A DNA stretch of 64,000 nt from Nitrospira moscoviensis. GTDB lineage: Bacteria; Nitrospirota; Nitrospiria; Nitrospirales; Nitrospiraceae. Where the stretch lies: the NCBI RefSeq assembly GCF_001273775.1, contig NZ_CP011801.1, positions 806,001 to 870,000 of the forward strand, given 5' to 3'. Positions within the stretch are counted from its first letter, which is position 1. Every line of letters starts with the position of its first letter. Of the stretch, positions 1-64,000 are shown piece by piece. The notes under the pieces were generated by a model. The model was given only the letters and a program-made list of their open reading frames with translations, was not told where the DNA came from and ran no database searches. Both the position numbers and the translations under genes were made by a program.

Positions 1-1
1 G

Positions 2-298
2 GCCGTGAAACAGTCGGGGTCCGGCGACGGGCCGGTGGACGCGATCTATCGGACGATCGCGGCCATGACCAAGACCAAGAGCAAACTGCTGATGTTCGGC
101 GTCAATGCGATCACCGGCGGCACCGATGCCCAGGGCGAAGTCTCCGTTCGTCTCGAGGAAGACGGGCGAACGGTCTCGGGTCACGGCGCCGACACGGACA
201 TCATCACGGCGGCGGCCCGAGCCTACCTCAACGCCCTGAATCGTCTGGCGTACATGGCTTCCAAACAGGCCGAGTCGCAGAAGGTTCGCTTGATTTGA
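2..298 (+). CDS. leuA: 2-isopropylmalate synthase, C-terminal part (cut by window edge)
   Basis: About 98 residues of the C-terminal regulatory domain of LeuA, the enzyme that condenses acetyl-CoA with 2-oxoisovalerate in leucine synthesis. The part seen carries the usual end of the leucine-binding domain: a V-D-A-I-Y segment, then G-x-D-A-Q-G-E-V and an H-G-x-x-T-D-I-I-x-A-A-A-x-A-Y-x-x-A-x-N run, ending in a short tail after N-R-L. The catalytic TIM barrel lies upstream of the window. The leuB gene 430 bases downstream on the same strand supports the call. The reading frame is open at base 2 and stops at a TGA. The assignment is secure; the true start is not visible. Confidence 0.9.
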   Translation, partial: AVKQSGSGDGPVDAIYRTIAAMTKTKSKLLMFGVNAITGGTDAQGEVSVRLEEDGRTVSGHGADTDIITAAARAYLNALNRLAYMASKQAESQKVRLI

Positions 299-344
299 CC
301 GTTCCTGCCGCGCTAGAGTGACGGGCTTTGGCTGGCGCGTCGGT

Positions 345-707
345 ATGCTCACACGAACCCTGTCGGATTGTGAGGAGTTTGTGGCGGGGGACCATACGGT
401 CCTCCGGGAGCTGCTCCATCCCGACAAGCAGGCGGCCAAGGTCGGCTATAGCCTCGCCCATGGGAAACTCGCCGCCGGCCGCCGGTCCAAGTGGCACGTC
501 CTCAAGTCCTCCGAGGTGTATTACTTCATCGCAGGAGAGGGGACGTTCGCCATCGATGGCGAACGTTGTTCGGTTACAGCCGGCTCGATGGTCTACGTGC
601 CGCCCGGGGCGAAACAGTCATTGGAGAATACGGGAACTGGCGACGTGGAGTTTCTCTGCCTGGTCGATCCGGCCTGGCGAATGGAAGATGAATCGATATT
701 GGAGTAG
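345..707 (+). CDS. Small cupin-domain protein
   Basis: Single-domain cupin of about 120 residues (129 if an in-frame GTG at 318 is used; neither start has a clear ribosome site). Seen directly: a beta-barrel pattern with motif 1 ending in S-S-E-V-Y-Y-F-I-A-G-E-G and motif 2 with V-P-P-G-A-K-Q-S-L-E-N-T-G. One of the two motif-1 histidines and the motif-2 histidine are replaced, so the usual metal site looks incomplete. It sits between leuA and leuB in the same direction, so it is probably co-transcribed with leucine synthesis genes. Cupins of this size have many roles (mannose-6-phosphate isomerase-like, sugar binding, dioxygenase relatives), and the substrate cannot be told from sequence. 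Confidence 0.72.
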   Translation: MLTRTLSDCEEFVAGDHTVLRELLHPDKQAAKVGYSLAHGKLAAGRRSKWHVLKSSEVYYFIAGEGTFAIDGERCSVTAGSMVYVPPGAKQSLENTGTGDVEFLCLVDPAWRMEDESILE

Positions 708-728
708 GGACGGAAAGCGAGGGGTGAC

Positions 729-1802
729 GTGAACGCGAAGATTGCGGTGTTGGCCGGAGACGGCGTCGGACGGGAAATCGTCCCGGAAGCGGTGAAGATC
801 CTCAAAGCCGTGGCGCAGAAATATCACCATACGTTTGAATTTGTGCCGGGAGATATCGGCGGGCAGGCCATCGACAAAGTAGGCGTCCCCCTTCCGCAGG
901 AAACGCTTGCCCTGGCGAAACAGAGCGATGCGGTGCTGCTCGGCGCGGTCGGCGGGCCGAAATGGGAAGGGTTGGAGTACAGCTTGCGGCCGGAGCGGGC
1001 GCTGCTCGGCATCCGGGAAGCGTTGGGGCTCTATGCCAACCTCCGCCCCGCCAAGGTGTACGCCAATCTGGTGGACGCGTCGACACTGAAGCGCGAGGTC
1101 GTCGAAGGCATCGACGTGCTCGTGGTCCGGGAACTGACCGGCGGCATTTATTTCGGCAAACCGAAAGGCATCGAGAAGCTGCCGAACGGCGAAGAGCGCG
1201 GCGTGAACACGGAGGTCTATACCACGGATGAAGTGCGGCGTATCGCCAAGGTGGCGTTCGAGGCGGCCCGCAAGCGGCGTAAGAAGGTCACGTCGGTGGA
1301 TAAGGCCAATGTGCTTGAATCTTCGGAACTGTGGCGGAAGGTGGTCATCGACGCGCACAAGTCCTATCCGGATGTCGAGCTGAGCCATATCTATGTCGAC
1401 AACGCGGCGATGCAGCTGGTCCGGAACCCCCGGCAATTCGATGTCCTGCTCTGCAACAATATGTTCGGGGATATTTTGAGCGACGAGGCGGCGATGCTGA
1501 CCGGGTCGATCGGTATGTTGCCGTCCGCGAGTATCGGAGCCAAGGTGGGCCTGTTCGAGCCCATCCATGGCAGCGCGCCGGACATCGCCGGCAAGAACAT
1601 CGCGAATCCCATCGCCACGATCGCCTCAGCCGCCATGATGCTCTCCTATGCCTTCCAACTGGACAAAGAAGCGGAAGCGATCGAGCAGGCTATCGTGAAG
1701 ACCTTAGACCTCGGCTATCGCACCAAGGATATTCAAAGCCCGGGGGCCCGGATTGTCGGCACCACGGAAATGGGCGACGCGATTCTACGCAACCTCAATT
1801 GA
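729..1802 (+). CDS. leuB: 3-isopropylmalate dehydrogenase
   Basis: Full-length (357 aa) NAD-dependent beta-decarboxylating dehydrogenase that oxidises 3-isopropylmalate in leucine synthesis. The N-terminus has the A-G-D-G-V-G-R-E-I pattern, and the family signature [10 protein letters not shown] followed by L-T-G-S-I-G-M-L is at residues 244-264. The segment [14 protein letters not shown] near the C-terminus matches the cofactor-binding loop of LeuB rather than isocitrate dehydrogenase. The GTG start at 729 is preceded by a purine-rich GAGGGG a few bases upstream. It lies in a leuA-cupin-leuB-NHL-asd run, so branched-chain and aspartate-family amino acid synthesis genes are grouped. Confidence 0.96.
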
Positions 1803-1819
1803 TCGATGGCGTGACGACC

Positions 1820-3022
1820 ATGACGATCGCACTGCGATCCTGGACCATCCACACGCTCGCCGGTACCGGTGAGCCGGGGTACGCCGGCGACGGCGGACCG
1901 GCCGAGCGGGCTGCGCTCAATGAGCCCAAAGGCCTCGCCGTCGACCGGCACGGCCACATGTATATCGCCGATTCCGAGAACCACGTCATCCGCAAGATCG
2001 ACCGAAACACCGGCATCATGACGACGACGGCAGGGTCGGGGAACAGCCAGTCGCAGCAGAGATCCCAAGACACAAAGGCCTCTCCGGCGGAATCCGACGA
2101 GGACCCCTTTGCCGAGCCGACACAAGCGGCCGCGCAGAAGTATACGCAGCAGGCGGATTTAAGCGGAACGGTCCGGTATCTCATCAACGGCGCGGCCGTT
2201 CCGAAGCGCTTCGGCGGCGACGGCGGACCGGCTTGTGCGGCACAGTTGAATTTTCCCACAGCAGTCGCGGTCGATGAGCACGGTACCCTGTACATTGCCG
2301 ATACGATGAACCATCGTGTCCGGCGCGTGGATGCGGCCACAGGAATCATCACGACTGTAGCAGGCACGGGACAGGCGCGCTTTTTGGGCGACGGAGGTCC
2401 CGCCGACCAGGCCGGGCTCAACGAGCCGGCTGCCCTGGCGTTGGACGGTCAGGGCCGGCTCTTTATCGCCGATCAGAGCAACAATCGAGTCCGGGTAGTC
2501 GATTTCGCGTCGGGGCTGATCGGCACCTTTGCCGGGACCGGCTCCGCCGTCTACGATGGCGATGGAGTTCCGGCAATCAGCGCCAGCCTCGCCGGGCCGA
2601 GCGGGCTCGCGCTGCATCAAGGGATGCTCTACATCGCGGATACCTTCAACGGCAGAGTCAGGGCCGTCGATCTTTCCACCGGACTCATCGCGACGGCAGT
2701 GGGCGACGGGGGCGAGTATCGTTTTCAGTCTGCGGCTGAACCTCCGTCAACCAGTCTTTCCCGGCCGTCGGGCATTTGCGTGGATGCACACGGCCGCTTG
2801 TTTCTGACGGATTCCGACAGCCATCTGATCCGCTGGTGGGATCCCGACAAGAAGCTGGTCTTTCGGCTGGCCGGGTCCGGTACCGCCTCCTATGGAGGAG
2901 ACGGCGGATCGGCGCTGGAGGCCGGCCTGAGGTATCCCTTCGGGATTGCTGTCGATCGGGAAGGGGCATTGCTGGTCGCGGACACGTTTAACCATCGCAT
3001 CCGCCGACTGTCGCTGGAGTAG
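1820..3022 (+). CDS. NHL-repeat beta-propeller protein
   Basis: About 400 residues, starting at an ATG 18 bases after leuB (an in-frame GTG at 1811 is possible; the frame is also open far upstream inside leuB, but that part is a shadow). It consists of NHL-type repeats of the form A-G-T-G-x-x-x-Y-x-G-D-G-G-P-A followed by G-L-A-V-D-x-x-G-x-x-Y-I-A-D-x-x-N-H-x-I-R-K, enough for a closed propeller. Between the first and second repeat, residues about 75-115, is a low-complexity Gln/Ser/Glu/Ala-rich insertion that breaks the repeat period. No signal peptide or membrane segment is evident at the chosen start, so it is probably cytoplasmic. Function unknown; NHL propellers usually bind proteins or RNA. 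Confidence 0.85.
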   Translation: MTIALRSWTIHTLAGTGEPGYAGDGGPAERAALNEPKGLAVDRHGHMYIADSENHVIRKIDRNTGIMTTTAGSGNSQSQQRSQDTKASPAESDEDPFAEPTQAAAQKYTQQADLSGTVRYLINGAAVPKRFGGDGGPACAAQLNFPTAVAVDEHGTLYIADTMNHRVRRVDAATGIITTVAGTGQARFLGDGGPADQAGLNEPAALALDGQGRLFIADQSNNRVRVVDFASGLIGTFAGTGSAVYDGDGVPAISASLAGPSGLALHQGMLYIADTFNGRVRAVDLSTGLIATAVGDGGEYRFQSAAEPPSTSLSRPSGICVDAHGRLFLTDSDSHLIRWWDPDKKLVFRLAGSGTASYGGDGGSALEAGLRYPFGIAVDREGALLVADTFNHRIRRLSLE

Positions 3023-3033
3023 GAACGATCTCC

Positions 3034-4059
3034 ATGATCAAGAAGAAGCCGGCCTATACGGTCGCCATCCTCGGCGCGACCGGCGCCGTGGGAAAAGAAA
3101 CGTTGGAAATTTTGGAGGAGCGGAACTTTCCGCTCAGCGGACTGCGCCTCTTTGCCTCCAAGCGGTCGGCCGGCGAAGTGCTGTCCTGTCAGGACAAGGA
3201 ATGGAAGGTCGAAGAACTGACGTCCGCGTCGTCGTTTGCCGGCGTCGATATCGCCTTGATCTCCGCGACGGACGACATCAGCCGCGAGTACGGCCGGCGG
3301 CTGGGCTCGTCCGGCGTCGTGGTCATCGACGACAGCGGCGTGTTTCGCATGGAGCCCGACGTGCCGTTGGTCGTGCCGGAAGTGAATGCCGGGGCGCTGG
3401 CTTCCATGCCGCGCGGGATCGTGGCTATCCCGAATTGCACGACCACGCCGCTCGTGATGGCGCTGAAGCCCCTGCAGGATGCGGTGGGCGTGAAGCGCGT
3501 CGTCGTCACCACCTTTCAATCGGTTTCCGGAACGGGGGCGGCCGCGATGGATGAGTTGATGACGCAGACGAAAGACCTGCTTGCGTTCCGCGATGCGAAG
3601 GTCGAGGCTTATCCCTATCAAATCGCGTTCAATCTGCTGCCTCATATCGGGTCGTTCAACGAGGGCGGCGACTGTTCCGAGGAAGTGAAGATTGCCCGAG
3701 AGACGAGGAAGATTCTCGGCGCTCCGTCGCTGCGTTTGACGGCGACGACCGTGCGGGTGCCGGTGTTGCGCTGCCATTCCGAAGCGGTCAATGTGGAACT
3801 GGAGCGGCCGCTGAAGGCGAACGAGGCGCGTGCGGCCTTGGCCGGCATGCCGGGCGTGATCGTGTACGACGATCCGGCGAAAAAGCTCTATCCCATGCCG
3901 TTGGACGCGACCGGAAAGGATGAGGTTTATGTCGGCCGGATCCGAGAAGACGAATCGGTCCCCAACGGGCTCAACCTGTGGGTCGTCTCCGACAACCTGC
4001 GCAAGGGCGCCGCGTTGAATGCGGTGCAGATCGCCGAATGCCTCATTGCGGCGCAATGA
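3034..4059 (+). CDS. asd: Aspartate-semialdehyde dehydrogenase
   Basis: 341 aa, the normal length. It makes L-aspartate semialdehyde from aspartyl phosphate with NADPH, the branch point to lysine/diaminopimelate, threonine and methionine. The nucleotide loop G-A-T-G-A-V-G is at residues 14-20. The catalytic cysteine is C135 in I-P-N-C-T-T-T-P-L. A conserved histidine at about residue 248 is in R-V-P-V-L-R-C-H-S-E-A-V. It starts at an ATG 11 bases after the NHL gene and is followed by a small membrane protein gene, so the run is probably one transcript. Confidence 0.96.
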   Translation: MIKKKPAYTVAILGATGAVGKETLEILEERNFPLSGLRLFASKRSAGEVLSCQDKEWKVEELTSASSFAGVDIALISATDDISREYGRRLGSSGVVVIDDSGVFRMEPDVPLVVPEVNAGALASMPRGIVAIPNCTTTPLVMALKPLQDAVGVKRVVVTTFQSVSGTGAAAMDELMTQTKDLLAFRDAKVEAYPYQIAFNLLPHIGSFNEGGDCSEEVKIARETRKILGAPSLRLTATTVRVPVLRCHSEAVNVELERPLKANEARAALAGMPGVIVYDDPAKKLYPMPLDATGKDEVYVGRIREDESVPNGLNLWVVSDNLRKGAALNAVQIAECLIAAQ

Positions 4060-4096
4060 CGGCCGGGAGCCGCTGAGTGACCGGTAGGAATCCGCC

Positions 4097-4351
4097 ATGC
4101 CCGAATGGACTTCTTTTGGAAAGGTCTTGGTCGGGATCGGGGCCGCCATCGTGGTGCTCGGCCTTCTGTTCATGGGGGCGGATCGCTTCCCCGGCATCGG
4201 CGGCCTGTTCGGGTGGATCGGGAAACTTCCCGGTGACATCTCCTATAAGCGCGACAATTTCAGCGTTTACTTTCCCATCGCGACCAGTCTGGTCCTCAGT
4301 ATCCTCCTCAGTCTGCTATTCTTTCTCCTAGGATGGCTCTTCCGCCGATGA
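4097..4351 (+). CDS. DUF2905-family small membrane protein
   Basis: 84 aa with two hydrophobic segments (about residues 8-27 and 60-80) and, between them, the family pattern F-P-G-I-G-x-L-F-G-W-I-G-K-L-P-G-D-I. This pattern is typical of DUF2905 proteins, small inner-membrane proteins of unknown role that often lie next to queA and spoIID-type genes, as here. The last 19 bases overlap the start of the SpoIID-like gene, pointing to translational coupling. The start ATG at 4097 has only a weak purine-rich leader upstream. Confidence 0.85.
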   Translation: MPEWTSFGKVLVGIGAAIVVLGLLFMGADRFPGIGGLFGWIGKLPGDISYKRDNFSVYFPIATSLVLSILLSLLFFLLGWLFRR

Positions 4352-5568
4352 CGATCCGAGCATTCTTCCGCGGCATCCTCGCCGCGGCTGTCGGATTGCT
4401 GTGCAGTCTTCCGGACTTTTCCGACGCCGCTCAGTCCATCCGAGTCCTGCTGGCCTCGGATGTTCAACGGTTGGACATCCGCGCCGACAAGACCATCTGG
4501 GTGACGGACGCCGAGGACCGCGGGCACTTCTTCCGGTCGTCGCTGCGCGTCGAAGTGCGCGGCCCGGCCTTGCTGCTGAACGGCACGCGCGTGATAGGCG
4601 ATCAGATCACGTTACGGGCGGGCGACCGGGATTTGAAGCTATTGTTGCCGCGGGCGAACGGCAACGGCAACGGAGCGGCGGCGCAGCTGAATGACGAGAA
4701 GTCCGCCTTGCAAGTGAGCGGGCTGATCCAGTTGCTTCGGCGCGGAAAAGGGCTGATGGTCGTCAATCAGGTCGACCTGGAAGAATATGTGAAGGGCGTC
4801 GTGCCGGCCGAAGTCAATTCCGCCTGGCACCCTGAGATGCTCAAAGTCCAAGCCGTCGCGGCTAGAACGTACGCGCTGTACCAGCACATGCTGAGCGCGG
4901 GGCGGGACTATGACGTCGCGGCCAGCATTCAAGACCAGGTCTACCGAGGGAGGCAAGGGATTGATGCCCGCGTGATCGAAGCCGTGGAATCGACCAGAGG
5001 ATTGGTCGTCACGCACCAAGGCGCGCCGATCTACGCGGCCTTTTCCTCGACTGCGGCGGGGATCACCGAGGATGCGGTGGTCGTCTGGGCGAAGGATCTG
5101 CCGTACTTGAAAGGTGTCGAGTGCCCGTTCGACATCGAATCGCCCTATTACCAGTGGAAAGCGTCCTTCAAACTGGAGACGTTGGAGAAAAATCTCCGGC
5201 TGCTCGGCTTTCAGGTCGGCACAATCGCGACGATCACGCCGCTCACTTTTAGCCGCGCCGGGCGGGTCGCCACCCTACGGATTCTCCATTCCAAGGGCGA
5301 ATTGATCTTGCGGGGCGAAGAGCTCCGCAAGGCCGTCGGCTATACCGTCGTCCCGAGCACCCAGTTTACGATCGAATCGGTGGGCGCCGAGGTGGTGCTC
5401 GCCGGCTACGGAGCGGGCCATGCGGTCGGGTTGTGTCAGTGGGGCGCGAAAGAGTTGGCCGAGCTGGGGTATTCGTTTTCCGCCATCCTGCGTTATTACT
5501 ACCCTGGGACGGACCTGCAGAACGCGTCGTTGACGAAGGCACCTCCGGTTCCTATTTCCGGCTCCTGA
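4333..5568 (+). CDS. SpoIID/LytB-domain secreted protein
   Basis: 411 aa with an N-terminal signal-like stretch (residues about 8-32, hydrophobic then A-A-Q). A SpoIID domain fills most of the rest: L-E-E-Y-V-K-G-V-V-P-A-E-V near residue 150, then Q-A-V-A-A-R-T-Y-A-L, and a C-terminal G-x-G-x-G-H-A-V-G-L-C-Q-W-G-A. SpoIID of Bacillus is a lytic transglycosylase acting on peptidoglycan stripped of peptides; non-sporulating bacteria carry relatives thought to act on the cell wall. Here the gene overlaps DUF2905 upstream and its TGA overlaps the ATG of queA, so the three are coupled. An ATG at 4348 is an alternative start. Enzymatic activity is inferred from the family. Confidence 0.88.
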   Translation: MALPPMTIRAFFRGILAAAVGLLCSLPDFSDAAQSIRVLLASDVQRLDIRADKTIWVTDAEDRGHFFRSSLRVEVRGPALLLNGTRVIGDQITLRAGDRDLKLLLPRANGNGNGAAAQLNDEKSALQVSGLIQLLRRGKGLMVVNQVDLEEYVKGVVPAEVNSAWHPEMLKVQAVAARTYALYQHMLSAGRDYDVAASIQDQVYRGRQGIDARVIEAVESTRGLVVTHQGAPIYAAFSSTAAGITEDAVVVWAKDLPYLKGVECPFDIESPYYQWKASFKLETLEKNLRLLGFQVGTIATITPLTFSRAGRVATLRILHSKGELILRGEELRKAVGYTVVPSTQFTIESVGAEVVLAGYGAGHAVGLCQWGAKELAELGYSFSAILRYYYPGTDLQNASLTKAPPVPISGS

Positions 5569-6587
5569 TGCAGCTCTCCGACTTCGACTTCCCCTTCGAT
5601 CCCAACTTAGTGGCCGCGCAGCCGGTGGAACCCCGGGACCGGGCTCGTTTGCTCGTGCTCGAGCGGTCCACCGGCGCGCTGATGCATCGCCATGTCGCCG
5701 ATCTCCCCGCGCTGCTCCACCCAGGCGACTTGCTGGTCCTCAACGACACCAAGGTCGTGCCGGCACGCATCACCGGCATCACACACCCAACCGGCAAGCC
5801 GGTAGAGATCTTGTTCGTCAAGGATCTCGGCGGAGACTGCTGGGAGGTGATGGCCAAAGGGAACCTACGGGTTGGGCAGATCCTCGACTTCGGCCCCGGC
5901 GCGCGAGCGACGATTGTGCAGCGCGATGCGGCCGGGACTCGGGTGAAAGTCCAGAGCCGGATCCCCGTGAGAGACATCCTCTATGCGCAGGGTTCCATGC
6001 CGCTGCCTCCGTACATCAAACGCCCCGCCACGGACGAGGATCGGCGTTGGTATCAAACCGTCTTCGCGAAGCATGAGGGCGCGATTGCCGCGCCGACCGC
6101 CGGGCTGCACTTTACACCCGAGGTGCTGGCAGAGTTGGAGCGATGGGGCATCGGTCGCACGATGGTCACGCTGCACGTCGGGCCGGGTACCTTCAAACCC
6201 GTGACGACCGAACGGATCGAGGACCATCGGATGGGCGCGGAAGCCTTCGAAATCGGCGAAGAGACGGCGAGAGCCGTCGAGCGGACGAAACACGCGGGCC
6301 GGCGGGTCGTGGCGGTCGGCACGACCGTCGTGCGGGCACTCGAAACGGCGGCTGCGGCGCAGGGTCGCGTCGTGCCGATGGCCGGTGACAGCACGCTCTT
6401 TATCACGCCCGGTTTCCGGTTTCAGGCCATCGACGCGCTGATGACGAACTTCCACCTGCCGAAGACGACGCTGCTGATGCTCGTCTCCGCCCTCGCCGGT
6501 CTGGATCTGGTGCGCAAGGCCTATGAGGAAGCGGTGCGCGAACGCTACCGCTTTTATAGCTACGGCGACGCGATGCTGATTCTGTGA
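5568..6587 (+). CDS. queA: S-adenosylmethionine:tRNA ribosyltransferase-isomerase
   Basis: 339 aa, normal length. QueA transfers the ribosyl part of SAM to preQ1 in tRNA to form epoxyqueuosine. The N-terminus F-D-F-x-x-P-x-x-L-V-A-A-Q-P and later D-R-A-R-L-L-V, L-N-D-T-K-V-V-P-A-R, T-A-G-L-H-F-T and L-H-V-G-P-G-T-F-K-P are all family hallmarks. The C-terminus T-N-F-H-L-P-K-T-T-L-L-M-L-V-S-A is also typical. The start was set at the ATG that overlaps the SpoIID stop (TGATG), because the homologous region begins there; the frame is open upstream only as a shadow. It ends three bases before a convergent minus-strand gene. Confidence 0.96.
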   Translation: MQLSDFDFPFDPNLVAAQPVEPRDRARLLVLERSTGALMHRHVADLPALLHPGDLLVLNDTKVVPARITGITHPTGKPVEILFVKDLGGDCWEVMAKGNLRVGQILDFGPGARATIVQRDAAGTRVKVQSRIPVRDILYAQGSMPLPPYIKRPATDEDRRWYQTVFAKHEGAIAAPTAGLHFTPEVLAELERWGIGRTMVTLHVGPGTFKPVTTERIEDHRMGAEAFEIGEETARAVERTKHAGRRVVAVGTTVVRALETAAAAQGRVVPMAGDSTLFITPGFRFQAIDALMTNFHLPKTTLLMLVSALAGLDLVRKAYEEAVRERYRFYSYGDAMLIL

Positions 6588-6590
6588 ACG

Positions 6591-7289
6591 TTACAACAGC
6601 TCGCGGTGGATCTTGATGGGCACCCTCGCTTTGAGGGATTCCTGGTAGGCCATCAAGGCGCGCTGTTGTTTCTGGAAGAGCATGTCTTGCAGGACGCGGT
6701 CCTTCGCGCTCGCCGCTTTGGCGGGATCGCCGTCCTGAGGCCTGGCCATCAAGGCTTGGCCCTCGGCGATCTCCGACGGGGTGAGGGCGACGGAATCGCG
6801 GACGACCATGCGCGCCTTGTTGCCCAGGATTTCCTTCGCCTGCGCCGCTTCAAAAATCGCGGGCGTCAGATGGTTGGCGGCGAGGAGGCGCTGATACAGG
6901 TCGGTGTCGAACGCACCGTTTTTTTGGAACTCCGGGATCTGCACGATCATCTCGCGCAGGTCGGCGTCGGACACCGTGATGCCCATATCCTTCGCGGCGA
7001 TCAACCAGAGCCGGTTGTCGACCAACTGCTCGATGACGTATTGCTTGATCGTTTCGTCTTTGAACTCTCCGGGCACCTTTTCCTTGTAGAATCGGTACAT
7101 GTTTTCATAGGCGCGCCGGAACTCGTCTCGGGACACGGTCAGCTCGCCGACGCTCGCGACCGCGTTGCCGGCCTGCTCGCCGAATCCCCACCAGCCCATC
7201 GTGATGACGAAGGCGACGGCCAGGATGCCCATGATCGATTTGAGCAGCCAGGGATGGTTGTGTGACGCATTCCGCATGGTCTTGATCAT
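6591..7289 (-). CDS. SurA-N-domain membrane-anchored chaperone-like protein
   Basis: 232 aa. Near the N-terminus is one transmembrane segment (about residues 15-35), then a periplasmic helical domain of the SurA_N/PpiD type: V-G-x-x-x-V-S-R-D-E-F-R-R-A-Y, then V-I-E-Q-L-V-D-N-R-L and A-x-x-x-G-I-x-V-S-D-A-D-L-R. PpiD has the same anchor and N-domain but continues with a parvulin prolyl isomerase domain; that part is absent here and the protein stops after the helical region. It is therefore likely a chaperone rather than an isomerase. Convergent with queA. The ATG at 7289 and a single clear frame make the boundaries reasonable. Confidence 0.82.
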   Translation of the reverse strand: MIKTMRNASHNHPWLLKSIMGILAVAFVITMGWWGFGEQAGNAVASVGELTVSRDEFRRAYENMYRFYKEKVPGEFKDETIKQYVIEQLVDNRLWLIAAKDMGITVSDADLREMIVQIPEFQKNGAFDTDLYQRLLAANHLTPAIFEAAQAKEILGNKARMVVRDSVALTPSEIAEGQALMARPQDGDPAKAASAKDRVLQDMLFQKQQRALMAYQESLKARVPIKIHRELL

Positions 7290-7477
7290 ATGAGTCTCTC
7301 CCGCCTCAGTGTGGTGAGATTGTACTTTCCGTAAGTTCCGAAGGCAAGATCATGCATACGCGCCGATGACCGTGCCGGCGATCAGGATGGACTAGGAGTG
7401 AGGGCTCGGGAGGAGACGGATCGGACGTTGCGCCGCCATCGTTCCACGGAGGGGCGAGAAAAAAGAATGGTCTTTGT

Positions 7478-7506
7478 TTGTGCAAGATGTTTGGTTTTGT
7501 TATACT
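7478..7506 (+). promoter_or_regulatory. Putative sigma-70 promoter for the RDD gene
   Basis: TTGTGC at 7478-7483 and TATACT at 7501-7506 are separated by 17 bases, in an AT-rich patch unusual for this GC-rich window, 27 bases before the TTG start. The rest of the 243-base gap 7290-7532 shows nothing else recognisable. Confidence 0.5.
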
Positions 7507-7532
7507 TTGGCCCGAAATTATAAGGAGTTGGC

Positions 7533-7991
7533 TTGACAGGAGAAGGGCCAGCCTCGCATGTGCTCGAGAGGACGGTGTATCCGAAGGCCCATGTCCTGAA
7601 TCGGTTCATTGCGAAGCTCATCGATCTTTTTATAGTCGTCGCCGCGGGCGAAATTGCACCTCCGGTTGGATTTCTTTCCGGTTTGGCCTACATCTTGATA
7701 GCAGACGGATTCGCAGGCGGGCGAAGTGTTGGAAAGCGACTGGTCGGTCTCCAGACCCTGCGGGTCGATGGGCGGGAGGCGGCCGGATTTCGCGAATCCA
7801 TCATTCGCAACCTTCCGTTAGGAGCCGCGCAGATTGCCTACGCGGTGCCGTATGTCGGTTGGCTGGTATCGATCGCCATCCTGGCGTTTGAAAGTTTGTT
7901 GATTGTGGGGAACGAGCAGGGGCGGCGGCTGGGCGACGAAGTCGCCAGGACGCAGGTCTTGGACGCGGGCCAACTCGCCGTTTCCGATTGA
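7533..7991 (+). CDS. RDD-family membrane protein
   Basis: 152 aa. The hallmark R-x-x-A-x-x-I-D pattern is seen as N-R-F-I-A-K-L-I-D-L-F near residue 23. The second RDD-family motif follows as D-G-F-x-G-G-R-S-V-G-K-R-L-V-G-L with a conserved glycine and arginine. Three hydrophobic stretches lie at about 28-45, 50-60 and 105-125. The family is found in small integral membrane proteins of mostly unknown function, some linked to ion exchange. A TTG start is proposed because an AAGGAG ribosome site ends five bases before it and homology begins soon after; no ATG is available near. It precedes mreB by 58 bases but has its own promoter-like sequence. Confidence 0.8.
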   Translation: MTGEGPASHVLERTVYPKAHVLNRFIAKLIDLFIVVAAGEIAPPVGFLSGLAYILIADGFAGGRSVGKRLVGLQTLRVDGREAAGFRESIIRNLPLGAAQIAYAVPYVGWLVSIAILAFESLLIVGNEQGRRLGDEVARTQVLDAGQLAVSD

Positions 7992-8049
7992 GAAGTGAAG
8001 CGTACGGGCCCGTCGCCGAGCGCCGGGCCAAGATGAAGGGAGAGATGCC

Positions 8050-9099
8050 GTGGGGTTCGCGGGAGATGTGTTCGGGTGGTTCTCCAATGACCTGGCGATC
8101 GATTTAGGCACGGCCACGACCCTAGTCTATGTCCATGGAAAAGGGATCGTCCTGAACGAGCCGTCCGTCGTCGCGGTCGAAAAGAAGAGCGAAAAGGTGC
8201 TGGCGGTCGGCGCCGACGCCAAAAAGATGCTGGGCCGCACGCCCGGCAACATCGTCGCCGTCCGGCCGATGAAGGAAGGCGTGATCGCCGACTTCGAGAT
8301 GGCCGAGCAGATGCTCAAGCATTTCATCCGCAAGGCGCACAACCGCAGCGCCTTCGTCCGCCCCCGCATCATCATCGGCGTACCCTCGCGCATCACCCAG
8401 GTGGAGCAGCGGGCGGTGCGGGATTCGGCCGAATTGGCCGGCGCGCGCGAAGTCTATCTGATCGAAGAACCCGTGGCGGCGGCCATCGGGGCCGGCCTGC
8501 CCATCACCGAACCGTCCGGCAACATGGTGGTCGACGTCGGCGGCGGCACCACCGACATCGCGGTGATCTCGCTGGGCGGCATCGTCTACAGCGAGTCCGT
8601 GAAGGTGGCGGGCGACCGGATGGACGAAGCCATCATGAACTACATCAAGAAGAAATATAATCTGCTCATCGGCGAGCACATGGCGGAGCGGATCAAGTTC
8701 GAAATCGGCTCGGCCTATCCGTTCGAAGAGCGGAAGACGATGATGATCAAGGGGCGCGATCTGATTTCCGGCATCCCGCGCACCCTGGTGGTGGACGACG
8801 CGGAAATCCGCGAGGCGTTGCAGGAGCCGATCGGCACGATCGTGAATGCCATCAAAGTCGCCTTGGAAAACACCCCGCCCGAGCTGGCGGGGGATATTAT
8901 CGACCGCGGGATCGTGTTGACCGGCGGAGGCTCTCTCCTGAAAGGGATGGACACGCGATTCCGGGAAGAAACGAACCTGCCGATCATCACCGTGGACGAT
9001 CCGCTCACGTCCGTCGTGCTGGGCGTGGGCAAGATTTTGGACGAGTTGGATCTGCTGCGGAAGGTCTCGGTCATGTCCCAGGCCAACAGCCTCCGGTAA
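8050..9099 (+). CDS. mreB: Rod-shape-determining actin homologue MreB
   Basis: 349 aa, standard length. Actin-fold phosphate loops are visible: D-L-G-T-A-T-T-L-V near residue 18 and [10 protein letters not shown] near residue 163. The adenosine motif is [10 protein letters not shown] near residue 295. MreB forms membrane-bound filaments that position the elongasome for rod-shaped growth. The GTG start has an AGGGAGAG ribosome site about 7 bases upstream. It heads the mreB-mreC-mreD-mrdA-rodA group, whose short gaps and overlaps indicate one operon. Confidence 0.98.
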
Positions 9100-9111
9100 G
9101 GGTCCATCCCG

Positions 9112-9990
9112 ATGTGGATGGTGAATTTGCGCGCCCCCTACAATGCGAGGCGACTGGCCCTCGTCATCGCCGTCGTCCTGGTGCTCGGCTTCTTCCTGCT
9201 GCCCAACCAGACTCAAAGCCTGTTTCAGCAGCTCGGTGGGCCGATCGGATGGATCGTGAGCTGGCCGCTGCGCGCGCTCAGCGGTGTGCACGACGGGATC
9301 GGCGACCTGTGGGACCATTATGTCGCCCTGCAGGGCGTCGAGGAAGAGAACCGGCAGCTGCGCAAGGAGGTGGAGTATCTGCAGGAACAGAACAGTCAAC
9401 TCCGGGAAGCCGCCGCGGCGACCGAGCGGTTGACGGCGCTGCTGGAATTCAAGGCGCAGGCGCTGCCCACCATGATCGCGGCGCAGGTCATCGGGCGGGA
9501 CACCGGCAACTGGTACCGCACGCTCATTCTGAACAAAGGCCGGGCGGACGGCATCGAACCCGACATGGGGGTCATCACCTCGGCCGGCGTGGTGGGGCGC
9601 ATCGTCAAGACGACGGCCGCCACCTCCGTGGTGCTGCTGGTGACCGATCCCAATAACGCGATCGCCGGATTGATCCAACGCACGCGGGATGAAGGCATTG
9701 TCGAAGGGACCACGCAGGGCATGGCCCGGTTGAAATACATTCCCTTGTTGTCGAGCGTGCGGGCCGGCGATCGTGTCGTTACCTCCGGCCTCGTGGGCGG
9801 CTTCCCCCGCGGCCTGGCGATCGGGACGATCACCACCATCGACAAGGAAGAAGGCGCGTTGTTTCAATCCGCCGAGCTGACGCCCGAAGTGGACGCCAAC
9901 CGCGTGGAAGAAGTGTTGGTGATCCAATCGCCCTATGTGCCGACCGAAGGGGAGCGGTTGGGACCGCCGGCGGCCAAACCGAAGTCATGA
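9112..9990 (+). CDS. mreC: Rod-shape-determining protein MreC
   Basis: 292 aa. A single N-terminal membrane segment (about residues 13-31) is followed by a coiled coil (about 75-110, with repeats of E-E-N-R-Q-L-R-K-E-V and L-Q-E-Q-N-S-Q-L-R). Then comes the beta-barrel periplasmic domain with V-I-G-R-D-T-G-N-W and G-V-V-G-R-I-V. MreC links MreB on the inside to PBP2 and the peptidoglycan machinery outside. It starts 12 bases after mreB and overlaps mreD by 4 bases (ATGA). Confidence 0.95.
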   Translation: MWMVNLRAPYNARRLALVIAVVLVLGFFLLPNQTQSLFQQLGGPIGWIVSWPLRALSGVHDGIGDLWDHYVALQGVEEENRQLRKEVEYLQEQNSQLREAAAATERLTALLEFKAQALPTMIAAQVIGRDTGNWYRTLILNKGRADGIEPDMGVITSAGVVGRIVKTTAATSVVLLVTDPNNAIAGLIQRTRDEGIVEGTTQGMARLKYIPLLSSVRAGDRVVTSGLVGGFPRGLAIGTITTIDKEEGALFQSAELTPEVDANRVEEVLVIQSPYVPTEGERLGPPAAKPKS

Positions 9991-10487
9991 AAGTCCTCTG
10001 GTACACCCTGCTGATCATCCTCTTGGTGCCGGTTCAAGCGATCCTGTTGCCCCATGTCAGCGTGTGGAACGTCAAGCCGGATCTCGGCTTGATCGCCGTC
10101 TGCCTGATCGGCTTCCTTGCCGGAGAGCTGGACGGTCTTCTCGTCGGCCTGGCCTTGGGATGGATCATGAGCCTGTTTTCCGCCGAAGATCTGGGGTATA
10201 GCATGGTGACCAAGGGGGGGATCGGCCTGCTGGCGGGCGTGGCCGGCCGTCAAGTGGCGCATGTGACGCCCGCCGTGCTCGTGGTCGCACTGCTGATTGC
10301 CTCCGGCGCAGCGGGATTGGCGATGGCGACGGCTCTGCGCCCGAACGATCAATTGGGTGTGTGGTGGGCGCTGCGGACCGTGGTGCTGCCGCAGGCGTGT
10401 TACGATGCGGCGGTGGGAGGCGCGCTCTATTGGCTGGCATGGAGCCGGCTGACCATCGACCGACTGACGCTGGACCAGCGGATCTGA
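9987..10487 (+). CDS. mreD: Rod-shape-determining protein MreD
   Basis: 166 aa integral membrane protein with about five hydrophobic helices, consistent with MreD of the cell-elongation complex. Sequence similarity within MreD is low, but L-L-P-H-V-S-V-W-N-V-K-P-D-L-G-L-I near the N-terminus and a G-L-x-L-G-W-I-M-S-L-F-S segment fit the family. Its position, overlapping mreC by 4 bases and 10 bases ahead of the PBP2 gene, makes the call firm. Confidence 0.92.
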   Translation: MKVLWYTLLIILLVPVQAILLPHVSVWNVKPDLGLIAVCLIGFLAGELDGLLVGLALGWIMSLFSAEDLGYSMVTKGGIGLLAGVAGRQVAHVTPAVLVVALLIASGAAGLAMATALRPNDQLGVWWALRTVVLPQACYDAAVGGALYWLAWSRLTIDRLTLDQRI

Positions 10488-10497
10488 GCGAGGGGCT

Positions 10498-12366
10498 ATG
10501 GCGGCGGGACTCTATCCGGAAGCGGAGCTCGGCGAATTGCAACGGCGGCTCGCGATCCTCCGCGTGGGGCTGTTGCTCGTCGTCGCGCTGCTGGGCCTTC
10601 GCCTGTGGCACCTGCAGATCCGTGAAGGACCCTATTACCGCGACCTCTCGGAGAACAATCGGACCAGACTGGTCTTGCTGGAACCGGCCCGCGGCCTGAT
10701 CTATGACCGGCACGGCGTCCTGCTGGCGAACAACGTGCCGAGCTTCAGTTTGTACGTCACGTTGGAAGACGTGAAGGATCGCGAGGCGTTGATCCAGCAG
10801 CTGACCGACTTGCTGGGATTGGATCCGGCGCTGATCCGGAAAAAGCTCGGCGGCAAAGGCAGCAAGCTGCTGCCGCGCAAGATCAAGGACCGGCTCACGT
10901 TGCGCGACGCCACGGTGATCGAATCGCATCGGCTGGATTTGCCGGGCGTCATGATTCAGGTCGAGTCGCAGCGCAATTACCCCGGCGGCGTGACGGCGGC
11001 GCATCTTCTCGGCTATGTGGGGGAAATTTCGGCCGAGCAGTTGGAAAAGCCGGAGTTCGCCGACCTGCACCAGGGCAGCATCGTCGGGCAATACGGAGTC
11101 GAAAAGTCGTTCGACCGGCACGTTCGCGGCCAGGCCGGCCAGAAGAGCGTCGAGGTCGATGCGCTCGGTCATGAGAAGAAAGCGGCGGTGGTGGAAAAGC
11201 CGCAGGCGGGGAACGATCTGTACCTCACGATCGACGTGCGGCTCCAGAAAGTTGCGGAGGACTTGCTCGGCGACGAGTCGGGCGCCATCGTGGCCCTGGA
11301 TCCGACGAACGGCGATATCCTCGCGATGGCCAGCCGTCCCGCCTTCGATCCGAACGTCCTGTCGCGGGAGCTGACGGCGAAGCAGTGGGTGGAAATCGTC
11401 CAGGACGAAGGCCGGCCGCTGAATAACCGGGCGTCACAGGGGCAGTATCCGCCGGGCTCGACGTTCAAAGTGCCGATGGCGGTGGCGGCTCTGGAAAGCA
11501 AGACCATGTCGCCCTCGAGCACCGTGCACTGTAACGGCGGCTACCAATTCGGCAAACGCCTCTATCACGACTGGAAAGCCGGCGGGCATGGTTCGGTGGA
11601 TCTCCATACGGCGCTGGTGCACTCGTGCGACGTGTACTTTTACACCGTCGGGCAGCGGATGGGGATCGACGTGATGGCCGAATTCGGCAAGGAATTCGGG
11701 CTCGGCCAGGTGACCGGCATCGAGCTGCCGTCGGAGCGACAAGGCATCATGCCGTCCTCCGCTTGGAAGCAAAAAGCCAGGAACGAGCCGTGGTTGCCCG
11801 GTGAAACGATCTCGGCGGCGATCGGGCAGGGCTACGTCACGGTGACGCCGCTGCAAATGGCGAGTATGATCGGCACCGTAGCCAACGACGGGGTCAATTA
11901 TCGGCCGCGCCTCGTGCAGGCGATCATGGACCGGACGACCGGAAATCTTCAAGAATTGCCGGCGGTGCCGCGCGGGAAAGTCAGCGCCAAACCCGAGACG
12001 TTCCGGCTGATCAAGGAAGCCTTGGCGGACGTCGTCAAGGTCGGGACGGCCACGAGGGCGAAATCCTCCCTGGTCACGATCGCCGGGAAAACCGGCACGG
12101 CCCAGACGGCGGCGCTGCGGACCGGTCCGGAGAAGGACATCCCGAAGAAGTTTCGCGATCATGCCTGGTTTGTGGCGTTTGCGCCGGTTGACACGCCGAA
12201 GATCGCCGTGGCCGTACTGGCCGAGCACATGGGGCATGGCGGCTCCGCGGCGGCGCCGCTGGCGAAAGAAGTGATCGAAACCTATATCAGGCTTGCGCCG
12301 CAAGTCCCGATGGTGATTTCGGATTCGTCGTCCGCCGCGCCGCCGCGCCCTTCGGGACAGTCATGA
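10498..12366 (+). CDS. mrdA: Penicillin-binding protein 2 (elongasome transpeptidase)
   Basis: 622 aa, class B PBP. One N-terminal anchor (about residues 20-41) precedes the dimerisation domain starting with R-G-L-I-Y-D-R-H-G-V-L-L-A. The transpeptidase domain has the active serine S321 in P-P-G-S-T-F-K, the second motif as S-C-D, and K-T-G-T-A-Q toward the C-terminus. PBP2 cross-links lateral-wall peptidoglycan together with RodA, whose gene overlaps this stop by 4 bases. The N-terminal order and the pairing with rodA separate it from FtsI. Confidence 0.96.
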   Translation: MAAGLYPEAELGELQRRLAILRVGLLLVVALLGLRLWHLQIREGPYYRDLSENNRTRLVLLEPARGLIYDRHGVLLANNVPSFSLYVTLEDVKDREALIQQLTDLLGLDPALIRKKLGGKGSKLLPRKIKDRLTLRDATVIESHRLDLPGVMIQVESQRNYPGGVTAAHLLGYVGEISAEQLEKPEFADLHQGSIVGQYGVEKSFDRHVRGQAGQKSVEVDALGHEKKAAVVEKPQAGNDLYLTIDVRLQKVAEDLLGDESGAIVALDPTNGDILAMASRPAFDPNVLSRELTAKQWVEIVQDEGRPLNNRASQGQYPPGSTFKVPMAVAALESKTMSPSSTVHCNGGYQFGKRLYHDWKAGGHGSVDLHTALVHSCDVYFYTVGQRMGIDVMAEFGKEFGLGQVTGIELPSERQGIMPSSAWKQKARNEPWLPGETISAAIGQGYVTVTPLQMASMIGTVANDGVNYRPRLVQAIMDRTTGNLQELPAVPRGKVSAKPETFRLIKEALADVVKVGTATRAKSSLVTIAGKTGTAQTAALRTGPEKDIPKKFRDHAWFVAFAPVDTPKIAVAVLAEHMGHGGSAAAPLAKEVIETYIRLAPQVPMVISDSSSAAPPRPSGQS

Positions 12367-13484
12367 TCGACCGGCTCATCGACAATCGCGGGCTCGACAA
12401 CTTCGATGTGCGCTATCTGGCGCTGATCGTTGCGATCCTTGGCATCGGGGTCCTGTCGATCCACAGCGTCACCCACGCGCAGCAAGGCGGGGTGGCGCCG
12501 TACTATCTCAAGCAGTTGGTCTGGATCGGGTTCGGTGCGCTGGCGTTCGTTGTCATGCTGGTGTCCGACTACCATCGCATCGCCCGGCTCGCCTATCCGG
12601 CCTACGCGATCGTGTTGCTCATGCTGGCGTATGTCCTCGTGGAGGGTCGGACGAGCAAGGGGGCGCAGCGGTGGATCGCCTTGGGGCCGTTCAGCTTCCA
12701 GCCGTCCGAGTTTGCGAAGCTGGTGCTGATCCTCGTGCTGGCGCACTATTATTCGAAGGCGCCGCGGATCGGCTGGCTGCAGCGCGTGATCTTGCCGGGA
12801 CTCCTGATGCTGCCGGGCCTGGTTCTGATTCTCAAACAGCCGGACCTCGGAAGCGCTTTGAGCTTCATGGCCGTCTACGCCGCTATGTTATTAATGGTAG
12901 GGGTTCGGTCCCAGGCTCTCGGGGTCATCCTGTTGTTTTCGGTCATGCTGTTCCCCTTCGCCTGGGAGGGGCTCTGGGGGTCCTTGCATGATTATCAGCG
13001 ACAGCGCATTATGGCGTTCGTCGATCCGGAGTATGATCCGGGGGGAAAGGGCTATCACGCGTTGCAGTCCCGCATCGCGATCGGCTCGGGGGAGCTGATG
13101 GGCAAGGGCTTGTACGGCGGGACGCAAAGCCAGCTGAAGTTTTTGCCAGAAGGGCATACGGATTTCGTCTTCGCGGTGTTCGCGGAAGAATGGGGCTTCC
13201 TCGGCGTGCTGCTGCTGCTGGTCCTGTTTGTGGCGCTCATCTGGCTCTCGCTGGAGATCGCCGCGAAGGCGAAGGATCAATTGGGCGCTCTGCTGGCCGC
13301 GGGGATCGTCGCCATGCTCTGCTTCTGCGTCGTCGTCAACATCGGCATGACGGCCGGGATGTTCCCGATCGTCGGGATTCCGCTGCCGCTGATGAGCTAC
13401 GGCGGGAGCGCGACCGTGATGACGATGGCGTCGCTGGGTTTGCTGTTGAATGTCAAACGCCGTCGGTTGAGTTTGTTTTATTGA
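12363..13484 (+). CDS. rodA: Peptidoglycan glycosyltransferase RodA
   Basis: 373 aa SEDS-family polytopic protein with about ten membrane helices. Signature segments include G-A-Q-R-W-I-A-L-G-P-F-S-F-Q-P-S-E-F-A-K, L-K-Q-P-D-L-G-S-A, G-Y-H-A-L-Q-S-R-I-A-I-G-S-G and P-L-P-L-M-S-Y-G-G-S-A near the end. RodA polymerises lipid II in the elongation complex. It overlaps mrdA by 4 bases and is the last gene of the shape operon; a 151-base gap without recognisable signals follows before rng. Confidence 0.96.
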   Translation: MIDRLIDNRGLDNFDVRYLALIVAILGIGVLSIHSVTHAQQGGVAPYYLKQLVWIGFGALAFVVMLVSDYHRIARLAYPAYAIVLLMLAYVLVEGRTSKGAQRWIALGPFSFQPSEFAKLVLILVLAHYYSKAPRIGWLQRVILPGLLMLPGLVLILKQPDLGSALSFMAVYAAMLLMVGVRSQALGVILLFSVMLFPFAWEGLWGSLHDYQRQRIMAFVDPEYDPGGKGYHALQSRIAIGSGELMGKGLYGGTQSQLKFLPEGHTDFVFAVFAEEWGFLGVLLLLVLFVALIWLSLEIAAKAKDQLGALLAAGIVAMLCFCVVVNIGMTAGMFPIVGIPLPLMSYGGSATVMTMASLGLLLNVKRRRLSLFY

Positions 13485-13635
13485 GTGCAATCCGCGCAGG
13501 CCGGAGGCGTGCGCGAAGAAGAATCGTGAGCGGCCGGAGGAGCCGGCCGGTGAGCGGATGGTCGGACCTGGGCGGTTACGCCTGCGTCCAGCGCTCACCG
13601 CGCCGCCTCGGCGCTCGAAGACAGAAGGAGTGAAT

Positions 13636-15144
13636 ATGGGAGTTGAGATTGCGATTACAGTCTCGCGGGAGGAAACCCGCGTGGCGGTGTTGGATAACGG
13701 CGTGGTCACCGACCTGTTCGGGGACCGGGCCAAACACAAGGACTTCGTCGGCAACATCTATAAGGGCAAGGTGGCGAAGGTGCTGCCGGGCATGCAGGCG
13801 GCATTCGTCGACATCGGCCTGGAGAAGGCGGCCTTCATGCACGTGTCGGACCTTTCGGTGGATGCCGAGCCGGGCGACATGCTGGTCGATGCCGAGGAAG
13901 ACGAGAAGGATTCGGATGTGCTCCGCCCGAAACGGCAGAGCGCCAAGCCGATCGAACAGCTCCTCACCGAAGGGCAGGAGCTGATGGTGCAGATTTCCAA
14001 AGGCCCCATCGGCACGAAAGGGCCGCGAGTGACGACCTATGTGTCGCTGCCCGGCCGCTATCTCGTCTTCATGCCGAACGTCGAGCATATCGGCGTGTCG
14101 CGACGGATCGCGCGCGATGAGGAGCGGGCCCGGCTCAAAGACATCATGCGCCGCGTGCGGCGCCCGGGCTGCGGGTACATCGTGCGGACGGTCAGCGAGG
14201 GCGTGAAGGAGGACGAGCTGAAGTCCGACGTGGACTTCCTGCACGTCCTCTGGCAGGACATTCTGAACAATCGGGACACGTTGCCGCCGCCGGCGCTGCT
14301 GCACAGCGATCTGAGTCTGAGCTTCCGCGTCGTGCGCGATTTGTTCGGCAAGAAGGTGGATCGGTTGTGGATCGATTCGCGCGAAGAGTACGAAGCGATC
14401 CGTGACTTCGTGCAGCGGTTCTCTCCCGAGCAGACGTCCCGCATTCATTTCTACGACAAGGACGAGCCCTTGTTCGACTACATGGGCGTGGAGCAGGAAA
14501 TCACCCGCGCCATGAGCCGGAAGGTGTGGCTCAAGTCCGGCGGCTACCTGGTGATCGACCATACGGAAGCCATGACGGTGATCGACGTCAACACCGGACG
14601 GTTCGTCGGCAAGCGCGACCAGGAGGAGACCATTCTCCGGAACAACCTGGAAGCCGCCAAGGAGGTCGCCTATCAGATCAAGCTCCGCGGGATCGGCGGC
14701 ATCATCATCGTGGACTTCATCGACATGGAGCGGGAGAAAAATCGCGACAAGGTCTATCACGCTCTGGTCGACGCGATGGCGTCCGACAAGGCGCGGACCC
14801 GCATCTCCCGCATCTCCGATCTCGGGCTGATCGAAATCTCCCGCGAGCGGGTGCGCGAAGATCTGCTGCGCTCGCTTTCGGAGCCCTGCCGGTACTGCGA
14901 GGGGCGCGGCTATACGAAGTCTCCGACGACGGTGGCGTATGAAATTTTCCGGGAGATTCGACGCATCGGGCAGTCGGTGGATCACCAGCGGATCGTCATC
15001 GGCGCGCATCCCACCGTGGCCGAGCTCCTGCAGGACGAAGAGCGCCAGGGCGTCGAAACGCTGGAGCGGGAATGCTCGGCGAAAATCATCGTGACCCCCG
15101 ACGACAAGCTGCACTTGGAGCAATACGATCTCGTCACGTTCTAA
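13636..15144 (+). CDS. rng: Ribonuclease G/E family endoribonuclease
   Basis: 502 aa, the length of RNase G rather than the longer RNase E. An S1 RNA-binding domain covers about residues 38-125 (G-N-I-Y-K-G-K-V, A-A-F-V-D-I-G). The metal-binding catalytic aspartates are in V-I-D-V-N-T-G-R-F and in I-I-V-D-F-I-D-M. The zinc-link motif C-R-Y-C-E-G-R-G is near residue 419. It trims rRNA and decays mRNA. The start at 13636 is chosen because it follows AAGGAG by six bases; the frame is open 78 bases further up without homology. Confidence 0.94.
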   Translation: MGVEIAITVSREETRVAVLDNGVVTDLFGDRAKHKDFVGNIYKGKVAKVLPGMQAAFVDIGLEKAAFMHVSDLSVDAEPGDMLVDAEEDEKDSDVLRPKRQSAKPIEQLLTEGQELMVQISKGPIGTKGPRVTTYVSLPGRYLVFMPNVEHIGVSRRIARDEERARLKDIMRRVRRPGCGYIVRTVSEGVKEDELKSDVDFLHVLWQDILNNRDTLPPPALLHSDLSLSFRVVRDLFGKKVDRLWIDSREEYEAIRDFVQRFSPEQTSRIHFYDKDEPLFDYMGVEQEITRAMSRKVWLKSGGYLVIDHTEAMTVIDVNTGRFVGKRDQEETILRNNLEAAKEVAYQIKLRGIGGIIIVDFIDMEREKNRDKVYHALVDAMASDKARTRISRISDLGLIEISRERVREDLLRSLSEPCRYCEGRGYTKSPTTVAYEIFREIRRIGQSVDHQRIVIGAHPTVAELLQDEERQGVETLERECSAKIIVTPDDKLHLEQYDLVTF

Positions 15145-15204
15145 GTCCGTCGGCATCTCATGCGGGTGACCCGCCCTCGATCTCTGTGTGTGTGATCGGC
15201 GTCT

Positions 15205-16323
15205 ATGGATCCCGTTCAACTGGTGTCGTGGCTGTCGCTGCAGGCGATCGAAGGGATCGGCGACCGAACGCTCGTCAGGCTGGTGCAGGCGTTCGGCGAT
15301 CCGCAGGCGGTGTCGGCGGCGCCGGCCGGAGAGCTCCTGCGAGCGGGCTGCAGCGCCGAGCTGGCCGAACGCATCAGGCGCGGGCCGGATGCCACGGTCC
15401 GTCAGCAGATCGATCGGCAAGTCAGGGCGGTCGAACGGTCGAAGATCGACGTTCTGACGATCTTCGATCCCCGGTATCCCGGACGTTTGCGGGCGATTCC
15501 CGATCCGCCGCCGCTCCTGTACGTGTCCGGTTCGTTGGAAAAGCAGGACGACGCGGCGGTGGCGATCGTCGGAGGACGGCGGGCCACGCACACCGGACGC
15601 CTCGTCACCGAAGACATCGCCCGGGACCTCGCCGCAGCGGGCGTGACGATCGTCAGCGGGCTTGCCCGGGGCATCGATGCCGCCGCGCACCGGGGGGCGC
15701 TCGCCGGCAAGGGGCGGACCATCGCCGTGCTGGGCTGCGGCATCGACCGGACCTATCCGCCCGAACATCACGCGCTCCGTCGCAGCATCGAAGCGCACGG
15801 AGCGGTGCTGTCCGAATTGCCGATCGGCGCTTCGCCGCAGAGCCATCACTTTCCGCGGCGCAATCGGATCATCAGCGGGCTGGCGTTGGGCGTGCTGGTG
15901 GGCGAGGCGGCGGTGGACAGCGGATCGCTCATCACCGCCAAGTTGGCGCTCGATCAGGGGCGGGAGGTGTTCGCCGTGCCCGGTTCGGTGAAAGAAGCGG
16001 CCTGCCGAGGATCGAACGGTCTGATCAAGGAGGGCGCGAAGCTCGTCGAGCGCGCGCAGGACATTCTGGACGAAATCCTGCCGCAGCTCGACGCGCGCAT
16101 GCGGGCGGCTCTGTCGACCGGTGTGGCGCCCGTCGTGAACGCGCCGCCGTCGGGAAAAGAGGCCACGCTCGTCTATGAGTTGCTGTCCTCCGACGCGCAG
16201 TCGGTGGACGCCGTGATCGCACGCACCGGATTGAGCGCGGCGCAAGTCGCCGCCGTCCTGCTCTCATTGGAGTTGAGCGGCCACGTTCGGCAGCTGCCCG
16301 GGCAGCACTACATCCGCGCGTAA
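15205..16323 (+). CDS. dprA: DNA-processing protein DprA
   Basis: 372 aa. An N-terminal helix-hairpin-helix region has L-Q-A-I-E-G-I-G-D-R-T-L. The Rossmann-fold core follows, with V-A-I-V-G-G-R-R-A-T, S-G-L-A-R-G-I-D-A-A-A-H, G-C-G-I-D-R-T-Y-P and A-L-D-Q-G-R-E-V-F-A-V-P-G. A C-terminal winged-helix domain covers about residues 300-370. DprA loads RecA onto incoming single-stranded DNA during natural transformation and is widely kept even in strains not known to be competent. It lies 60 bases after rng and 83 before topA; dprA next to topA is a common arrangement. Confidence 0.95.
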   Translation: MDPVQLVSWLSLQAIEGIGDRTLVRLVQAFGDPQAVSAAPAGELLRAGCSAELAERIRRGPDATVRQQIDRQVRAVERSKIDVLTIFDPRYPGRLRAIPDPPPLLYVSGSLEKQDDAAVAIVGGRRATHTGRLVTEDIARDLAAAGVTIVSGLARGIDAAAHRGALAGKGRTIAVLGCGIDRTYPPEHHALRRSIEAHGAVLSELPIGASPQSHHFPRRNRIISGLALGVLVGEAAVDSGSLITAKLALDQGREVFAVPGSVKEAACRGSNGLIKEGAKLVERAQDILDEILPQLDARMRAALSTGVAPVVNAPPSGKEATLVYELLSSDAQSVDAVIARTGLSAAQVAAVLLSLELSGHVRQLPGQHYIRA

Positions 16324-16406
16324 GTGGGTCGAGTCCAGCATTCTAGTTGCAGGATTGTCGGATATTTGGTACGGATGATACAGTTTGTCACCGAGATGGA
16401 GTCGAC

Positions 16407-18749
16407 ATGGCGAAATCGCTGATCATCGTTGAGTCGCCGACCAAGGCGAAGACGATCACCAAATATCTGGGACGCGGCTACACGGTCATGGCGTCGGTCG
16501 GGCACGTGAAGGATCTGCCGACGAGCAAGCTCGGCGTCGATCTGGAGAACGACTTCGAGCCGCAGTACGTCACGATCAAGGGGAAATCCAAAGTTCTGGC
16601 GGAGATCAAGAAGAAAGCCGAGGACGCCGACAAAGTGTTCCTCGCGCCGGACCCCGACCGCGAAGGCGAGGCGATTGCCTGGCACATCGCGCAGGAGCTG
16701 AACGGGAAGGCGAAGAAACGGAAGAAGGACGGCAAGGTCTTCCGGGTGCTGTTCAACGAGATCACGGAATCGGCGATCAAGCGCGCGCTGCAATCTCCGG
16801 GCGAAATCGACATGAAGCTGGTCAACGCGCAGCAGGCGCGCCGGGTGCTGGACCGCATCGTCGGCTATCAAGGCAGCCAGCTGCTCTGGAACAAGGTCCG
16901 GCGCGGTTTGAGCATGGGGCGGGTCCAATCGGTGGCTGTGCGCTTGATCTGCGAGCGGGAAGCGGAGCGCGAGGCGTTCCGGCCGGAAGAATATTGGTCG
17001 ATCACGGCGCTGCTGGCGGGCGCGAATCCGCCGTCGTTCGACGCCAAGCTGCACAGCATCAACGGGGAAGAGGCCTCCATCGAGAACGGCGAGCAGGCGG
17101 CCCGCATCGTCCAGGCGGTCGACGGAAAGACCTTCGTGGTCGAATCGATCGAGCGCCGGGAAAAGAAGCGGAATCCGGTCGCGCCGTTCATCACCAGCCG
17201 GCTCCAGCAGGAGGCGGCGCGCAAGCTGCATTTTTCGCCGAAGAAGACGATGACGCTGGCGCAGCAACTCTACGAAGGCGTCGAAATCGGGACGGAAGGT
17301 CCGACCGGTCTTATCACCTACATGCGAACCGACTCCCCCCGCATCTCGAACGAAGCGATGGCGGAAGCCAGGGACGTGATTCAAGCCCGGTTCGGCGCGG
17401 ACTATCTCCCGGCCACGCCGAACGTCTACAAGACCTCCAAGGCCGCGCAAGAAGCGCACGAAGCCGTCCGCCCGACCTCGGCCGCGCGGGACCCTGAATC
17501 CATCCGGCAGTACTTGGAGCCGGACCAATACAATTTGTACAAGCTGATCTGGAACCGCTTCATCGCCTCGCAGATGGTGCCCGCCATTCTGGACGTGACC
17601 CGGATCGACTCCACGCCGGTCGGCACCAAAGACAAGTACATCTTCCGGTCCACCGGCACGGTCGTGAAGTTCCCCGGCCATACCGCGGTCTATATGGAAG
17701 GCGTCGACAAGGAAGCGCCGACCCACAAGCCGAAGGCCGACCAGGAGGCCGAGGACGACAACGAGCGCCAGTTGCCGACCTTGTCGGAAGGCGAGCACCT
17801 CCGCCTGGTGGCGCAAGAAGGACAGACCGTTCCCGGGCTGACATCCAAACAGCACTTCACCCAGCCTCCGCCGCGCTATAACGAAGCGCTGTTGATCAAG
17901 GAACTGGAGGAGAAGGGGATCGGGCGTCCGTCCACCTATGCGGCGATCATTTCGACCATCCAGGACCGGAAGTACGTCGAAAAAATCGAAGGACGCTTGG
18001 TCCCGACGGAAACCGGGAAGACGGTCAACGACTTCCTGCTGAAGGGCTTTCCAGAATTGATCAATGTCGATTTCACGTCGCATCTTGAAGAGCAGCTCGA
18101 TGAAGTCGAGGAAGGCACGAAGCCGTGGGTGGATGCGGTGCGGGATTTCTACAATCCCTTCACGCGGGAGATGGAGCGGGCCAAGACCATTCCGGGCCCG
18201 AAAGACACGGTCGAACCGCCGACCGACATTCCATGCGAAAAATGCGGCCGGATGATGGAGATCAAGTGGGGCCGGAACGGCAAATTCCTGGCCTGTCCCG
18301 GCTACAAAGCCGATCCTCCCTGCAAGAACACGCAGAACTTCGAAAAACTGCCGGACGGCACCATCAAGATCGTGCCCAAGCAGGAACTGACGACCGACCA
18401 AAAATGCGAGAAGTGCGGCAGTCCGATGGTGGTGAAGTCCGGACGCTTTGGAAAGTTCATCGCCTGCTCCGCCTATCCGGAGTGCAAGACCACCAAACCG
18501 CTCGCCCTCGGCGTGAAGTGTCCGCAGCCCGGCTGCGGCGGCGATTTGGTCCAGAAGCGCACCAGAAAAGGCCGCTCGTTCTACGCCTGCAGCCGGTACC
18601 CGCAATGCGAATTCGCCTTGTGGGATCGTCCCGTCGCCAAGAGCTGCCCGACCTGCCAGGCGCCGTTCCTCATCGAGAAGGTCAGCAAACAGGCCGGCCG
18701 CAGCGTGCAGTGTCGCAATGAAGACTGCGGCTATCGCGAAGCCGGCTGA
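16407..18749 (+). CDS. topA: DNA topoisomerase I
   Basis: 780 aa type IA topoisomerase that relaxes negative supercoils. The N-terminal TOPRIM domain starts I-I-V-E-S-P-T-K-A and has the acidic motif D-P-D-R-E-G-E at about 82-88. The active-site tyrosine is Y305 in T-Y-M-R-T-D-S. The C-terminus carries four cysteine (zinc-ribbon) units beginning with C-E-K-C-G-R, C-E-K-C-G-S, C-P-Q-P-G-C and C-P-T-C, the first three with the usual K-F-x-A-C or F-Y-A-C core. The start is the ATG 20 codons into the open frame, where homology begins. The 227 bases after it hold the bacterioferritin promoter region. Confidence 0.97.
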   Translation: MAKSLIIVESPTKAKTITKYLGRGYTVMASVGHVKDLPTSKLGVDLENDFEPQYVTIKGKSKVLAEIKKKAEDADKVFLAPDPDREGEAIAWHIAQELNGKAKKRKKDGKVFRVLFNEITESAIKRALQSPGEIDMKLVNAQQARRVLDRIVGYQGSQLLWNKVRRGLSMGRVQSVAVRLICEREAEREAFRPEEYWSITALLAGANPPSFDAKLHSINGEEASIENGEQAARIVQAVDGKTFVVESIERREKKRNPVAPFITSRLQQEAARKLHFSPKKTMTLAQQLYEGVEIGTEGPTGLITYMRTDSPRISNEAMAEARDVIQARFGADYLPATPNVYKTSKAAQEAHEAVRPTSAARDPESIRQYLEPDQYNLYKLIWNRFIASQMVPAILDVTRIDSTPVGTKDKYIFRSTGTVVKFPGHTAVYMEGVDKEAPTHKPKADQEAEDDNERQLPTLSEGEHLRLVAQEGQTVPGLTSKQHFTQPPPRYNEALLIKELEEKGIGRPSTYAAIISTIQDRKYVEKIEGRLVPTETGKTVNDFLLKGFPELINVDFTSHLEEQLDEVEEGTKPWVDAVRDFYNPFTREMERAKTIPGPKDTVEPPTDIPCEKCGRMMEIKWGRNGKFLACPGYKADPPCKNTQNFEKLPDGTIKIVPKQELTTDQKCEKCGSPMVVKSGRFGKFIACSAYPECKTTKPLALGVKCPQPGCGGDLVQKRTRKGRSFYACSRYPQCEFALWDRPVAKSCPTCQAPFLIEKVSKQAGRSVQCRNEDCGYREAG

Positions 18750-18845
18750 GCGGGCTTGCCGCGCCACGCACCTCTCCATCTCATCCTCATCGATCTCCTC
18801 TCCTTTTTAGACGGCACGTCGCGTGCGTCCACGGAGCCGCCAGTT

Positions 18846-18877
18846 GAAATTGAGATTTCATGTCGTCGAAATTGAGA
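18846..18877 (+). promoter_or_regulatory. Two direct repeats upstream of the bacterioferritin promoter
   Basis: GAAATTGAGA occurs at 18846-18855 and again at 18868-18877, exactly 22 bases (about two helical turns) apart and ending 29 bases before the -35 box. The near-identical GAAATTGATA lies in the Fur-box-like site in front of fbpA (55604-55613). This fits an activator or Fur-type site; which protein binds is an inference. Confidence 0.45.
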
Positions 18878-18906
18878 AGCCTAATCAAAAATACGTAAAT
18901 TCAATG

Positions 18907-18935
18907 TTGACGGCATCGCACGCAGCTTGGATAAT
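18907..18935 (+). promoter_or_regulatory. Sigma-70 promoter of the bacterioferritin pair
   Basis: TTGACG at 18907-18912 and GATAAT at 18930-18935 are separated by 17 bases, very close to consensus. The start codon at 18977 follows with an AAAGGAGG ribosome site at 18965-18972. Both boxes lie in AT-rich sequence. Confidence 0.7.
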
Positions 18936-18976
18936 GAACCTATCAATCTCTTATTCTCCGCGCGAAAGGAGGCCGC

Positions 18977-19453
18977 ATGAAAGCCAAAGAAGGCGTTATT
19001 AACCTGTTGAACAAGATCCTCACGGCGGATCTTACCGCCATCAATCAATACTTCGTGCATGCCAAGATGTGCGACAACTGGGGCTATGAGCGGCTCCACC
19101 ATAAAGTCCGCGAGCGCAGCATCGACGAGATGAAGGATGCCGATGAGCTGATCGGCCACATCCTGTACCTGGAAGGGGTGCCGAACGTCCAACGCATGAA
19201 CACAGTCCATGTCGGCGAAACGGTCCCCGAGCAATTCAAGCTCGATCTCAAGGCCGAACAAGAAATGCTCGCTCTGCTGAGCGATGGCGTCGTGCACTGC
19301 ACCAAGGTCGGGGATTTCACGACCCGGCATATGTTGGAAGATATGGCCAAGGACGTGGACGAGCACATCGATTGGATCGAGACGCAGCTCGAAACCATCA
19401 AGCAGGTCGGGCTGGAGAACTACCTGGCCGAACAGATCAAGAAAGAGAGCTGA
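18977..19453 (+). CDS. bfr: Bacterioferritin, haem-ligand subunit type
   Basis: 158 aa, aligns without gaps to Escherichia coli Bfr (M-K-x-x-x-x-V-I-N-x-L-N-K near the start, N-Q-Y-F near 23-26). Bfr forms a 24-subunit shell that stores iron and binds haem between subunit pairs. Met52, the haem ligand, is present in I-D-E-M-K. Of the di-iron ferroxidase ligands known in E. coli (E18, E51, H54, E94, E127, H130) this copy has E51, E94 and H130, but D18, D54 and V127 in the other places, so its ferroxidase centre looks impaired. A second bfr gene follows after 5 bases, with the opposite pattern. A strong promoter and AAAGGAGG precede the ATG. Confidence 0.93.
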   Translation: MKAKEGVINLLNKILTADLTAINQYFVHAKMCDNWGYERLHHKVRERSIDEMKDADELIGHILYLEGVPNVQRMNTVHVGETVPEQFKLDLKAEQEMLALLSDGVVHCTKVGDFTTRHMLEDMAKDVDEHIDWIETQLETIKQVGLENYLAEQIKKES

Positions 19454-19458
19454 CGCCG

Positions 19459-19929
19459 ATGAAAGCCAAAGAAGGGGTCGTCGAGTATCTCAATCAGGTG
19501 CTGAAGGCCGAGTTGACCGCGGTGCACCAGTACCTGCTGCATGCGGCGATGTGCAAGAACTGGGGCTATGCACGGCTGCACGAGCACTTCGAGCATCTCG
19601 CGCAGGAAGAAGTCGGCCATTCGTCGGGCTTGATCGACCACATCCTCTACTTGGAAGGGACGCCGGACGTCGATCACCTGGACGCGGTGAGCCGAGGCAG
19701 GACCGTCGCCGAGCTCTTCACCAGCGACCTCAATTTCGAACGTGACGATGTCGAGCTCTTGCGGAAAGCCATCGCGCATTGCGCGAAAGTCATGGACTTC
19801 ACCACCAGGCACAAGCTGGAGGACATGGTGAAAGATTCCGAAGAGCACGTGGATTATTTCGAGACGCAGCTCCGGACCATCGAGCAAGTCGGGCTGGACA
19901 AATACCTCTCGGAGCAGATCAAAAAGTAG
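19459..19929 (+). CDS. bfr: Bacterioferritin, ferroxidase subunit type
   Basis: 156 aa, about the same length and alignment as the preceding gene and starting with the same M-K-A-K-E-G-V. Here residue 52 is Val, so the usual haem ligand is missing. E18, E51, H54, E94 and H130 of the ferroxidase centre are all kept; position 127 is Ser with a Glu at 128 (S-E-E-H). The ATG at 19459 lies 5 bases after the stop of the first gene; the frame stays open upstream inside that gene, but homology starts here. Paired Bfr subunits that divide haem binding and iron oxidation are known in Neisseria and Magnetospirillum, and this pair fits that idea. Confidence 0.92.
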   Translation: MKAKEGVVEYLNQVLKAELTAVHQYLLHAAMCKNWGYARLHEHFEHLAQEEVGHSSGLIDHILYLEGTPDVDHLDAVSRGRTVAELFTSDLNFERDDVELLRKAIAHCAKVMDFTTRHKLEDMVKDSEEHVDYFETQLRTIEQVGLDKYLSEQIKK

Positions 19930-20022
19930 CGCAGGGGAGTGGCGGGCTGGCTACCTTACCTACGAGCAGCCCGCCGTTGCGCAGCGGCAAAAGGCGTCCC
20001 ATCACCGGCGACCCGTATATTG

Positions 20023-20758
20023 CTACCGCCGCGCTGTTCTCGCCTGTTCGTCCGCCAGTGAATCGGCCAATGCTTCCACGGCCGTATCCAAATTGATCCA
20101 GAGCTGGCGCTCCTTCTTCTTCCGCTCGTCCTCGGGCAACTGCTCGAGGAGCTTCCAGGTGTAGATCGCCACCTCCACGTCTTGCCATATCGGATAGCCA
20201 TCCCTCGTTTCGTACGCACGAGCTTCGACTCGAACCGGACGCAAGGCGATACCGAAGAGATATCCGCCACCGAACCAGACCGGCGCACTCGTCAAGACGT
20301 CCCAGCCGACACCGGCGGAGAGCACCACCGGGTTCCAGGCGGTCGCCAATCCAGAAGGATGTTATCGACCGTCATATCCGCCAACATGCCGGCCAGCAGC
20401 CATTGCCAGCGGACCTTTCCATAATCCTCAATGGTGGCCCGAGCAACCAGATCCGCTCCCAGTTCGCTTCCGAGCTCAACGATTGGTCGGCAGTGGGCGC
20501 TTCTCCCGGTCTCATCCCGATAAGCTCCAGAGCGGCATCGGTTCGTTCGGAAGGTACAAACTGGAAGAGATGCCGTACGGCCAGTCGACTCTCAAAGATC
20601 CATCGCGCTTCTGCTTTCGCCGGTTCCAGTGTTGCCGCCAGCTCGGCATCCTCGTCCTCCGACGAGCGCTCTTGCTCAACGGTTTTGACCGAGGAAAGCG
20701 AACGGATATCAATGCCCAGCGGAATCGGCAGGATAGCGATGCGCAGGTGCTGAGTCAT
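20023..20758 (-). pseudogene. Unrecognised gene broken by two frameshifts
   Basis: Read on the minus strand from an ATG at 20758, a plausible protein runs M-T-Q-H-L-R-I-A-I-L-P-I-P-L-G to about 20440. It must then change frame near 20430-20445 to continue as A-T-I-E-D-Y-G-K-V-R-W-Q-W-L-L-A-G-M-L-A-D-M-T. It changes frame again near 20330-20357 to finish as A-W-N-P-V-V-L-S-A-G-V-G-W-D-V-L to the stop at 20023. The three pieces join into about 245 residues rich in Trp, with a charged C-terminal helix. I do not recognise the family. Either the gene is decaying or the sequence has two errors here. The 236 bases upstream (20759-20994) show nothing else. Confidence 0.5.
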
Positions 20759-20994
20759 ACTGGTGTACTCTGCCGATGGTGCAACCGTCCATGAACAGCT
20801 CAGGGACATGACCGATGAGGCGAGACGCCACTCGAAGCGGTCATCGGCTCTTCCTCTCTTGGGATACAACAAAGCCCGTGATCGCGTCGCGCTGTCCAAC
20901 GGGGAAGCGCGGGCGAACGCAGCTGTGGGCTCCGGATGCGGGATCCGTTGGCCTCACCGAGAAAGACGTGTGATGAGAGGTGCCGCGTTGCGCG

Positions 20995-21159
20995 CTACGC
21001 GGTGGGCGGTTTGCCTTTGATGGCGCTATAGGGGATGGTGACCACCCGGCCGCACCGGCCGCATTTAATCGCAATGCCGCCGTCTTCCCATCGCGCGACG
21101 AGCTTGCCGCATTCGCAGCGGATGTCCCGCTCGGCCTCTCGCGAGGGCGTCCTAGGCAT
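20995..21159 (-). CDS. Com-like zinc-ribbon small protein
   Basis: 54 aa when started at the ATG at 21159 (in-frame starts lie further up, for example at 21219; no clear ribosome site decides). Core pattern: I-R-C-E-C-G-K-L-V-A-R, then G-G-I-A-I-K-C-G-R-C-G-R-V-V-T-I-P. This is the C-x-C-G-x-L ... I-x-C-x-R-C arrangement of the phage Mu Com family, whose founder is a small zinc protein that binds mRNA and activates translation of mom. A second protein of this type is at 46530-46709 in the same window. No phage genes surround it, so it is more likely a free-living regulator. RNA binding is inferred from the family only. Confidence 0.6.
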   Translation of the reverse strand: MPRTPSREAERDIRCECGKLVARWEDGGIAIKCGRCGRVVTIPYSAIKGKPPTA

Positions 21160-21355
21160 TGCCGCACCCGCGCCGACCGGCAGACTGTGCGGAGGACCAA
21201 TCACCGACTCCCGTCTCATCACACCGGATGAGACGCACGAGCCCCGGCGACCCTGACTGGGGAGAGAGGAATGGGAACGGGTACAGGCACCCTGGCGGGA
21301 GCCAGTCCCCTTCAGTCCGCTGCGGTAGGAAGAAGAGCATAGGCGCAAGTCCGTC

Positions 21356-21670
21356 TTACTTGAAGGTGAGGCGCTTCAGCTCAGCCACCGGCAGGTCGAC
21401 CTCGCCGAAATCGGATTGGCCCTTGAAGCTGCCGGCCAGCGCCAGTGGAAATTCGCGGCGTTTGCCGTCGGCGAGGGTGATCGTGACGGTGGGCAAGGCC
21501 ACGTGCCTGACCTCCATCTCGACGCCTTTGGCATCGACGGTGAGGGCATGGAACGGCTTGTCGGTCTTGCCCTCAGCCCATGCCGAACCGGCAGTCGGCA
21601 AGAGCACGGCCACGCAGAGAGCCGGAGGAAGCCGAAGCCGTCTGGTGCGGACTACTGCTGGTGAATGCAT
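21356..21670 (-). CDS. Secreted protein with the S-D-F-G-E-V-D-L-P-V tail
   Basis: 104 aa starting at the ATG that follows GAGGAG by seven bases; an open frame further up is unsupported. There is an N-terminal signal peptide (hydrophobic stretch about residues 14-28, ending G-S-A-W-A), so it is exported to the periplasm. The C-terminal half ends G-S-F-K-G-Q-S-D-F-G-E-V-D-L-P-V-A-E-L-K, nearly the same as the tail of the 149-aa protein at 49398-49847. Both lie beside TonB-linked operons: this one follows an RND pump, PepSY protein and siderophore receptor, the other follows exbB-exbD-tonB. I do not recognise the family; a role in the envelope part of metal uptake or efflux is an inference. Confidence 0.75.
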   Translation of the reverse strand: MHSPAVVRTRRLRLPPALCVAVLLPTAGSAWAEGKTDKPFHALTVDAKGVEMEVRHVALPTVTITLADGKRREFPLALAGSFKGQSDFGEVDLPVAELKRLTFK

Positions 21671-21850
21671 GCTGATACTCCTCAAGAAAAAGGGTAGACA
21701 AAGCCTTCGGGCACATCGATCATCCGGCGCCCTATGACTATGACGTTTGAGCGGCACGAAACCCTACCTCAAGAGGCGCTGGGGTGTGAATTCAACCGGT
21801 CCGTTGCGCGGCCGCCGGTTCAATGGAGAGAGGCCGGGAGGGGGCGCAGA

Positions 21851-24800
21851 TCAGCGGAGGTCGGCGACCGAAGACACCGCGTCAGCAGCCGGCGGCACGG
21901 CCGGTTCATACCTCACCGGCGCCTCACGGTGGACCCGGCGCGCGAGCAGCCGGTACACGGCCGGGACCAGAAAGAGGGTCAGTGCTGTCGAGAGCATCAG
22001 TCCCCCGATGACCACGACGCCGATCTGCCGCCGGCCCGCCGCCCCCGCGCCGGTGGCGAGCGCCAGCGGCAGCGCGCCGAGTAGGGTGGCGAGCGTGGTC
22101 ATCAGAATGGGACGCAGCCGCCGCGCCGCGGCTTCCACCACCGCGGTGTCGAGCGCTGCGCCGCGTGCACGGAGCTGATTGGTGAATTCGACGATGAGGA
22201 TGGCGTTCTTGCTGACCAGGCCGATCAGCATCACCAGACCAATCTGGCTGTAGATGTTCAGGGTGCCTCCGGTCGCTTTCAGCGCCACGACGGCGCCGAC
22301 CACGGCCGGCGGCACCGACAGCAAAATGATCACCGGATGCAGGAAGCTCTCAAATTGCGCGGCCAGCACGAGATAGATCACCGCCAGAGCCAGGAGAAAC
22401 GTGACGGTCAACCGGCCATGGGACTCCTTGAGTTCTTGCGTCTGGCCGGTGTAGCGAATCGTGGCACCCGGCGGGAGATGGGTCCGCACGATCCGTTCGA
22501 GCTCGTCCAGGGCCTCGCCCAATGAAAATCCGGGCGCGATGCCGGCGCTGACGGTCACCGAACGGAGCTTGCCGTAGTGATTCAGTTGTTTCGGCGAGAC
22601 CGATTCCGTCACGGTGACGAGGTTGGCCAAGGGGATGAGCGCGCCGGTTTGCGCGCCCACATACAGATTCTCGATATCGGCCGGCCGGGCGCGCCGTTCA
22701 TCGGCAATCTTGACGATCACCGGATACTCCTTGCCGTCTCGTATGAACGTCGTGACCTTGAGGCCTCCCAGAAGAGTTTCCAATGTGCGGGCGACGGTGC
22801 CGATCGGCACGCCCAGGTCCGCGGCCTTCTCGCGGTTCACGGCCACGACCAGCTCCGGTTTGTTCATGTCGAGGTCCGAATCGAAGGTGGTCAGAACCAT
22901 GGAACGTGCCGTCGCGTCTTTGATCCGCTGCGCGGCCACATCGAGCGCCTCGTAGGATGCGCCGCCGATGACCAGTTGGGCCGGCGGTTTGTCGGCGTCT
23001 TGATTGAACGGCGGCGGGCTGACCGCGAAGGCGTTCACGCCGGTGATCGCCGACAAGCGTGGTTCCAGCTCCTGGAGAATGGCCGCCTGCGTGCGAGTGC
23101 GGGTGTCCCAGTCCTTCAGCATCGTCCAACTCGCCGCGCGGTTCACTTGAGTCGGTCGTGAGCCTCTCGCCACCACGGTGTACGTGGATTCGATTTCCGC
23201 AATGGGGGCGTACAGCTGTTCCATCTGACGGGTATAGTCGTCGGTATACCGCATCGTGGCCCCTTCCGGAGCGGTGAGGTGCACGACGAACCACCCCGTG
23301 TCTTCGAACGGGGCCAGCTCAGAGGGGAGCGTCAGGATCAAGGCAAGGCCTAGCGCCATCGCGACGACGCCGGACGCAAGCACGGTCCCCTGCGCATGCA
23401 GGAAGGCCCGCAAGAGATGCCGGTAAGCCTGTACGGCGGCGGCCATGAGCCCGCCCGCCCGGCCGTGGGCCGACTCTCCCCGAGAGCGGAGCAGCCTCGC
23501 GCACATCGCGGGTGTCAGCGTCAAGGCAATGAACCCCGAGATCAGTACGGAGCCGGCCACCGCGACGGCGAGTTCGGCGAACAGGCGGCCCGTGGCGCCG
23601 GGCAGGAAGACGATCGGCAGGAAGACCGCGACCAACGCGAGCGTCGTGGCCATGACGGCGAAGCCGATCTCCCGGATGCCGGCGCGCGCGGCCTCCAGCG
23701 GCCGTTCGCCGCTCTCGATGCGCCGGTAGATGTTCTCGAGCACGACGATCGCGTCGTCCACCACCAGGCCGATGGTCAGCACGAACCCCAGCAGCGTCAG
23801 CATGTTGATGGAAAAACCCAGGGCATACATGAGCACGAACGTGCCCAAAATCGCCGCCGGAATCACCACGGCGGGAATCAGCGTGGCGCGCAGGTGTCCT
23901 AGAAAGACAAAGATGATCGCCACGACCAGCAAGAGGGAGAGCCCCATCGCGCGGAAGACTTCGCGGATGGAGTGTTCGATGGCGATCGAGCTGTCCCAGG
24001 GCGTCAGCAGCGCCATGCCGTCCGGCAAGAGCGCGCGGAGCGCGGTCGTCTCACGATTCACCGCGCGCGCGACCTCCAGCGTATTGGCCTGCGCGTGCTT
24101 GACCACCCCGAGTCCGATGGCCCGCCGGCCGTTGACCCGGACGGCCTTGCGGTCGTCCTCCGCGCCCAGCTCTGCGCGCCCGATTTCCTCAAGGCGCACG
24201 GGGTAGCCGTCGCGGTAGGCGACGATCAGCCGGTTGAATTGCTCGGCCGTGCGGAGAGTCCCCTCCGTGCGCACGCTGAACTCCCGGCGGTCGCTCTCGA
24301 CGCGGCCGGACGGGAGGGTGACGTTTTGTCCCGTCAACGCCAGTTCGACGTCCTCCACGGCCAAGCGCCGAGCCGCCAGGCGGTCGGGGTCCAGCCACAG
24401 GCGCATGGCATAGCGGCGCTCGCCGTCCAGATACACGCTGGAGACGCCGGGCAGCGCCGCCAGCCGGTCCTTGATGTGGCGATCGGCGAAGTCGGTGATC
24501 TCCAGCTCGCTGTGGCGGTCGCTCAGGAGCGCCAGGAACAGGATCTCGTTGGCGTCGCCGTCCTCTTTCGCGATGAGGGGATCTTCGATGCCCTTCGGCA
24601 GCAGCCGGCGGACGCGGGCGACGCGGTCCCGCGCGTCGTTGGCGGCGGCGTCGATATTCCGCGACAGGTGGAACTCCAAGGTGATCGACGAGACTTCTTC
24701 ACGGCTGGAAGACCGGATGGTCTTGAGCCCTTCGATCCCGCTGAGGGAGTCCTCCAGGATCGTGGTGACTTCGGTTTCCATGATGCCGGCGTCCGCGCCG

Positions 24801-24955
24801 GGATAGACCGTGCGGACCGCCACGATGGGCGGCTCGATGGCCGGATACTCGCGCACGGGCAGTTCCATGAACGCCAGCGCGCCGAACAGCGCGAGCAGCA
24901 GCGTCATCACCGTCGCGAGCACCGGCCGGCGGATGGAGAGGTCGGAGAGAGTCAT
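21851..24955 (-). CDS. RND efflux transporter, inner-membrane pump
   Basis: 1034 aa, the normal length of HAE1-type pumps (AcrB/MexB/MdtB relatives). The first helix follows L-S-I-R-R-P-V-L-A-T-V-M. Proton-relay aspartates are seen in G-L-V-V-D-D-A-I-V-V-L-E-N, and the second-half helix has L-I-G-L-V-S-K-N-A-I-L-I-V-E-F. Two large periplasmic loops sit where expected. It uses the proton gradient to push substrates out through a periplasmic adaptor and an outer-membrane channel. Its start overlaps the stop of the adaptor gene by 4 bases. No TolC-type channel gene is nearby. Linkage to a PepSY protein and siderophore receptor hints at siderophore or metal traffic, but the substrate is unknown. 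Confidence 0.95.
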   Translation of the reverse strand: MTLSDLSIRRPVLATVMTLLLALFGALAFMELPVREYPAIEPPIVAVRTVYPGADAGIMETEVTTILEDSLSGIEGLKTIRSSSREEVSSITLEFHLSRNIDAAANDARDRVARVRRLLPKGIEDPLIAKEDGDANEILFLALLSDRHSELEITDFADRHIKDRLAALPGVSSVYLDGERRYAMRLWLDPDRLAARRLAVEDVELALTGQNVTLPSGRVESDRREFSVRTEGTLRTAEQFNRLIVAYRDGYPVRLEEIGRAELGAEDDRKAVRVNGRRAIGLGVVKHAQANTLEVARAVNRETTALRALLPDGMALLTPWDSSIAIEHSIREVFRAMGLSLLLVVAIIFVFLGHLRATLIPAVVIPAAILGTFVLMYALGFSINMLTLLGFVLTIGLVVDDAIVVLENIYRRIESGERPLEAARAGIREIGFAVMATTLALVAVFLPIVFLPGATGRLFAELAVAVAGSVLISGFIALTLTPAMCARLLRSRGESAHGRAGGLMAAAVQAYRHLLRAFLHAQGTVLASGVVAMALGLALILTLPSELAPFEDTGWFVVHLTAPEGATMRYTDDYTRQMEQLYAPIAEIESTYTVVARGSRPTQVNRAASWTMLKDWDTRTRTQAAILQELEPRLSAITGVNAFAVSPPPFNQDADKPPAQLVIGGASYEALDVAAQRIKDATARSMVLTTFDSDLDMNKPELVVAVNREKAADLGVPIGTVARTLETLLGGLKVTTFIRDGKEYPVIVKIADERRARPADIENLYVGAQTGALIPLANLVTVTESVSPKQLNHYGKLRSVTVSAGIAPGFSLGEALDELERIVRTHLPPGATIRYTGQTQELKESHGRLTVTFLLALAVIYLVLAAQFESFLHPVIILLSVPPAVVGAVVALKATGGTLNIYSQIGLVMLIGLVSKNAILIVEFTNQLRARGAALDTAVVEAAARRLRPILMTTLATLLGALPLALATGAGAAGRRQIGVVVIGGLMLSTALTLFLVPAVYRLLARRVHREAPVRYEPAVPPAADAVSSVADLR

Positions 24956-26025
24956 GGGGCGGCCACCCGCATGCCGTCTTTCAGTTTCTGGTGGCCGGCG
25001 CGGACGACGGTGTCTCCCGGGTGGAGGCCCGAGAGGACCTGCACCCGGCCCCGCTCGCGCCGGCCGAGCGCAACCTCCGTTAAGCGCGCCGTCTCGTTCA
25101 CCACTCGATGGACGAAGGTTTGTCCCCGCTGGTACACGACGGCTTCCTCGGGAATCAGGAGGGCGTCGGTCCGGCCTGTGAGCAGCAGCGTCGCGGTCGC
25201 GAACAGGCCGGGACGCAGGTGTCCGTCTCCATTCGGCAGGCGCGCACGGACGTGCACGGCTCGATTGGTCGCGTCCACCCGTGGGTCGACAGCGTAGACT
25301 TCTCCCGTGAATGTCCTGTCCGGATAGGCGTCGGTCGAGAGGATCACCTGTTGGCCGATCGCCACACGGCTCAGATAGGCTTCCGGCACTTTGAAATCGA
25401 TCTTCACCGCGGCGAGATCTTCCAAATTGACGAGGTCCTGTCCCGGCTGGACGTAGTCGCCCGGCGAGACGCGGCGCAAGCCGACCGTCCCGCCGAACGG
25501 GGCGCGGAGCTTCGTCTTCTTCAGCCTGGTCTGGTACAGCGCGCGGTTCGCTTCGGCCGCCTGCAACAGCCCCTTGGCTTCATCCAGTTGCTGAGCGGGA
25601 ACGATCGTGGTCTGGTTGGCCCGCAGGCGGATGAGCCGCTCGTAGGTCAGGTGCGCGATCCGCTCTTGCGCGGCCGCCTGTGCCGCGGCGGCTTGAAATT
25701 CCGAATCGTCCAGCTCGAGGAGGACCGCGCCCGCCTCGACGGACTGCCCCTCTTGGAAGTGAATGCGGGTGACGAGGCCGGCCAGCTCCGGGCGGATCAG
25801 GACCGACTCATTGGCTTCGAGGCTGCCCACCGCGCTCACCGTCTCCGCCATCGGCTCGACCTGCACGGCGGCCGTTTCCACCGGGGTCGCCGGCTCCACC
25901 TGGGCGGCGGAGGGAGGTTCGCCGATCGCGCGCTCACTGCGCAGGGTGACGGCGACCGTCGCAAGCGCGACGAGCGCCAGCACGAGCGCTAGAGGTCCGA
26001 TCCATCGACGCGCCGGCCATGACAT
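24952..26025 (-). CDS. RND efflux periplasmic adaptor (membrane fusion protein)
   Basis: 357 aa. The start is the ATG at 26025, which has AAGGA a few bases upstream and begins just before a hydrophobic anchor (about residues 9-28); the frame is open further up inside the PepSY gene as a shadow. Seen in order: a lipoyl-like half (E-L-A-G-L-V-T-R-I-H-F-Q-E-G-Q-S-V-E-A-G), a coiled-coil hairpin (about 100-160), the second lipoyl half (L-R-A-P-F-G-G-T-V-G-L-R), and a beta-barrel with D-P-R-V-D-A-T-N-R-A-V-H-V-R-A. The C-terminus has V-L-S-G-L-H-P-G-D-T-V-V. It links the pump downstream to an outer-membrane channel. Confidence 0.93.
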   Translation of the reverse strand: MSWPARRWIGPLALVLALVALATVAVTLRSERAIGEPPSAAQVEPATPVETAAVQVEPMAETVSAVGSLEANESVLIRPELAGLVTRIHFQEGQSVEAGAVLLELDDSEFQAAAAQAAAQERIAHLTYERLIRLRANQTTIVPAQQLDEAKGLLQAAEANRALYQTRLKKTKLRAPFGGTVGLRRVSPGDYVQPGQDLVNLEDLAAVKIDFKVPEAYLSRVAIGQQVILSTDAYPDRTFTGEVYAVDPRVDATNRAVHVRARLPNGDGHLRPGLFATATLLLTGRTDALLIPEEAVVYQRGQTFVHRVVNETARLTEVALGRRERGRVQVLSGLHPGDTVVRAGHQKLKDGMRVAAP

Positions 26026-26042
26026 GCGAATCCTTGGGGCAA

Positions 26043-27272
26043 TCACGCCGCTGCGCGCGCCTGTTGCCGCCGGTGCGCGGCGCGCTTCAGCCACCACATA
26101 CGCAGCGCCGTGACATAGAGGATGAGCGGGACAAACCCGCTGACGAACACGATCCACCGTCCCGCCAGCCCGAGGGCTTCGCCGTTGTGCAGCGGAAAGA
26201 GCCAGGAGAGGAACGTTTCGCCGGCCGTAAAGGTCCGCCAATCGTGCGTGAGCAGCGGCGCGCCGCTGTATTGGTCCAGCCAGATCCTGCTCTGGCCGCC
26301 CGACTCCCGGACCTCGTCCGGCTGGCGCACAGTGATGCGATAGACGCCCGTGTCGTCGTGGGGCACGCTGATGGATGTGAGGGCGCCTTCGGGAAACACC
26401 ATCCGCGCACGGTCGACGGCTTCCTCGACAGTCAGCGGTCTGCGGCCCGGAGAGGGAGTGGACCGCACCTCACGCTCCTTGGGGAACTCCCGGACAGGCG
26501 AGATCAACCGGACGATCGGCACGACGTACTGGGAAAACTCCAGATAGACGCCCGTGAACGCGAGCACGAAGAGGATCAGCGCGCTATAGAAGCCGCTGAG
26601 CTTGTGCCAGTCGTAGTGGCGCCGAACGGCGCTGGCGCCGGCGCTGAACGTAAATGCTTGGCGGATTCTGCCCGGGCGGGGCCACCAGAGATAGACGCCG
26701 CTTCCGACCGAGACCAAGAGAAACAGCGCGATGAAGCCCACGATCGTCTGGCCGAGTTTCTCCATCAGCAGCGATTCATGCAGCTCGTAGATGAACGACA
26801 TCAGATAGCCGCCCCATTCGCGGTCCTTGGCCAGCACGGCGCCCGTGTAGGGATCGATCGTGACCTGGAACCACCGGAATTCGTCGGCTGTATCGGTCGG
26901 CACCTTGTGCCAGGCGAGATATGTGCCGCGGTCGTGCTGTGGGACATGGAGACTGTCCAAATAGCCTCCGGGTGGGCCGGCCGCTTGTGCGGCCGCCGCG
27001 ATCTCGTTCAACGAGCGATAGGGGCCCGAGCCGCTGGTGGTCGCCAGCTCCGGATTGAGCCATTCGTCGATGGCCTTATAGAACACGAGCAGACTGCCGG
27101 TGAGGCTGATCAAGACGAAGAAGGCGCCGCCGAAGAGCCCAAGGTAGAGGTGCGTGCGCAGCCAAAACCGGCGCAACGGATGCCGCACAAGCGTGGATGC
27201 GGGAAATGATGAGACCGGGGGCTCCACCGAGGGAGCCAGCGGACCTTCAACAACGACGGGAGAACCGGCCAT
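26043..27272 (-). CDS. PepSY-domain inner-membrane protein, candidate ferric-siderophore reductase
   Basis: 409 aa from the ATG at 27272, which follows GGAGGAGGG by eight bases. The first helix region R-T-H-L-Y-L-G-L-F-G-G-A-F-F-V-L-I-S-L-T-G is the hallmark of PepSY-associated transmembrane proteins (PiuB/FsrB/FoxB type). Four to five helices flank two periplasmic PepSY parts, with histidines such as H-K-L-S-G-F-Y and L-F-P-L-H-N-G-E-A that could hold haem. Members beside siderophore receptors have been tied to reduction and release of iron from ferric siderophores. The gene lies 165 bases after the receptor at 27438-29915 and 17 bases before the adaptor gene, so receptor, reductase and pump may form one transcript. 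Confidence 0.88.
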   Translation of the reverse strand: MAGSPVVVEGPLAPSVEPPVSSFPASTLVRHPLRRFWLRTHLYLGLFGGAFFVLISLTGSLLVFYKAIDEWLNPELATTSGSGPYRSLNEIAAAAQAAGPPGGYLDSLHVPQHDRGTYLAWHKVPTDTADEFRWFQVTIDPYTGAVLAKDREWGGYLMSFIYELHESLLMEKLGQTIVGFIALFLLVSVGSGVYLWWPRPGRIRQAFTFSAGASAVRRHYDWHKLSGFYSALILFVLAFTGVYLEFSQYVVPIVRLISPVREFPKEREVRSTPSPGRRPLTVEEAVDRARMVFPEGALTSISVPHDDTGVYRITVRQPDEVRESGGQSRIWLDQYSGAPLLTHDWRTFTAGETFLSWLFPLHNGEALGLAGRWIVFVSGFVPLILYVTALRMWWLKRAAHRRQQARAAA

Positions 27273-27437
27273 GATCTCGTCCCTCCTCCATTCCGAGAAT
27301 GGGCTCCGGGATTCGAGACCCTCCGGCCGCTTCGAGCAGGCTGATGGAGGTAGATCGTAGACCAAGCTGAGAGCGGTTTTCAATATCAACGTACCGGGCC
27401 GGCTGCTTCAACGTTGCCACGGTGCCTGCCGTGCAGC

Positions 27438-29915
27438 TCACCATCGATACGCGACGCTTCCGACCACCGTCCGCTGTTCGCCATAGGCGCAAAAATTCGT
27501 GCCGCCGCGGTCGAAGCAGGAGAACGCGTCATGATTGAAAATGTTGGTGACGTTGAGGGCAAATCGGTACTGACGCCACGTATAGTCCAGCATGGCGTCG
27601 CCCACGACGAACCCCGGCACCTTGAAGGTGTTGGCTTCATCAGCATACGTGTTGCCGGTATACCTGGCTCCGGCGCCGAATCCCAAGCCCTTCAGGCTTC
27701 CCTGCAGCACGGTGTACCGGCCCCACAGCGATCCAAATTGCGCCGGCGTCTGTGTGAGGCGGTTACCCTTTTCGACGGGATTGCTCGTCTCGCGTACGTC
27801 GTTGTCCAGCAGAGTATAGGCGGCGATCAGATCGACGCCGGAGTCAAAGCTCGCGACGCCTTCCAATTCTAGACCACGGGAGCGGACCTTCCCCCGTTGC
27901 ACCCGCAGGTTGGTGCTGGGATCCAACTGCACCAGGTTTTCCCGCGTCAGATCGAACACCGCCACGGTCACGAAGCTTCTGGACCCGGGAGCTTGGTACT
28001 TGACGCCCGCTTCATACTGGCGGCCGGTTTCCGGCTTGAAGGCATTGCCGCTCGCGTCAAGTACTATCGAGGGAAGGAAGAACGTCGAATAACTGATGTA
28101 CGGCGCCAGACCGATGTCGAACACGTAGGTCAACGCGGCGCGCCCCGTCGATTTGCTGTCGTCCTGGGGGCTTCTGATTCCCGTGAGATTATCCGTCGTT
28201 TCGTTCCGGGCCCAATCATGTCGGCCGCCGAGCGTGAGCAACCAGCGGTCATACTTGACCTGGTCCTGGACGTACACGCCCGTCTGCAACTGGGTGGTCT
28301 CTTGGTTGAGGCTCAGAAACGGCAAGGGGATGGTCCCCAGGGCGCCGTAATCATAGCGCTCGAACACGTTGATGGACGACGCCAACGCGAAGTCCTGCCT
28401 GGAACGGATGTGGAGGCGCTGAAAATCGACGCCGGTCAACAGCAGATGGTGAAGGGGACCGGTCGCAAAGGCACCGGTGAGTTGATTGTCAAGGGTCACG
28501 GCATTCAACTTGCCGAACACCGCCTGCTGCGCTCGATCCAGCGTGGGCAAGGCCGAGCCTTGAGGGAACCCGAACGTGGAGACGTCGTCCAGCTCGGTGG
28601 AGTTGTAGCGGAATTTCTGAAGGAACCGCCAACTGTCGGTGAAGGAATGGCTCAGTTCGTACCCGACCGAGTGCTCCCGGCGGTTGTACTTGTCGGTGCT
28701 GGGTTGCCCCGCAAAGCGGTGCGGCGACACGGTGCCGAACGGAGTCGTCCGCAGCGTGCCTTCGAACGGGAACGCTTGGGAAAATCCCAAACGGTCTTTT
28801 TGATAGACCGCGAAGAACGTCGCCGCGGTGCTGGGGGCGATCCGCCAGGTCAGAGCCGGGGCGATGTACACGCGGTCGTTGGGTACGTTGTCGATTTGCG
28901 TCCCGCTCTCGCGGAAGAGCCCCGTCAGGCGATACGAGAACAGGTCGCTGTCGTTGAGGCGTCCGCCGAAATCAAACCGGCCTTCGTGCCGGCCGAAGCT
29001 GCCGGTCAAGAACTGCAGCTCATGCAAGGAGTGCTGCGTCGGACGCTTCGAGATGTAGTTCAAGAGACCGCCGGGGCTGCCCTGTCCGTACAAGAAGGAG
29101 GCGGGGCCGCGCAGCACGTCGATCTGTTCGGCGCCGTATGGTTCCAAGTTGTAGCTCACGGCAAACCCGGGGTTGCGCAGCTGGAGCCCGTCTTTGAACA
29201 GGCCTTGCTCCGTGGCATCGAACCCGCGAAAGCGGAGGAAGGTGAACCGCGGCTCGAACCCCACCGGTTCCGCCTGCACGCCCGGCATATAGCGCAAGGC
29301 TTCCGCCAGCGTGTTCACCTCCTGATCGATCATCCGCTTCCGCGTCACGACGCTGATGGATTGCGGCGTCTCGACCAACGGAATGTCCGTTTTCGTCGCC
29401 GTGCGCGTATCGGGCGCGACGTACGATGTGGCGGTATCCCGCTCCCGCGCCTCCTTGATGAGGATCTCCTGCACTTTGATGGGCTTATCGGCCGATGTGG
29501 TGGCGGGGTCCGGCACGGTTTGAGTCGCGTCCGTAGCGGCCGTTGGCGCTACGAGGTTTTCCTTCCGGATCAAGGTCACGGAACGAGGACCCGTCATCCG
29601 GTAGTCCACTGCGGTGCCGGCCAGCAGCAGCCGCAGCCCTTCTTCAGGCGTGTAGCGGCCGGACAGGCCCGCTGTGCGGCGGTCCTCGGTCGTCTCGGCG
29701 CTGTAGAACAATTGCCATCCGCTGGCTTCGGCGAACGCCGTCAGCGCGGTTTGCAAGTCTTGCGGGGGAATCTCGAAGGCCACCGTGTCGGCCTGCGCCA
29801 CGCGGGTCGGCGGACGGTCGGCATGTTCGGCGGCCTCGGCGAATGCACTGGAGACCGTGGTGATCAGGATAAATGCTGCGAGGTTGTATCTCAGTCGGCA
29901 CGAGAATGTCGGCAT
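27438..29915 (-). CDS. TonB-dependent siderophore receptor with STN signalling domain (receptor 1)
   Basis: 825 aa outer-membrane protein. A signal peptide (residues 1-27) is followed by an STN domain (about 46-118, beginning F-E-I-P-P-Q-D-L-Q-T-A-L) that in this class contacts the FecR anti-sigma factor. The plug domain (about 175-290) has P-Q-S-I-S-V-V-T, R-F-R-G-F-D-A-T and V-L-R-G-P-A-S-F-L-Y-G-Q-G-S-P-G-G. A 22-strand barrel ends with the classic aromatic terminus V-A-Y-R-W. The segment ahead of the plug (P-I-K-V-Q-E-I-L-I-K-E-A) resembles the TonB-box region. The ATG has AAGGAG seven to eight bases upstream. It belongs to the sigma-FecR-receptor cassette 31667-27438 and most resembles FpvA/FhuE-type receptors; the siderophore is unknown. 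Confidence 0.94.
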   Translation of the reverse strand: MPTFSCRLRYNLAAFILITTVSSAFAEAAEHADRPPTRVAQADTVAFEIPPQDLQTALTAFAEASGWQLFYSAETTEDRRTAGLSGRYTPEEGLRLLLAGTAVDYRMTGPRSVTLIRKENLVAPTAATDATQTVPDPATTSADKPIKVQEILIKEARERDTATSYVAPDTRTATKTDIPLVETPQSISVVTRKRMIDQEVNTLAEALRYMPGVQAEPVGFEPRFTFLRFRGFDATEQGLFKDGLQLRNPGFAVSYNLEPYGAEQIDVLRGPASFLYGQGSPGGLLNYISKRPTQHSLHELQFLTGSFGRHEGRFDFGGRLNDSDLFSYRLTGLFRESGTQIDNVPNDRVYIAPALTWRIAPSTAATFFAVYQKDRLGFSQAFPFEGTLRTTPFGTVSPHRFAGQPSTDKYNRREHSVGYELSHSFTDSWRFLQKFRYNSTELDDVSTFGFPQGSALPTLDRAQQAVFGKLNAVTLDNQLTGAFATGPLHHLLLTGVDFQRLHIRSRQDFALASSINVFERYDYGALGTIPLPFLSLNQETTQLQTGVYVQDQVKYDRWLLTLGGRHDWARNETTDNLTGIRSPQDDSKSTGRAALTYVFDIGLAPYISYSTFFLPSIVLDASGNAFKPETGRQYEAGVKYQAPGSRSFVTVAVFDLTRENLVQLDPSTNLRVQRGKVRSRGLELEGVASFDSGVDLIAAYTLLDNDVRETSNPVEKGNRLTQTPAQFGSLWGRYTVLQGSLKGLGFGAGARYTGNTYADEANTFKVPGFVVGDAMLDYTWRQYRFALNVTNIFNHDAFSCFDRGGTNFCAYGEQRTVVGSVAYRW

Positions 29916-30013
29916 CGTTCTGCTCCTTACGGGTCCGGATAAGACAGGCGGGGCCTTCTCCTAGGACACGTTTGAGCGGAGCAAAACCGGACGGGGATCC
30001 ACCCTCACCCTTC

Positions 30014-30033
30014 CCTCTCCCTCCAGGGAGAGG
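30014..30033. repeat. Short inverted repeat between fecR and receptor 1
   Basis: CCTCTCCC, four bases, GGGAGAGG: a perfect 8-bp stem in the 171-base gap between the FecR gene and receptor 1. It is preceded by a pyrimidine-rich CCCTCACCCTT. No T-run follows on either strand, so it is not a typical terminator; it may be a copy of a dispersed palindromic element or a processing hairpin. Confidence 0.45.
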
Positions 30034-30086
30034 AAAAGCGAAACCGGAAGGACCACAAAAAACAAAAGTGGAAGGGGAGCCTACGG

Positions 30087-31097
30087 CTAGAGCAAGAAGA
30101 CCCAGCGACCGCCGAGGCTGACGGCCTTGAGGCGCAGCGTGCGTTGAATGGCCATGAGGGCTTCGTCCAGGCGATCCAGATCAAAGACGCCGCTGACGGG
30201 CAGCGTCGTGAGATCGTGACGCAACACCCAGACGCGTCCGGGACGATACCGATTGATTTCGTCGAGCACGGTGGAGAGCGGCGCTGCTTCGAAGATCAGT
30301 TTGCCTCGCCGCCAGGCGGCTTCGAGGCGCAGATCCACCGGTTCCACGGAGCCCAGTCCGCTGTCCGGACTGTACGCCACCCGCTGGGCCGCATGCAGCG
30401 GGACGGCGGCCTCGCCCTGCGGAGATGTGTCCGTGTACGAGACGCGGGTGGTTCCTTCGAGCATGGTGACGGTCACCCTGCGGCCGTTCCGCCGGACGAC
30501 AAAGTCGGTTCCCACGGCTTCGATCGTGCCGCCTCCGGCGTCTACAAGGAAGGGTCTCGACGGATCCTTGGCGACCACAAAATCCGCCTCGCCGGCCAGC
30601 AGCGCGACACGCCGGACGCCGGCGTCGTAGTGGACGGAGAGCGCGGTGTCCGTGTTCAGATGCGCGACCGTGCCGTCGGCAAGATGCAGTGTCTGCTGTT
30701 GGCCGGTTCCGGTGCGGTGGTCGGCCAGCCAGACGGTGAACGTTGCTGTCCGATCGAGCACCGCCAGCATGACGAGCGCCAGCATGGCGGCGGCCGCGCC
30801 CCAGCGAAACGCCGTCCTCCTTGGCCACAAGACCCGCTCCTTGTCTTTGAGCGCATGCACACGGCCGCGTAGCGGCTCCATTCCGCGCCACAGTCGCTCC
30901 GCGTCTTGGAACGCCTGCTCGTGGGCCGGGCTGCGCGCCCGCCAGGCCCGGGCTTCCGCTTCCTCTTCCTCCGTGGTTTCGCCGGAGGTCAGGCGCACCA
31001 GCCACGTGACCGCTTCGCGATCGAGCTGATCCCGTGTCTCGGGCTCTCCGGGACGGTTCATGCCGTGCTTGCTCATCGGCCAACAGAGATACGACAC
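30087..31097 (-). CDS. FecR-family anti-sigma / signal transducer (cassette 1)
   Basis: 336 aa from a GTG at 31097 with AAGGTGA just upstream (ATGs at 31076 and 31061 are alternatives). The N-terminal FecR_N domain has A-V-T-W-L-V-R-L-T-S-G and the W-R-A-R-S-P-A-H-E-Q-A-F segment. One membrane helix lies at about residues 98-118. The periplasmic FecR domain has L-A-D-G-T-V-A-H-L-N-T-D-T-A and G-E-A-D-F-V-V-A-K-D-P-S-R-P-F. The C-terminal subdomain (F-D-L-D-R-L-D-E-A-L) resembles the STN fold. It passes the signal from the receptor's STN domain to the sigma factor, whose gene ends 12 bases upstream. Confidence 0.92.
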   Translation of the reverse strand: MSYLCWPMSKHGMNRPGEPETRDQLDREAVTWLVRLTSGETTEEEEAEARAWRARSPAHEQAFQDAERLWRGMEPLRGRVHALKDKERVLWPRRTAFRWGAAAAMLALVMLAVLDRTATFTVWLADHRTGTGQQQTLHLADGTVAHLNTDTALSVHYDAGVRRVALLAGEADFVVAKDPSRPFLVDAGGGTIEAVGTDFVVRRNGRRVTVTMLEGTTRVSYTDTSPQGEAAVPLHAAQRVAYSPDSGLGSVEPVDLRLEAAWRRGKLIFEAAPLSTVLDEINRYRPGRVWVLRHDLTTLPVSGVFDLDRLDEALMAIQRTLRLKAVSLGGRWVFLL

Positions 31098-31109
31098 CGG
31101 GTCACCTTT

Positions 31110-31667
31110 TCAATCATCCTCTCTATGAAAGAGACGAATCAATCGGCGACACCCGGACGGCGGGCGGCGCTCCGGGTCCTCCAATCGTTCCCGGCAATGG
31201 TTCAGCGCGCGGGCGATATTCTTCTCCACCGTGCTTTTGCAGACGCCCAAGCGGGCCGCGATGACGCCGTGCGGCAAGCCTTCGAACCGGTTCAAGAAAA
31301 AAATGCGGCGACAGAGCGGCGACAATTCGTGCAGGGCTTCCTCCACCAGCCGAAGTTCTTCCTTGGCCAGCAGGGCTTGCTCCGGGGACGCCGCGCGATC
31401 AGGGACCGCCAGCCAGTCGGCTTCGTCGTTGACCAGCGCGGCGCGGCGCTGCCGGGCGCGTTCGTGATCGGTCGCGAGATTGGCGGCGATGCGAAACAGA
31501 TAGCTTCGGAGATCGGCAATCAGATGCGGCTGGTCGATCCGCGCCAGGCGCAGGTAGATCTCCTGCGTCAGGTCGGCCGCCATCTGCTCGCAGCGGACAC
31601 GGCCGGTGAAGAACCGGCGGAGGTCGGCCGCGCAGGCTTGAAAGGCTTGAAGCAGTTCGCCGTGCAT
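31110..31667 (-). CDS. FecI-type ECF sigma factor (cassette 1)
   Basis: 185 aa from the ATG at 31667; a TTG at 31685 is possible. Region 2: L-R-R-F-F-T-G-R-V, A-A-D-L-T-Q-E-I-Y-L-R, L-F-R-I-A-A-N-L-A-T-D-H. Region 4: L-S-P-L-C-R-R-I-F-F-L-N-R, then the helix-turn-helix G-V-I-A-A-R-L-G-V-C-K-S-T-V-E-K-N-I-A-R. These are hallmarks of the FecI group, which transcribes siderophore-receptor genes when the receptor is loaded. The order sigma, FecR, receptor on the minus strand matches the fecI-fecR-fecA plan. No convincing Fur site is seen upstream, only an AT-rich T-G-A-G-A-A-T-T-T stretch near 31722. Confidence 0.92.
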   Translation of the reverse strand: MHGELLQAFQACAADLRRFFTGRVRCEQMAADLTQEIYLRLARIDQPHLIADLRSYLFRIAANLATDHERARQRRAALVNDEADWLAVPDRAASPEQALLAKEELRLVEEALHELSPLCRRIFFLNRFEGLPHGVIAARLGVCKSTVEKNIARALNHCRERLEDPERRPPSGCRRLIRLFHREDD

Positions 31668-31781
31668 CGATGCGTTCCCGTCCAAACGCCGGAAGGCCCG
31701 GCATTTGGACGGAGAAGCCTATGAGAATTTCAGCGGGATGGGAATGTTCAACCGCCGGGTCCGTGAGTAATCCTTCCCGCG

Positions 31782-31889
31782 TCACCACCGGTATGCGACG
31801 GTGCCCACCACAGTGCGGCGCTCGCCGAACACGCAGAAGTTGGTGCCGCTGCGGTCGAAGCACGAAAAGGCGTCATGATTGAAGATGTT
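31782..31889 (-). pseudogene. C-terminal scar of a lost TonB-dependent receptor
   Basis: On the minus strand these 108 bases read, in frame and with a stop, N-I-F-N-H-D-A-F-S-C-F-D-R, then S-G-T-N-F-C and on to V-A-Y-R-W. That is the last 35 residues of receptor 1 (27438-29915) with 30 identical positions. Upstream of base 31889 the similarity ends abruptly and the frame does not continue as a receptor. The piece lies between receptor 2 and sigma factor 1, the place where another receptor would end. It is therefore a remnant of a related receptor removed by deletion or cassette exchange. Confidence 0.8.
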
Positions 31890-31928
31890 GTAACCTTTCG
31901 TGCGGCAAGTCCCCTCTGCGGCGCCCGG

Positions 31929-34406
31929 TCAATAGGTGACACTGTACCCGAGGCTCACGAGCATGCCGCGCGCGGCCGTATAGGCACTGTCGACGCTCTG
32001 TAACTGCGACACCACCGGGAAGTACCGGTTGTTGAGCAAATTCTGCACGCCGAATCGCAGCGTGCCGGGCCCCGCCTTGATGCTGCTGAGCAGATCCACC
32101 ACGGCGTAGCCTTCAACCGGCAAGCGGCCGAACGCCGTGCTGTTGCTGAAGCGATCCCGCCATCCGGCAAACAGGACTTGCACCCGGTTCCGCCAGTGGT
32201 ATTCGGGCCAGGTCTCGTGCTCGATATAGCCGGTGACTTTCATCGGCGGAATCCGAAACCCGTCCAGCCAGGTATAGTTGCCGTTATTGTTGAGATCGAG
32301 CTTGCCTTCGACATAGCTCACCGTGCCGCCCAGGCGCCATCGGTCGTCCGGCTGCACGTCGAGCGTGCCCTCGACGCCTTCCGTCCATTCCGGCGCGAAT
32401 TGGATGGAGAGGTCGGGCGCGAAACTCGCGTTGAGCTTGGATCGCGTGTAGAAATAAGCGAGCGAGGTCTGTAGACGGCTCCACTGTCCCCGTACTCCGG
32501 CTTCATAATTGTTCACCGTCTGCGGCCGGAAGCCCGCCGTTTCAAAGACGGTCCCCGCGCCGGCCGTCCGGAGCACGCGGCTGATATCCGGAATGGAGAA
32601 TCCTTGCGAGAAGCTTCCATAAAGACTGACGGCCTTCGTGACAGTCAGCACCCCACCCGCGTTGAAGACCGTCTTGTTGAACTCCTTGTCGCCGCCGACG
32701 ATGGCATTGCCGGCGATGGTCCTGAAGTCGTCGAGGTGGACGCCCACCCGCTCATGCCTGGCGCCCGCGCGCACCAACAGGCGCTCCAGAACCTGCCACT
32801 CGAACTGCGCGAACAAGCCGAGGTTCCGCATCGTGATCGGCGGGGTCCACGGCCGCTCGCCGGTTGTGTTGAACACCAGCCCGCCGCTGTTCGTGAAGGC
32901 GGTCGCATCCATGATGCTGACGGGCTGATCGGTCCGCTCGTGATTGAAGTCCAGCCCCCACAAGACCAGCGGGGCGCGGGCGCCGGCGGGAATCGGAAGC
33001 GGCGTCTCGATCTCCAGGCGGGTCCCGGCCCGTTCCGACGCGATATGGGACTGTATGATGCTGTTACCGAAGCTCGAAAACGCGCGGCCGTCGAAAGGAA
33101 AGAAGCGGGTGAAGAAGTGGCGGTAGTAGACTTGCGCGTGGATGCGGCTGCCGAAGAAATCCCGGTGGTGGTAATCCATGTTCACGACGGTATTCACCGA
33201 GCCCTGGTCCTGATCCAATTGCAGACCCTTCAGGGCCCGGGCCGGCTGCCGTCCGGGGGTCGTATTGACGATGGGATCGGTGGTGTAATCGGTGTTCTGA
33301 AAGATGCGGTAGTGATTGGCCGTCAATTGCAGCCGCTGGGCCCCGAAGTTTTTGCCGAGCTTCACAAACAGATTGCCGGCGTTCGAGTCCGCCAGTCCGC
33401 CTTGACTGTTGGGATCAGGCGGAACGCGGCTTCCATCGGCGTCAAAGAACCCGCCGAAGCGCTCGTAGGAACCGCTGACCGAGTAGTCGAACCCGCCGTG
33501 CTGACCCGACGCGGATTGGTAAAACCGGCCGCCGATGCTCGCCGTCGGATTGGTCGGTTGGCTCGTCACGACGCTTTCCGTCGTGAACGACGGTTTCCCT
33601 TCACCGGCTTGCTTGGTGATGATGTTGATGATGCCGCCCGTGGCGCCGTCGCCGTAGATCGCCGTGGCGCCCCGCACCACTTCGATACGCTCGACGGCAT
33701 AAGGGTCAATGGCCATCAGCTCCCGAAAGCTCTGGCGGGAGGTGCCTTGCGGCACTCCGTCGATGAGCACCAGGACATTGCGGCCGCGGATGCCTTGGCC
33801 GAAGTTGCTCAAGGATTGCGTGGACGGCGCCATGCCCGGCACCAGCTGCGCCAGAATATCGACCAGCCCGCGCGAAACGTACCGTTGCTCCTCGATTTGC
33901 TCTTTCGTCACCACTGTAACGGCCTGAGGAATCGCTGCCAAGGAGCGTTCGGTGCGTGTCGCCGTCACCGCCACTTCCGGCACGAGGACCGGCTTCTCCC
34001 CCTCGGGGGCTCCGGACGGCGGCGGACTGTGGCGCAGCGACGCCGGGGCCGGTTGCGCGACGGCGGCGGCACGATCCAGCGTGATGGTCCTGCGGTCGAT
34101 GAATCGGTAGGACAGCCCCGTTCCGTCGAGCAGCCGCCGGAGCGCATCGGTCGGGGTCAGTACGCCCGTGACGCCTGGACTCCGCACGCCGTGAGCGATT
34201 GGACCTTCGTACACAACGTGGAGCTTGGTGCGGGCCGAGAAAGCGACGAGCGCCTCGGGCAGCGGCTGCGGAGGAATGTCGAACGTCACCGCGTCGTCCG
34301 CCTCAGGCGGCTCTGAATCCGCGGCAAAACCGGAGCCGGTGAAGACCGCGATGGCGAGCAGGGCGGCGGACAGCGGAGCGACAAGCCGTAGTCTCTCTAT
34401 GCGCAT
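31929..34406 (-). CDS. TonB-dependent receptor with STN signalling domain (receptor 2)
   Basis: 825 aa. A signal peptide (about 1-28, ending G-F-A-A-D) is followed by an STN domain (about 42-112, F-D-I-P-P-Q-P-L-P-E-A-L). Then comes a proline-rich linker and P-E-V-A-V-T-A-T-R-T-E-R-S, resembling the TonB-box and plug start. The plug has G-R-N-V-L-V-L-I-D-G-V-P-Q-G and V-V-R-G-A-T-A-I-Y-G-D-G-A-T-G-G-I-I-N-I-I-T. The barrel ends in Y-S-V-T-Y. The plug style (V-L-V-L-I-D-G-V-P) is closer to colicin/catecholate or vitamin receptors than to receptor 1. It follows FecR 2 after 134 bases. Substrate unknown. Confidence 0.93.
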   Translation of the reverse strand: MRIERLRLVAPLSAALLAIAVFTGSGFAADSEPPEADDAVTFDIPPQPLPEALVAFSARTKLHVVYEGPIAHGVRSPGVTGVLTPTDALRRLLDGTGLSYRFIDRRTITLDRAAAVAQPAPASLRHSPPPSGAPEGEKPVLVPEVAVTATRTERSLAAIPQAVTVVTKEQIEEQRYVSRGLVDILAQLVPGMAPSTQSLSNFGQGIRGRNVLVLIDGVPQGTSRQSFRELMAIDPYAVERIEVVRGATAIYGDGATGGIINIITKQAGEGKPSFTTESVVTSQPTNPTASIGGRFYQSASGQHGGFDYSVSGSYERFGGFFDADGSRVPPDPNSQGGLADSNAGNLFVKLGKNFGAQRLQLTANHYRIFQNTDYTTDPIVNTTPGRQPARALKGLQLDQDQGSVNTVVNMDYHHRDFFGSRIHAQVYYRHFFTRFFPFDGRAFSSFGNSIIQSHIASERAGTRLEIETPLPIPAGARAPLVLWGLDFNHERTDQPVSIMDATAFTNSGGLVFNTTGERPWTPPITMRNLGLFAQFEWQVLERLLVRAGARHERVGVHLDDFRTIAGNAIVGGDKEFNKTVFNAGGVLTVTKAVSLYGSFSQGFSIPDISRVLRTAGAGTVFETAGFRPQTVNNYEAGVRGQWSRLQTSLAYFYTRSKLNASFAPDLSIQFAPEWTEGVEGTLDVQPDDRWRLGGTVSYVEGKLDLNNNGNYTWLDGFRIPPMKVTGYIEHETWPEYHWRNRVQVLFAGWRDRFSNSTAFGRLPVEGYAVVDLLSSIKAGPGTLRFGVQNLLNNRYFPVVSQLQSVDSAYTAARGMLVSLGYSVTY

Positions 34407-34540
34407 CGGTGACTGCCTCCATTCGTTCGGGTTGGTAGTCGGCCGCCGGCACAGCCGGGCGGTCTCTCGTAACGACGAACGAACGGCGCCGCACCCCTAG
34501 TCGAGGAAAGGGAAAAAATGGCGGTGGGAAACGCAGGCGG

Positions 34541-35527
34541 TTAATACAGCACGATGAGTCGGTCGCCCCAAGACACGGAACGGATGTGCAGCGTGCGGGT
34601 GATGGCGCGGATTGCCTGCGCGGGATCGTCGAGGGTGAAGACCCCGCTGACGATGCGGGTGCGCAAGGCCGGATCCGCCACCACCACGACTCCGTGGTGA
34701 TAACGGTTCAGTTCCTCGATGACCGCTTCCAGTGGGTCAAGCGTAAAGACCAGTTGTCCTCTCTGCCAGGCAAGCGTTTTGAGGAGGTCGGCGGTCATCA
34801 CGGGGCCGATGCCGTCCGCCCCATAGGAGACTTCCTGACCAGCCTCGACCCGCACCGATTCGGCGGTCGCGTCGGCTCCCACGGTGACGGTGCCTTCGCT
34901 CACCGTGACGGTGACCCGATCGGAGCGGTGGCGGACCGTGAATGCCGTCCCGACCACCCGGATCGTTCCGGCTTGCGCCGTCACGATGAACGGTTTCGTC
35001 GGGTCGGACGCGACCGAAAAGGAGGCTTCTCCCTTCAGCAGTGTGACGCGGCGGTTGGTCTGCCACGGAGGAATCGCGACCGCGCTGTCGGTGTTGAGGA
35101 GGACGGTCGAGCCGTCTTCCAAGGCGACCTGCCGCCGCTCGCCAGCGGCCGTGGCGTAGTCGCTCCGCCAAAACTCCAGCGCGCCGGGCAGCCACAAGGC
35201 CGCCCCGATGACCAACCCGGCGACCGCGGCCGCGAGTCGCAGGCTGCGCCCGAAGCCGACCGCGCGCGGTCGCGACAACCGTCGGGTCGTAGGCAGGTCG
35301 CCCTGCATACGCTTGAACAGGGCTTGGCTGGGCCCTTCCAGCGTCTCCCACAGCGCGCAGATCGACTCATATGCCCGGCGGTGCTCGGCGCTTTGCGCCT
35401 GCCAGCGGGCAAAGGCGGCTTGGTCTCGGGGTGTGGCCGTCTCTGCGCGGAGGCGTGCAAACCAGTCGGAGGCTTCCTGTACCAGTTGAGCGGAGGGTTC
35501 AGAGCCGGAGTGCGGTGCCTGCGTCAT
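34541..35527 (-). CDS. FecR-family anti-sigma / signal transducer (cassette 2)
   Basis: 328 aa from the ATG at 35527, preceded by GAGGTG; the frame is open upstream without homology. FecR_N has E-A-S-D-W-F-A-R-L-R-A-E and W-Q-A-Q-S-A-E-H-R-R-A-Y. A membrane helix covers about 100-122. The periplasmic domain has L-E-D-G-S-T-V-L-L-N-T-D-S-A and G-E-A-S-F-S-V-A-S-D-P-T-K-P-F. The C-terminal subdomain ends R-S-V-S-W-G-D-R-L-I-V-L-Y. The sigma factor gene ends 49 bases upstream and receptor 2 starts 134 bases downstream, so the three form a complete regulatory cassette. Confidence 0.92.
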   Translation of the reverse strand: MTQAPHSGSEPSAQLVQEASDWFARLRAETATPRDQAAFARWQAQSAEHRRAYESICALWETLEGPSQALFKRMQGDLPTTRRLSRPRAVGFGRSLRLAAAVAGLVIGAALWLPGALEFWRSDYATAAGERRQVALEDGSTVLLNTDSAVAIPPWQTNRRVTLLKGEASFSVASDPTKPFIVTAQAGTIRVVGTAFTVRHRSDRVTVTVSEGTVTVGADATAESVRVEAGQEVSYGADGIGPVMTADLLKTLAWQRGQLVFTLDPLEAVIEELNRYHHGVVVVADPALRTRIVSGVFTLDDPAQAIRAITRTLHIRSVSWGDRLIVLY

Positions 35528-35576
35528 CAGCACCTCGGAGAGTTCGCGCCTATCATGGCAGATGTCCTCCCGGCTG

Positions 35577-36125
35577 TCAGCCTGCGTATGGCTGTTGGTG
35601 ACCGTGCGTCGCCGCGCGTTCCCGGCCCGCATGCTCCAGCCGTTGCCGGCAGTGGGCCAACGCCTTGCTGATATGTTTCTCCACCGTGCTGGCCGCGATG
35701 TCGAGCCGGGCGGCGATGTCGCCGTAACTCAGGTGCTGCACGCGATGCAACAGGAACGCCGCTCGGCATTTCGGCGGCAGATCGGCGATGGCCTTCTGGA
35801 GGAGGGACCATTCCTGTCGAGCCTCCAACTCACGGTCGGGGGTCGGCAGGGTGGAGACCAGCTCGGGCGACGGCGCTCCGGCATAACGTTGATGCAAGCG
35901 GACGCGGGACCGGAGGTGATCGATGGCCAGGTTGTCGGCGATTTTGAACAGGAAGGCGCGGCCGTTTCGAACCGATGCCACCTGGTCGAGCCCGGCCACC
36001 CGCAGATAGGTCTCCTGCACAAGATCCGCGGCGGTGTCCTCGCACTGCACGCGCTTGGCGAGAAACCGTCGCAGATCGAGCAGGCAGGCTTGGAAGACTT
36101 CGATGAGATCGCCCCGCTGGATCAT
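35577..36125 (-). CDS. FecI-type ECF sigma factor (cassette 2)
   Basis: 182 aa from the ATG at 36125, which has GGGAGG four bases upstream. Region 2 contains L-R-R-F-L-A-K-R-V, A-A-D-L-V-Q-E-T-Y-L-R-V and L-F-K-I-A-D-N-L-A-I-D-H. Region 4 has L-P-P-K-C-R-A-A-F-L-L-H-R and the helix-turn-helix Y-G-D-I-A-A-R-L-D-I-A-A-S-T-V-E-K-H. It probably drives receptor 2 when released by FecR 2. It is divergent from the lipoprotein gene at 36310, so the 184-base gap must hold promoters for both; no clear Fur box was found there. Confidence 0.92.
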   Translation of the reverse strand: MIQRGDLIEVFQACLLDLRRFLAKRVQCEDTAADLVQETYLRVAGLDQVASVRNGRAFLFKIADNLAIDHLRSRVRLHQRYAGAPSPELVSTLPTPDRELEARQEWSLLQKAIADLPPKCRAAFLLHRVQHLSYGDIAARLDIAASTVEKHISKALAHCRQRLEHAGRERAATHGHQQPYAG

Positions 36126-36309
36126 TGATCCTCCCGCACATCGACGCAGCCGCACGGAGCCGCTGTCCGGGGCGGGAGTCTAGTCCACCGGCGGGCAAAA
36201 GAGGATGTTCAGATTCCAGGCAGATGGCCGATGATCCGGAGATTCGACATCCCTTTTTGGGTCCACATGAGGTAGGATTTCCGCGGGTCATTGATGAGGA
36301 GGTGACACG

Positions 36310-36948
36310 ATGAACCAGGCGCTGCGGTTCGCATGGGCCTTGGCGGTTCTGCTCTGCCTTAGCTCCGGATGTACGTCCACGATGACGGTCGAGGCGAATG
36401 GATCACGAAAGACCGACCAACCGCTGCCGCCGCACGTCACCTTTGCGGTGTTCCCGACCACCGAGGTGGAGAAGGACCTGGCGTTTCCGGCCTATGCGCG
36501 CTTGGTCGCGCGCAAGCTGACGGAGCAGGATTACAAAGAGACGGAGCCGACCGTTGCCAAACTCGGTGTCTATCTCGCGTATGGAGTGAGGGAACAAGCG
36601 GCCGACGTTCAGACTTCAGTCGCGCAATCGCCTTCGAGCTATACGAGCGGGTCGGGCGGCACGGGCGGGTATGGGACGACCGCCTCGTCCGCGCCCGCGG
36701 CGGGATTTCGCCGTTACGTCAGCCAGGTCGTGGTCGTGGTCGCAGACTTGCCACAGTCCCGCGCGGCGGGTTCCGTCGTGGAACTGTGGCGCGGCCAGGC
36801 GCAGACCGCCGGCCCGATCAAGGATCTGTCGGCTCTGGCACCGCTCTTGATCGAAGCGGCGTTTCGGCATTTCGGCGACGAGACGCCCCACACCGTGCGA
36901 CATACGTTCTCCGAAGAGGAGATCAGCAAACTGCGGGAGAGCCCATAG
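36310..36948 (+). CDS. DUF4136-type lipoprotein
   Basis: 212 aa. The signal peptide ends in the lipobox L-S-S-G-C, making Cys21 the lipidated residue. Mature features include F-A-V-F-P-T-T-E-V-E-K-D-L, A-R-K-L-T-E-Q-D-Y-K-E-T and Y-L-A-Y-G-V-R-E, the usual layout of DUF4136 lipoproteins. A Gly/Ser/Thr-rich loop lies at about 115-130, and the end has L-I-E-A-A-F-R-H-F. There is a GGAGGTG ribosome site just before the ATG. It is one of the few + strand genes in the island and is not obviously iron-related. Function unknown. Confidence 0.82.
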   Translation: MNQALRFAWALAVLLCLSSGCTSTMTVEANGSRKTDQPLPPHVTFAVFPTTEVEKDLAFPAYARLVARKLTEQDYKETEPTVAKLGVYLAYGVREQAADVQTSVAQSPSSYTSGSGGTGGYGTTASSAPAAGFRRYVSQVVVVVADLPQSRAAGSVVELWRGQAQTAGPIKDLSALAPLLIEAAFRHFGDETPHTVRHTFSEEEISKLRESP

Positions 36949-36959
36949 TGCCGGCCGTC

Positions 36960-37091
36960 TCACGGCCGCGGCGGCTCAGGAAGGCCCGCCAGCCAGATGA
37001 CGACGATGGTCGCGATAATCGCGCTCAGCGCCATAGCCAAGCTGGCCAGCACCATGAGATCGTCATAGTCGCGCGGTCGCGGCCATCGCAT
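36960..37091 (-). CDS. Tiny single-pass membrane protein
   Basis: 43 aa, M-R-W-P-R-P-R-D-Y-D-D-L, then one hydrophobic helix (about residues 13-37) and a proline-rich tail. The ATG follows AAGGGGG by five bases, a strong ribosome site, which is the main support. It is the last of four small minus-strand genes (38048 to 36960) with short gaps, and it ends 12 bases from the convergent lipoprotein gene. No family recognised. Confidence 0.5.
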   Translation of the reverse strand: MRWPRPRDYDDLMVLASLAMALSAIIATIVVIWLAGLPEPPRP

Positions 37092-37114
37092 CGGTGCCCC
37101 CTTCCCGGCCGTCT

Positions 37115-37279
37115 TCATCCCGAGGATTCCGGCGGCCGGTTCGCGCGGCGCAGAGCCCGTCGTTCATCGATCAGCAGGGCGCTCTCCGTGATGGCGTAGC
37201 GACAGACGCTGCAGGTCCAGAAGGCCCCGTTCGAATAGAGACTGTGTCGATGGCAGCGTGGACACGATCGGAACGTCAT
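37115..37279 (-). CDS. Small zinc-ribbon protein
   Basis: 54 aa from the ATG at 37279, preceded by GGAGGAG. C-P-R-C at residues 6-9 and C-S-V-C at about 23-26, with an H-R-H-S-L-Y spacer, form a single four-cysteine ribbon. An Arg-rich helix follows. It lies between the 72-aa protein gene and the tiny membrane protein gene, all on the minus strand. It could bind nucleic acid or simply be a zinc-stabilised adaptor; the family is not recognised. Confidence 0.55.
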   Translation of the reverse strand: MTFRSCPRCHRHSLYSNGAFWTCSVCRYAITESALLIDERRALRRANRPPESSG

Positions 37280-37289
37280 GGCTCCTCCG

Positions 37290-37508
37290 TTAATGACAGA
37301 CCCCGGTGTAAGGTTCCGGCGCACCCGTAACGGCGGCCTGTCCTGAGGGGTGCGCGGCGACCGCCGCCAGGCGGCGCACCGACTCGGCGAACACGACAAA
37401 CTCGTCCCGCGTGAAATGAAGCGTCACCGGGCCGCAGGTCAGGTGCAGTCGTCCGCATCCGCACAACGCCAGTTTCATCGGTTTCTCGGCCCGCATTGTC
37501 TCCTCCAT
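37290..37508 (-). CDS. Conserved-looking small protein with a C-G-C-G motif
   Basis: 72 aa; the ATG at 37508 follows AAGGAG by nine bases, and an ATG four codons later follows GGAGGAG, so either may be used. The N-terminal half has L-A-L-C-G-C-G-R-L-H-L-T-C-G-P-V-T-L-H-F-T, then a helical V-F-A-E-S-V-R-R-L-A-A-V-A segment. Three cysteines cluster within residues 16-25. It resembles short proteins found beside iron-regulated receptors, but I cannot name a family. It lies 42 bases after the peroxiredoxin-like gene and 10 bases before the zinc-ribbon gene. Confidence 0.6.
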   Translation of the reverse strand: MEETMRAEKPMKLALCGCGRLHLTCGPVTLHFTRDEFVVFAESVRRLAAVAAHPSGQAAVTGAPEPYTGVCH

Positions 37509-37550
37509 GTCGGTGGTCTCCTTGTCGTAGAAGGCGGCGCCCGTGTATCG

Positions 37551-38048
37551 CTACGCGGGCAAGCATGCCGCGCCGGTTCGAGGGGAATCGGCGTCGGCCG
37601 CGAATCGGTGCGCCGCGTCGATGGTCTCGCGCAGCACCGCCAGGTCGTGCTCGACAAAATCATGGCTCACCCTGAGCCGCAGGACGCCGGTCCGATCGAC
37701 GACGATCGTATGACAGCGCAAGGCGGGCTCGACGATCGCCACCCTCAAGGCCCGATGGAGCCGTCCGCCGACGTCCCCGAGGACGGGCGCGCGGGGTTTG
37801 TCTCCGCGCGCGGCCCACAAACGGTGCAACGGGCGGGCGCCGGAGGCCACGATCAGTAACGCGGTGTCGATCTCGTCAAATTCCCGCGCCTGGCGATCGA
37901 TCATCTCCACCGGCAAAAGTCCCGGGTAGGGCAGAAAACAGAGGGCGACCGCTCGCTCCGCATAGCGGACGCCGCGCAGATACGTGAGGGCGCCTTCGAC
38001 CAAGGCCGGGCCGTCCAAGTCCGCCGCGCGAAGATGAGTTCGTGTCAT
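37551..38048 (-). CDS. Peroxiredoxin-fold protein lacking the peroxidatic cysteine
   Basis: 165 aa from the ATG at 38048, preceded by AAAGGAG at seven bases. The layout matches AhpC/TSA thioredoxin-like proteins: a strand A-V-A-L-C-F-L-P, a loop and helix, a strand T-A-L-L-I-V-A-S-G, then R-A-P-V-L-G-D-V-G-G-R-L-H-R-A-L and H-T-I-V-V-D-R-T-G-V-L-R-L. In true peroxiredoxins a Cys follows the first strand inside a P-x-x-x-T-x-x-C loop; here the loop reads P-Y-P-G-L-L-P-V-E and has no Cys. So it is unlikely to be a peroxidase and may bind a ligand or partner. It heads the four-gene minus-strand run behind a Fur-box-like site and a terminator. The fold call is by pattern. Confidence 0.6.
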   Translation of the reverse strand: MTRTHLRAADLDGPALVEGALTYLRGVRYAERAVALCFLPYPGLLPVEMIDRQAREFDEIDTALLIVASGARPLHRLWAARGDKPRAPVLGDVGGRLHRALRVAIVEPALRCHTIVVDRTGVLRLRVSHDFVEHDLAVLRETIDAAHRFAADADSPRTGAACLPA

Positions 38049-38188
38049 GGCAGTTCTCCTTTCGCCGAAACCTTCATTTGTACGGGCCGCGAAACGTCGC
38101 ACAGGTTGTCATTCGACCTTCGTGCGCGACGGCGCCACCGTTGGCCTGAGCGGTGGTACAGCCGGCGCCGGTTTCAACGGCGCACAAT

Positions 38189-38223
38189 AAAAAAAGCCCA
38201 CGGTGCCTTCGGCACCCTGGGCT
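38189..38223 (-). terminator. Intrinsic terminator in the leader of the small-gene run
   Basis: On the minus strand AGCCCA-G-GGTGCC, loop GAA, GGCACC-G-TGGGCT is followed by seven T. The two G form the only mismatch in a 13-bp stem. No gene lies upstream on this strand before the divergent AbrB gene, so the terminator appears to act inside the leader of the 38048 gene rather than after a gene. Confidence 0.7.
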
Positions 38224-38248
38224 CCGGCCGTCAAGACCGCTGGCCTCA
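38219..38248 (-). promoter_or_regulatory. Shared leader element, copy 1
   Basis: Thirty bases overlapping the terminator's 5' arm (minus-strand sense). They match, with one gap, the stretch at 46485-46513: both share GGGCTC, then AAGA and the 12-mer CCGCTGGCCTCA when read on the + strand, and both sit directly against an intrinsic terminator. On the minus strand copy 1 also has GGCC/GGCC arms around AGCGGTCTTGAC. Confidence 0.45.
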
Positions 38249-38299
38249 CGACAAACGCGACACGCCGACGTTACTGTTCTAAACGCAAAGCGTGTAATT

Positions 38300-38318
38300 G
38301 ATACTTACTCTCAATATC
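38300..38318. promoter_or_regulatory. Fur-box-like site upstream of the small-gene run
   Basis: GATACTTACTCTCAATATC agrees with the 19-bp Fur consensus (GATAATGATAATCATTATC) at 13 of 19 positions by hand count, in an AT-rich patch 252 bases upstream of the 38048 start. It could also affect the divergent AbrB promoter. Confidence 0.5.
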
Positions 38319-38470
38319 ATTACTGGTGGACGCCTGTCAACCTCCTACTTTTTTTAATTGGGGCAGCGTCCCACGCCGGCTGAGCTGAGGAGTCGCCTCG
38401 ACCGAGGGCGGGGGAATGTTCATCCGCCGGTTCTGTTTATGTCGAATTGGGGCGTGACAGGCGACGTGGC

Positions 38471-38482
38471 ATGTTGTAACAT
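38471..38482. promoter_or_regulatory. Possible operator of the AbrB/Doc pair
   Basis: ATGTTGTAACAT, an inverted repeat of five bases per arm around GT, ends 21 bases before the antitoxin ATG. Toxin-antitoxin operons are usually repressed by the antitoxin binding such a dyad; the assignment rests on position alone. Confidence 0.35.
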
Positions 38483-38503
38483 CGTGCTAACGGAGGTGCG
38501 GGA

Positions 38504-38731
38504 ATGATCAAAACTCTTCAGAAGCACGGCAACAGCATGGCGTTGGTCATCGAGAAGCCGGTGATGGAAGCGATCGGCATCAAGGAAAATACCCCTCTGC
38601 AAATCACGGTCAACGGCAACGCGCTGGTGATCACGCCGGCCAACGTCGGGGTCGGGCAAGAGAAGGTGGAGGCGTCGCTCAAGAAGATGCGGTTACGTTA
38701 CGGGCCGATGCTGAAGCGGTTGGCGAACTGA
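38504..38731 (+). CDS. AbrB/MazE-type antitoxin
   Basis: 75 aa swapped-hairpin protein: L-Q-K-H-G-N-S-M-A-L-V-I-E-K-P at the N-terminus (the K-x-G-N-S core of MazE/SpoVT-AbrB antitoxins), then I-T-V-N-G-N-A-L-V-I-T-P. The C-terminal helical tail (about 50-75) would wrap the toxin. GGAGG lies seven to eight bases before the ATG. The stop is 2 bases before the Doc toxin start. Doc toxins are usually paired with Phd, but AbrB-type partners also occur. Confidence 0.85.
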   Translation: MIKTLQKHGNSMALVIEKPVMEAIGIKENTPLQITVNGNALVITPANVGVGQEKVEASLKKMRLRYGPMLKRLAN

Positions 38732-38733
38732 TT

Positions 38734-39162
38734 GTGAAAGAGGTCATCTTTTTGAGTGTGGAGGACGTGGTCGTCATTCACGCCAGCGCTATCGAACAGG
38801 AAGGCGGCATGGCCGGTGTGAGAGACCACGGCCTTCTCGATGCCGCGGTCGCCATGCCTCGGCAACAGTTCGGCGGCGTCTATTTACACGAGGATGTAGC
38901 GGCGATGGCCGCCGCGTATCTGTTTCACATCGCGCAGAACCACCCGTTGTACGATGGGAACAAGAGAGCCGCCGTGATGTCGGCTTTTGTGTTTCTCGAT
39001 CAGAACGGCATTGAACTGACCAGCGATCCCACCGATCTCGAAGCCGTCACCCGCCAAGTGGCGGCCGGTCAGATGGCCAAAGACGCACTCATCCGCTGGA
39101 TGCGCAAGCAGATAGGCGGCAAGCGGCGGCCACTCAAGACCGGACGCCGCCGACCAGCGTGA
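38734..39162 (+). CDS. Doc-type (Fic-fold) toxin
   Basis: 142 aa from a GTG. The Fic-fold core is seen as H-I-A-Q-N-H-P-L-Y-D-G-N-K-R-A-A at about residues 65-80. The catalytic His70, Asp74 and the N-K-R anion hole are of the Doc type (kinase acting on EF-Tu in phage P1 Doc), not the H-x-F-x-x-G-N-G-R of AMP-transferring Fic. The N-terminal part has the A-G-V-R-D-H-G-L-L-D-A-A-V motif common in death-on-curing proteins. The last 29 bases overlap the convergent ZIP gene, and the C-terminus is a basic tail that may be variable. Confidence 0.85.
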   Translation: MKEVIFLSVEDVVVIHASAIEQEGGMAGVRDHGLLDAAVAMPRQQFGGVYLHEDVAAMAAAYLFHIAQNHPLYDGNKRAAVMSAFVFLDQNGIELTSDPTDLEAVTRQVAAGQMAKDALIRWMRKQIGGKRRPLKTGRRRPA

Positions 39163-39901
39163 GCACCATGGCGGTGAGGAACATGGCGGCGATGCCGGCG
39201 AAGATGCCGAGCGAGACCTGAAGACGGCGCGTGGCCGTGTAGGCGATGGCGGTGAGGGCCAAGATCACGTAGAGGAGCGATCCGGCGCCCAGCGTATAGC
39301 AGACGATCGTAAAGTAGGGGGAGGGGTCATAGCCGCTGATCACCGTGCCCAAACAGGTCGGCGCCCCGGCAATGAGGCCCAACAGCCCGGCATCCTTCCA
39401 GGAGATGGGCGTCCGGCCGGCCGCGCTGATGATGCCGAATCCCTCCGTGCCGTTGTGCAAGGCGAACCCGACCAGCAGCAGCACGCTCAGGTCCCAGGCG
39501 CCTTGCGCGTAGCTCGCGCCTAATGAAAGCCCTTCTCCCAGATTGTGCAGCCCCATTCCAAGCGCGATCCAATAGGGCAAGGACAGCGGCATGGAGGCGG
39601 GCCGATATCGGTTCTGCTGGAGCTGCTCCAGCACCACCAGCCCGACCAGCCCGACGAACAAACTTCCCAGAAAGACGAGCCAAGAAAGGGGATCGCGGGC
39701 ACCGGTCAGTTCGACCGCCTCGTGCGTGAGATCGAAGAACAGGTAAGCCAGCACGCCGATGGCGGTGCCGACGAAGAAGCCTTCCCATTCCCTCGACACC
39801 CAGCGGGTGGTCCCCACCGCCAGGCCGATTCCGAGATACACGGGAACGACACCGGCCACGATGCCGAGTCCGATGAGCGTGATGAAAGAGGGACTATCCA
39901 T
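39134..39901 (-). CDS. ZIP-family metal permease
   Basis: 255 aa, eight predicted helices. The metal-binding helices are clear: A-L-G-M-G-L-H-N-L-G-E-G-L-S-L-G and F-A-L-H-N-G-T-E-G-F-G, each with the His-Asn...Glu pattern of ZIP transporters. ZIP proteins bring divalent metals such as Zn, Fe(II) or Mn into the cytoplasm. It sits at the end of the minus-strand run after receptor 3, with a 102-base gap, so it may be part of iron supply; the metal is not decided by sequence. Overlaps the 3' end of the convergent doc gene. Confidence 0.87.
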   Translation of the reverse strand: MDSPSFITLIGLGIVAGVVPVYLGIGLAVGTTRWVSREWEGFFVGTAIGVLAYLFFDLTHEAVELTGARDPLSWLVFLGSLFVGLVGLVVLEQLQQNRYRPASMPLSLPYWIALGMGLHNLGEGLSLGASYAQGAWDLSVLLLVGFALHNGTEGFGIISAAGRTPISWKDAGLLGLIAGAPTCLGTVISGYDPSPYFTIVCYTLGAGSLLYVILALTAIAYTATRRLQVSLGIFAGIAAMFLTAMVLTLVGGVRS

Positions 39902-40003
39902 TACTAAGAGCGGCTCCCGAAATATCGCGAGCCGCCCATACTATAGACGAACGAAGACCGGGAAACATGACCATTTTTGCGCGATCTTTTTGCAGGAGGG
40001 CTT

Positions 40004-42460
40004 CTAGTAAAACTCCAGCTTGATCGCGCCGAGGACGGTGAGCGGCGCGCCGGGAATGACCGACGTCCGCGACTCCTGCGTCCCTTCGAAGTAGCGCTGG
40101 TCGAGCAGGTTTCTGAAGTTGAGCGACGCGATCAGATTGGTGCGCGGCAAGATCTCTTGCTTCCGGTAATACAGCGCGGCGTCGAGCCGCACGAACCCTG
40201 GAATTTGGAAGGTATTATCGATGTCACCCTGGCGCCGGCCGGCGGCATAGAAGCCGCCGCCGAAGCCGAATCCTTCCAGCATGCCCGATTGGAACGTGTA
40301 CACGCTCCAGAGACTGCCGCTGTGGAGCGGGGCATTGGGCAGCGTGTTGCCCTCGCGCGCGACGGCGTCTCCTCGGCTGATCTCCGCGTCGATGTAGGCA
40401 TAGGTCGCGATGACATCCCACCCGGGAAGCACCCGCCCGGTCACATCCAGCTCCATGCCGCGGCTGCGCTCCTCGCCGGTCTGGATGATGTCGCCGAACG
40501 CCGGCGCGACGCCGGTGAAAAGGAACCGCTGGACGTTTTCCTTCTCGATGTTGAAATAGGCCGCGTTGGCGTAGAGCTTGCCCTCGATCAGCTCCGTTTT
40601 GATCCCGGCTTCGTACTGCCGCGCCGTTTCCGGGGTCGGCAACGTGCCCGCCGGTGTCATGGCCCGGAAGACGCTGAAGTTGTCCAATTGCCGGGCCGAC
40701 TTGCTGTAGTTCGCATAGAGCGAGACCGGCTTGATGGGCTGATAGACCAAGCCGACCATCGGATTGAAGAAGGTGTCCGTCTGCTTGGTCTCCGTGGCCG
40801 CGAGTCGGTCGTCAAAGCGCTGGTCGAAAATGTCAAATCGCGCGCCGAACGTGAGTTTGAGGTCCTTCCTCAGCTCGATCATGTCGGAGGCATAGATGCC
40901 GATGATGTTGTTGGTCAGCGTCCCGTCGAAAAACGTGTTGAACGGATCGACGTTGAAGGAATAGACCGGATTGAAGATGTTCTGCGTCGTCGTCACATTG
41001 GCGAAGTCCACGCGGGTGTTGTGCGTTTCACGCCCCAACTCGATGCCCGTGAGCAGGCGGTGGCCGATCGGTCCGGTCTCAAACTTGCCGATCACCTCGT
41101 TCTGCAGATAATGGCTTTGGACCAGCTGAGGGATGCGGAAGCCGGCCAGAAAGAGGGTCTGGTTGTCGGTGTCGAGGAAGCTCGGCTCGATGCTGTTGTA
41201 ATCTTCGCTGGCCACTGCCGCCCGGAAGGCGGACCGCCAGGCCCAGGTCTCGGAGAATTCATGGCGCAGAATCAGCGTCCCTTTGCCCTGATTGTAGCGG
41301 TTCCGACGCGACGGATCTCCGAGAAACCGGCTGACGGGGATGTCGGCCACGCCGGTGCCGACCGCGAGCAGGCCGCGGTCGATGGGCCTGGTGTCGTACA
41401 GGAATTCGCCTTCGAACAGCAGACTGGTGCGGGTGCCCAGCTGCCAGAGGAAGGTCGGCGCGGCGAAGAAGCGCTCGCTGACCACCAGATCTCTGAAGCT
41501 GTGGGCGTGCTCATAGGCGCCGTTGAAGCGGTACAAGAGGGACTTGTCTCTTGTCAACGGTCCGGAAAAGTCGACAGTCGGCCGGTACAGGTTGTAGCTG
41601 CCGAAGATCATTTCGCCCGCATAATAGGGCGAGCTCAGAGGAGCCTTCGTGATCAGGTTGATGATGCCGCCCGGATCCGTGCGGCCGTACAGGAAGGAGG
41701 CCGGCCCCTTGAGGACCTCGATGCGTTGGAGGTTGGCGACTTCGCGCTGCGTGCGGGACGAAAAGGTGCTGTCGTCGCGAAAGCCGTTCTTGAAGATGTT
41801 CACGTCGGTCGTAAATCCGCGGATGTTGAAACGCTCGGCCCGCCCTCCCGCGCCGTGCGGAATCGATGTCCCGCTCACGTTGCGGATCACGTCCTCGATC
41901 CGCACGGCCTTCCGATCGTCCATCAGCTTGCGGGTGATGATATCGATCGAGAGCGGGGTGTCGCGGAGCGGCGCCGGCAGGCGGGTGGCCGACGACGCCT
42001 CGTCCGCCGCGTAGGTCGTGGCGTCGTCGCGTTCGCGCGCTTCACGGATCAGCACTTCCCGGACCTTGATGGGCTTCTCCGACGCTGCGGCTCCCCCGCC
42101 GGCATCGCCGCTCGTCGCGTCGTCGTCGGTCCGGCTGCTGCGGACCTGCGACCGCTCCAGCGTGGCGGTGTTGACGCCGATCGATTGCCACGAGATGCCG
42201 GTGCCCTTGAGCAGGATGTCCAGGGCTTCCTTGGGCGGATACACGCCGGTGACTGCGGTGGAGGTGAGGCCTTCGACGGTCTCGATTTTGTAGAGCATCT
42301 GCATGCCGCTCTGTGTCGCAAAGGCGTCGAGCGCGCGCGCAAGCGGCTGGGCCGGTATGTCGAAGGGTTTGGCATCGTCCTGCGCGAGCGCGGGCAGGAT
42401 GAGCAGGGTCTGGCACACCAACAGCAACGCTCCGAATCCGATAGAGATAGGCCTCCGCAT
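40004..42460 (-). CDS. TonB-dependent siderophore receptor with STN domain (receptor 3)
   Basis: 818 aa from the ATG at 42460, preceded by GGAG (the frame is open 12 codons further up, but a Fur-box-like site lies there). A signal peptide ends near L-P-A-L-A-Q. The STN domain (about 32-100) begins F-D-I-P-A-Q-P-L-A-R-A-L-D-A-F, followed by a linker with P-I-K-V-R-E-V-L-I-R-E-A, nearly the same as in receptor 1. The plug has F-N-I-R-G-F-T-T-D and V-L-K-G-P-A-S-F-L-Y-G-R-T-D-P-G-G-I-I-N-L. The barrel ends in aromatic K-L-E-F-Y. It is the third member of a sigma-FecR-receptor cassette (44068-40004). Its substrate is probably a ferric siderophore. Confidence 0.93.
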   Translation of the reverse strand: MRRPISIGFGALLLVCQTLLILPALAQDDAKPFDIPAQPLARALDAFATQSGMQMLYKIETVEGLTSTAVTGVYPPKEALDILLKGTGISWQSIGVNTATLERSQVRSSRTDDDATSGDAGGGAAASEKPIKVREVLIREARERDDATTYAADEASSATRLPAPLRDTPLSIDIITRKLMDDRKAVRIEDVIRNVSGTSIPHGAGGRAERFNIRGFTTDVNIFKNGFRDDSTFSSRTQREVANLQRIEVLKGPASFLYGRTDPGGIINLITKAPLSSPYYAGEMIFGSYNLYRPTVDFSGPLTRDKSLLYRFNGAYEHAHSFRDLVVSERFFAAPTFLWQLGTRTSLLFEGEFLYDTRPIDRGLLAVGTGVADIPVSRFLGDPSRRNRYNQGKGTLILRHEFSETWAWRSAFRAAVASEDYNSIEPSFLDTDNQTLFLAGFRIPQLVQSHYLQNEVIGKFETGPIGHRLLTGIELGRETHNTRVDFANVTTTQNIFNPVYSFNVDPFNTFFDGTLTNNIIGIYASDMIELRKDLKLTFGARFDIFDQRFDDRLAATETKQTDTFFNPMVGLVYQPIKPVSLYANYSKSARQLDNFSVFRAMTPAGTLPTPETARQYEAGIKTELIEGKLYANAAYFNIEKENVQRFLFTGVAPAFGDIIQTGEERSRGMELDVTGRVLPGWDVIATYAYIDAEISRGDAVAREGNTLPNAPLHSGSLWSVYTFQSGMLEGFGFGGGFYAAGRRQGDIDNTFQIPGFVRLDAALYYRKQEILPRTNLIASLNFRNLLDQRYFEGTQESRTSVIPGAPLTVLGAIKLEFY

Positions 42461-42475
42461 GGCATCTCCAAGGTT

Positions 42476-42494
42476 GTGAATGAGTCGCATTCTC
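42476..42494. promoter_or_regulatory. Fur-box-like site before receptor 3
   Basis: Read on the minus strand GAGAATGCGACTCATTCAC matches the Fur consensus at 13 of 19 positions by hand count. It ends 16 bases before the receptor 3 ATG, in the 82-base gap after FecR 3, so Fur could block the receptor separately from the sigma factor. Confidence 0.5.
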
Positions 42495-42542
42495 AATGTG
42501 GAAGACGGCCATGGGGCCGTTGTCCCAACCCCCGGCGCGCAG

Positions 42543-43550
42543 CTATTTTCGGCTGATGATGATCTGCCCCGGGCGCCGGGTAATCTCTACGGGCACGATG
42601 GTGGGGAGAGCGAGGAAGAATTCATCGAGGTTGGCGAGAGCGAAGATTCCCTTCACACGCGTGTCACCCAGGGCGGGATCGGCGAGGGTGATGCGGTCGG
42701 AACGGTAGCGATTCAGCTCCTGGATCGCTTGTGTCAGGGTGATGCCGTCGAACAGGACGGCGCCGGTGCGCCACGACGCGATCAAATCGGGAGCGATCGG
42801 TTCCACAGGCCCCCACGTGCCCTGCCGAGTCCACGAGACACGATATCCCCGCTCGACGAACTTTGACGCCGCACGGGGAGGCTCGACTCGAACTGCGCCG
42901 GACGCGACCGCGACGGTCAGCCCATCCGGCTCCCGCCGAACGAGAAACTCGGTTCCGATGTCTTGGATGCGCGTGTCGTCGACCGTCACGTCGAACGGCC
43001 GGCCGGAATCGGACGCGACGGTGAAAAACGCTTCGCCTCGTTCCAGAACGATGTGACGCCCGCTCCACGACAGCCGGGCGGTTCCGGCCGTGTCGGTGTT
43101 GACGTCGATGATCGTTCCGTCGGGAAGCGTGATCGTACGCTGCTCGCCCTTTGCCGTCTGGAACGAGACGGCGGTCACACGCCAGCCTTCCCACCACCAG
43201 GCCGCCGCCAGCGCCAGCACCAGCAGGGCGGTGACCAGCCCGGCAGCGCGCCGTACGCCGGACCGGGCCTTGCGCGACGTCCGGCGCCGCGGACCTGGGG
43301 CGGATCCGCCGCCGGTTTGGCGAGGACGGCGCGTCTCCGCCGGCTCCAGGCGATCCCACAGCGCCTCCATGATCCGGTACTCCCGCCGATGCAGGGCGTC
43401 ACGGTTGAGCCATTCCTCAAACATTCGCTTCTCTTCGGGAGAACAGGCGGGCTCCCGAAGCCGGAGGAACCATCGGATGGCCTCGTTGGAGGCGGTCTGG
43501 CGCTCAATCTGTGAACGAGTCGGCATGCGCGTCATCCGTACTATCGGCAC
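42543..43550 (-). CDS. FecR-family anti-sigma / signal transducer (cassette 3)
   Basis: 335 aa if the GTG at 43550 is used; ATGs at 43535 and 43526 are alternatives and no ribosome site decides. FecR_N: E-A-I-R-W-F-L-R-L-R-E-P and W-L-N-R-D-A-L-H-R-R-E-Y. A basic linker leads to one helix (about 106-122, ending in W-W-W-E-G-W). The periplasmic domain has L-P-D-G-T-I-I-D-V-N-T-D-T-A and G-E-A-F-F-T-V-A-S-D-S-G-R-P-F. The C-terminal subdomain has Q-A-I-Q-E-L-N-R-Y. It starts 2 bases after the sigma factor stop and ends 82 bases before receptor 3. Confidence 0.91.
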   Translation of the reverse strand: MPIVRMTRMPTRSQIERQTASNEAIRWFLRLREPACSPEEKRMFEEWLNRDALHRREYRIMEALWDRLEPAETRRPRQTGGGSAPGPRRRTSRKARSGVRRAAGLVTALLVLALAAAWWWEGWRVTAVSFQTAKGEQRTITLPDGTIIDVNTDTAGTARLSWSGRHIVLERGEAFFTVASDSGRPFDVTVDDTRIQDIGTEFLVRREPDGLTVAVASGAVRVEPPRAASKFVERGYRVSWTRQGTWGPVEPIAPDLIASWRTGAVLFDGITLTQAIQELNRYRSDRITLADPALGDTRVKGIFALANLDEFFLALPTIVPVEITRRPGQIIISRK

Positions 43551-43552
43551 GA

Positions 43553-44068
43553 TTACAAAAACGGTTCGAGCCGCTCCCGGCAGTGCGCCATGGCTTTGCT
43601 GAGATGCCGCTCCACCATGGTGGTTGAAATACCGATCCGCTCGGCGATATCCGCCTGCGTCAGCTGCTCGTAGCGATACAGGACAAATACTTCCCGCCGC
43701 CGCGGGGGCATCGTCGCAATCAGATCTCGCAGCGCGCAGGAGAGTTGCTCGCGCTCCAGTTTCTGATCGGGACGCGGTTGCGGCGACGGGGTATCGACGG
43801 CGTCCGTCAACTCCGTGAGATGCCGGGCCCGCACCTGCCGGCGGCGGACGGAATCCACCGCGAGATTCTTGGCGATCCGGTACAGGAAAGCGCGCGGCTG
43901 TCTCACCGCGTGCGAGTCTTTTGTCGCGAGCAGCCGGACGAAACTATCCTGCGCAACATCCGCCGCGTCATGGGGACAGCGCAGCAGACCGGTCAAGAAC
44001 GAGAGAAGCTCGCGATAATAGTTGGTGAAGGCCCCAAGAGGCCACTCTGCCGAACTCGATGGCGTCAT
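43553..44068 (-). CDS. FecI-type ECF sigma factor (cassette 3)
   Basis: 171 aa from the ATG at 44068; the frame is open far upstream but without sigma homology. Region 2: A-A-D-V-A-Q-D-S-F-V-R-L-L and L-Y-R-I-A-K-N-L-A-V-D-S-V. Region 4: M-P-P-R-R-R-E-V-F-V-L-Y-R and the helix-turn-helix Q-A-D-I-A-E-R-I-G-I-S-T-T-M-V-E-R-H. It resembles FecI/PupI-type factors that control one receptor each. The TonB gene ends 98 bases upstream on the same strand, so cassette 3 may be partly read from the HD-GYP-AraC-TonB operon. Confidence 0.9.
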   Translation of the reverse strand: MTPSSSAEWPLGAFTNYYRELLSFLTGLLRCPHDAADVAQDSFVRLLATKDSHAVRQPRAFLYRIAKNLAVDSVRRRQVRARHLTELTDAVDTPSPQPRPDQKLEREQLSCALRDLIATMPPRRREVFVLYRYEQLTQADIAERIGISTTMVERHLSKAMAHCRERLEPFL

Positions 44069-44166
44069 ACGGTCGGACAACGGTCCTATGGGGAAGACGG
44101 GCGTGCGGCCCGATTCCCCAACCTTCGTTTGGAGAAAAAAATGACGCTGTCGATCTACTGTGACCC

Positions 44167-45069
44167 CTAGTCCAGCCGGTACAGGATGGGGATATGGAGG
44201 GTCACGTCGCTCCGTTCCAACGGATGAGCCAGTTTGACCGGCGCGCAGCGGCGCAGCGTCTCGACGGCGTCCTCGTCGAGGATCGCACGGCCCGAGCTTT
44301 CGAGGACGGCGACATGCGCGAGATCTCCGGTGCTCCGGACGACGACCTGGAGCACCACGGTGCCCTCCCACCGGTTCATGCGCGCGAGGTAGGGGTATCG
44401 CTTCAACTGCTCGACCCGGTCCCACAACGACTGCGCCAGCCAGCCGTAGTCGGGCTGGAGCGCGCGGCTGCGCAAGGCCCGCTCGACGGCCTGGGGACGT
44501 TGCACGACCCGCCGAAGCTCCTCCTCGACCACGTCCTGCGCGAGCGGGGAGGGTTCCATGGGCTCGATTTCGGGAGGCGGCAGCGCGGCCGGGCCCGAGG
44601 CGCCGAGCGGCGTCGCCTCGCGCTGGGGCGGCATGCCGGCAGCCGCCGAGTGTCCGGACGCCGCGTCGCGCCGGGCCGGCGTCCCCTGGTGCGCCACGTT
44701 CGTGTTCGCGGGAAGGGCGCCTTCCTGTAAGGCATCGCGGACGAGCGGCGGCGCCTGGTCCAGGTCGTCGAACGAGGCGCGTGGCTGCGAGTGCAACGCC
44801 TCCATTTCAGCGGGCGACAGGTGATCGAGCGGCGAGTCCGCGACAACGTCGGCGGACGCGAGTGGAGAGGGGACGTCGGCGGCCAGCGGCTCGGGCGGGG
44901 GCGTCCGGCGGACCGCCACGTCCCACCGGAACGTGTCCTGCCGCGGCGGCAGCGTAACGTCCAGCAGCAACGGCGCGGCAGTGCCGAGCGCCAGCGTGTG
45001 GAGGGCGGCCGACACCACCCAACTCCACAGTGAGTCCTGGCTGGACCGCATCGGCGGCACGCGATTCAT
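44167..45069 (-). CDS. tonB: TonB family energy-coupling protein (TonB 1)
   Basis: 300 aa from the ATG at 45069, preceded by GGGAGGAA, and overlapping the AraC stop by 4 bases. An N-terminal membrane helix (about 17-36) is followed by D-T-F-R-W-D-V-A-V. A proline-rich spacer covers about 55-200. The C-terminal TonB domain has L-K-R-Y-P-Y-L-A-R-M-N-R-W-E-G-T-V-V-L-Q-V-V and ends H-I-P-I-L-Y-R-L-D. TonB passes proton-motive energy from ExbB/ExbD to outer-membrane receptors. No exbBD genes adjoin this copy; the only pair is beside TonB 2. Confidence 0.92.
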   Translation of the reverse strand: MNRVPPMRSSQDSLWSWVVSAALHTLALGTAAPLLLDVTLPPRQDTFRWDVAVRRTPPPEPLAADVPSPLASADVVADSPLDHLSPAEMEALHSQPRASFDDLDQAPPLVRDALQEGALPANTNVAHQGTPARRDAASGHSAAAGMPPQREATPLGASGPAALPPPEIEPMEPSPLAQDVVEEELRRVVQRPQAVERALRSRALQPDYGWLAQSLWDRVEQLKRYPYLARMNRWEGTVVLQVVVRSTGDLAHVAVLESSGRAILDEDAVETLRRCAPVKLAHPLERSDVTLHIPILYRLD

Positions 45070-45605
45070 CCGCGTTCCTCCCGGCGGTCGAGGCAGCCCC
45101 GCCGGATGGGGCCCGACAGACAACGCGCCGCCGGCCGGCGGGGCGCTCGGCCCGTCCCTTGCCGAAACAGATGCGGCGAGACGCCGGTCGCCTTCTTGAA
45201 GAAGTGGCTGAACGCGTACTGATCATGGAATCCCAAGGTTTCGGCGATGTCGGCCAGGCGCCCGGGCGAGGACAGCAGCCGGGTGGCCCGTTCCAGGCGG
45301 AGGCGCTTCATATAGCTGGAAAACGGCTCGCCCATGCGAGCGAGGAACCATTCGGAGCAGTATTTCTCCGAATAACCGACGAACCGCGAGAGGTCTTTCA
45401 ACGTCACCCGTCGATGCAGGTTGGCGGCGAGAAAGCTGTGCATCCGGTCCTGCAACGACGGCTCCGGCGGCAGCCGCGCGAACAGGTCGTCGCGCAGGCG
45501 CTCGACGGCGGATCTCAGCCTCTCCCAGGTCTCCATGTCCCAGGCCCGTTCGTCCGGCTGTCTGGTATCGGCCCGCTGCGGTGGTGTCGAAAGCGATGTC
45601 GCCAT
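45066..45605 (-). CDS. AraC-family transcription regulator, short form
   Basis: 179 aa from the ATG at 45605, preceded by GGGGAGAA. The C-terminal two-helix-turn-helix domain is complete: V-T-L-K-D-L-S-R-F-V-G-Y-S-E-K-Y-C-S-E-W-F, then L-R-L-E-R-A-T-R-L-L and I-A-E-T-L-G-F-H-D-Q-Y-A-F-S-H-F-F-K-K-A-T-G. The N-terminal 60 residues hold no cupin sensor domain, so the signal may come from a partner. AraC regulators such as PchR control siderophore uptake; overlap with tonB 1 supports that here, though the target is unknown. Confidence 0.88.
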   Translation of the reverse strand: MATSLSTPPQRADTRQPDERAWDMETWERLRSAVERLRDDLFARLPPEPSLQDRMHSFLAANLHRRVTLKDLSRFVGYSEKYCSEWFLARMGEPFSSYMKRLRLERATRLLSSPGRLADIAETLGFHDQYAFSHFFKKATGVSPHLFRQGTGRAPRRPAARCLSGPIRRGCLDRREERG

Positions 45606-45748
45606 GGTGTTCTCCCCGTCATGTCGAAGCACAAGCTGAAAAAGGCGGCGGGGGGCCTCAGGAGGAAGTGAGGGCCCCCGCCGGGCGAAGTGGGGTGGCA
45701 CGGCCCCACTCCGATGCCGGCGCTTGACGCGACCGGCTGACACGTCGA

Positions 45749-46435
45749 TCACAGTAAACTGAGGTCGCCCACTTCGCGCCCCGCGCCGAGCAGGCGGTAT
45801 AAGAGCTGGACCAGCGCCGGATCGAACTGGCTCCCGGAGGCGACCATCACGATGCGTGCCGCCACCGTATTCCGCCGCTCACGCGATGACACGTCGGGAA
45901 CCTCGATGGCGTCGAACGCATCCGCGATCGCCAAGATTCTGGCCCCGAGCGGAATAAACTCGCCCCGAATACCGTAGGGGTAGCCGGTGCCGTCCCACCG
46001 TTCATGGTGGTGGGCGATGAGAATCGATGCCTCGCGCAAGAACGAAAAGGGTTCGAGCAGATTCGCGCCCAGGCGGGAATGGTTCTGCACGGTCACGTAG
46101 GCCTCCGGTTCCAGCGGTTCGATGGTCCTGCTGAGCCGCGGCGGGAGCATGAGCAGGCCGATATCGTGGAGCAGCGCCGCCAGCTTGATGTCGTGCAACT
46201 CGCCCGCAGCAAGGCCCGCCGCCTGTCCCAGCTTGACGGCGATCCCCGCCGTCCGCCGGCCGTGACCCGCTTGCCAGGGGAGGGCGCGGTCGATCTCTTT
46301 GCCGGCTTGGCGGACCAAGATGCTCTCGACATCGCGGCGCGATGCGGCCGGCAGAGTCAGACGATCGATCTTTGCCAACAGGGCTTGGATTCTGAGGACG
46401 GTCGGATGGACGCGAGGACTGACGGTCGATGGCAT
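45749..46435 (-). CDS. Stand-alone HD-GYP domain protein
   Basis: 228 aa from the ATG at 46435, with GGGAGG eight bases upstream. The HD motif lies at residues 90-91 in A-L-L-H-D-I-G and the GYP signature H-H-E-R-W-D-G-T-G-Y-P at 143-153, followed by L-G-A-R-I-L-A-I-A-D-A-F-D-A. HD-GYP proteins hydrolyse the second messenger cyclic di-GMP. No sensor or receiver domain is attached. It precedes the AraC gene by 143 bases. Only 13 bases separate its start from an upstream intrinsic terminator, so it must be read through that terminator or from a promoter inside it. Confidence 0.88.
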   Translation of the reverse strand: MPSTVSPRVHPTVLRIQALLAKIDRLTLPAASRRDVESILVRQAGKEIDRALPWQAGHGRRTAGIAVKLGQAAGLAAGELHDIKLAALLHDIGLLMLPPRLSRTIEPLEPEAYVTVQNHSRLGANLLEPFSFLREASILIAHHHERWDGTGYPYGIRGEFIPLGARILAIADAFDAIEVPDVSSRERRNTVAARIVMVASGSQFDPALVQLLYRLLGAGREVGDLSLL

Positions 46436-46448
46436 GATGTCGCCTCCC

Positions 46449-46489
46449 AAAAAAGAAAAAGCCCAAGACCACGGTGGTGATCTTGGGCT
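46449..46489 (-). terminator. Intrinsic terminator just ahead of the HD-GYP gene
   Basis: Minus-strand AGCCCAAG, bulge ATC, ACCAC, loop C, GTGGT, CTTGGGCT, then a T-rich run (TTTTTCTTTTTT). It may end the receptor 4 / Com-like transcript, but the ribosome site of the HD-GYP gene abuts the T-run. Confidence 0.75.
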
Positions 46490-46513
46490 CTGGGTGAAGA
46501 ACCGCTGGCCTCA
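46485..46513 (-). promoter_or_regulatory. Shared leader element, copy 2
   Basis: Twenty-nine bases that align with 38219-38248 (one gap): identical GGGCTC, AAGA and CCGCTGGCCTCA blocks read on the + strand. It lies between the stop of the Com-like gene and the terminator stem, that is, in the place of a leader RNA for the HD-GYP gene. Confidence 0.45.
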
Positions 46514-46529
46514 GGGACGTTCGGCTGAC

Positions 46530-46709
46530 TTAATTCGCGTGAACGGGCCACCCTCCGATGCTGGCAAACGGAATAACGAGCAAGCGCCGGCAGCGCTTGC
46601 ACTTGAGCTCCAACCCGCCTTCGACGATCCGCGCCACCAGTTGCCCGCAGTGACAGCGGACTTCTTCCGAGCAGTGGACTTGTGGAGATGTGTTGCTCTT
46701 AGTGGTCAT
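46530..46709 (-). CDS. Com-like zinc-ribbon small protein, second copy
   Basis: 59 aa: M-T-T-K-S-N-T-S-P-Q, then V-R-C-H-C-G-Q-L-V-A-R, G-G-L-E-L-K-C-K-R-C-R-R-L-L-V-I-P-F. It matches the 54-aa protein at 20995-21159 in the C-x-C-G-x-L-V-A-R ... K-C-x-R-C-x-R core and in the following V-x-I-P. The founder of the family, phage Mu Com, is an RNA-binding translational activator. Here the gene lies 54 bases after the receptor 4 stop, behind a perfect hairpin, and is followed by the shared leader element and terminator. It has no strong ribosome site. RNA binding and any antitermination role are inferences. Confidence 0.6.
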   Translation of the reverse strand: MTTKSNTSPQVHCSEEVRCHCGQLVARIVEGGLELKCKRCRRLLVIPFASIGGWPVHAN

Positions 46710-46724
46710 AGAATCTTGTTCGCA

Positions 46725-46753
46725 GGAGGAGGCGACACGAAGTCGCCTCCTCC
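46725..46753 (-). other. Perfect 12-bp hairpin between receptor 4 and the Com-like gene
   Basis: GGAGGAGGCGAC, five-base loop, GTCGCCTCCTCC, the same on either strand. There is no T-run, so it is not a standard terminator. On the minus strand the first arm contains GGAGGAGG, so ribosome binding or RNA stability of the Com-like gene could be affected. Confidence 0.65.
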
Positions 46754-46763
46754 GCCAGGCACC

Positions 46764-49088
46764 TTAGAAATTCCAGCGCGCGCCGGCCTGCACCATCAAG
46801 GGCAGCCCTGCGTAAATGCCGCGCGACCGATCGACGATGAACGTCTGGTCCAGCAGGTTTTTCCCAGTGACGAAGAACGTCGTGTTGATGCTCTTCACGT
46901 ACTGGTTGGCCGCTGCATTGAGGACGCACCAACCCTTGATGACGCCGCGCTGGCCGTTCGGCGTCGGATTCACGGTATTGCGGTCATCCGAGAACATGTC
47001 ACTGATGCACTGCGTTTCCAGACGGGTATTGAAGCCCCAATCCGCATTGGCATAGCCGATGCCCGCTGTGAGCATGTGTTTCGGCGCATAGGTGAGGCGG
47101 TTGCCAGAAATGCTGACAGTCGAGGCTTCACCGGGGAGGAGTGAGATCGCCGAGAGGCTGCTGTTCCGAGTTCCGGTGAACTCGGCTTCCGCCAGCCAGG
47201 TGTAGCTCAAATCCACGAAGAAGTCCTGGCGCGGATCTGCGACACCCTTCATCAAATCCAACAGATCAGCCTTGCCGGCGAATTCAATGCCCTGATGGCG
47301 TGTCTCTCCGGCGTTCGTCAGTGTCGCGCCGGTTCCACCGGCGGCCGACTGTGAAATGATCTGATTATCGAAGTCCATACGGAACAGGGTCGCTTGTGCA
47401 CCTAACCAATAAAGGGGAGTGCTTCGCACGCCGACTTCATAGATCCAGGCCAACTCAGCCTCCAGGTCCACCACCGCGTTATTCAGCTGAATTGCATCAG
47501 AGATTTGCGGCGGAGCAAACCCACGATGGACGCCGGCAAAGAATGTGTAGTCCTTATTGGGCGAATAGGTGGCGCCGATGCCGGGCAACGGCTGAATAAA
47601 CTCGATATCGTTGAAAGCTCCTGTTCCACTTGTGCCGGGAGCCTGTCGGTTTTGCTGAGAATACTTGAAGTATTCTAGCCGTACCCCAGGGGTGACGGTG
47701 AATTTTCCGAATGTCAACCGCTCTTGCAGAAACGCAGCATAGGCGTTCGTCTTTCGTAGGTTATCTTCACCGAGACAGGATTGAGCGTTGGCTCCTCCAA
47801 AGCAGCTTTGTCCAATACCGGATACGAGGTTTCTGAACTGTTGCCGATTGGACTCCTCATACATATAGCGGACGCCGAAGTCAGCGACGGCATCGACCCC
47901 GAAGAGACGATGGACATAGTTGAACCGCGGCTCGACTCCATACACCCAGTATTCACGGGCATTGATGAAACGGCCTGCCGTGGGTAGCGCTCTCGTGGCA
48001 GTTGCCGCAATTGCATTACCGGTATTGAAGGTTGCATTTGCGGTCGTGGGGTCGCCATCCAAATCGGTACTCTGCCTCGACCAGTCACGTTGAATGTAGT
48101 GACCGAAGAAGTTGGTCGTCGATGTCAGATTGGCCGTGAACATGTGGTTGACCGCGACGTGAAATCCGATCCGCCTGAAATCAAAATTGTCGTTTGTAAA
48201 GGGAGTTGTTCGAGGATCGCTGCTGTATTCGCTTTCCGTCAACCCCTGATAGCCGATTCCCGAGTCCTCACGGTAGTAGTTGAACTTGGCGAGGATCTGG
48301 GTGCGCTCGCTCAACTCCTGCACCGTCTTGAACGTCAAGTCGTCCACCTTAGCCCGGATGTTCGTGAAGCGGGGCGTGTCGGACTGATAGTGGAAGTAGT
48401 CGACCATGTAGCCGCTCTTGCCCCACGTCCCGCCGTAATTAAAGTGCGTGTTATAGAAATTCAGATTGCCGCCGAAGAACTGGAAGAAGCCTCCCGGCGT
48501 GGCCGGCGGCATGCGGGTAATCAAGTTCAAGACGCCGCCGACGTTGCTCGGCCCGTACAGCAACTGCCCGCTGCCCTTCAGCAGCTCGATGCGGTCGAAG
48601 CGGAAGATCGGCGGAAAGTAATAGGACGACGGATCGCCGTACGGCATGAGCATGATCGGCACGCCGTCTTCCATGATATGGACCTTCCGGCTGCGTGTCG
48701 GGTCCAGACCGCGAATGGCGATATTGGGGCGGATGCCGAGCCCTTCTTCGTCTCTCACGACGACGCCGGGAATGGGCCGCAGCGCTTCATTGATGGTGAG
48801 GCGGTGGTTGTTGAAGATGCTCTCCTGTGTGACCACATGGCCGGAGCCGGGAATGTGCTCCAGCGCATCGGGCGCGGTGCCGATGATTTCCGTCAGGGGA
48901 ATGTTGATCGGCCGCTCGGGCTGAACAGGGGCTTCCGTCGGGCCGGCCGGAGCCTTGCCCGTTCCACCGGGAACCAGAGCGCCCCGACTTTCCTCCGATT
49001 GCGCCGGCTCTTCGGCATACAGGGCCGAGGGAATTGCCGGCGTCAAGGAGCCAGCAAAGATCAGTAACGATGCGGTGCGTAGCGCCAT
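46764..49088 (-). CDS. FecA-like TonB-dependent receptor without STN domain (receptor 4)
   Basis: 774 aa from the ATG at 49088, which opens directly into a signal peptide (M-A-L-R-T-A-S-L-L-I-F-A-G). An in-frame ATG at 49196 has a stronger ribosome site (GGAGGG), but the 36 codons between hold an AT-rich Fur-box-like and promoter-like stretch, so I prefer 49088. The plug has I-P-L-T-E-I-I-G-T-A-P, R-P-N-I-A-I-R-G-L-D-P-T-R-S-R-K-V and L-L-K-G-S-G-Q-L-L-Y-G-P-S-N-V-G-G-V-L-N-L-I-T. The R-x-R-K-V-x-I-M-E-D-G segment is typical of FecA-type ferric citrate receptors. The barrel ends A-G-A-R-W-N-F. With no STN domain it cannot use the FecR route. Confidence 0.92.
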   Translation of the reverse strand: MALRTASLLIFAGSLTPAIPSALYAEEPAQSEESRGALVPGGTGKAPAGPTEAPVQPERPINIPLTEIIGTAPDALEHIPGSGHVVTQESIFNNHRLTINEALRPIPGVVVRDEEGLGIRPNIAIRGLDPTRSRKVHIMEDGVPIMLMPYGDPSSYYFPPIFRFDRIELLKGSGQLLYGPSNVGGVLNLITRMPPATPGGFFQFFGGNLNFYNTHFNYGGTWGKSGYMVDYFHYQSDTPRFTNIRAKVDDLTFKTVQELSERTQILAKFNYYREDSGIGYQGLTESEYSSDPRTTPFTNDNFDFRRIGFHVAVNHMFTANLTSTTNFFGHYIQRDWSRQSTDLDGDPTTANATFNTGNAIAATATRALPTAGRFINAREYWVYGVEPRFNYVHRLFGVDAVADFGVRYMYEESNRQQFRNLVSGIGQSCFGGANAQSCLGEDNLRKTNAYAAFLQERLTFGKFTVTPGVRLEYFKYSQQNRQAPGTSGTGAFNDIEFIQPLPGIGATYSPNKDYTFFAGVHRGFAPPQISDAIQLNNAVVDLEAELAWIYEVGVRSTPLYWLGAQATLFRMDFDNQIISQSAAGGTGATLTNAGETRHQGIEFAGKADLLDLMKGVADPRQDFFVDLSYTWLAEAEFTGTRNSSLSAISLLPGEASTVSISGNRLTYAPKHMLTAGIGYANADWGFNTRLETQCISDMFSDDRNTVNPTPNGQRGVIKGWCVLNAAANQYVKSINTTFFVTGKNLLDQTFIVDRSRGIYAGLPLMVQAGARWNF

Positions 49089-49144
49089 CGTCCGCCAAGT
49101 ACGCGGCGGACGGGAGAGCCCGCCGCCTCGCCGTAATAGATAAT

Positions 49145-49163
49145 GTAAATAAGAACTATTCTC
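49145..49163. promoter_or_regulatory. Fur-box-like site before receptor 4
   Basis: GTAAATAAGAACTATTCTC matches the Fur consensus at 12 of 19 positions by hand count. It shares the AATAGTTCT core (minus strand) with the site before exbB (51721-51739). It overlaps a TTGAGA hexamer that could be a -35 box on the minus strand. Confidence 0.5.
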
Positions 49164-49348
49164 AAAATCAAGACCGGATTGATCGCTGCTGCCCATAACC
49201 CTCCCTCCTGTCGTTACCGGATGATTAAAGAAGAGACTGTGGCGCGGCCCACCCGCGCCCACGATGAGGCGAGAAGAACGCCGACGAGACGGTACGGCAC
49301 ACTCGAGTCCATCATTCCCCACTCACACCAGGGAGACGCGCAATCCGA

Positions 49349-49366
49349 ACTAGGGGTCGCCCTAGT
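49349..49366. repeat. Perfect palindrome ACTAGGG-GTCG-CCCTAGT
   Basis: Seven-base arms around GTCG, 32 bases beyond the stop of the minus-strand secreted protein. ACTAGGGGT also occurs (opposite strand) at 34492-34502 upstream of receptor 2 and at 44162-44171 over the tonB 1 stop. An AATTTTTTT run lies 12-20 bases away, so a weak terminator is possible; an operator is the alternative. Confidence 0.4.
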
Positions 49367-49397
49367 CCAGGCGGTCAAATTTTTTTGCCCTGTCTCC

Positions 49398-49847
49398 CTA
49401 CTTGAACACGACCTTCTTCAAACCACCGACGGGCAAATCCACCTCACCGAAGTCCGACTCGCCCTTGAAGCTGCCTTTGATCGCCAGGCCGAATTCGCCC
49501 GTCTTGCCGTTGGTCAACGTGATCGCCAGGGTTGGCAGCGAGCCGTCGGCCGCCGGCTTCACGTCGATCTGCTTGATGTTGTCGAACTTGACGTTCACGG
49601 TGGCCGTGCCCTTCTTCACTGGGACATGGCGCAGTTCATGGGGCACGAAGGCGGTCTCGCTGACCTTTTCTTCCCAGTAGAACATCACGTTCTTGATCTC
49701 GGTTTCGACGCCCTGAGCGTCCGTCGCCGTGGCCTGGAATTGCCGCTCGTTCTTCGGCTGGGCCAAGGCCGTGGTCAGGAGCGAAGCCGAGAAGACGAGG
49801 ACTGTGGCTGCGATACCGGCGAGTTGAACGAGTCGGCGAAACGTCAC
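49398..49847 (-). CDS. Secreted protein with the S-D-F-G-E-V-D-L-P-V tail, long form
   Basis: 149 aa from the GTG at 49847, which follows AGGAGGGG by six bases; an ATG at 49871 would overlap the tonB 2 stop. A signal peptide (about residues 4-29, ending T-A-L-A-Q) directs export. A beta-rich middle is followed by L-T-N-G-K-T-G-E-F-G-L-A-I, then G-S-F-K-G-E-S-D-F-G-E-V-D-L-P-V-G-G-L-K, matching the tail of the 104-aa protein at 21356-21670. It is the fourth gene of exbB-exbD-tonB 2-this, so it may assist the TonB system or be a periplasmic ligand-binding piece. No known family recognised. Confidence 0.8.
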   Translation of the reverse strand: MTFRRLVQLAGIAATVLVFSASLLTTALAQPKNERQFQATATDAQGVETEIKNVMFYWEEKVSETAFVPHELRHVPVKKGTATVNVKFDNIKQIDVKPAADGSLPTLAITLTNGKTGEFGLAIKGSFKGESDFGEVDLPVGGLKKVVFK

Positions 49848-49870
49848 GGTACACCCCTCCTGTTCTGTCA

Positions 49871-50905
49871 TCAGCGCAGCGAGTATCCGACCGGAACCAA
49901 CAGCGCCACCTGGCTCTTGCCCAACGGATGCTTCAGTTGAATGGGCGACACCTGCCGGATGAGCTCCATGGCGTCATTGTCGAGGACCGAGTGGCCCGAG
50001 CTCTCGGCGATCTGCAGGCTCACGACATGCCCGTCGTCGCGCACCACCGCTTTGACGATCACCTTGCCCTCCCAGCGATTCAGGCGGGCGGTGTAGGGAT
50101 ACCGTTTGGACCGCTCCAGCCGGGCCAGCAACTCTTGGGTGAGCCACGAATAGTCCACCTTCGTCTGAGCCGTCACCACCGCCGGGCGTTCCACGGCCTG
50201 GGGCTGGGCGGGGGCCGCGTGGACGATCTGCTGGACGGGCGCGGGCGCTTCCACGGCGTCCACCGCCGATTGCTCGACGACCGCCTGTCGAACGGGCGCG
50301 GGGGCTTGCCCCACCACCGGTTGCGATGTCATGACCGGGGAGGGGCGCTCACTCGTCACTTCGGAGACGATCGGGGCGGGTTCGGCCTGCACGGTGTGGG
50401 TGACCGGGGCCGGCGTCGACACGGCGGCCACCGGCGTGGTCTCGACGGTCTCCACCTTCTGGACGGCTTCGCTCCGCTGGACCGCCTGTTGCGTCTGCTG
50501 GATCGGCTCCGCATGCTGGGCGATCGTTTCCACCACGGGGGTGACGTGATTTTGCACCGCCACCTGTTCCTGCCGGACGATGCGCTGGACGCGCTCGACC
50601 GTTTGCACGGTCTGCACGCGCTGGACGACCGGTTGCGCTTCCACCGGCTTCGGCGGAGCGGGCGGCGGCTGGACTGCAGGCTTGGGCTTGGGCGGCGCGG
50701 GAGTGGGCTGCGCCTCCGGAGCCGGCGGTGTCACGTGCGCGAGCGCAATGTCCCACCGAAACGGCTCGGGCTGAGGCGCCGGCTTCAATTCCGCGAACAG
50801 GAACAGGGACACGGCCAGCGCCAGCATATGAACCATCAGAGAGGCCATCCAGCCGTGGGGCTGGTGTGTCGACTGTCCCATCTGCGCGATGGCCGCCGCC
50901 GTCAT
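49871..50905 (-). CDS. tonB: TonB family energy-coupling protein (TonB 2)
   Basis: 344 aa, overlapping the exbD stop by 4 bases. A membrane helix (about 19-41) precedes F-R-W-D-I-A-L-A. A proline-alanine-lysine stretch (about 58-90) comes next, and then an unusual spacer, about 90-250, built of Val, Gln, Thr and Glu (V-Q-R-V-Q-T-V-Q-T-V-E-R-V-Q type). The TonB domain has L-E-R-S-K-R-Y-P-Y-T-A-R-L-N-R-W-E-G-K-V-I-V and ends V-P-V-G-Y-S-L-R. With its own ExbB and ExbD it forms a complete energy unit. The spacer probably spans the periplasm in an extended form. Confidence 0.94.
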   Translation of the reverse strand: MTAAAIAQMGQSTHQPHGWMASLMVHMLALAVSLFLFAELKPAPQPEPFRWDIALAHVTPPAPEAQPTPAPPKPKPAVQPPPAPPKPVEAQPVVQRVQTVQTVERVQRIVRQEQVAVQNHVTPVVETIAQHAEPIQQTQQAVQRSEAVQKVETVETTPVAAVSTPAPVTHTVQAEPAPIVSEVTSERPSPVMTSQPVVGQAPAPVRQAVVEQSAVDAVEAPAPVQQIVHAAPAQPQAVERPAVVTAQTKVDYSWLTQELLARLERSKRYPYTARLNRWEGKVIVKAVVRDDGHVVSLQIAESSGHSVLDNDAMELIRQVSPIQLKHPLGKSQVALLVPVGYSLR

Positions 50906-51276
50906 GACCGCACGACCTCCAGGCTCACTTGATGGAATCCCAGCCCCCGCACGTCGTCCACCACGTTCACGAAGCGTTCGAGCACCGTGACGCGGTCCGC
51001 GCGCACCAGCACCAACGATTCGCGCGGATGGGCGGTCAACTGGACCTTCAAGGCGTCCTGCGTCACGGCCTGGTCGTTCAAGAACAAACCGCCGTCGGCC
51101 GCCAGCGTGATGACCAGCGGGACGTCCTTCCGATCGCCGGCCTCCTTGGCCTTCGCCAAGTCGACCGGGATATGGCCGGTCGTGATGAACGTGGCCGTCG
51201 TCAGGACGATGACCAGCAGGACGAGCATCACGTCCACCAACGGAATGACGTTGATCTGATCGAGCTCACGTTCCAT
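50902..51276 (-). CDS. exbD: ExbD proton-channel subunit
   Basis: 124 aa. N-terminal M-E-R-E-L-D-Q-I-N-V-I-P-L-V-D-V-M-L-V-L-L-V-I holds the essential aspartate of the single helix (D15). A periplasmic domain follows with D-G-G-L-F-L-N-D-Q-A-V and V-L-V-R-A-D-R-V-T. It works with ExbB to turn proton flow into force on TonB. It starts inside the last 11 bases of exbB and overlaps tonB 2 by 4 bases. Confidence 0.94.
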   Translation of the reverse strand: MERELDQINVIPLVDVMLVLLVIVLTTATFITTGHIPVDLAKAKEAGDRKDVPLVITLAADGGLFLNDQAVTQDALKVQLTAHPRESLVLVRADRVTVLERFVNVVDDVRGLGFHQVSLEVVRS

Positions 51277-51691
51277 GTTGCACTTTGTACAGGGTCAACA
51301 GTTCCGACACGCGCCGGCGCAGGACGTTGTTCATCACCACGCAGGGGATCGCGACGAGCAGGCCGACGGCCGTGGCCTTCAGCGCGAGGCTCAAGCCGAT
51401 CATGATGGTATTGACCGCCATCTGGCCGGTGGTGCCCATCGTGTGGAACGTCAGCATGATGCCCAGCACGGTGCCCAGCAGGCCGATATAGGGCGCGTTG
51501 GCCGCCACGGTGCCGATGACGACCAACCGGCGCGTCAGCGCGATTTCAAACACTTGTTGGTTGGGGAATTCTTTGAGATTGACGCGGCGATAGTACAGCC
51601 AGCGCTCGACGGCGATGGCGACGCACCACACACTCAGCGCAAAAAGAAGCCCGATGACGCCGTAATCGACGGCGTGTTTGAGAGAATCCAT
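51266..51691 (-). CDS. exbB: ExbB/TolQ-type proton-channel subunit
   Basis: 141 aa, a short TolQ/ExbB-family protein with three helices. Conserved parts: E-R-W-L-Y-Y-R-R near residue 29, A-P-Y-I-G-L-L-G-T-V-L-G-I-M at about 65-78, and G-L-S-L-A-L-K-A-T-A-V-G-L-L-V-A-I-P at about 98-115. This is the first gene of the exbB-exbD-tonB operon; a Fur-box-like site lies 30-48 bases upstream of its start. Confidence 0.92.
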   Translation of the reverse strand: MDSLKHAVDYGVIGLLFALSVWCVAIAVERWLYYRRVNLKEFPNQQVFEIALTRRLVVIGTVAANAPYIGLLGTVLGIMLTFHTMGTTGQMAVNTIMIGLSLALKATAVGLLVAIPCVVMNNVLRRRVSELLTLYKVQHGT

Positions 51692-51720
51692 GGTTCAAAC
51701 CCTTGCCGTTCGCGTTAAAT

Positions 51721-51739
51721 GAATTTGAAAATAGTTCTC
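51721..51739. promoter_or_regulatory. Fur-box-like site before exbB
   Basis: GAATTTGAAAATAGTTCTC matches the Fur consensus at 12 of 19 positions by hand count and shares AATAGTTCT with the receptor 4 site. AT-rich sequence around it contrasts with the GC-rich genes on both sides. Confidence 0.5.
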
Positions 51740-51805
51740 AACTTCTGCAGGTCGAAGGTAACAAAGCCGGTCCGCCGGTGTCAACATGAAATTCGTGCGG
51801 GCGGG

Positions 51806-52930
51806 CTAGGCGGGCGGTGCTTCCCGGAAGATGACGGTATGGGTCGCCGACACGCGCAGCTCCACCGCGGCGCCTTCCTGGTAGACGCTGGTCGAGCTTT
51901 CGCTGCTGTGCACCAGTTGTCCGGACGGAAGCCGGATCGTGTAGAGGTTTTCGGAGCCCCGGAATTGGCGCGCGACGATTCTGGACCCGGCCGATCGGTC
52001 CGGCACCGCGTGAATGTCGTCGGGACGGATCATCACCACGACCGAAGCCCCCTCCGCGCTCTGCAGCGTGTCCGGGAACTCGCCCAGTTCCGTATGCACC
52101 GTGCCGCTCCGGACTTGACCCGGGATAAAGTCGGCCTGGCCGACGAAGTCCGCGACGAAGGGCGTGGCGGGGACGTGGTAAATCTGCTCGGGCGTATCCA
52201 TCTGTTCAAGCGCACCCTTGTTCAGCACGGCGATGCGGTCCGCCATGGCGAAGGCTTCGTCGTGATCATGCGTCACCAGAATCGTGGTGGTCTTCATGCG
52301 CCGCAGCAGCACGTGGAGCTCCTGGCGCATGCGGCTCGCCATGTCGGGGTCGAGGTTGCTGAAGGGTTCGTCCAATAAAAGCACGACGGGATTCTGCACC
52401 AGCGCCCGCGAGAGGGCCACCCGCTGCTGCTGCCCCCCGGACAGCTCATGCGGATAGCGCCGCTCGAAGCCCTCCAGGCCGGTCAAACACAGCATCTCCT
52501 GCACGCGGTTCCTGCGTTCTCCCTTGGACAAATGGCGAAGCCCGAAGGCGATGTTGTCCGCCACGCGGAGATGCGGGAACAGCGCGTATTCCTGGAAGAC
52601 CATGCCGACGTGCCGCTCTTCAGTCGGGATGGTGTGGCCGGAGGAAGACACCAACCGGCCGGAGAGAAAGATCTCTCCCGAACGCACCGGCTCGAAACCG
52701 GCGATCGCGCGCAGAATCGTCGTCTTGCCGCAGCCGGACGGGCCCAGCAGGCAGAGGATCTCCCCTTCGCGCGCCAGGAACGAAATGTCGTGAACGGCCG
52801 GTCTGGCGGGCTCGTAGGCGCAGGAGACGGAGCGCAGCTCCAGAATCGATGAGGCGGGTCTGTAGAGGTCCGCTTGGGCCTGCGTGTTGCCGGCGCCGGC
52901 TCTGTTGGTCCGTGCGTCCGTCGTCATCAT
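51806..52930 (-). CDS. fbpC: Ferric-iron ABC transporter ATPase
   Basis: 374 aa from the ATG at 52930, five bases after the permease stop; the open frame above it lies within the permease gene. Walker A G-P-S-G-C-G-K-T-T, Q-loop F-Q-E-Y-A-L-F-P-H, signature L-S-G-G-Q-Q-Q-R-V-A and Walker B V-V-L-L-L-D-E-P-F are in order, with the switch histidine in V-T-H-D. The C-terminal half is a regulatory TOBE-type region. Closest in style to FbpC/PotA-type importers. With the permease and binding protein it forms an Fe(III) importer. Confidence 0.92.
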   Translation of the reverse strand: MMTTDARTNRAGAGNTQAQADLYRPASSILELRSVSCAYEPARPAVHDISFLAREGEILCLLGPSGCGKTTILRAIAGFEPVRSGEIFLSGRLVSSSGHTIPTEERHVGMVFQEYALFPHLRVADNIAFGLRHLSKGERRNRVQEMLCLTGLEGFERRYPHELSGGQQQRVALSRALVQNPVVLLLDEPFSNLDPDMASRMRQELHVLLRRMKTTTILVTHDHDEAFAMADRIAVLNKGALEQMDTPEQIYHVPATPFVADFVGQADFIPGQVRSGTVHTELGEFPDTLQSAEGASVVVMIRPDDIHAVPDRSAGSRIVARQFRGSENLYTIRLPSGQLVHSSESSTSVYQEGAAVELRVSATHTVIFREAPPA

Positions 52931-52935
52931 TGTCC

Positions 52936-54519
52936 TCAGGCGGCCCGCCAATCGCGCGACAGCAGCAGCGCCAGCGCGGGAAGGCCGACCACCACGATGA
53001 GCAGGGCGGAGGGCGCGGCCAGTTGATAATATTCCTCGCTCGCTTCGAGCCAGACGCGGATGGCCAGCGTATCGAAGCCGACGGGGCGTAACAGCAACGT
53101 GGCCGGCAGCTCCTTCATCGTCTGCAAAAACATCAGCACCCAGGCGACGATGAACCCGTTGCGCACCAGCGGCAGCGTGACGCGCCGCCAGGTCTCCCGG
53201 ACGCCGAGCCCCAACGTGCGGGCCACCTCTTCCAGGTTGGGCGTGATCTGTTGCAGCGACGGTTCGAGCGACTGCAGGCCCGCCGGCAAGAAGTGGATGA
53301 CGTAGGCGACGACGAGCACGATCGCCGTCCCGTAGAACACGGGCAGTACTTGGAGAAACAGGATCAGCACGGCGAGAGCTGCGACCGGCCCCGGGAGGAC
53401 ATAGCCGGCATAGGCGGCCTGCAAGCACCCCAGATTCAAGAGGGTCGGTTTGCGGCTCGCCAGATAAGCGAGCGGGAGGCCGATGACCACACCGATGGAA
53501 GCGGCCGAAGCGGAGAGGAGGGCGGTGTTCCAGACGAAACTGAAGAAGCGGCTATCGAGGATCGCTTGCGCGTCGGGGGACAAAGTCCATTGGACCAACA
53601 GATAGGCCGGCACGCCGAAGGAGGCGGCGACGATGGCGCCGAGATACGCCGTCAGTCCCAGGCTCTGGAGCCATCCGCTCCGGAATCGTTGCGGCGCACG
53701 ATACCGTCCCGTGGTCTGGTAAAAGCGGCTCTTATGCCGGAACCATCGTTCCGTCACCAAAAACGTCAGCGCCAGGACGACCAGCAGGATGCTCAGAATG
53801 CTGGCGGCCTGCGTATCGGAGCGCCCGGTCATCTGCTGGAACACGGCATAGGTCAAGGTCTGATAGCGCAACAGGGAGACGGCGCCGAAATCCGAGACGA
53901 CGTACAAAATCACCAGCGCCAGGCCGGCCACGATGGAGGGGCGCAGGAGCGGCAACGTCACGCGCCACATGGTCGCAAGGCGCGAGGCTCCGCACGTCCG
54001 CGCCACTTCCTCGAACGAGACGTTCAGGGTCAAAAGCGCGCTGCGCGTCAACAGATAGACGAAGGGAAACGTGTCGAGCGCCATCACCACCGTGGCGCCC
54101 CAAAAACTTTGCGGCGAAAAGAGCCGCGCCTGGGGTCCGGCGATCGACTGCCACAGGTGCTCCACCGGTCCGCCGAACCCGAGGAGATAGTTGTAGACAT
54201 AGGCCAACACGTAGGTCGGCATGGCGAGCGGCAACACCAGGGCCACTTCCCAAAAAGGACGTCCGGGAAAGTCGAAGCGGGTCACGATCCAGGCGGTCGA
54301 GACACCCAGAATCAGCGTGAGCACAGAGACCATGGCGGCCAACGACACGGTGTTGCGCAGCAGCTCGGGAATGCGCGTCGCCCACAGCCGCTGCCAGACG
54401 GCCGGATCCGCCGACAAGGCCAGGGTCGTCACATAGCCGAGCGGGAGGAGAATCAAGGCGGCGCTCGCCAGCGCGACCCACTGAAGCGGCGAGGCGAGCT
54501 GTTGGCGCAGGCTGGTCAC
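52936..54519 (-). CDS. fbpB: Ferric-iron ABC transporter permease
   Basis: 527 aa, a fused double permease with about 12 helices. Each half has an EAA loop: E-V-A-R-T-C-G-A-S-R-L-A-T-M-W-R-V-T-L-P near residue 180 and E-V-A-R-T-L-G-L-G-V-R-E-T-W-R-R-V-T-L-P near residue 440, the ATPase contact sites. This two-in-one layout is typical of FbpB/SfuB. It lies 15 bases after the fbpA stop and 5 before fbpC. Confidence 0.93.
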   Translation of the reverse strand: MTSLRQQLASPLQWVALASAALILLPLGYVTTLALSADPAVWQRLWATRIPELLRNTVSLAAMVSVLTLILGVSTAWIVTRFDFPGRPFWEVALVLPLAMPTYVLAYVYNYLLGFGGPVEHLWQSIAGPQARLFSPQSFWGATVVMALDTFPFVYLLTRSALLTLNVSFEEVARTCGASRLATMWRVTLPLLRPSIVAGLALVILYVVSDFGAVSLLRYQTLTYAVFQQMTGRSDTQAASILSILLVVLALTFLVTERWFRHKSRFYQTTGRYRAPQRFRSGWLQSLGLTAYLGAIVAASFGVPAYLLVQWTLSPDAQAILDSRFFSFVWNTALLSASAASIGVVIGLPLAYLASRKPTLLNLGCLQAAYAGYVLPGPVAALAVLILFLQVLPVFYGTAIVLVVAYVIHFLPAGLQSLEPSLQQITPNLEEVARTLGLGVRETWRRVTLPLVRNGFIVAWVLMFLQTMKELPATLLLRPVGFDTLAIRVWLEASEEYYQLAAPSALLIVVVGLPALALLLSRDWRAA

Positions 54520-54534
54520 CGGTGGGCTTTCCGA

Positions 54535-55584
54535 TTATCGGAGACCGACTTGTTCGATCAGGGTGAGCGTGGGCTCGCGCAATTCGGCGAGTTTCGTCAA
54601 GGGCACCAGCGCCGCGCGAAAGCTCTTCCGCTCGGCGAGCGCCGGGTCGGCGTTCACGTCCGGATGCAGCGGGTATTCCTTATCCAGGTCGGCGAACATC
54701 TTCTGGCCGGCCTGCGCGACCAAAAATTCGACCAGGAGCTTGGCGTTGTCGAGGTGCGCCGTATGCTTCAGGATGCCGACCCCGGCGACATTCATGATCG
54801 CCCCCATGCCGCCGTCCTGCTGGTCGGGCATGAGGACGGCGATCGGCGCGGACGGCTGAGCCGCCAGATGCCGGTAGACATAATAGTGGTTCACGATGCC
54901 CATCGCGACCTGCCCCTTGGCGACCGCGTCCACGATCTGGGAGCTCTTTTGATAGACCTGCGTCCCGGCGTTGTCTTTGAGCCCTTGGAGGAACTTCTTG
55001 GTCCGCTCGTCGCCGACCGAGGCGCGGATGACCGACACGCCGGCCTGCAAATATTCGCTGCCGGAATTGGGAATCGCAATCTTGTCTTTCCACCGGGGGT
55101 CGGCCAGGTCGAGCAGCGACTTGACCTGATCGGGTTTCACCATGGTGGTGTTGTAGACGATGATCCAGAAGCGGCCCGACAACCCGATCCAACTGTTGTC
55201 CGCCGCCCGATACTGCGGCGGGATGGCACGCTCCACTTCGCGCATGTTCAGCGGGCGCAGCAGGCCGGCCGCGCGCGCCAGTTCCAGACTGCCGGCGTCG
55301 TTCGTAATCAGCAGATCGGCTTGCGTGCGATCACCTTCCGCCTTCAGGCGGTTGACCAACTCGGTGGTGCCGGACGACAGGAGTTCGACTTGGATGCCGG
55401 TCTTGGCCGTAAAGGCGTCGAGCACCGGCTTGATGAGCCGTTCCGCCCGGCCCGAATACACGACCAACTTGTCGGCTGCGGAAGCCGTGACAGGAGCGGC
55501 CAACGAGGCGAGCGCCACGACGACGCCCATGGCGGCGGTGAGGGAAAGGAGAAGAGACGCGCGCAGTCCATGGGCATACCGCAT
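54535..55584 (-). CDS. fbpA: Ferric-iron-binding periplasmic protein
   Basis: 349 aa. A signal peptide ends near A-S-A-A-D. The mature part begins L-V-V-Y-S-G-R-A-E-R-L-I-K-P-V, the usual start of FbpA-type proteins, and I-V-N-H-Y-Y-V-Y-R has the paired tyrosines that bind Fe(III) in this family. W-I-G-L-S-G-R-F-W-I-I-V-Y-N-T and P-N-S-G-S-E-Y-L-Q-A-G are also typical. It is the first gene of the fbpABC operon, behind a Fur-box-like site and just downstream of fur. Confidence 0.93.
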   Translation of the reverse strand: MRYAHGLRASLLLSLTAAMGVVVALASLAAPVTASAADKLVVYSGRAERLIKPVLDAFTAKTGIQVELLSSGTTELVNRLKAEGDRTQADLLITNDAGSLELARAAGLLRPLNMREVERAIPPQYRAADNSWIGLSGRFWIIVYNTTMVKPDQVKSLLDLADPRWKDKIAIPNSGSEYLQAGVSVIRASVGDERTKKFLQGLKDNAGTQVYQKSSQIVDAVAKGQVAMGIVNHYYVYRHLAAQPSAPIAVLMPDQQDGGMGAIMNVAGVGILKHTAHLDNAKLLVEFLVAQAGQKMFADLDKEYPLHPDVNADPALAERKSFRAALVPLTKLAELREPTLTLIEQVGLR

Positions 55585-55603
55585 AAGCCGGTCCTCGCTT
55601 ATT

Positions 55604-55622
55604 GAAATTGATAAATTGTCTC
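55604..55622. promoter_or_regulatory. Fur-box-like site between fur and fbpA
   Basis: GAAATTGATAAATTGTCTC matches the Fur consensus at 12 of 19 positions by hand count. It ends 30 bases from the fur stop and starts 20 bases from the fbpA ATG. It contains GAAATTGATA, almost the same as the direct repeats before the bacterioferritin promoter. Confidence 0.5.
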
Positions 55623-55651
55623 AAAAAGATACCAAAACCAAGCGGCGGGGG

Positions 55652-56083
55652 TCAATGACGGCAGCGCGAACAGAGGCCGTAGAGCTCCAGTCGATGGGTC
55701 TGGATGACGAAGCCGTTCTTGGTGGCGACTTCTTCCTGCAAGCGCTCGATGTCACAGTTTTCAAACTCGACGATTTTTTGGCAACTGGTGCAGATCAGAT
55801 GATCGTGGTGGCCTTTGTGCGAGACGTTGTCGTACTGGGTCTGCGTGCCGAAATGGCGCGCCTGGGCCAGGCCGGCTTCGCAAAACAGGTTCAGCGTGCG
55901 GTAGATGGTCGCCAATCCCAGGTGGGGATCTTTCTTCGCCAGCTGGTGGTACATCTCTTCGGCCGTAATGTGTTCCTGCTTGAGAAAGGCGTCGAGGATC
56001 AGCTCGCGTTGGCGGGTGAACTTCAATTGGTGCTTGCCCAGGTGCTCTTTCAGTGTCTCCATTTCTTTCGCGTGCTTTGCCAT
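55652..56083 (-). CDS. fur: Fur-family metal-dependent regulator
   Basis: 143 aa from the ATG at 56083, with GGAGG just before it (another ATG at 56098 is in frame but lacks a ribosome site). The winged helix has K-F-T-R-Q-R-E-L-I-L-D-A-F and G-L-A-T-I-Y-R-T-L-N-L-F. The metal-binding hinge is H-K-G-H-H-D-H-L-I-C-T-S-C-Q-K-I-V-E-F, and the C-terminal C-S-R-C gives the second cysteine pair of a structural zinc site. The iron gene context makes Fur more likely than Zur or PerR. Fur with Fe(II) represses uptake genes; five candidate boxes are in this window. Confidence 0.92.
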   Translation of the reverse strand: MAKHAKEMETLKEHLGKHQLKFTRQRELILDAFLKQEHITAEEMYHQLAKKDPHLGLATIYRTLNLFCEAGLAQARHFGTQTQYDNVSHKGHHDHLICTSCQKIVEFENCDIERLQEEVATKNGFVIQTHRLELYGLCSRCRH

Positions 56084-56168
56084 AACCTCCGCTCCCATCT
56101 TGAGAAGACATTAAAGACCAATGGCCTGCACAGGGTCAAGAGGCGTGAGGGCGGGTTGCCGGTGCGGT

Positions 56169-56198
56169 TTGACGATCCTTCCGCCGCTTGTTTATAGT
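56169..56198 (+). promoter_or_regulatory. Sigma-70-like promoter of the SocA-like gene
   Basis: TTGACG at 56169-56174 and TATAGT at 56193-56198 with 18 bases between, 32 bases before the ATG at 56231. Five of six bases match consensus in each box. Confidence 0.55.
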
Positions 56199-56230
56199 GC
56201 GGCTCGCGGCGGCACCGGCGGAGTCACAGG

Positions 56231-56827
56231 ATGCGAAAACCGAATCACATCACGGTCGATCGCGCCTTGCTGCTCTACGCGCTCCATCTGGCGGAGCCGT
56301 ACGGACTGCTGAGCGATGTGAAGCTCCAACAACTCTGCTTCCTCTGCGAGTTGCAGCTGTTCGGCAAGGGCTTCAAAGGATTTCATTTCGAGTTTTTCCG
56401 GTTCGCCTACGGCGCCTTCAGCAAAGACCTCGACAACGATTTGACTTCGTTGCGGCGCAAGGAGCGGGTGGAGAACTTTACCCTCTCGGATCAAGCCAAG
56501 GAGGAGGTCATTCCGCTGGTGCTTCAGGGCGTCGAAGGTATCGAAACCAACGAGAAGGTGAAGGAGATCATCGACGCCGTGGTGGCGACGTATGGGCCTC
56601 AGGACAGCGGCACCATCACGAAATCCGTGGAAGCCGTCGAGCTCAGCACGCCGCAGCAGCCGGAGTTCAAAATCCCCATCCGGGACATCGTCTTCCACAC
56701 GACGCTGCTCGTGCCGCACCGGATCGAGGTCCAGGCCGAATTCGCCTTTTCGCCCGCCATGCTGGCGCGGGTCAACGCCGCCATGGGGTACGACGGGACG
56801 GCGGGCCTCGGTGCTCACAGTTGGTAG
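56231..56827 (+). CDS. SocA/Panacea-like domain protein
   Basis: 198 aa. The N-terminal half resembles the SocA/DUF4065 (Panacea) domain: L-L-L-Y-A-L-H-L-A-E near residue 13, K-L-Q-Q-L-C-F-L-C-E-L-Q-L-F near 31-44, and F-R-F-A-Y-G-A-F-S-K-D-L-D-N-D-L at about 56-71. In SocA this domain acts as a proteolytic adaptor-type antitoxin, and Panacea domains neutralise many toxins. No toxin gene is next to it, only the M32 carboxypeptidase, whose 3' end overlaps by 13 bases on the other strand. It has its own promoter. Similarity is by pattern, so the call is moderate. Confidence 0.6.
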   Translation: MRKPNHITVDRALLLYALHLAEPYGLLSDVKLQQLCFLCELQLFGKGFKGFHFEFFRFAYGAFSKDLDNDLTSLRRKERVENFTLSDQAKEEVIPLVLQGVEGIETNEKVKEIIDAVVATYGPQDSGTITKSVEAVELSTPQQPEFKIPIRDIVFHTTLLVPHRIEVQAEFAFSPAMLARVNAAMGYDGTAGLGAHSW

Positions 56828-58347
56828 AGCTCGCCGTATTTCTTCTCCAAATAGGCGAGAAACGGCTCCGGACTGACGCTCGATCCCGTCACGCGCTGCG
56901 CCAGGTGATCGGGCGTGAACATGCGGCCCCAGCGGTGGATCTTCTGTTCCAGCCAGCGGCGCAGGACCATGAGCCGTCCCGCGGCGATCTCATCTTCCAG
57001 GTGCGGCATTTCCCGCTTGGCCTGCTCGAAGAATTGCACCGAGTAGAGGTTGCCGAGCGTATAGGTCGGAAAATAGCCGAAAGATCCCAGCGACCAATGC
57101 ACATCCTGCAGCACGCCGTCGGCGTCCTTTGGAGGCGTGATGGCGAGATATTCCTCCATCTTGCGGTTCCACATGCCGGGTAACTCGTCCGGCTGCGTCC
57201 GGCCTTCGATCAAATCCTGTTCGATCTCAAACCGCAGCATGATGTGCAAATTATACGTCAGCTCGTCCGCCTCCACGCGGATGAAGGAGGGTTGCACGCG
57301 ATTGATGGCGGCATAGAACTGTTCCCTGTCCACCCCGCGCAACTGATGCGGGAACGTCTGCTGCAGGATCGGATAGAAGAAACGCCAAAAAGCACGGGAG
57401 CGGCCGACGCAGTTCTCCCACAGGCGCGATTGACTTTCGTGAATGCCGAGCGACACCGAGTCCCCCAACGGCGTGCCGTAGTACCGCTGGTCGAGTCCCT
57501 GATCGTACAGGCCGTGCCCGCCCTCATGAATGCAGCTGAACAGACAGGACTGCAACTCGTGCTCGAACACGCGCGTCGTCACCCGGACGTCGGTTGGATG
57601 GAACGAGGTCGTGAACGGATGGGCGGAGAGGTCCAGCCGCCCTCGTTCGAAATCGTAGCCCATCGCGATGAGGACCAGGCGGCCGAATTCGAGTTGCCGC
57701 GCTTGATCGTAAGAGTAGCGCAGCATGCTGTCGTCGATCCGGACCGTGCTGTCCATCACGCGCTTGAGCAATGGGACGAGGCGGGCTTTCAGTTGCGCGA
57801 ACAGCGGCCGAAGTGACGCCACGGTGGAACCCGGTTCGTACACATCCAACAGGGCGTCGTAGGGCGACTCTTTGTAGCCGAGGTACTGCGCTTCTTCGCG
57901 CTTGAGTGAAAGAATCGTACGGAGGTTGGGCAGGAACATCGCGAACTTGTCTTGTTTCCTGGCCTCCGCCCAGACCTGTTGGGCGAGCGACGTTTCGCGA
58001 CTGAGCGTCATGACGAACTGGGACGGCAGTTTCTTCGCCCGGCTGAAGTCGCGCCACACCTCGCGCAAGAGCGACCGAGCGGGCTCGTCCCATCCATCGC
58101 CCGGCTGCTCCAGCGCTCGACCGGTCGCCGGGTCGATCCATTGCGACAGCAGTTGCTCGATCTCCGGCGAGACCAGCTTTTGGTGGGCCAGCCCCTGCAG
58201 CACGGCGATCTGCTCCGCCCGCGCCTCGCCCCCGCCCGCCGGCATGTACGTTTCCTGATCCCATGAGAGAAGCGAGGCGGCGCTGTTGATCCGCTGGATT
58301 TCCAGCAGTCGCGTAGTAAGGGGTTCCAGGGTGGCGATGGTCTTCAC
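56815..58347 (-). CDS. M32-family metallo-carboxypeptidase
   Basis: 510 aa, full length for thermostable carboxypeptidase 1 (Taq type). The zinc site H-E-G-G-H is at residues 274-278 in S-C-I-H-E-G-G-H-G-L-Y, with further family signatures H-P-F-T-T-S-F, G-I-H-E-S-Q-S-R-L-W-E-N and R-V-E-A-D-E-L-T-Y-N-L-H. It removes C-terminal residues from peptides in the cytoplasm. Divergent from the O-methyltransferase gene (71 bases between starts) and convergent with the SocA-like gene. Confidence 0.95.
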   Translation of the reverse strand: MKTIATLEPLTTRLLEIQRINSAASLLSWDQETYMPAGGGEARAEQIAVLQGLAHQKLVSPEIEQLLSQWIDPATGRALEQPGDGWDEPARSLLREVWRDFSRAKKLPSQFVMTLSRETSLAQQVWAEARKQDKFAMFLPNLRTILSLKREEAQYLGYKESPYDALLDVYEPGSTVASLRPLFAQLKARLVPLLKRVMDSTVRIDDSMLRYSYDQARQLEFGRLVLIAMGYDFERGRLDLSAHPFTTSFHPTDVRVTTRVFEHELQSCLFSCIHEGGHGLYDQGLDQRYYGTPLGDSVSLGIHESQSRLWENCVGRSRAFWRFFYPILQQTFPHQLRGVDREQFYAAINRVQPSFIRVEADELTYNLHIMLRFEIEQDLIEGRTQPDELPGMWNRKMEEYLAITPPKDADGVLQDVHWSLGSFGYFPTYTLGNLYSVQFFEQAKREMPHLEDEIAAGRLMVLRRWLEQKIHRWGRMFTPDHLAQRVTGSSVSPEPFLAYLEKKYGELYQL

Positions 58348-58417
58348 GCGGGCCTCCTTGTGCTACAGTGGAGTCTACGCAACCACGCCGTTGTTTTTCA
58401 AACGAGGAGCTGTGCCG

Positions 58418-59059
58418 ATGAAAGAGCTGGTGCCTGCCGATCTTGAAGCCTACGCCGAGACCCATTCGATGTCCGAATCAGCGATCCGCCGGGCGTTGCG
58501 GGAAGAGACCGAGCGGACGATGGAGCTGCCCCAGATGCTGGTGGGGCCGCTGGAAGGGGCCTTTCTCCAGATGATGACCAAGCTCGTGGGCGCGAAGCGG
58601 GTGTTGGAGATCGGGATGTTCACCGGGTACAGCGCGCTCTGTTTCGCCGAGGCGCTGCCGGAGGATGGAACGGTCGTCACCTGCGACGTGGACGAGGAGT
58701 CGGCCGCCGTCGCGCGGCGCTATTTTGCCCAGGCGCCGGTGGGCAAAAAGATCGACGTCCGGATGGGACCGGCCCTGGAGACGATGCGGGACCTCACCGG
58801 TCCGTTCGACGTCATTTTCATCGACGCGGACAAAACCAACTATCTTAATTATTACCGCCGGGCGCTGGATCTCTTGGCTCCGGCCGGCGTCATTCTGATC
58901 GACAACGTCCTCTGGAACGGCGACGTGCTGAAGCAGCCGCCGCCGGACGAGAAGACGGCGGCCATTCAAGAGTTGAATCGCGCCGTGGCCGGCGACCCCG
59001 GTGTGGACGCCGTCCTGGTCACGATCCGGGACGGCGTGCTGGTGGTTAGAAAAAAGTGA
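58418..59059 (+). CDS. SAM-dependent O-methyltransferase (family 3)
   Basis: 213 aa from the ATG at 58418, preceded by GAGGAG; upstream frame is a shadow of the carboxypeptidase start. The SAM-binding motif is V-L-E-I-G-M-F-T-G-Y-S-A-L. V-T-C-D-V-D and F-D-V-I-F-I-D-A-D-K-T-N-Y provide the metal and catalytic acids, and I-L-I-D-N-V-L-W-N-G follows. These match the catechol/caffeoyl-CoA-like O-methyltransferases that methylate catechols or similar hydroxyls with a divalent metal. The actual substrate is unknown. A repeat-rich intergenic follows the stop. Confidence 0.92.
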   Translation: MKELVPADLEAYAETHSMSESAIRRALREETERTMELPQMLVGPLEGAFLQMMTKLVGAKRVLEIGMFTGYSALCFAEALPEDGTVVTCDVDEESAAVARRYFAQAPVGKKIDVRMGPALETMRDLTGPFDVIFIDADKTNYLNYYRRALDLLAPAGVILIDNVLWNGDVLKQPPPDEKTAAIQELNRAVAGDPGVDAVLVTIRDGVLVVRKK

Positions 59060-59131
59060 CGAGTGATGGGTGATGAGCTGACGAATGGCCGCCACTCTTC
59101 ACTGATCACGCATCACTGATCACTCATCACT
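59057..59131. repeat. Short dyad repeats after the O-methyltransferase gene
   Basis: GAGTGATGGGTGATGAG near 59061-59077 and CTGATCACGCATCACTGATCA / ACTCATCACT near 59102-59131 are multiple near-copies of T-G-A-T-G-A-G / C-T-C-A-T-C-A in both orientations. It lies between convergent genes, so it may serve as a two-way terminator or be a dispersed repeat. Confidence 0.45.
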
Positions 59132-59519
59132 AGATCTTTAAATCCGCCTCCCACGACACACTGGCGGGACACCACTGCCAGATGCCGAGGCTGATGATCC
59201 GCGTCAGACCGGCCGGGATGCAGGCCAGGCGGTTCACTTCCACATGGCGGTTGATGAGCTTCGTCGGCTCCCCGCAGCGCCTCAGATAATCGTCGGCTTT
59301 GATGTCGTGCAAATTCCAGTGGGGGACGAAGAAGGCCACCACGGGAATCGGCAGGACGGCCAACGAGGAATCGTCCACGCTTTCCGAGCCCGAGCAATGG
59401 GCGCCGGTTTGCGCATACTTCACGTCGTCGTGCACCAAGGCTTTGGTGCAGCCGCCCAAGACTAGGAGCAGCGATACCGATACCGATAAGAAGCGAAACG
59501 TCCCTACGAAGCGTCCCAT
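59130..59519 (-). CDS. Small cysteine-containing lipoprotein
   Basis: 129 aa from the ATG at 59519. The signal peptide ends in the lipobox V-L-G-G-C (Cys24). The mature part has G-A-H-C-S-G-S-E-S-V-D-D, a hydrophobic L-P-I-P-V-V-A-F-F-V-P-H and Y-L-R-R-C-G-E-P near its middle, plus two further cysteines, so disulfides are likely. The frame is open upstream but without a better start. I do not recognise the family; it is probably attached to the outer or inner membrane on the periplasmic side. Confidence 0.7.
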   Translation of the reverse strand: MGRFVGTFRFLSVSVSLLLVLGGCTKALVHDDVKYAQTGAHCSGSESVDDSSLAVLPIPVVAFFVPHWNLHDIKADDYLRRCGEPTKLINRHVEVNRLACIPAGLTRIISLGIWQWCPASVSWEADLKI

Positions 59520-59640
59520 AGTCTCCCCTCCCTGGACCGGCCTGCTGAGTTAGACGAAAACTAATGCAGTTCGTAAACGGCGTCAACCGTGAGTAGCTGC
59601 GACAATCTCCTTGACGGCGGCGCGAAACGACGGTATCCCC

Positions 59641-60546
59641 ATGTCCATGCAGCCCTCCTCCACGCTCGCCTATGGGTCGGTGGTGCTGGCCGCCGTCCTC
59701 TGGGGCGGGTCGATCGTGGCGCAAAAACTCGCTCTGGGGTCCTTCTCGCCGGTCGAAGCCTCAGTGTTGCGCGATCTCGGCGGCCTGGCCATTCTCATGG
59801 CGACCTGGTGGTGGCAGGAAGGCACCCTCGGCACAGTGACCCGCGCCGATCTGCGCGATCTGGGCTTCCTGGGGCTCGGCGTGCTGGGCAATCATCTGCT
59901 GATTTTGATCGGGTTGAAATACGTGAGCGGGGCGGTGGCGGGCGTGATCATCGGATCGAGCCCCGTGGTTACGGCGCTCTTGTCGGCCATGCTGATACAA
60001 GACGTGCCGCTGCGGGCCGTCTGGGCGGGGGCGCTCTTGTCGTTCGCCGGTGTGGCGCTGGTGTCGGTCGCGGGCTTTCAGGCGGCCGGCGAACAGCCGC
60101 TCCTGGGCAGCTTGCTCGTCTTTCTGGGCGTCGTGAGCTGGGCGCTGTACAGTATCGGCAGCCGCGCCGTGATGGACCGGCTCTCTGCGCTCACCGTCAA
60201 TTGGACGACTCTGTTGGTCGCGACGGTGTTGCAGATTCCACTGTTGTGGACCGATCGCAAAATGCTGGATGCGGGCGCCGCCTCGGTGAGCGGCGGAGAC
60301 TGGCTCGCGCTGGGGTATTTGGTCGTCTTCGCGACAGCGGTGGCGCAGCAAGCGTGGCTGTACGGGGTGAAAGGCATCGGCCCGTCGCGCGCGTCCGTCT
60401 TGGGCAATCTTACGCCGGTGGCGGCGGTCGCGCTCTCGGCGCTCATCCTCCATGAGCACGTGGGTCCGGCTGAGATCATTGGCATCGCCCTGATTCTCGC
60501 CGGCGTCTGGTTGGTAAACCGACAGACGGCCCATCTGTCCGCCTGA
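59641..60546 (+). CDS. EamA/DMT-family transporter
   Basis: 301 aa with ten predicted helices in two EamA halves. The first begins V-V-L-A-A-V-L-W-G-G-S-I-V-A-Q-K, and each half ends in a helix rich in Gly and Ala (G-V-A-L-V-S-V-A-G, G-I-A-L-I-L-A-G-V-W-L-V). Drug/metabolite transporters of this class export small metabolites such as amino acids or nucleotides. Starts at 59611, 59641 and 59647 are all in frame; 59641 is a compromise. The substrate is not decided by sequence. Confidence 0.85.
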   Translation: MSMQPSSTLAYGSVVLAAVLWGGSIVAQKLALGSFSPVEASVLRDLGGLAILMATWWWQEGTLGTVTRADLRDLGFLGLGVLGNHLLILIGLKYVSGAVAGVIIGSSPVVTALLSAMLIQDVPLRAVWAGALLSFAGVALVSVAGFQAAGEQPLLGSLLVFLGVVSWALYSIGSRAVMDRLSALTVNWTTLLVATVLQIPLLWTDRKMLDAGAASVSGGDWLALGYLVVFATAVAQQAWLYGVKGIGPSRASVLGNLTPVAAVALSALILHEHVGPAEIIGIALILAGVWLVNRQTAHLSA

Positions 60547-60609
60547 TTTCTCCCTCGCCGCCGTCTTCCTGATTGCAGTATGATACGGCTCTTTCGCTAG
60601 GGAGCCCTC

Positions 60610-61002
60610 ATGCTGGAACAACGCATCGACGAAGTCACGAAAGCCAATCAACGGTTTTACGAGGCCTTTGAAAGCCTCGACATCACTCGGATGGACGAGG
60701 TGTGGGCCCACCTGGAATACGTCACCTGCATCCATCCCGGCTGGACGCTCCGTTCCGGCTGGCCGGAAGTGCGCGACTCCTGGGTGCTGATCTTCAACAA
60801 CACCTTTTCCATGAAATTCGAGCTGACCGACGTGACGATCCAGGTCGCCGGCGACGTGGCGTGGGTCATCTGCACGGAGAACATCACCAGCCAGCAATCC
60901 GAAGAGCCGCAGCAAGCCAAAGTGCTCGCCACGAACCTGTACGAACGCATCGGCGACGAGTGGCTGATGATCCATCATCACGGGTCTGCGGTGATGGGCT
61001 AG
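60610..61002 (+). CDS. NTF2/SnoaL-like protein
   Basis: 130 aa cone-shaped fold pattern: A-N-Q-R-F-Y-E-A-F-E-S-L-D-I-T-R-M-D-E-V-W at the N-terminus, H-P-G-W near 43-46, G-W-P-E-V-R-D-S-W in the middle, and the C-terminus D-E-W-L-M-I-H-H-H-G-S. This is close to DUF4440/SnoaL-3 proteins, small enzymes or ligand binders. There is GGGAG a few bases before the ATG. It is followed by a repeat-rich stretch. Function unknown. Confidence 0.82.
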   Translation: MLEQRIDEVTKANQRFYEAFESLDITRMDEVWAHLEYVTCIHPGWTLRSGWPEVRDSWVLIFNNTFSMKFELTDVTIQVAGDVAWVICTENITSQQSEEPQQAKVLATNLYERIGDEWLMIHHHGSAVMG

Positions 61003-61010
61003 GGGAGACG

Positions 61011-61103
61011 CGGGCGGCCTGGTGGTCTCCTATGCTCGCCCAACGCGCGGCCTCGGAAGGCCCTCGTTGGACGCGCGCAGTAAGGAGATCACCAGGTCGC
61101 CCG
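61011..61103. repeat. Long imperfect inverted repeat (MITE-like or large hairpin)
   Basis: Arms of 21 bases at 61011-61031 and 61083-61103 pair with only two mismatches, both of the G-T type, so the RNA arms would pair throughout. Inside, CCAACG / CGTTGG and GGCC / GGCC form two further stems around TCGGAA. ATGCTCGC and GCGCGCAGT from the inner part occur again, closer together, near 61132-61153. The rest of the 232-base gap 61003-61234 is otherwise without genes. It could be a copy of a dispersed non-coding element or a strong terminator hairpin. Confidence 0.6.
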
Positions 61104-61234
61104 CTAAGAAGGGAAGAAGAAAGAGTTGGGTATGCTCGCTGCATGCGCGCAGTGAGAGACACCCCCACTCGTCAGCCCTGTGTTGGGAGGGTAGGAAGAG
61201 GGAAAGAGGAGGTTGGATATAAGAGGAGGCGCAT

Positions 61235-61451
61235 TTGAAGAAACAACAGAGAGTGAAGCTGGTTCGTGAAGGTCGTTACCTTGCGGAGGTCAGCGTTGAA
61301 TCGTTAACCACCGACGATGAGTGGTTTCCCTATCTCTCGGCCGGAGGACGCCTGCAAGCTCGATGACGTGCGGGAGGCTTTGAAGCAAGGAGATACAGCT
61401 GCAGCGGCACGGTATGGTCGCGTCTACACTCTCACGCCAATTGCTGTGTAG
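61235..61451 (+). pseudogene. Small gene broken by a one-base insertion
   Basis: From a TTG at 61235, with GAGGAGG five bases upstream, the frame reads L-K-K-Q-Q-R-V-K-L-V-R-E-G-R-Y-L-A-E-V-S-V and continues D-D-E-W-F-P-Y-L-S-A before stopping at 61366. If one base is removed near 61340-61343, it continues E-D-A-C-K-L-D-D-V-R-E-A-L-K-Q-G-D-T-A-A-A-A-R-Y-G-R-V-Y-T-L-T-P to a TAG at 61451, giving about 72 residues. This shape (basic strand start, Y-L-S-x-E-D-A, L-D-D-V-R-x-A-L, T-L-T-P end) recalls small proteins often found beside toxin-antitoxin genes. It is either inactivated or a sequencing error. Confidence 0.65.
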
Positions 61452-61473
61452 CCGTACGCCGGGAACGATGACC

Positions 61474-61764
61474 CTATGCGGCCGTAACAGCGAGGCGGAA
61501 TCCCAGCGCATGGAGAAGCGCGTCGAGGCTGCGCAGTTCAGGATTCCCGTGGGCCGACAGCATTTTGTACAGGCTTTCCCGGTTCAGCTTGGCACGTTCC
61601 GCCAACTGCGCCATTCCGCCGTGGGCTTCGGCCACATTTCGCAACGCGAGGAGAAACACCTCGTGATCGTTTTCCTCCAACGCCGCGTTGAGATACGCCA
61701 TCGCCTCTTCAGGATCGCGAAGAGACTCCACGAGTTCTTTCCGGTAGGGTTTGCTTTTCGCCAT
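61474..61764 (-). CDS. HigA-like addiction-module antitoxin
   Basis: 96 aa from the ATG at 61764, which overlaps the toxin stop by one base (TAATG). N-terminal K-P-Y-R-K-E-L-V-E-S-L-R-D-P-E-E-A and A-Y-L-N-A-A-L-E-E are typical of the probable addiction module antidote family. The helix-turn-helix is seen as G-G-M-A-Q-L-A-E-R-A-K-L-N-R-E-S-L-Y-K-M-L-S near residues 49-70. It binds and neutralises the RelE-like toxin encoded before it and probably represses the operon at the 34-bp palindrome. Toxin-first order is usual for HigBA. Confidence 0.88.
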   Translation of the reverse strand: MAKSKPYRKELVESLRDPEEAMAYLNAALEENDHEVFLLALRNVAEAHGGMAQLAERAKLNRESLYKMLSAHGNPELRSLDALLHALGFRLAVTAA

Positions 61765-62099
61765 TATCGCCTCCCGTAATCCTGCCAGTACGATTTCGCT
61801 GTCTGGATATCCCGCGCTTGAGAGGCCTTGTCGCCGCCACACAGCAGAAGGATCAGCGTTGTGTTGACTTGCCCAAAGTAGATTCGATACCCGGGGCCAT
61901 AGTCGATTCGCAATTCTTGAACGCCATCTCCCACACCTCGGCAGTCACCAAAGTTGCCTAGCTCAAGACGATCGAGCCTCGTCCGGATTTTCGCTCTTCC
62001 ACGGACATCTCGTAAACTTCCGAGCCATTCGCTGAAGGGAGCAACTCCGTCCTCCCGAACATAGATCTGAATCTCTCTCGGAAAGGCCTCCACAGCCAC
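61764..62099 (-). CDS. RelE/HigB-type toxin
   Basis: 111 aa from a GTG at 62099. It matches the phage-derived Gp49-like/HigB addiction killer family: F-S-E-W-L-G-S-L-R-D-V-R-G-R-A-K-I-R-T-R-L near residues 22-43, then G-V-Q-E-L-R-I-D-Y-G-P-G-Y-R-I-Y-F-G at about 60-77, then L-L-L-C-G-G-D-K. Members cut mRNA at the ribosome. The GTG lies inside a 34-bp palindrome and has no ribosome site upstream, so it may be leaderless or start at the next GTG (62093). Confidence 0.88.
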   Translation of the reverse strand: MAVEAFPREIQIYVREDGVAPFSEWLGSLRDVRGRAKIRTRLDRLELGNFGDCRGVGDGVQELRIDYGPGYRIYFGQVNTTLILLLCGGDKASQARDIQTAKSYWQDYGRR

Positions 62100-62128
62100 A
62101 AGAGTAGCTTATAAGCTACTCTTGTGGC
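62095..62128. promoter_or_regulatory. 34-bp perfect palindrome over the toxin start
   Basis: Two 17-base arms (GCCACAAGAGTAGCTTA and its exact complement) with no spacer span 62095-62128 and include the GTG start at 62097-62099. TATAAG in its centre, read on the minus strand, could be a -10 box. This is most likely the operator of the toxin-antitoxin operon. Confidence 0.7.
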
Positions 62129-62210
62129 AAGCCATAACTCGAGGCGGGCCCCGCCATCACCCAAGATGATTTGAGAGAGACGAATATTCCCCTGTTCTGC
62201 CGGTAGGAGA

Positions 62211-62447
62211 TCAGGTCTTTGGCGAGTTGGACGGCACTTCGTCGACGCGGATGGTCTTGGCCCATTCGGCGGCGATGGCGTCGCGCTCTTCCATCGTCAT
62301 CGCGGCGTACTTCACGAACATCTGCGGCCCTCTGCGGCGGCGCCAGGTGAGGAAGTTCAGGAAATGATCTTTGCACACCGATTGCGTGCCGGCGGGCGCG
62401 TAGGGATTGGCTTGGCAATTGGGAACGAAGCAACGGATATCGTGCAT
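62211..62447 (-). CDS. Small C-x4-C ... C-x2-H protein
   Basis: 78 aa from the ATG at 62447: M-H-D-I-R-C-F-V-P-N-C, then S-V-C-K-D-H-F-L-N-F-L near residues 23-33, an Arg-rich W-R-R-R-R-G-P and a helical Ala-rich C-terminal part. Cys6, Cys11, Cys25 and His28 could hold one zinc. No known family recognised. The neighbouring toxin-antitoxin pair is upstream in the opposite direction of reading order, without overlap. The short gap up to the phosphatase gene (62448-62557) is divergent and shows no clear promoter. Confidence 0.6.
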   Translation of the reverse strand: MHDIRCFVPNCQANPYAPAGTQSVCKDHFLNFLTWRRRRGPQMFVKYAAMTMEERDAIAAEWAKTIRVDEVPSNSPKT

Positions 62448-62557
62448 GGTGCGCCTCTGGTGATGTCCGTCAGTATGCCGGTCGGCTCATTGGATTTTCA
62501 AGCCGCCGGCCCGTCTCCAACCTTGACCTCGTCTCCGCTATACGATAGGACTGCGGC

Positions 62558-64000
62558 ATGCGATGGGCCAGTCCGTTGGCTGCCTGCGTGGCGGCGGTGA
62601 CCGTGCTCGGTTGTGTCTCGCCGTCCCGTGAAGGGCTGCCGCCCGATAGTCCGTTTCGCGAACCAGCCGTTCGTGCTGCTGATCTGCTCCCCCAAGGTAT
62701 CACCGTGGGCGACGTGACGCCGACGAGCGCGTTGCTCTGGGTGCGAACCGACGGTCCGGCCCTGGTACAAGTGGAATATGCCCCGCCATCCGTCTGGGAC
62801 CAGGCCTCGAGAATGGCCACCGTTGTCTCGCCCGTCGCCAGGACCAGCCGCATGGCGACCTCGCCCGAGTCCGATTACACCGTTTCGATCCCGCTTTTAC
62901 GATTGGTTCCCGGGACCACCTATCACTATCACATCTTAGTCGGCCGTCCGGTGGACGGGCTCCATCACATCGAAGCCAAGCTGGCGGCCCGAGGAGAGTT
63001 CAGGACGCTGCCGGACCCGTCCACTTCCGTCCCGGTGCGATTCGCTTGGAGCGGCGACTTGGGTGGACAGGGTCATTGCCGGCAGGGGCCGGCCGGCTAT
63101 CCCATTTTCGATGTGATGCGCCGCCAGGATCTCGACTTTTTCATCTTTCTGGGCGATACCATCTACAGCGACAACGCCTGTCCGTCGCCGCCGAACGAGC
63201 CGGGCGCCGACTTTATCGCCTCCACCCTGCCGGAATACCGAGCTCGGCATCGTTACCAGCGGGGCGCCGAGTCCCTCCGGCGGTTTTTAGAAACGGTCCC
63301 CGTCTATGTTGCCTGGGACGACCATGAGGTGCGGAACAATTTTGCCGGACCGGTCGATGCTCAGATGCCGGCGGGCCGCCAGGCCTTGCGGGAGTATTGG
63401 CCGATTGCCTCGCCACCGGACGATCCGCACCGCCTGTATCGCTCCGTCCGTTACGGCAAAGACCTGGAACTGTTCATTTTGGATACGCGGCAGTATCGCA
63501 GCCGCAACGCAGATCCGGACGGGCCGGCCAAAACGATGCTGGGACAGACTCAACTGAAGTGGCTGCTCGACGGGCTCGGTGATTCCACGGCCTCGTGGAA
63601 GGTCATCGTCTCGTCGGTGCCTCTTTCGATTCCAAAAGGCGGAGGGACGGCGGTTCCGGGAAACGACGGCTGGGCGGGCGGGCCGGACGGGACCGGATTC
63701 GAGCGGGAGCGGCAGGTGATCGTCGATACGATTCTTCAACAGCGGCTGAAGAACGTCGTCTGGCTTGGGGCGGACGTGCACTTCGTCGAGGCCAGCGCCT
63801 ACGATCCCGACGGCGACGGCAACCCGGACTTTCATGAGTTCATCGCAGGTCCGCTGTCCGCCGCCACGGGCCGCCTGCCCGAACAAAGCCGAAGCTTACG
63901 GCCTACCACGCTCATCCATGAGGCCGGCTATCTCAATTTTGGGCTGGTCACGGTGGCGGCCGAGTCGTTTGACGTCCAGGCCGTCGATGGCGAAGGCCGC
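62558..64000 (+). CDS. PhoD-like phosphatase lipoprotein (cut by window end)
   Basis: 481 codons visible with no stop. The signal peptide ends in V-L-G-C, a lipobox, so it is likely lipid-anchored. A short N-terminal fibronectin-like domain (about 45-150, V-G-D-V-T-P-T-S-A-L-L-W-V) precedes the PhoD metallophosphatase domain: W-S-G-D-L-G-G-Q near 167, F-F-I-F-L-G-D-T-I-Y-S-D near 190-201, W-D-D-H-E-V-R-N-N-F near 253, and L-G-A-D-V-H-F near 402. PhoD enzymes cut phosphodiesters and phosphomonoesters outside the cell, often to gain phosphate. The ATG at 62558 starts M-R-W-A-S-P-L. Confidence 0.9.
   Translation, partial: MRWASPLAACVAAVTVLGCVSPSREGLPPDSPFREPAVRAADLLPQGITVGDVTPTSALLWVRTDGPALVQVEYAPPSVWDQASRMATVVSPVARTSRMATSPESDYTVSIPLLRLVPGTTYHYHILVGRPVDGLHHIEAKLAARGEFRTLPDPSTSVPVRFAWSGDLGGQGHCRQGPAGYPIFDVMRRQDLDFFIFLGDTIYSDNACPSPPNEPGADFIASTLPEYRARHRYQRGAESLRRFLETVPVYVAWDDHEVRNNFAGPVDAQMPAGRQALREYWPIASPPDDPHRLYRSVRYGKDLELFILDTRQYRSRNADPDGPAKTMLGQTQLKWLLDGLGDSTASWKVIVSSVPLSIPKGGGTAVPGNDGWAGGPDGTGFERERQVIVDTILQQRLKNVVWLGADVHFVEASAYDPDGDGNPDFHEFIAGPLSAATGRLPEQSRSLRPTTLIHEAGYLNFGLVTVAAESFDVQAVDGEGR

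Follow-up and report, generated by a model that had tools for sequence, protein, structure and literature searches.

Transcription of an HD-GYP gene of Nitrospira moscoviensis has to pass an intrinsic terminator standing immediately in front of it, and the question that this locus raises is how the genes behind that terminator are reached and what decides the passage. The window, i.e., the whole stretch of DNA analysed, comprises 64,000 nucleotides of the 4.59-Mb genome. On its minus strand, the locus contains the following features, given in the order of transcription:

49398–51691, minus strand: ExbB, ExbD and TonB genes and a 157-aa gene, upstream of the FecA-like receptor gene and on the same strand (ExbB and ExbD assigned by tblastn with annotated genes of the related locus L087, TonB by Pfam)
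46764–49322, minus strand: TonB-dependent, FecA-like receptor gene upstream of com (Pfam Plug and TonB_dep_Rec)
46725–46753, minus strand: perfect 12-bp hairpin between receptor and com, GGAGGAGGCGAC, loop TTCGT, GTCGCCTCCTCC
46530–46709, minus strand: open reading frame of a Com-like zinc-ribbon protein of 59 aa (com)
46453–46510, minus strand: element E1, core GGCCAGCGG-loop-CCCAGAGCCC fused to an intrinsic terminator (69.9 bits with covariance model R1; covariation)
46458–46491, minus strand: stem-loop of the intrinsic terminator, followed by TTTTTCTTTTTT (folding energy -23.8 kcal/mol)
45749–46435, minus strand: HD-GYP gene, the first behind the terminator (Pfam HD_5, E 1.8e-33; motif HHHERWDGTGYP)
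45066–45752, minus strand: AraC-type regulator gene, start uncertain (Pfam HTH_18)
44167–45123, minus strand: TonB gene, longest open reading frame, the true start lying further downstream (Pfam TonB_C)
43553–44425, minus strand: FecI-type ECF sigma factor gene, longest open reading frame, with the sigma domain beginning near residue 130 (Pfam Sigma70_r2/r4_2, NCBIfam)
42543–43550, minus strand: FecR-type anti-sigma regulator gene (Pfam FecR)
40004–42496, minus strand: open reading frame of a TonB-dependent receptor-like protein, at the end of the putatively gated operon

The order of hairpin, Com-like gene, 29-base element and terminator given by a preliminary description of this DNA is thus confirmed and mapped to coordinates. 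The receptor gene upstream of com, whose best NCBIfam match is FecA with a score under the family cut-off, ends with a stop codon at 46766–46764, and the conserved core GGCCAGCGGTTCTTCACCCAGAGCC of E1 begins at 46510, 3' of the Com-like frame. Between the T-run of the terminator and the ATG of the HD-GYP gene (46435) there are exactly 13 bases, GGGAGGCGACATC, which hold the ribosome site and nothing else, and because of this short gap there is no space for a promoter 3' of the terminator, as had been proposed. The AraC, TonB, FecI-type sigma, FecR and receptor-like genes downstream of HD-GYP overlap or are closely spaced; the last of them resembles the other receptors of the window and those of relatives (by tblastn, with no Pfam assignment for this gene). 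Two further observations concern the surroundings. The 157-aa protein (49398–49871, minus strand), which has no match in Pfam or NCBIfam, is conserved in many relatives between TonB and com or receptor, and the stretch 31785–31889 (minus strand), which sits behind the neighbouring receptor gene order, shares 86% identity with the last 35 residues of the receptor encoded at 27441–29915 and is possibly a duplication scar.

The perfect 12-bp hairpin had also been counted as part of the system. No T-run follows it (46753–46725, minus strand). Eight relatives in which com follows the receptor gene were compared: six show some stem-loop in the gap, of unrelated sequence, and the other two have a receptor stop that overlaps the start of com. 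As its sequence is not conserved and the hairpin is missing in two relatives (L036 and L081), it was rejected as a component of the switch.

The 29-base element, in turn, proved to be real: together with the terminator it forms a copy of the conserved RNA motif E1, composed of GGCCA-R-M, a small covarying hairpin and CC-R-GAGCCC, the GAGCCC end doubling as the 5' arm of the terminator. The pattern GGCCA-R-M-[GGNN-loop-NNCC]-R-GAGCCC occurs over 50 times in the loci around Com-like genes, nearly always continuing into a terminator; an earlier form of the pattern did not fit the window copy, which differs from it by one base in the spacer. In 32 aligned copies, chosen by a pattern that fixes GGCCA and GAGCCC, which by itself accounts for part of the constancy of these letters, 94.1% of the cells are paired, compared with 77.2% after shuffling and at most 46% when slid, and the covariation score is 0.504 versus 0.172 shuffled. 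Variants of GGCCA and GAGCCC are seen in distant loci. The register of the inner stem differs among copies, the window type GGU/ACC lying one base off the GGAC/GUCC type, and the closing pairs are compensated between classes (GGC/GCC 24, GAC/GUC 15, GGC/GUC 7, AGC/GUC 1; GAC/GCC, allowed by the pattern, is not seen), this variation spanning two element classes and so representing few independent events. With R1, whose training set includes it, the window copy reaches E 6.5e-14 in the whole genome. At E<=0.01, 45 of 59 relatives have R1 matches, of which a few are marginal, and the genome itself contains three copies, all within the window, the other two being:

38188–38245, minus strand: second E1 with terminator, in the leader of the gene at 37554–38048 (R1 62.1 bits)
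20866–20953, minus strand: third E1, behind a second Com-like gene, with a long, branched terminator part (R1 34.5 bits)

The genes that follow E1 belong largely to one functional context. In the window and related loci, 93 copies were tallied by the next gene within 700 nt: HD-GYP 33, FecI 9, ExbB 9, com 6, receptor 5, TonB 4, w165 4, AraC 3, porin 2, and 18 other or unnamed. All named downstream neighbours lie on the same strand as the element, and a start codon is found at most 60 nt behind it in 40 of the 68 copies with a detectable start. Most copies that do not come immediately after a gene have a Fur-like box upstream, scored against a general Fur-box consensus and typically at a distance of 50 to 80 nt; the second E1 of the window has such a box (14/19, GATATTGAGAGTAAGTATC) 73 nt upstream. 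At this second site (38188–38318, minus strand), the Fur-like box and the E1 with its terminator are followed by a 165-aa gene of unknown family, which recurs with FecI-FecR-receptor operons.

Partial terminators within operons are common, and the structure in front of HD-GYP might be an ordinary, constitutive one that lowers distal expression, its conserved sequence reflecting shared ancestry of the spacer; the many copies that precede HD-GYP genes in related operons would be compatible with this. Nevertheless, GGCCA and CC-R-GAG remain constant next to a terminator stem that is free to vary, with compensating changes, E1 also stands before unrelated genes, and a plain terminator would have no need of a covarying hairpin upstream, all of which makes this explanation very improbable. 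E1 overlaps the arm of an intrinsic terminator, which is the architecture of protein-dependent attenuation, and the proposal that read-through of an attenuator gates this operon is supported by a conserved, covarying element lying on the terminator and preceding many genes of one regulon, and by the gap to HD-GYP, which holds the ribosome site alone.

As regards the protein, the Com-like frame is a genuine, conserved gene, with homologues in 41 of 59 close relatives and, by profile search, in 110 of the 296 genomes of the phylum (a single-protein scan of genome contigs gave one locus and was replaced by whole-genome searches). The family core reads RCxCGxLxA...E[LIV]KCxRCxR, and the invariant cysteines 19, 21, 37 and 40, arranged as CxC...CxxC, are putative metal ligands of a zinc ribbon, as expected of a Com protein. 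The predicted fold has four strands, with a pLDDT of about 89 across residues 21–50; searches with this fold (best E 0.46) and of the PDB by sequence (one match at E 0.028) were not informative. The window protein matches PHROG 6417, 'translational regulator', with E 1.7e-4, as do 26 of 27 family members (best 1.1e-6), and 23 of 27 match gpCom (best 5.2e-4). The Pfam family PF10122 (Zn_ribbon_Com) gives weak matches in six of the 27 members (best E 1.1e-4) and none to the window protein at its gathering score, nor did the Pfam and NCBIfam search of this protein return any match; Mu Com aligns to the family profile with 18.7 bits in a one-sequence search, whose E-value is not a database E-value. 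Since the window protein misses the Pfam cut-off, we do not call it a member of Pfam's Com family, and the sequences are best described as those of a distant relative of phage Mu Com lying outside that family. The window has a second member:

20998–21153, minus strand: homologous part of a second Com-like gene, start uncertain

This gene and its own E1 (20866–21153, minus strand) recur in several relatives before an AraC-type gene. In a genome in which no Com-like gene was detected, one locus (L133; L123) has a small CxxC...CxxC frame, CQRCHEPIGHQNPTLWCIKCRC, about 1200–1500 upstream of an E1 at 2726, which could be a divergent Com-like relative.

Gene and element occur together across the phylum. 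Counted by hand from the gene list and the element list, the 296 genomes divide into 93 with both, 17 with the gene only, six with E1 only and 180 with neither and, by genus, into 22, 12, 2 and 99, respectively (Fisher p 5e-51 for genomes and 1e-14 for genera, both inflated by shared ancestry). Some com-bearing genomes are without a clear E1. The two strong cases of an element without com (G019 and G162) were rejected as exceptions, given that each has a 100-N gap at the position that com occupies in relatives, and so was one of com without E1 (G034), where a stretch of N covers E1 and the terminator arm is still visible. In another family, two genomes of the same genus have both (G211) or neither (G266), and in distant families (L148, L149, L150, L156) the element still lies a few tens of bases behind com. 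The gene order com, element, then HD-GYP or porin recurs, so that the Com-like gene stands directly upstream of the gene that it would regulate. At several distant loci, com and element precede an operon of porin, ApbE, FMN_bind and membrane protein genes. This operon recurs phylum-wide (L149, L150, L155, L157, L158, L160, L161), led by or beside a Com-like gene, and it may be asked whether it serves flavin-dependent iron reduction or electron transfer.

A binding site has been described for the Com zinc finger of a Haemophilus sputorum Mu-like prophage, for which SELEX gave NGAGNNCC(N)2-3GAGNNCCNN, and its authors propose that Com reads CC(N)2-3GAG in a hairpin, the GA being crucial (PMC6483171). 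The published site, GAGNNCC-N2-3-GAGNNCC, is found exactly in six of 89 com-downstream regions (0.05 expected), five of them among the 20 regions of a sister family with tandem hairpins such as GAGGACCATAGAGTCCC and GAGGGCCTCTGAGTCCC (0.05 expected from shuffles) and the sixth in L149, and with loosened spacers it fits 34 of the 89, where shuffles predict about 0.5 and control windows 0.9; this comparison was made on mutually related regions whose sequences had already been inspected, and the loosening is post hoc. On the opposite strand of these regions, no loosened site was found. E1, including the window copy, has CC-R-GAG only, with a spacer of one base rather than the two or three of the published site. 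At many Nitrospira loci a terminator-less element, E2 (GAGACCATCGAGTCCC; class GRCCAGAGACCNNCGAGTCCCGAGTC), lies between com and the porin gene, for example:

6572–6598 of related locus L089, plus strand: E2 between com and porin gene

E2 precedes the ribosome site by about 20 nt, matching the layout of Mu com-mom; by eye, there is no obvious conserved hairpin in it that would sequester the ribosome site.

Since E1 is conserved, overlaps a terminator, occurs in leaders that follow Fur-like boxes and is also found far from any com gene, it might instead be a small riboswitch sensing a metabolite or a metal, with the Com-like gene just another member of the regulon. Such a sensor would have to work with only about 26 conserved bases and a tiny internal loop, and a search of the window and of six related loci against Rfam 15 yielded nothing at the gathering score; a protein ligand is indicated by the tight co-occurrence and adjacency with com and by the resemblance to the site published for Com, and we regard a riboswitch as unlikely. 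These sequence relationships strongly suggest that the Com-like protein recognises E1. The role that the preliminary description gave to this protein gains indirect support from co-occurrence, adjacency and motif likeness.

In our preferred reading, the feature is an attenuator of an iron/TonB regulon, controlled by the Com-like protein acting as an antiterminator, to which we assign a probability of roughly 60%. A promoter with a Fur-like box would start the transcript, so that an iron-controlled promoter would be followed by a protein-gated leader, every regulated leader or intergenic gap carrying an E1 whose GAGCCC end is the 5' arm of a terminator. Because the GAG of the putative site is the first part of this arm, the folded element and the terminator are mutually exclusive, and so would be binding and termination. 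The E1 core of the window folds with -4.3 kcal/mol, and two other cores with about -7, against -23.8 for the terminator; the core being so much weaker, a binder would have to act during transcription. The Com-like protein, encoded in that operon or in a sister operon, may bind CC-R-GAG beside the small hairpin and stabilise the short GGC:GCC closing stem, keeping GAGCCC out of the terminator, whereupon the polymerase would read through into HD-GYP-AraC-TonB-FecI-FecR-receptor and, at E1 copies elsewhere, into ExbB, FecI and other operons. For E2, the expected level of action is translation, as in Mu com-mom, and the signal may be nothing more than the iron-controlled abundance of the Com-like protein.

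The same binding could also promote termination, the protein serving feedback repression, and the adjacency of E1 to com in many loci is what an autoregulatory site would display. The putative site, however, overlaps the 5' arm of the terminator, so that a bound protein is expected to block it, and binding by Mu Com has been reported to destabilise an inhibitory stem (PMC6483171). We hold this to be somewhat less probable than even the riboswitch, and infer antitermination as the direction of control. Taken as a whole, the earlier interpretation is partly supported. The link that it drew from a receptor to cyclic di-GMP and TonB supply is included in the present reading, and its scope was too narrow, as ExbB, FecI, TonB and receptor operons are also covered. 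The wider statement, that a chromosomal protein of the Com family antiterminates a multi-operon iron/TonB regulon of Nitrospirota through E1, E2 and the tandem hairpins, gating receptor, TonB, ECF sigma and HD-GYP genes together, and that Mu Com is kin to a cellular RNA system, we consider slightly better than evenly poised.

Nitrospira is important for nitrification. In the literature searched, the coverage of which is incomplete, we found no description of the E1/Com-like system, and the results suggest that it is an undescribed, protein-controlled on/off gate for a gene set. If so, a protein family and an RNA element would be added to those known in bacterial transcription attenuation, chromosomal Com-like proteins would acquire a cellular function, and an RNA-level gate would stand behind the Fur-like promoters of Nitrospira iron-uptake operons, with HD-GYP, a probable c-di-GMP phosphodiesterase, sharing this gate with the receptor and the TonB supply.

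The putatively gated operon is reminiscent of FecI-FecR-FecA in having a FecI-like sigma factor, FecR and a TonB-dependent receptor, and goes beyond it with an attenuator, a Com-like gene and an HD-GYP gene in the same transcription unit. In the case of LicT/SacY-RAT, ANTAR and TRAP, a short RNA element overlaps a terminator arm and a trans-acting protein decides between the two structures (PMC3369936, PMC3913778); E1 overlaps the terminator arm in a like manner, with the decision by a protein proposed here from sequence, whereas the protein family, the RNA element and the genes are different. A likeness in components is also seen with com-mom of Mu and Mu-like prophages, in which a small zinc-ribbon protein is also encoded directly upstream of its target and the RNA sites have GAG and CC in small hairpins. 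Unlike com-mom, the present system is chromosomal, has several unlinked targets per genome and has its element fused to a transcription terminator; its targets are iron, TonB and HD-GYP genes rather than DNA modification, and the similarity in sequence is distant.
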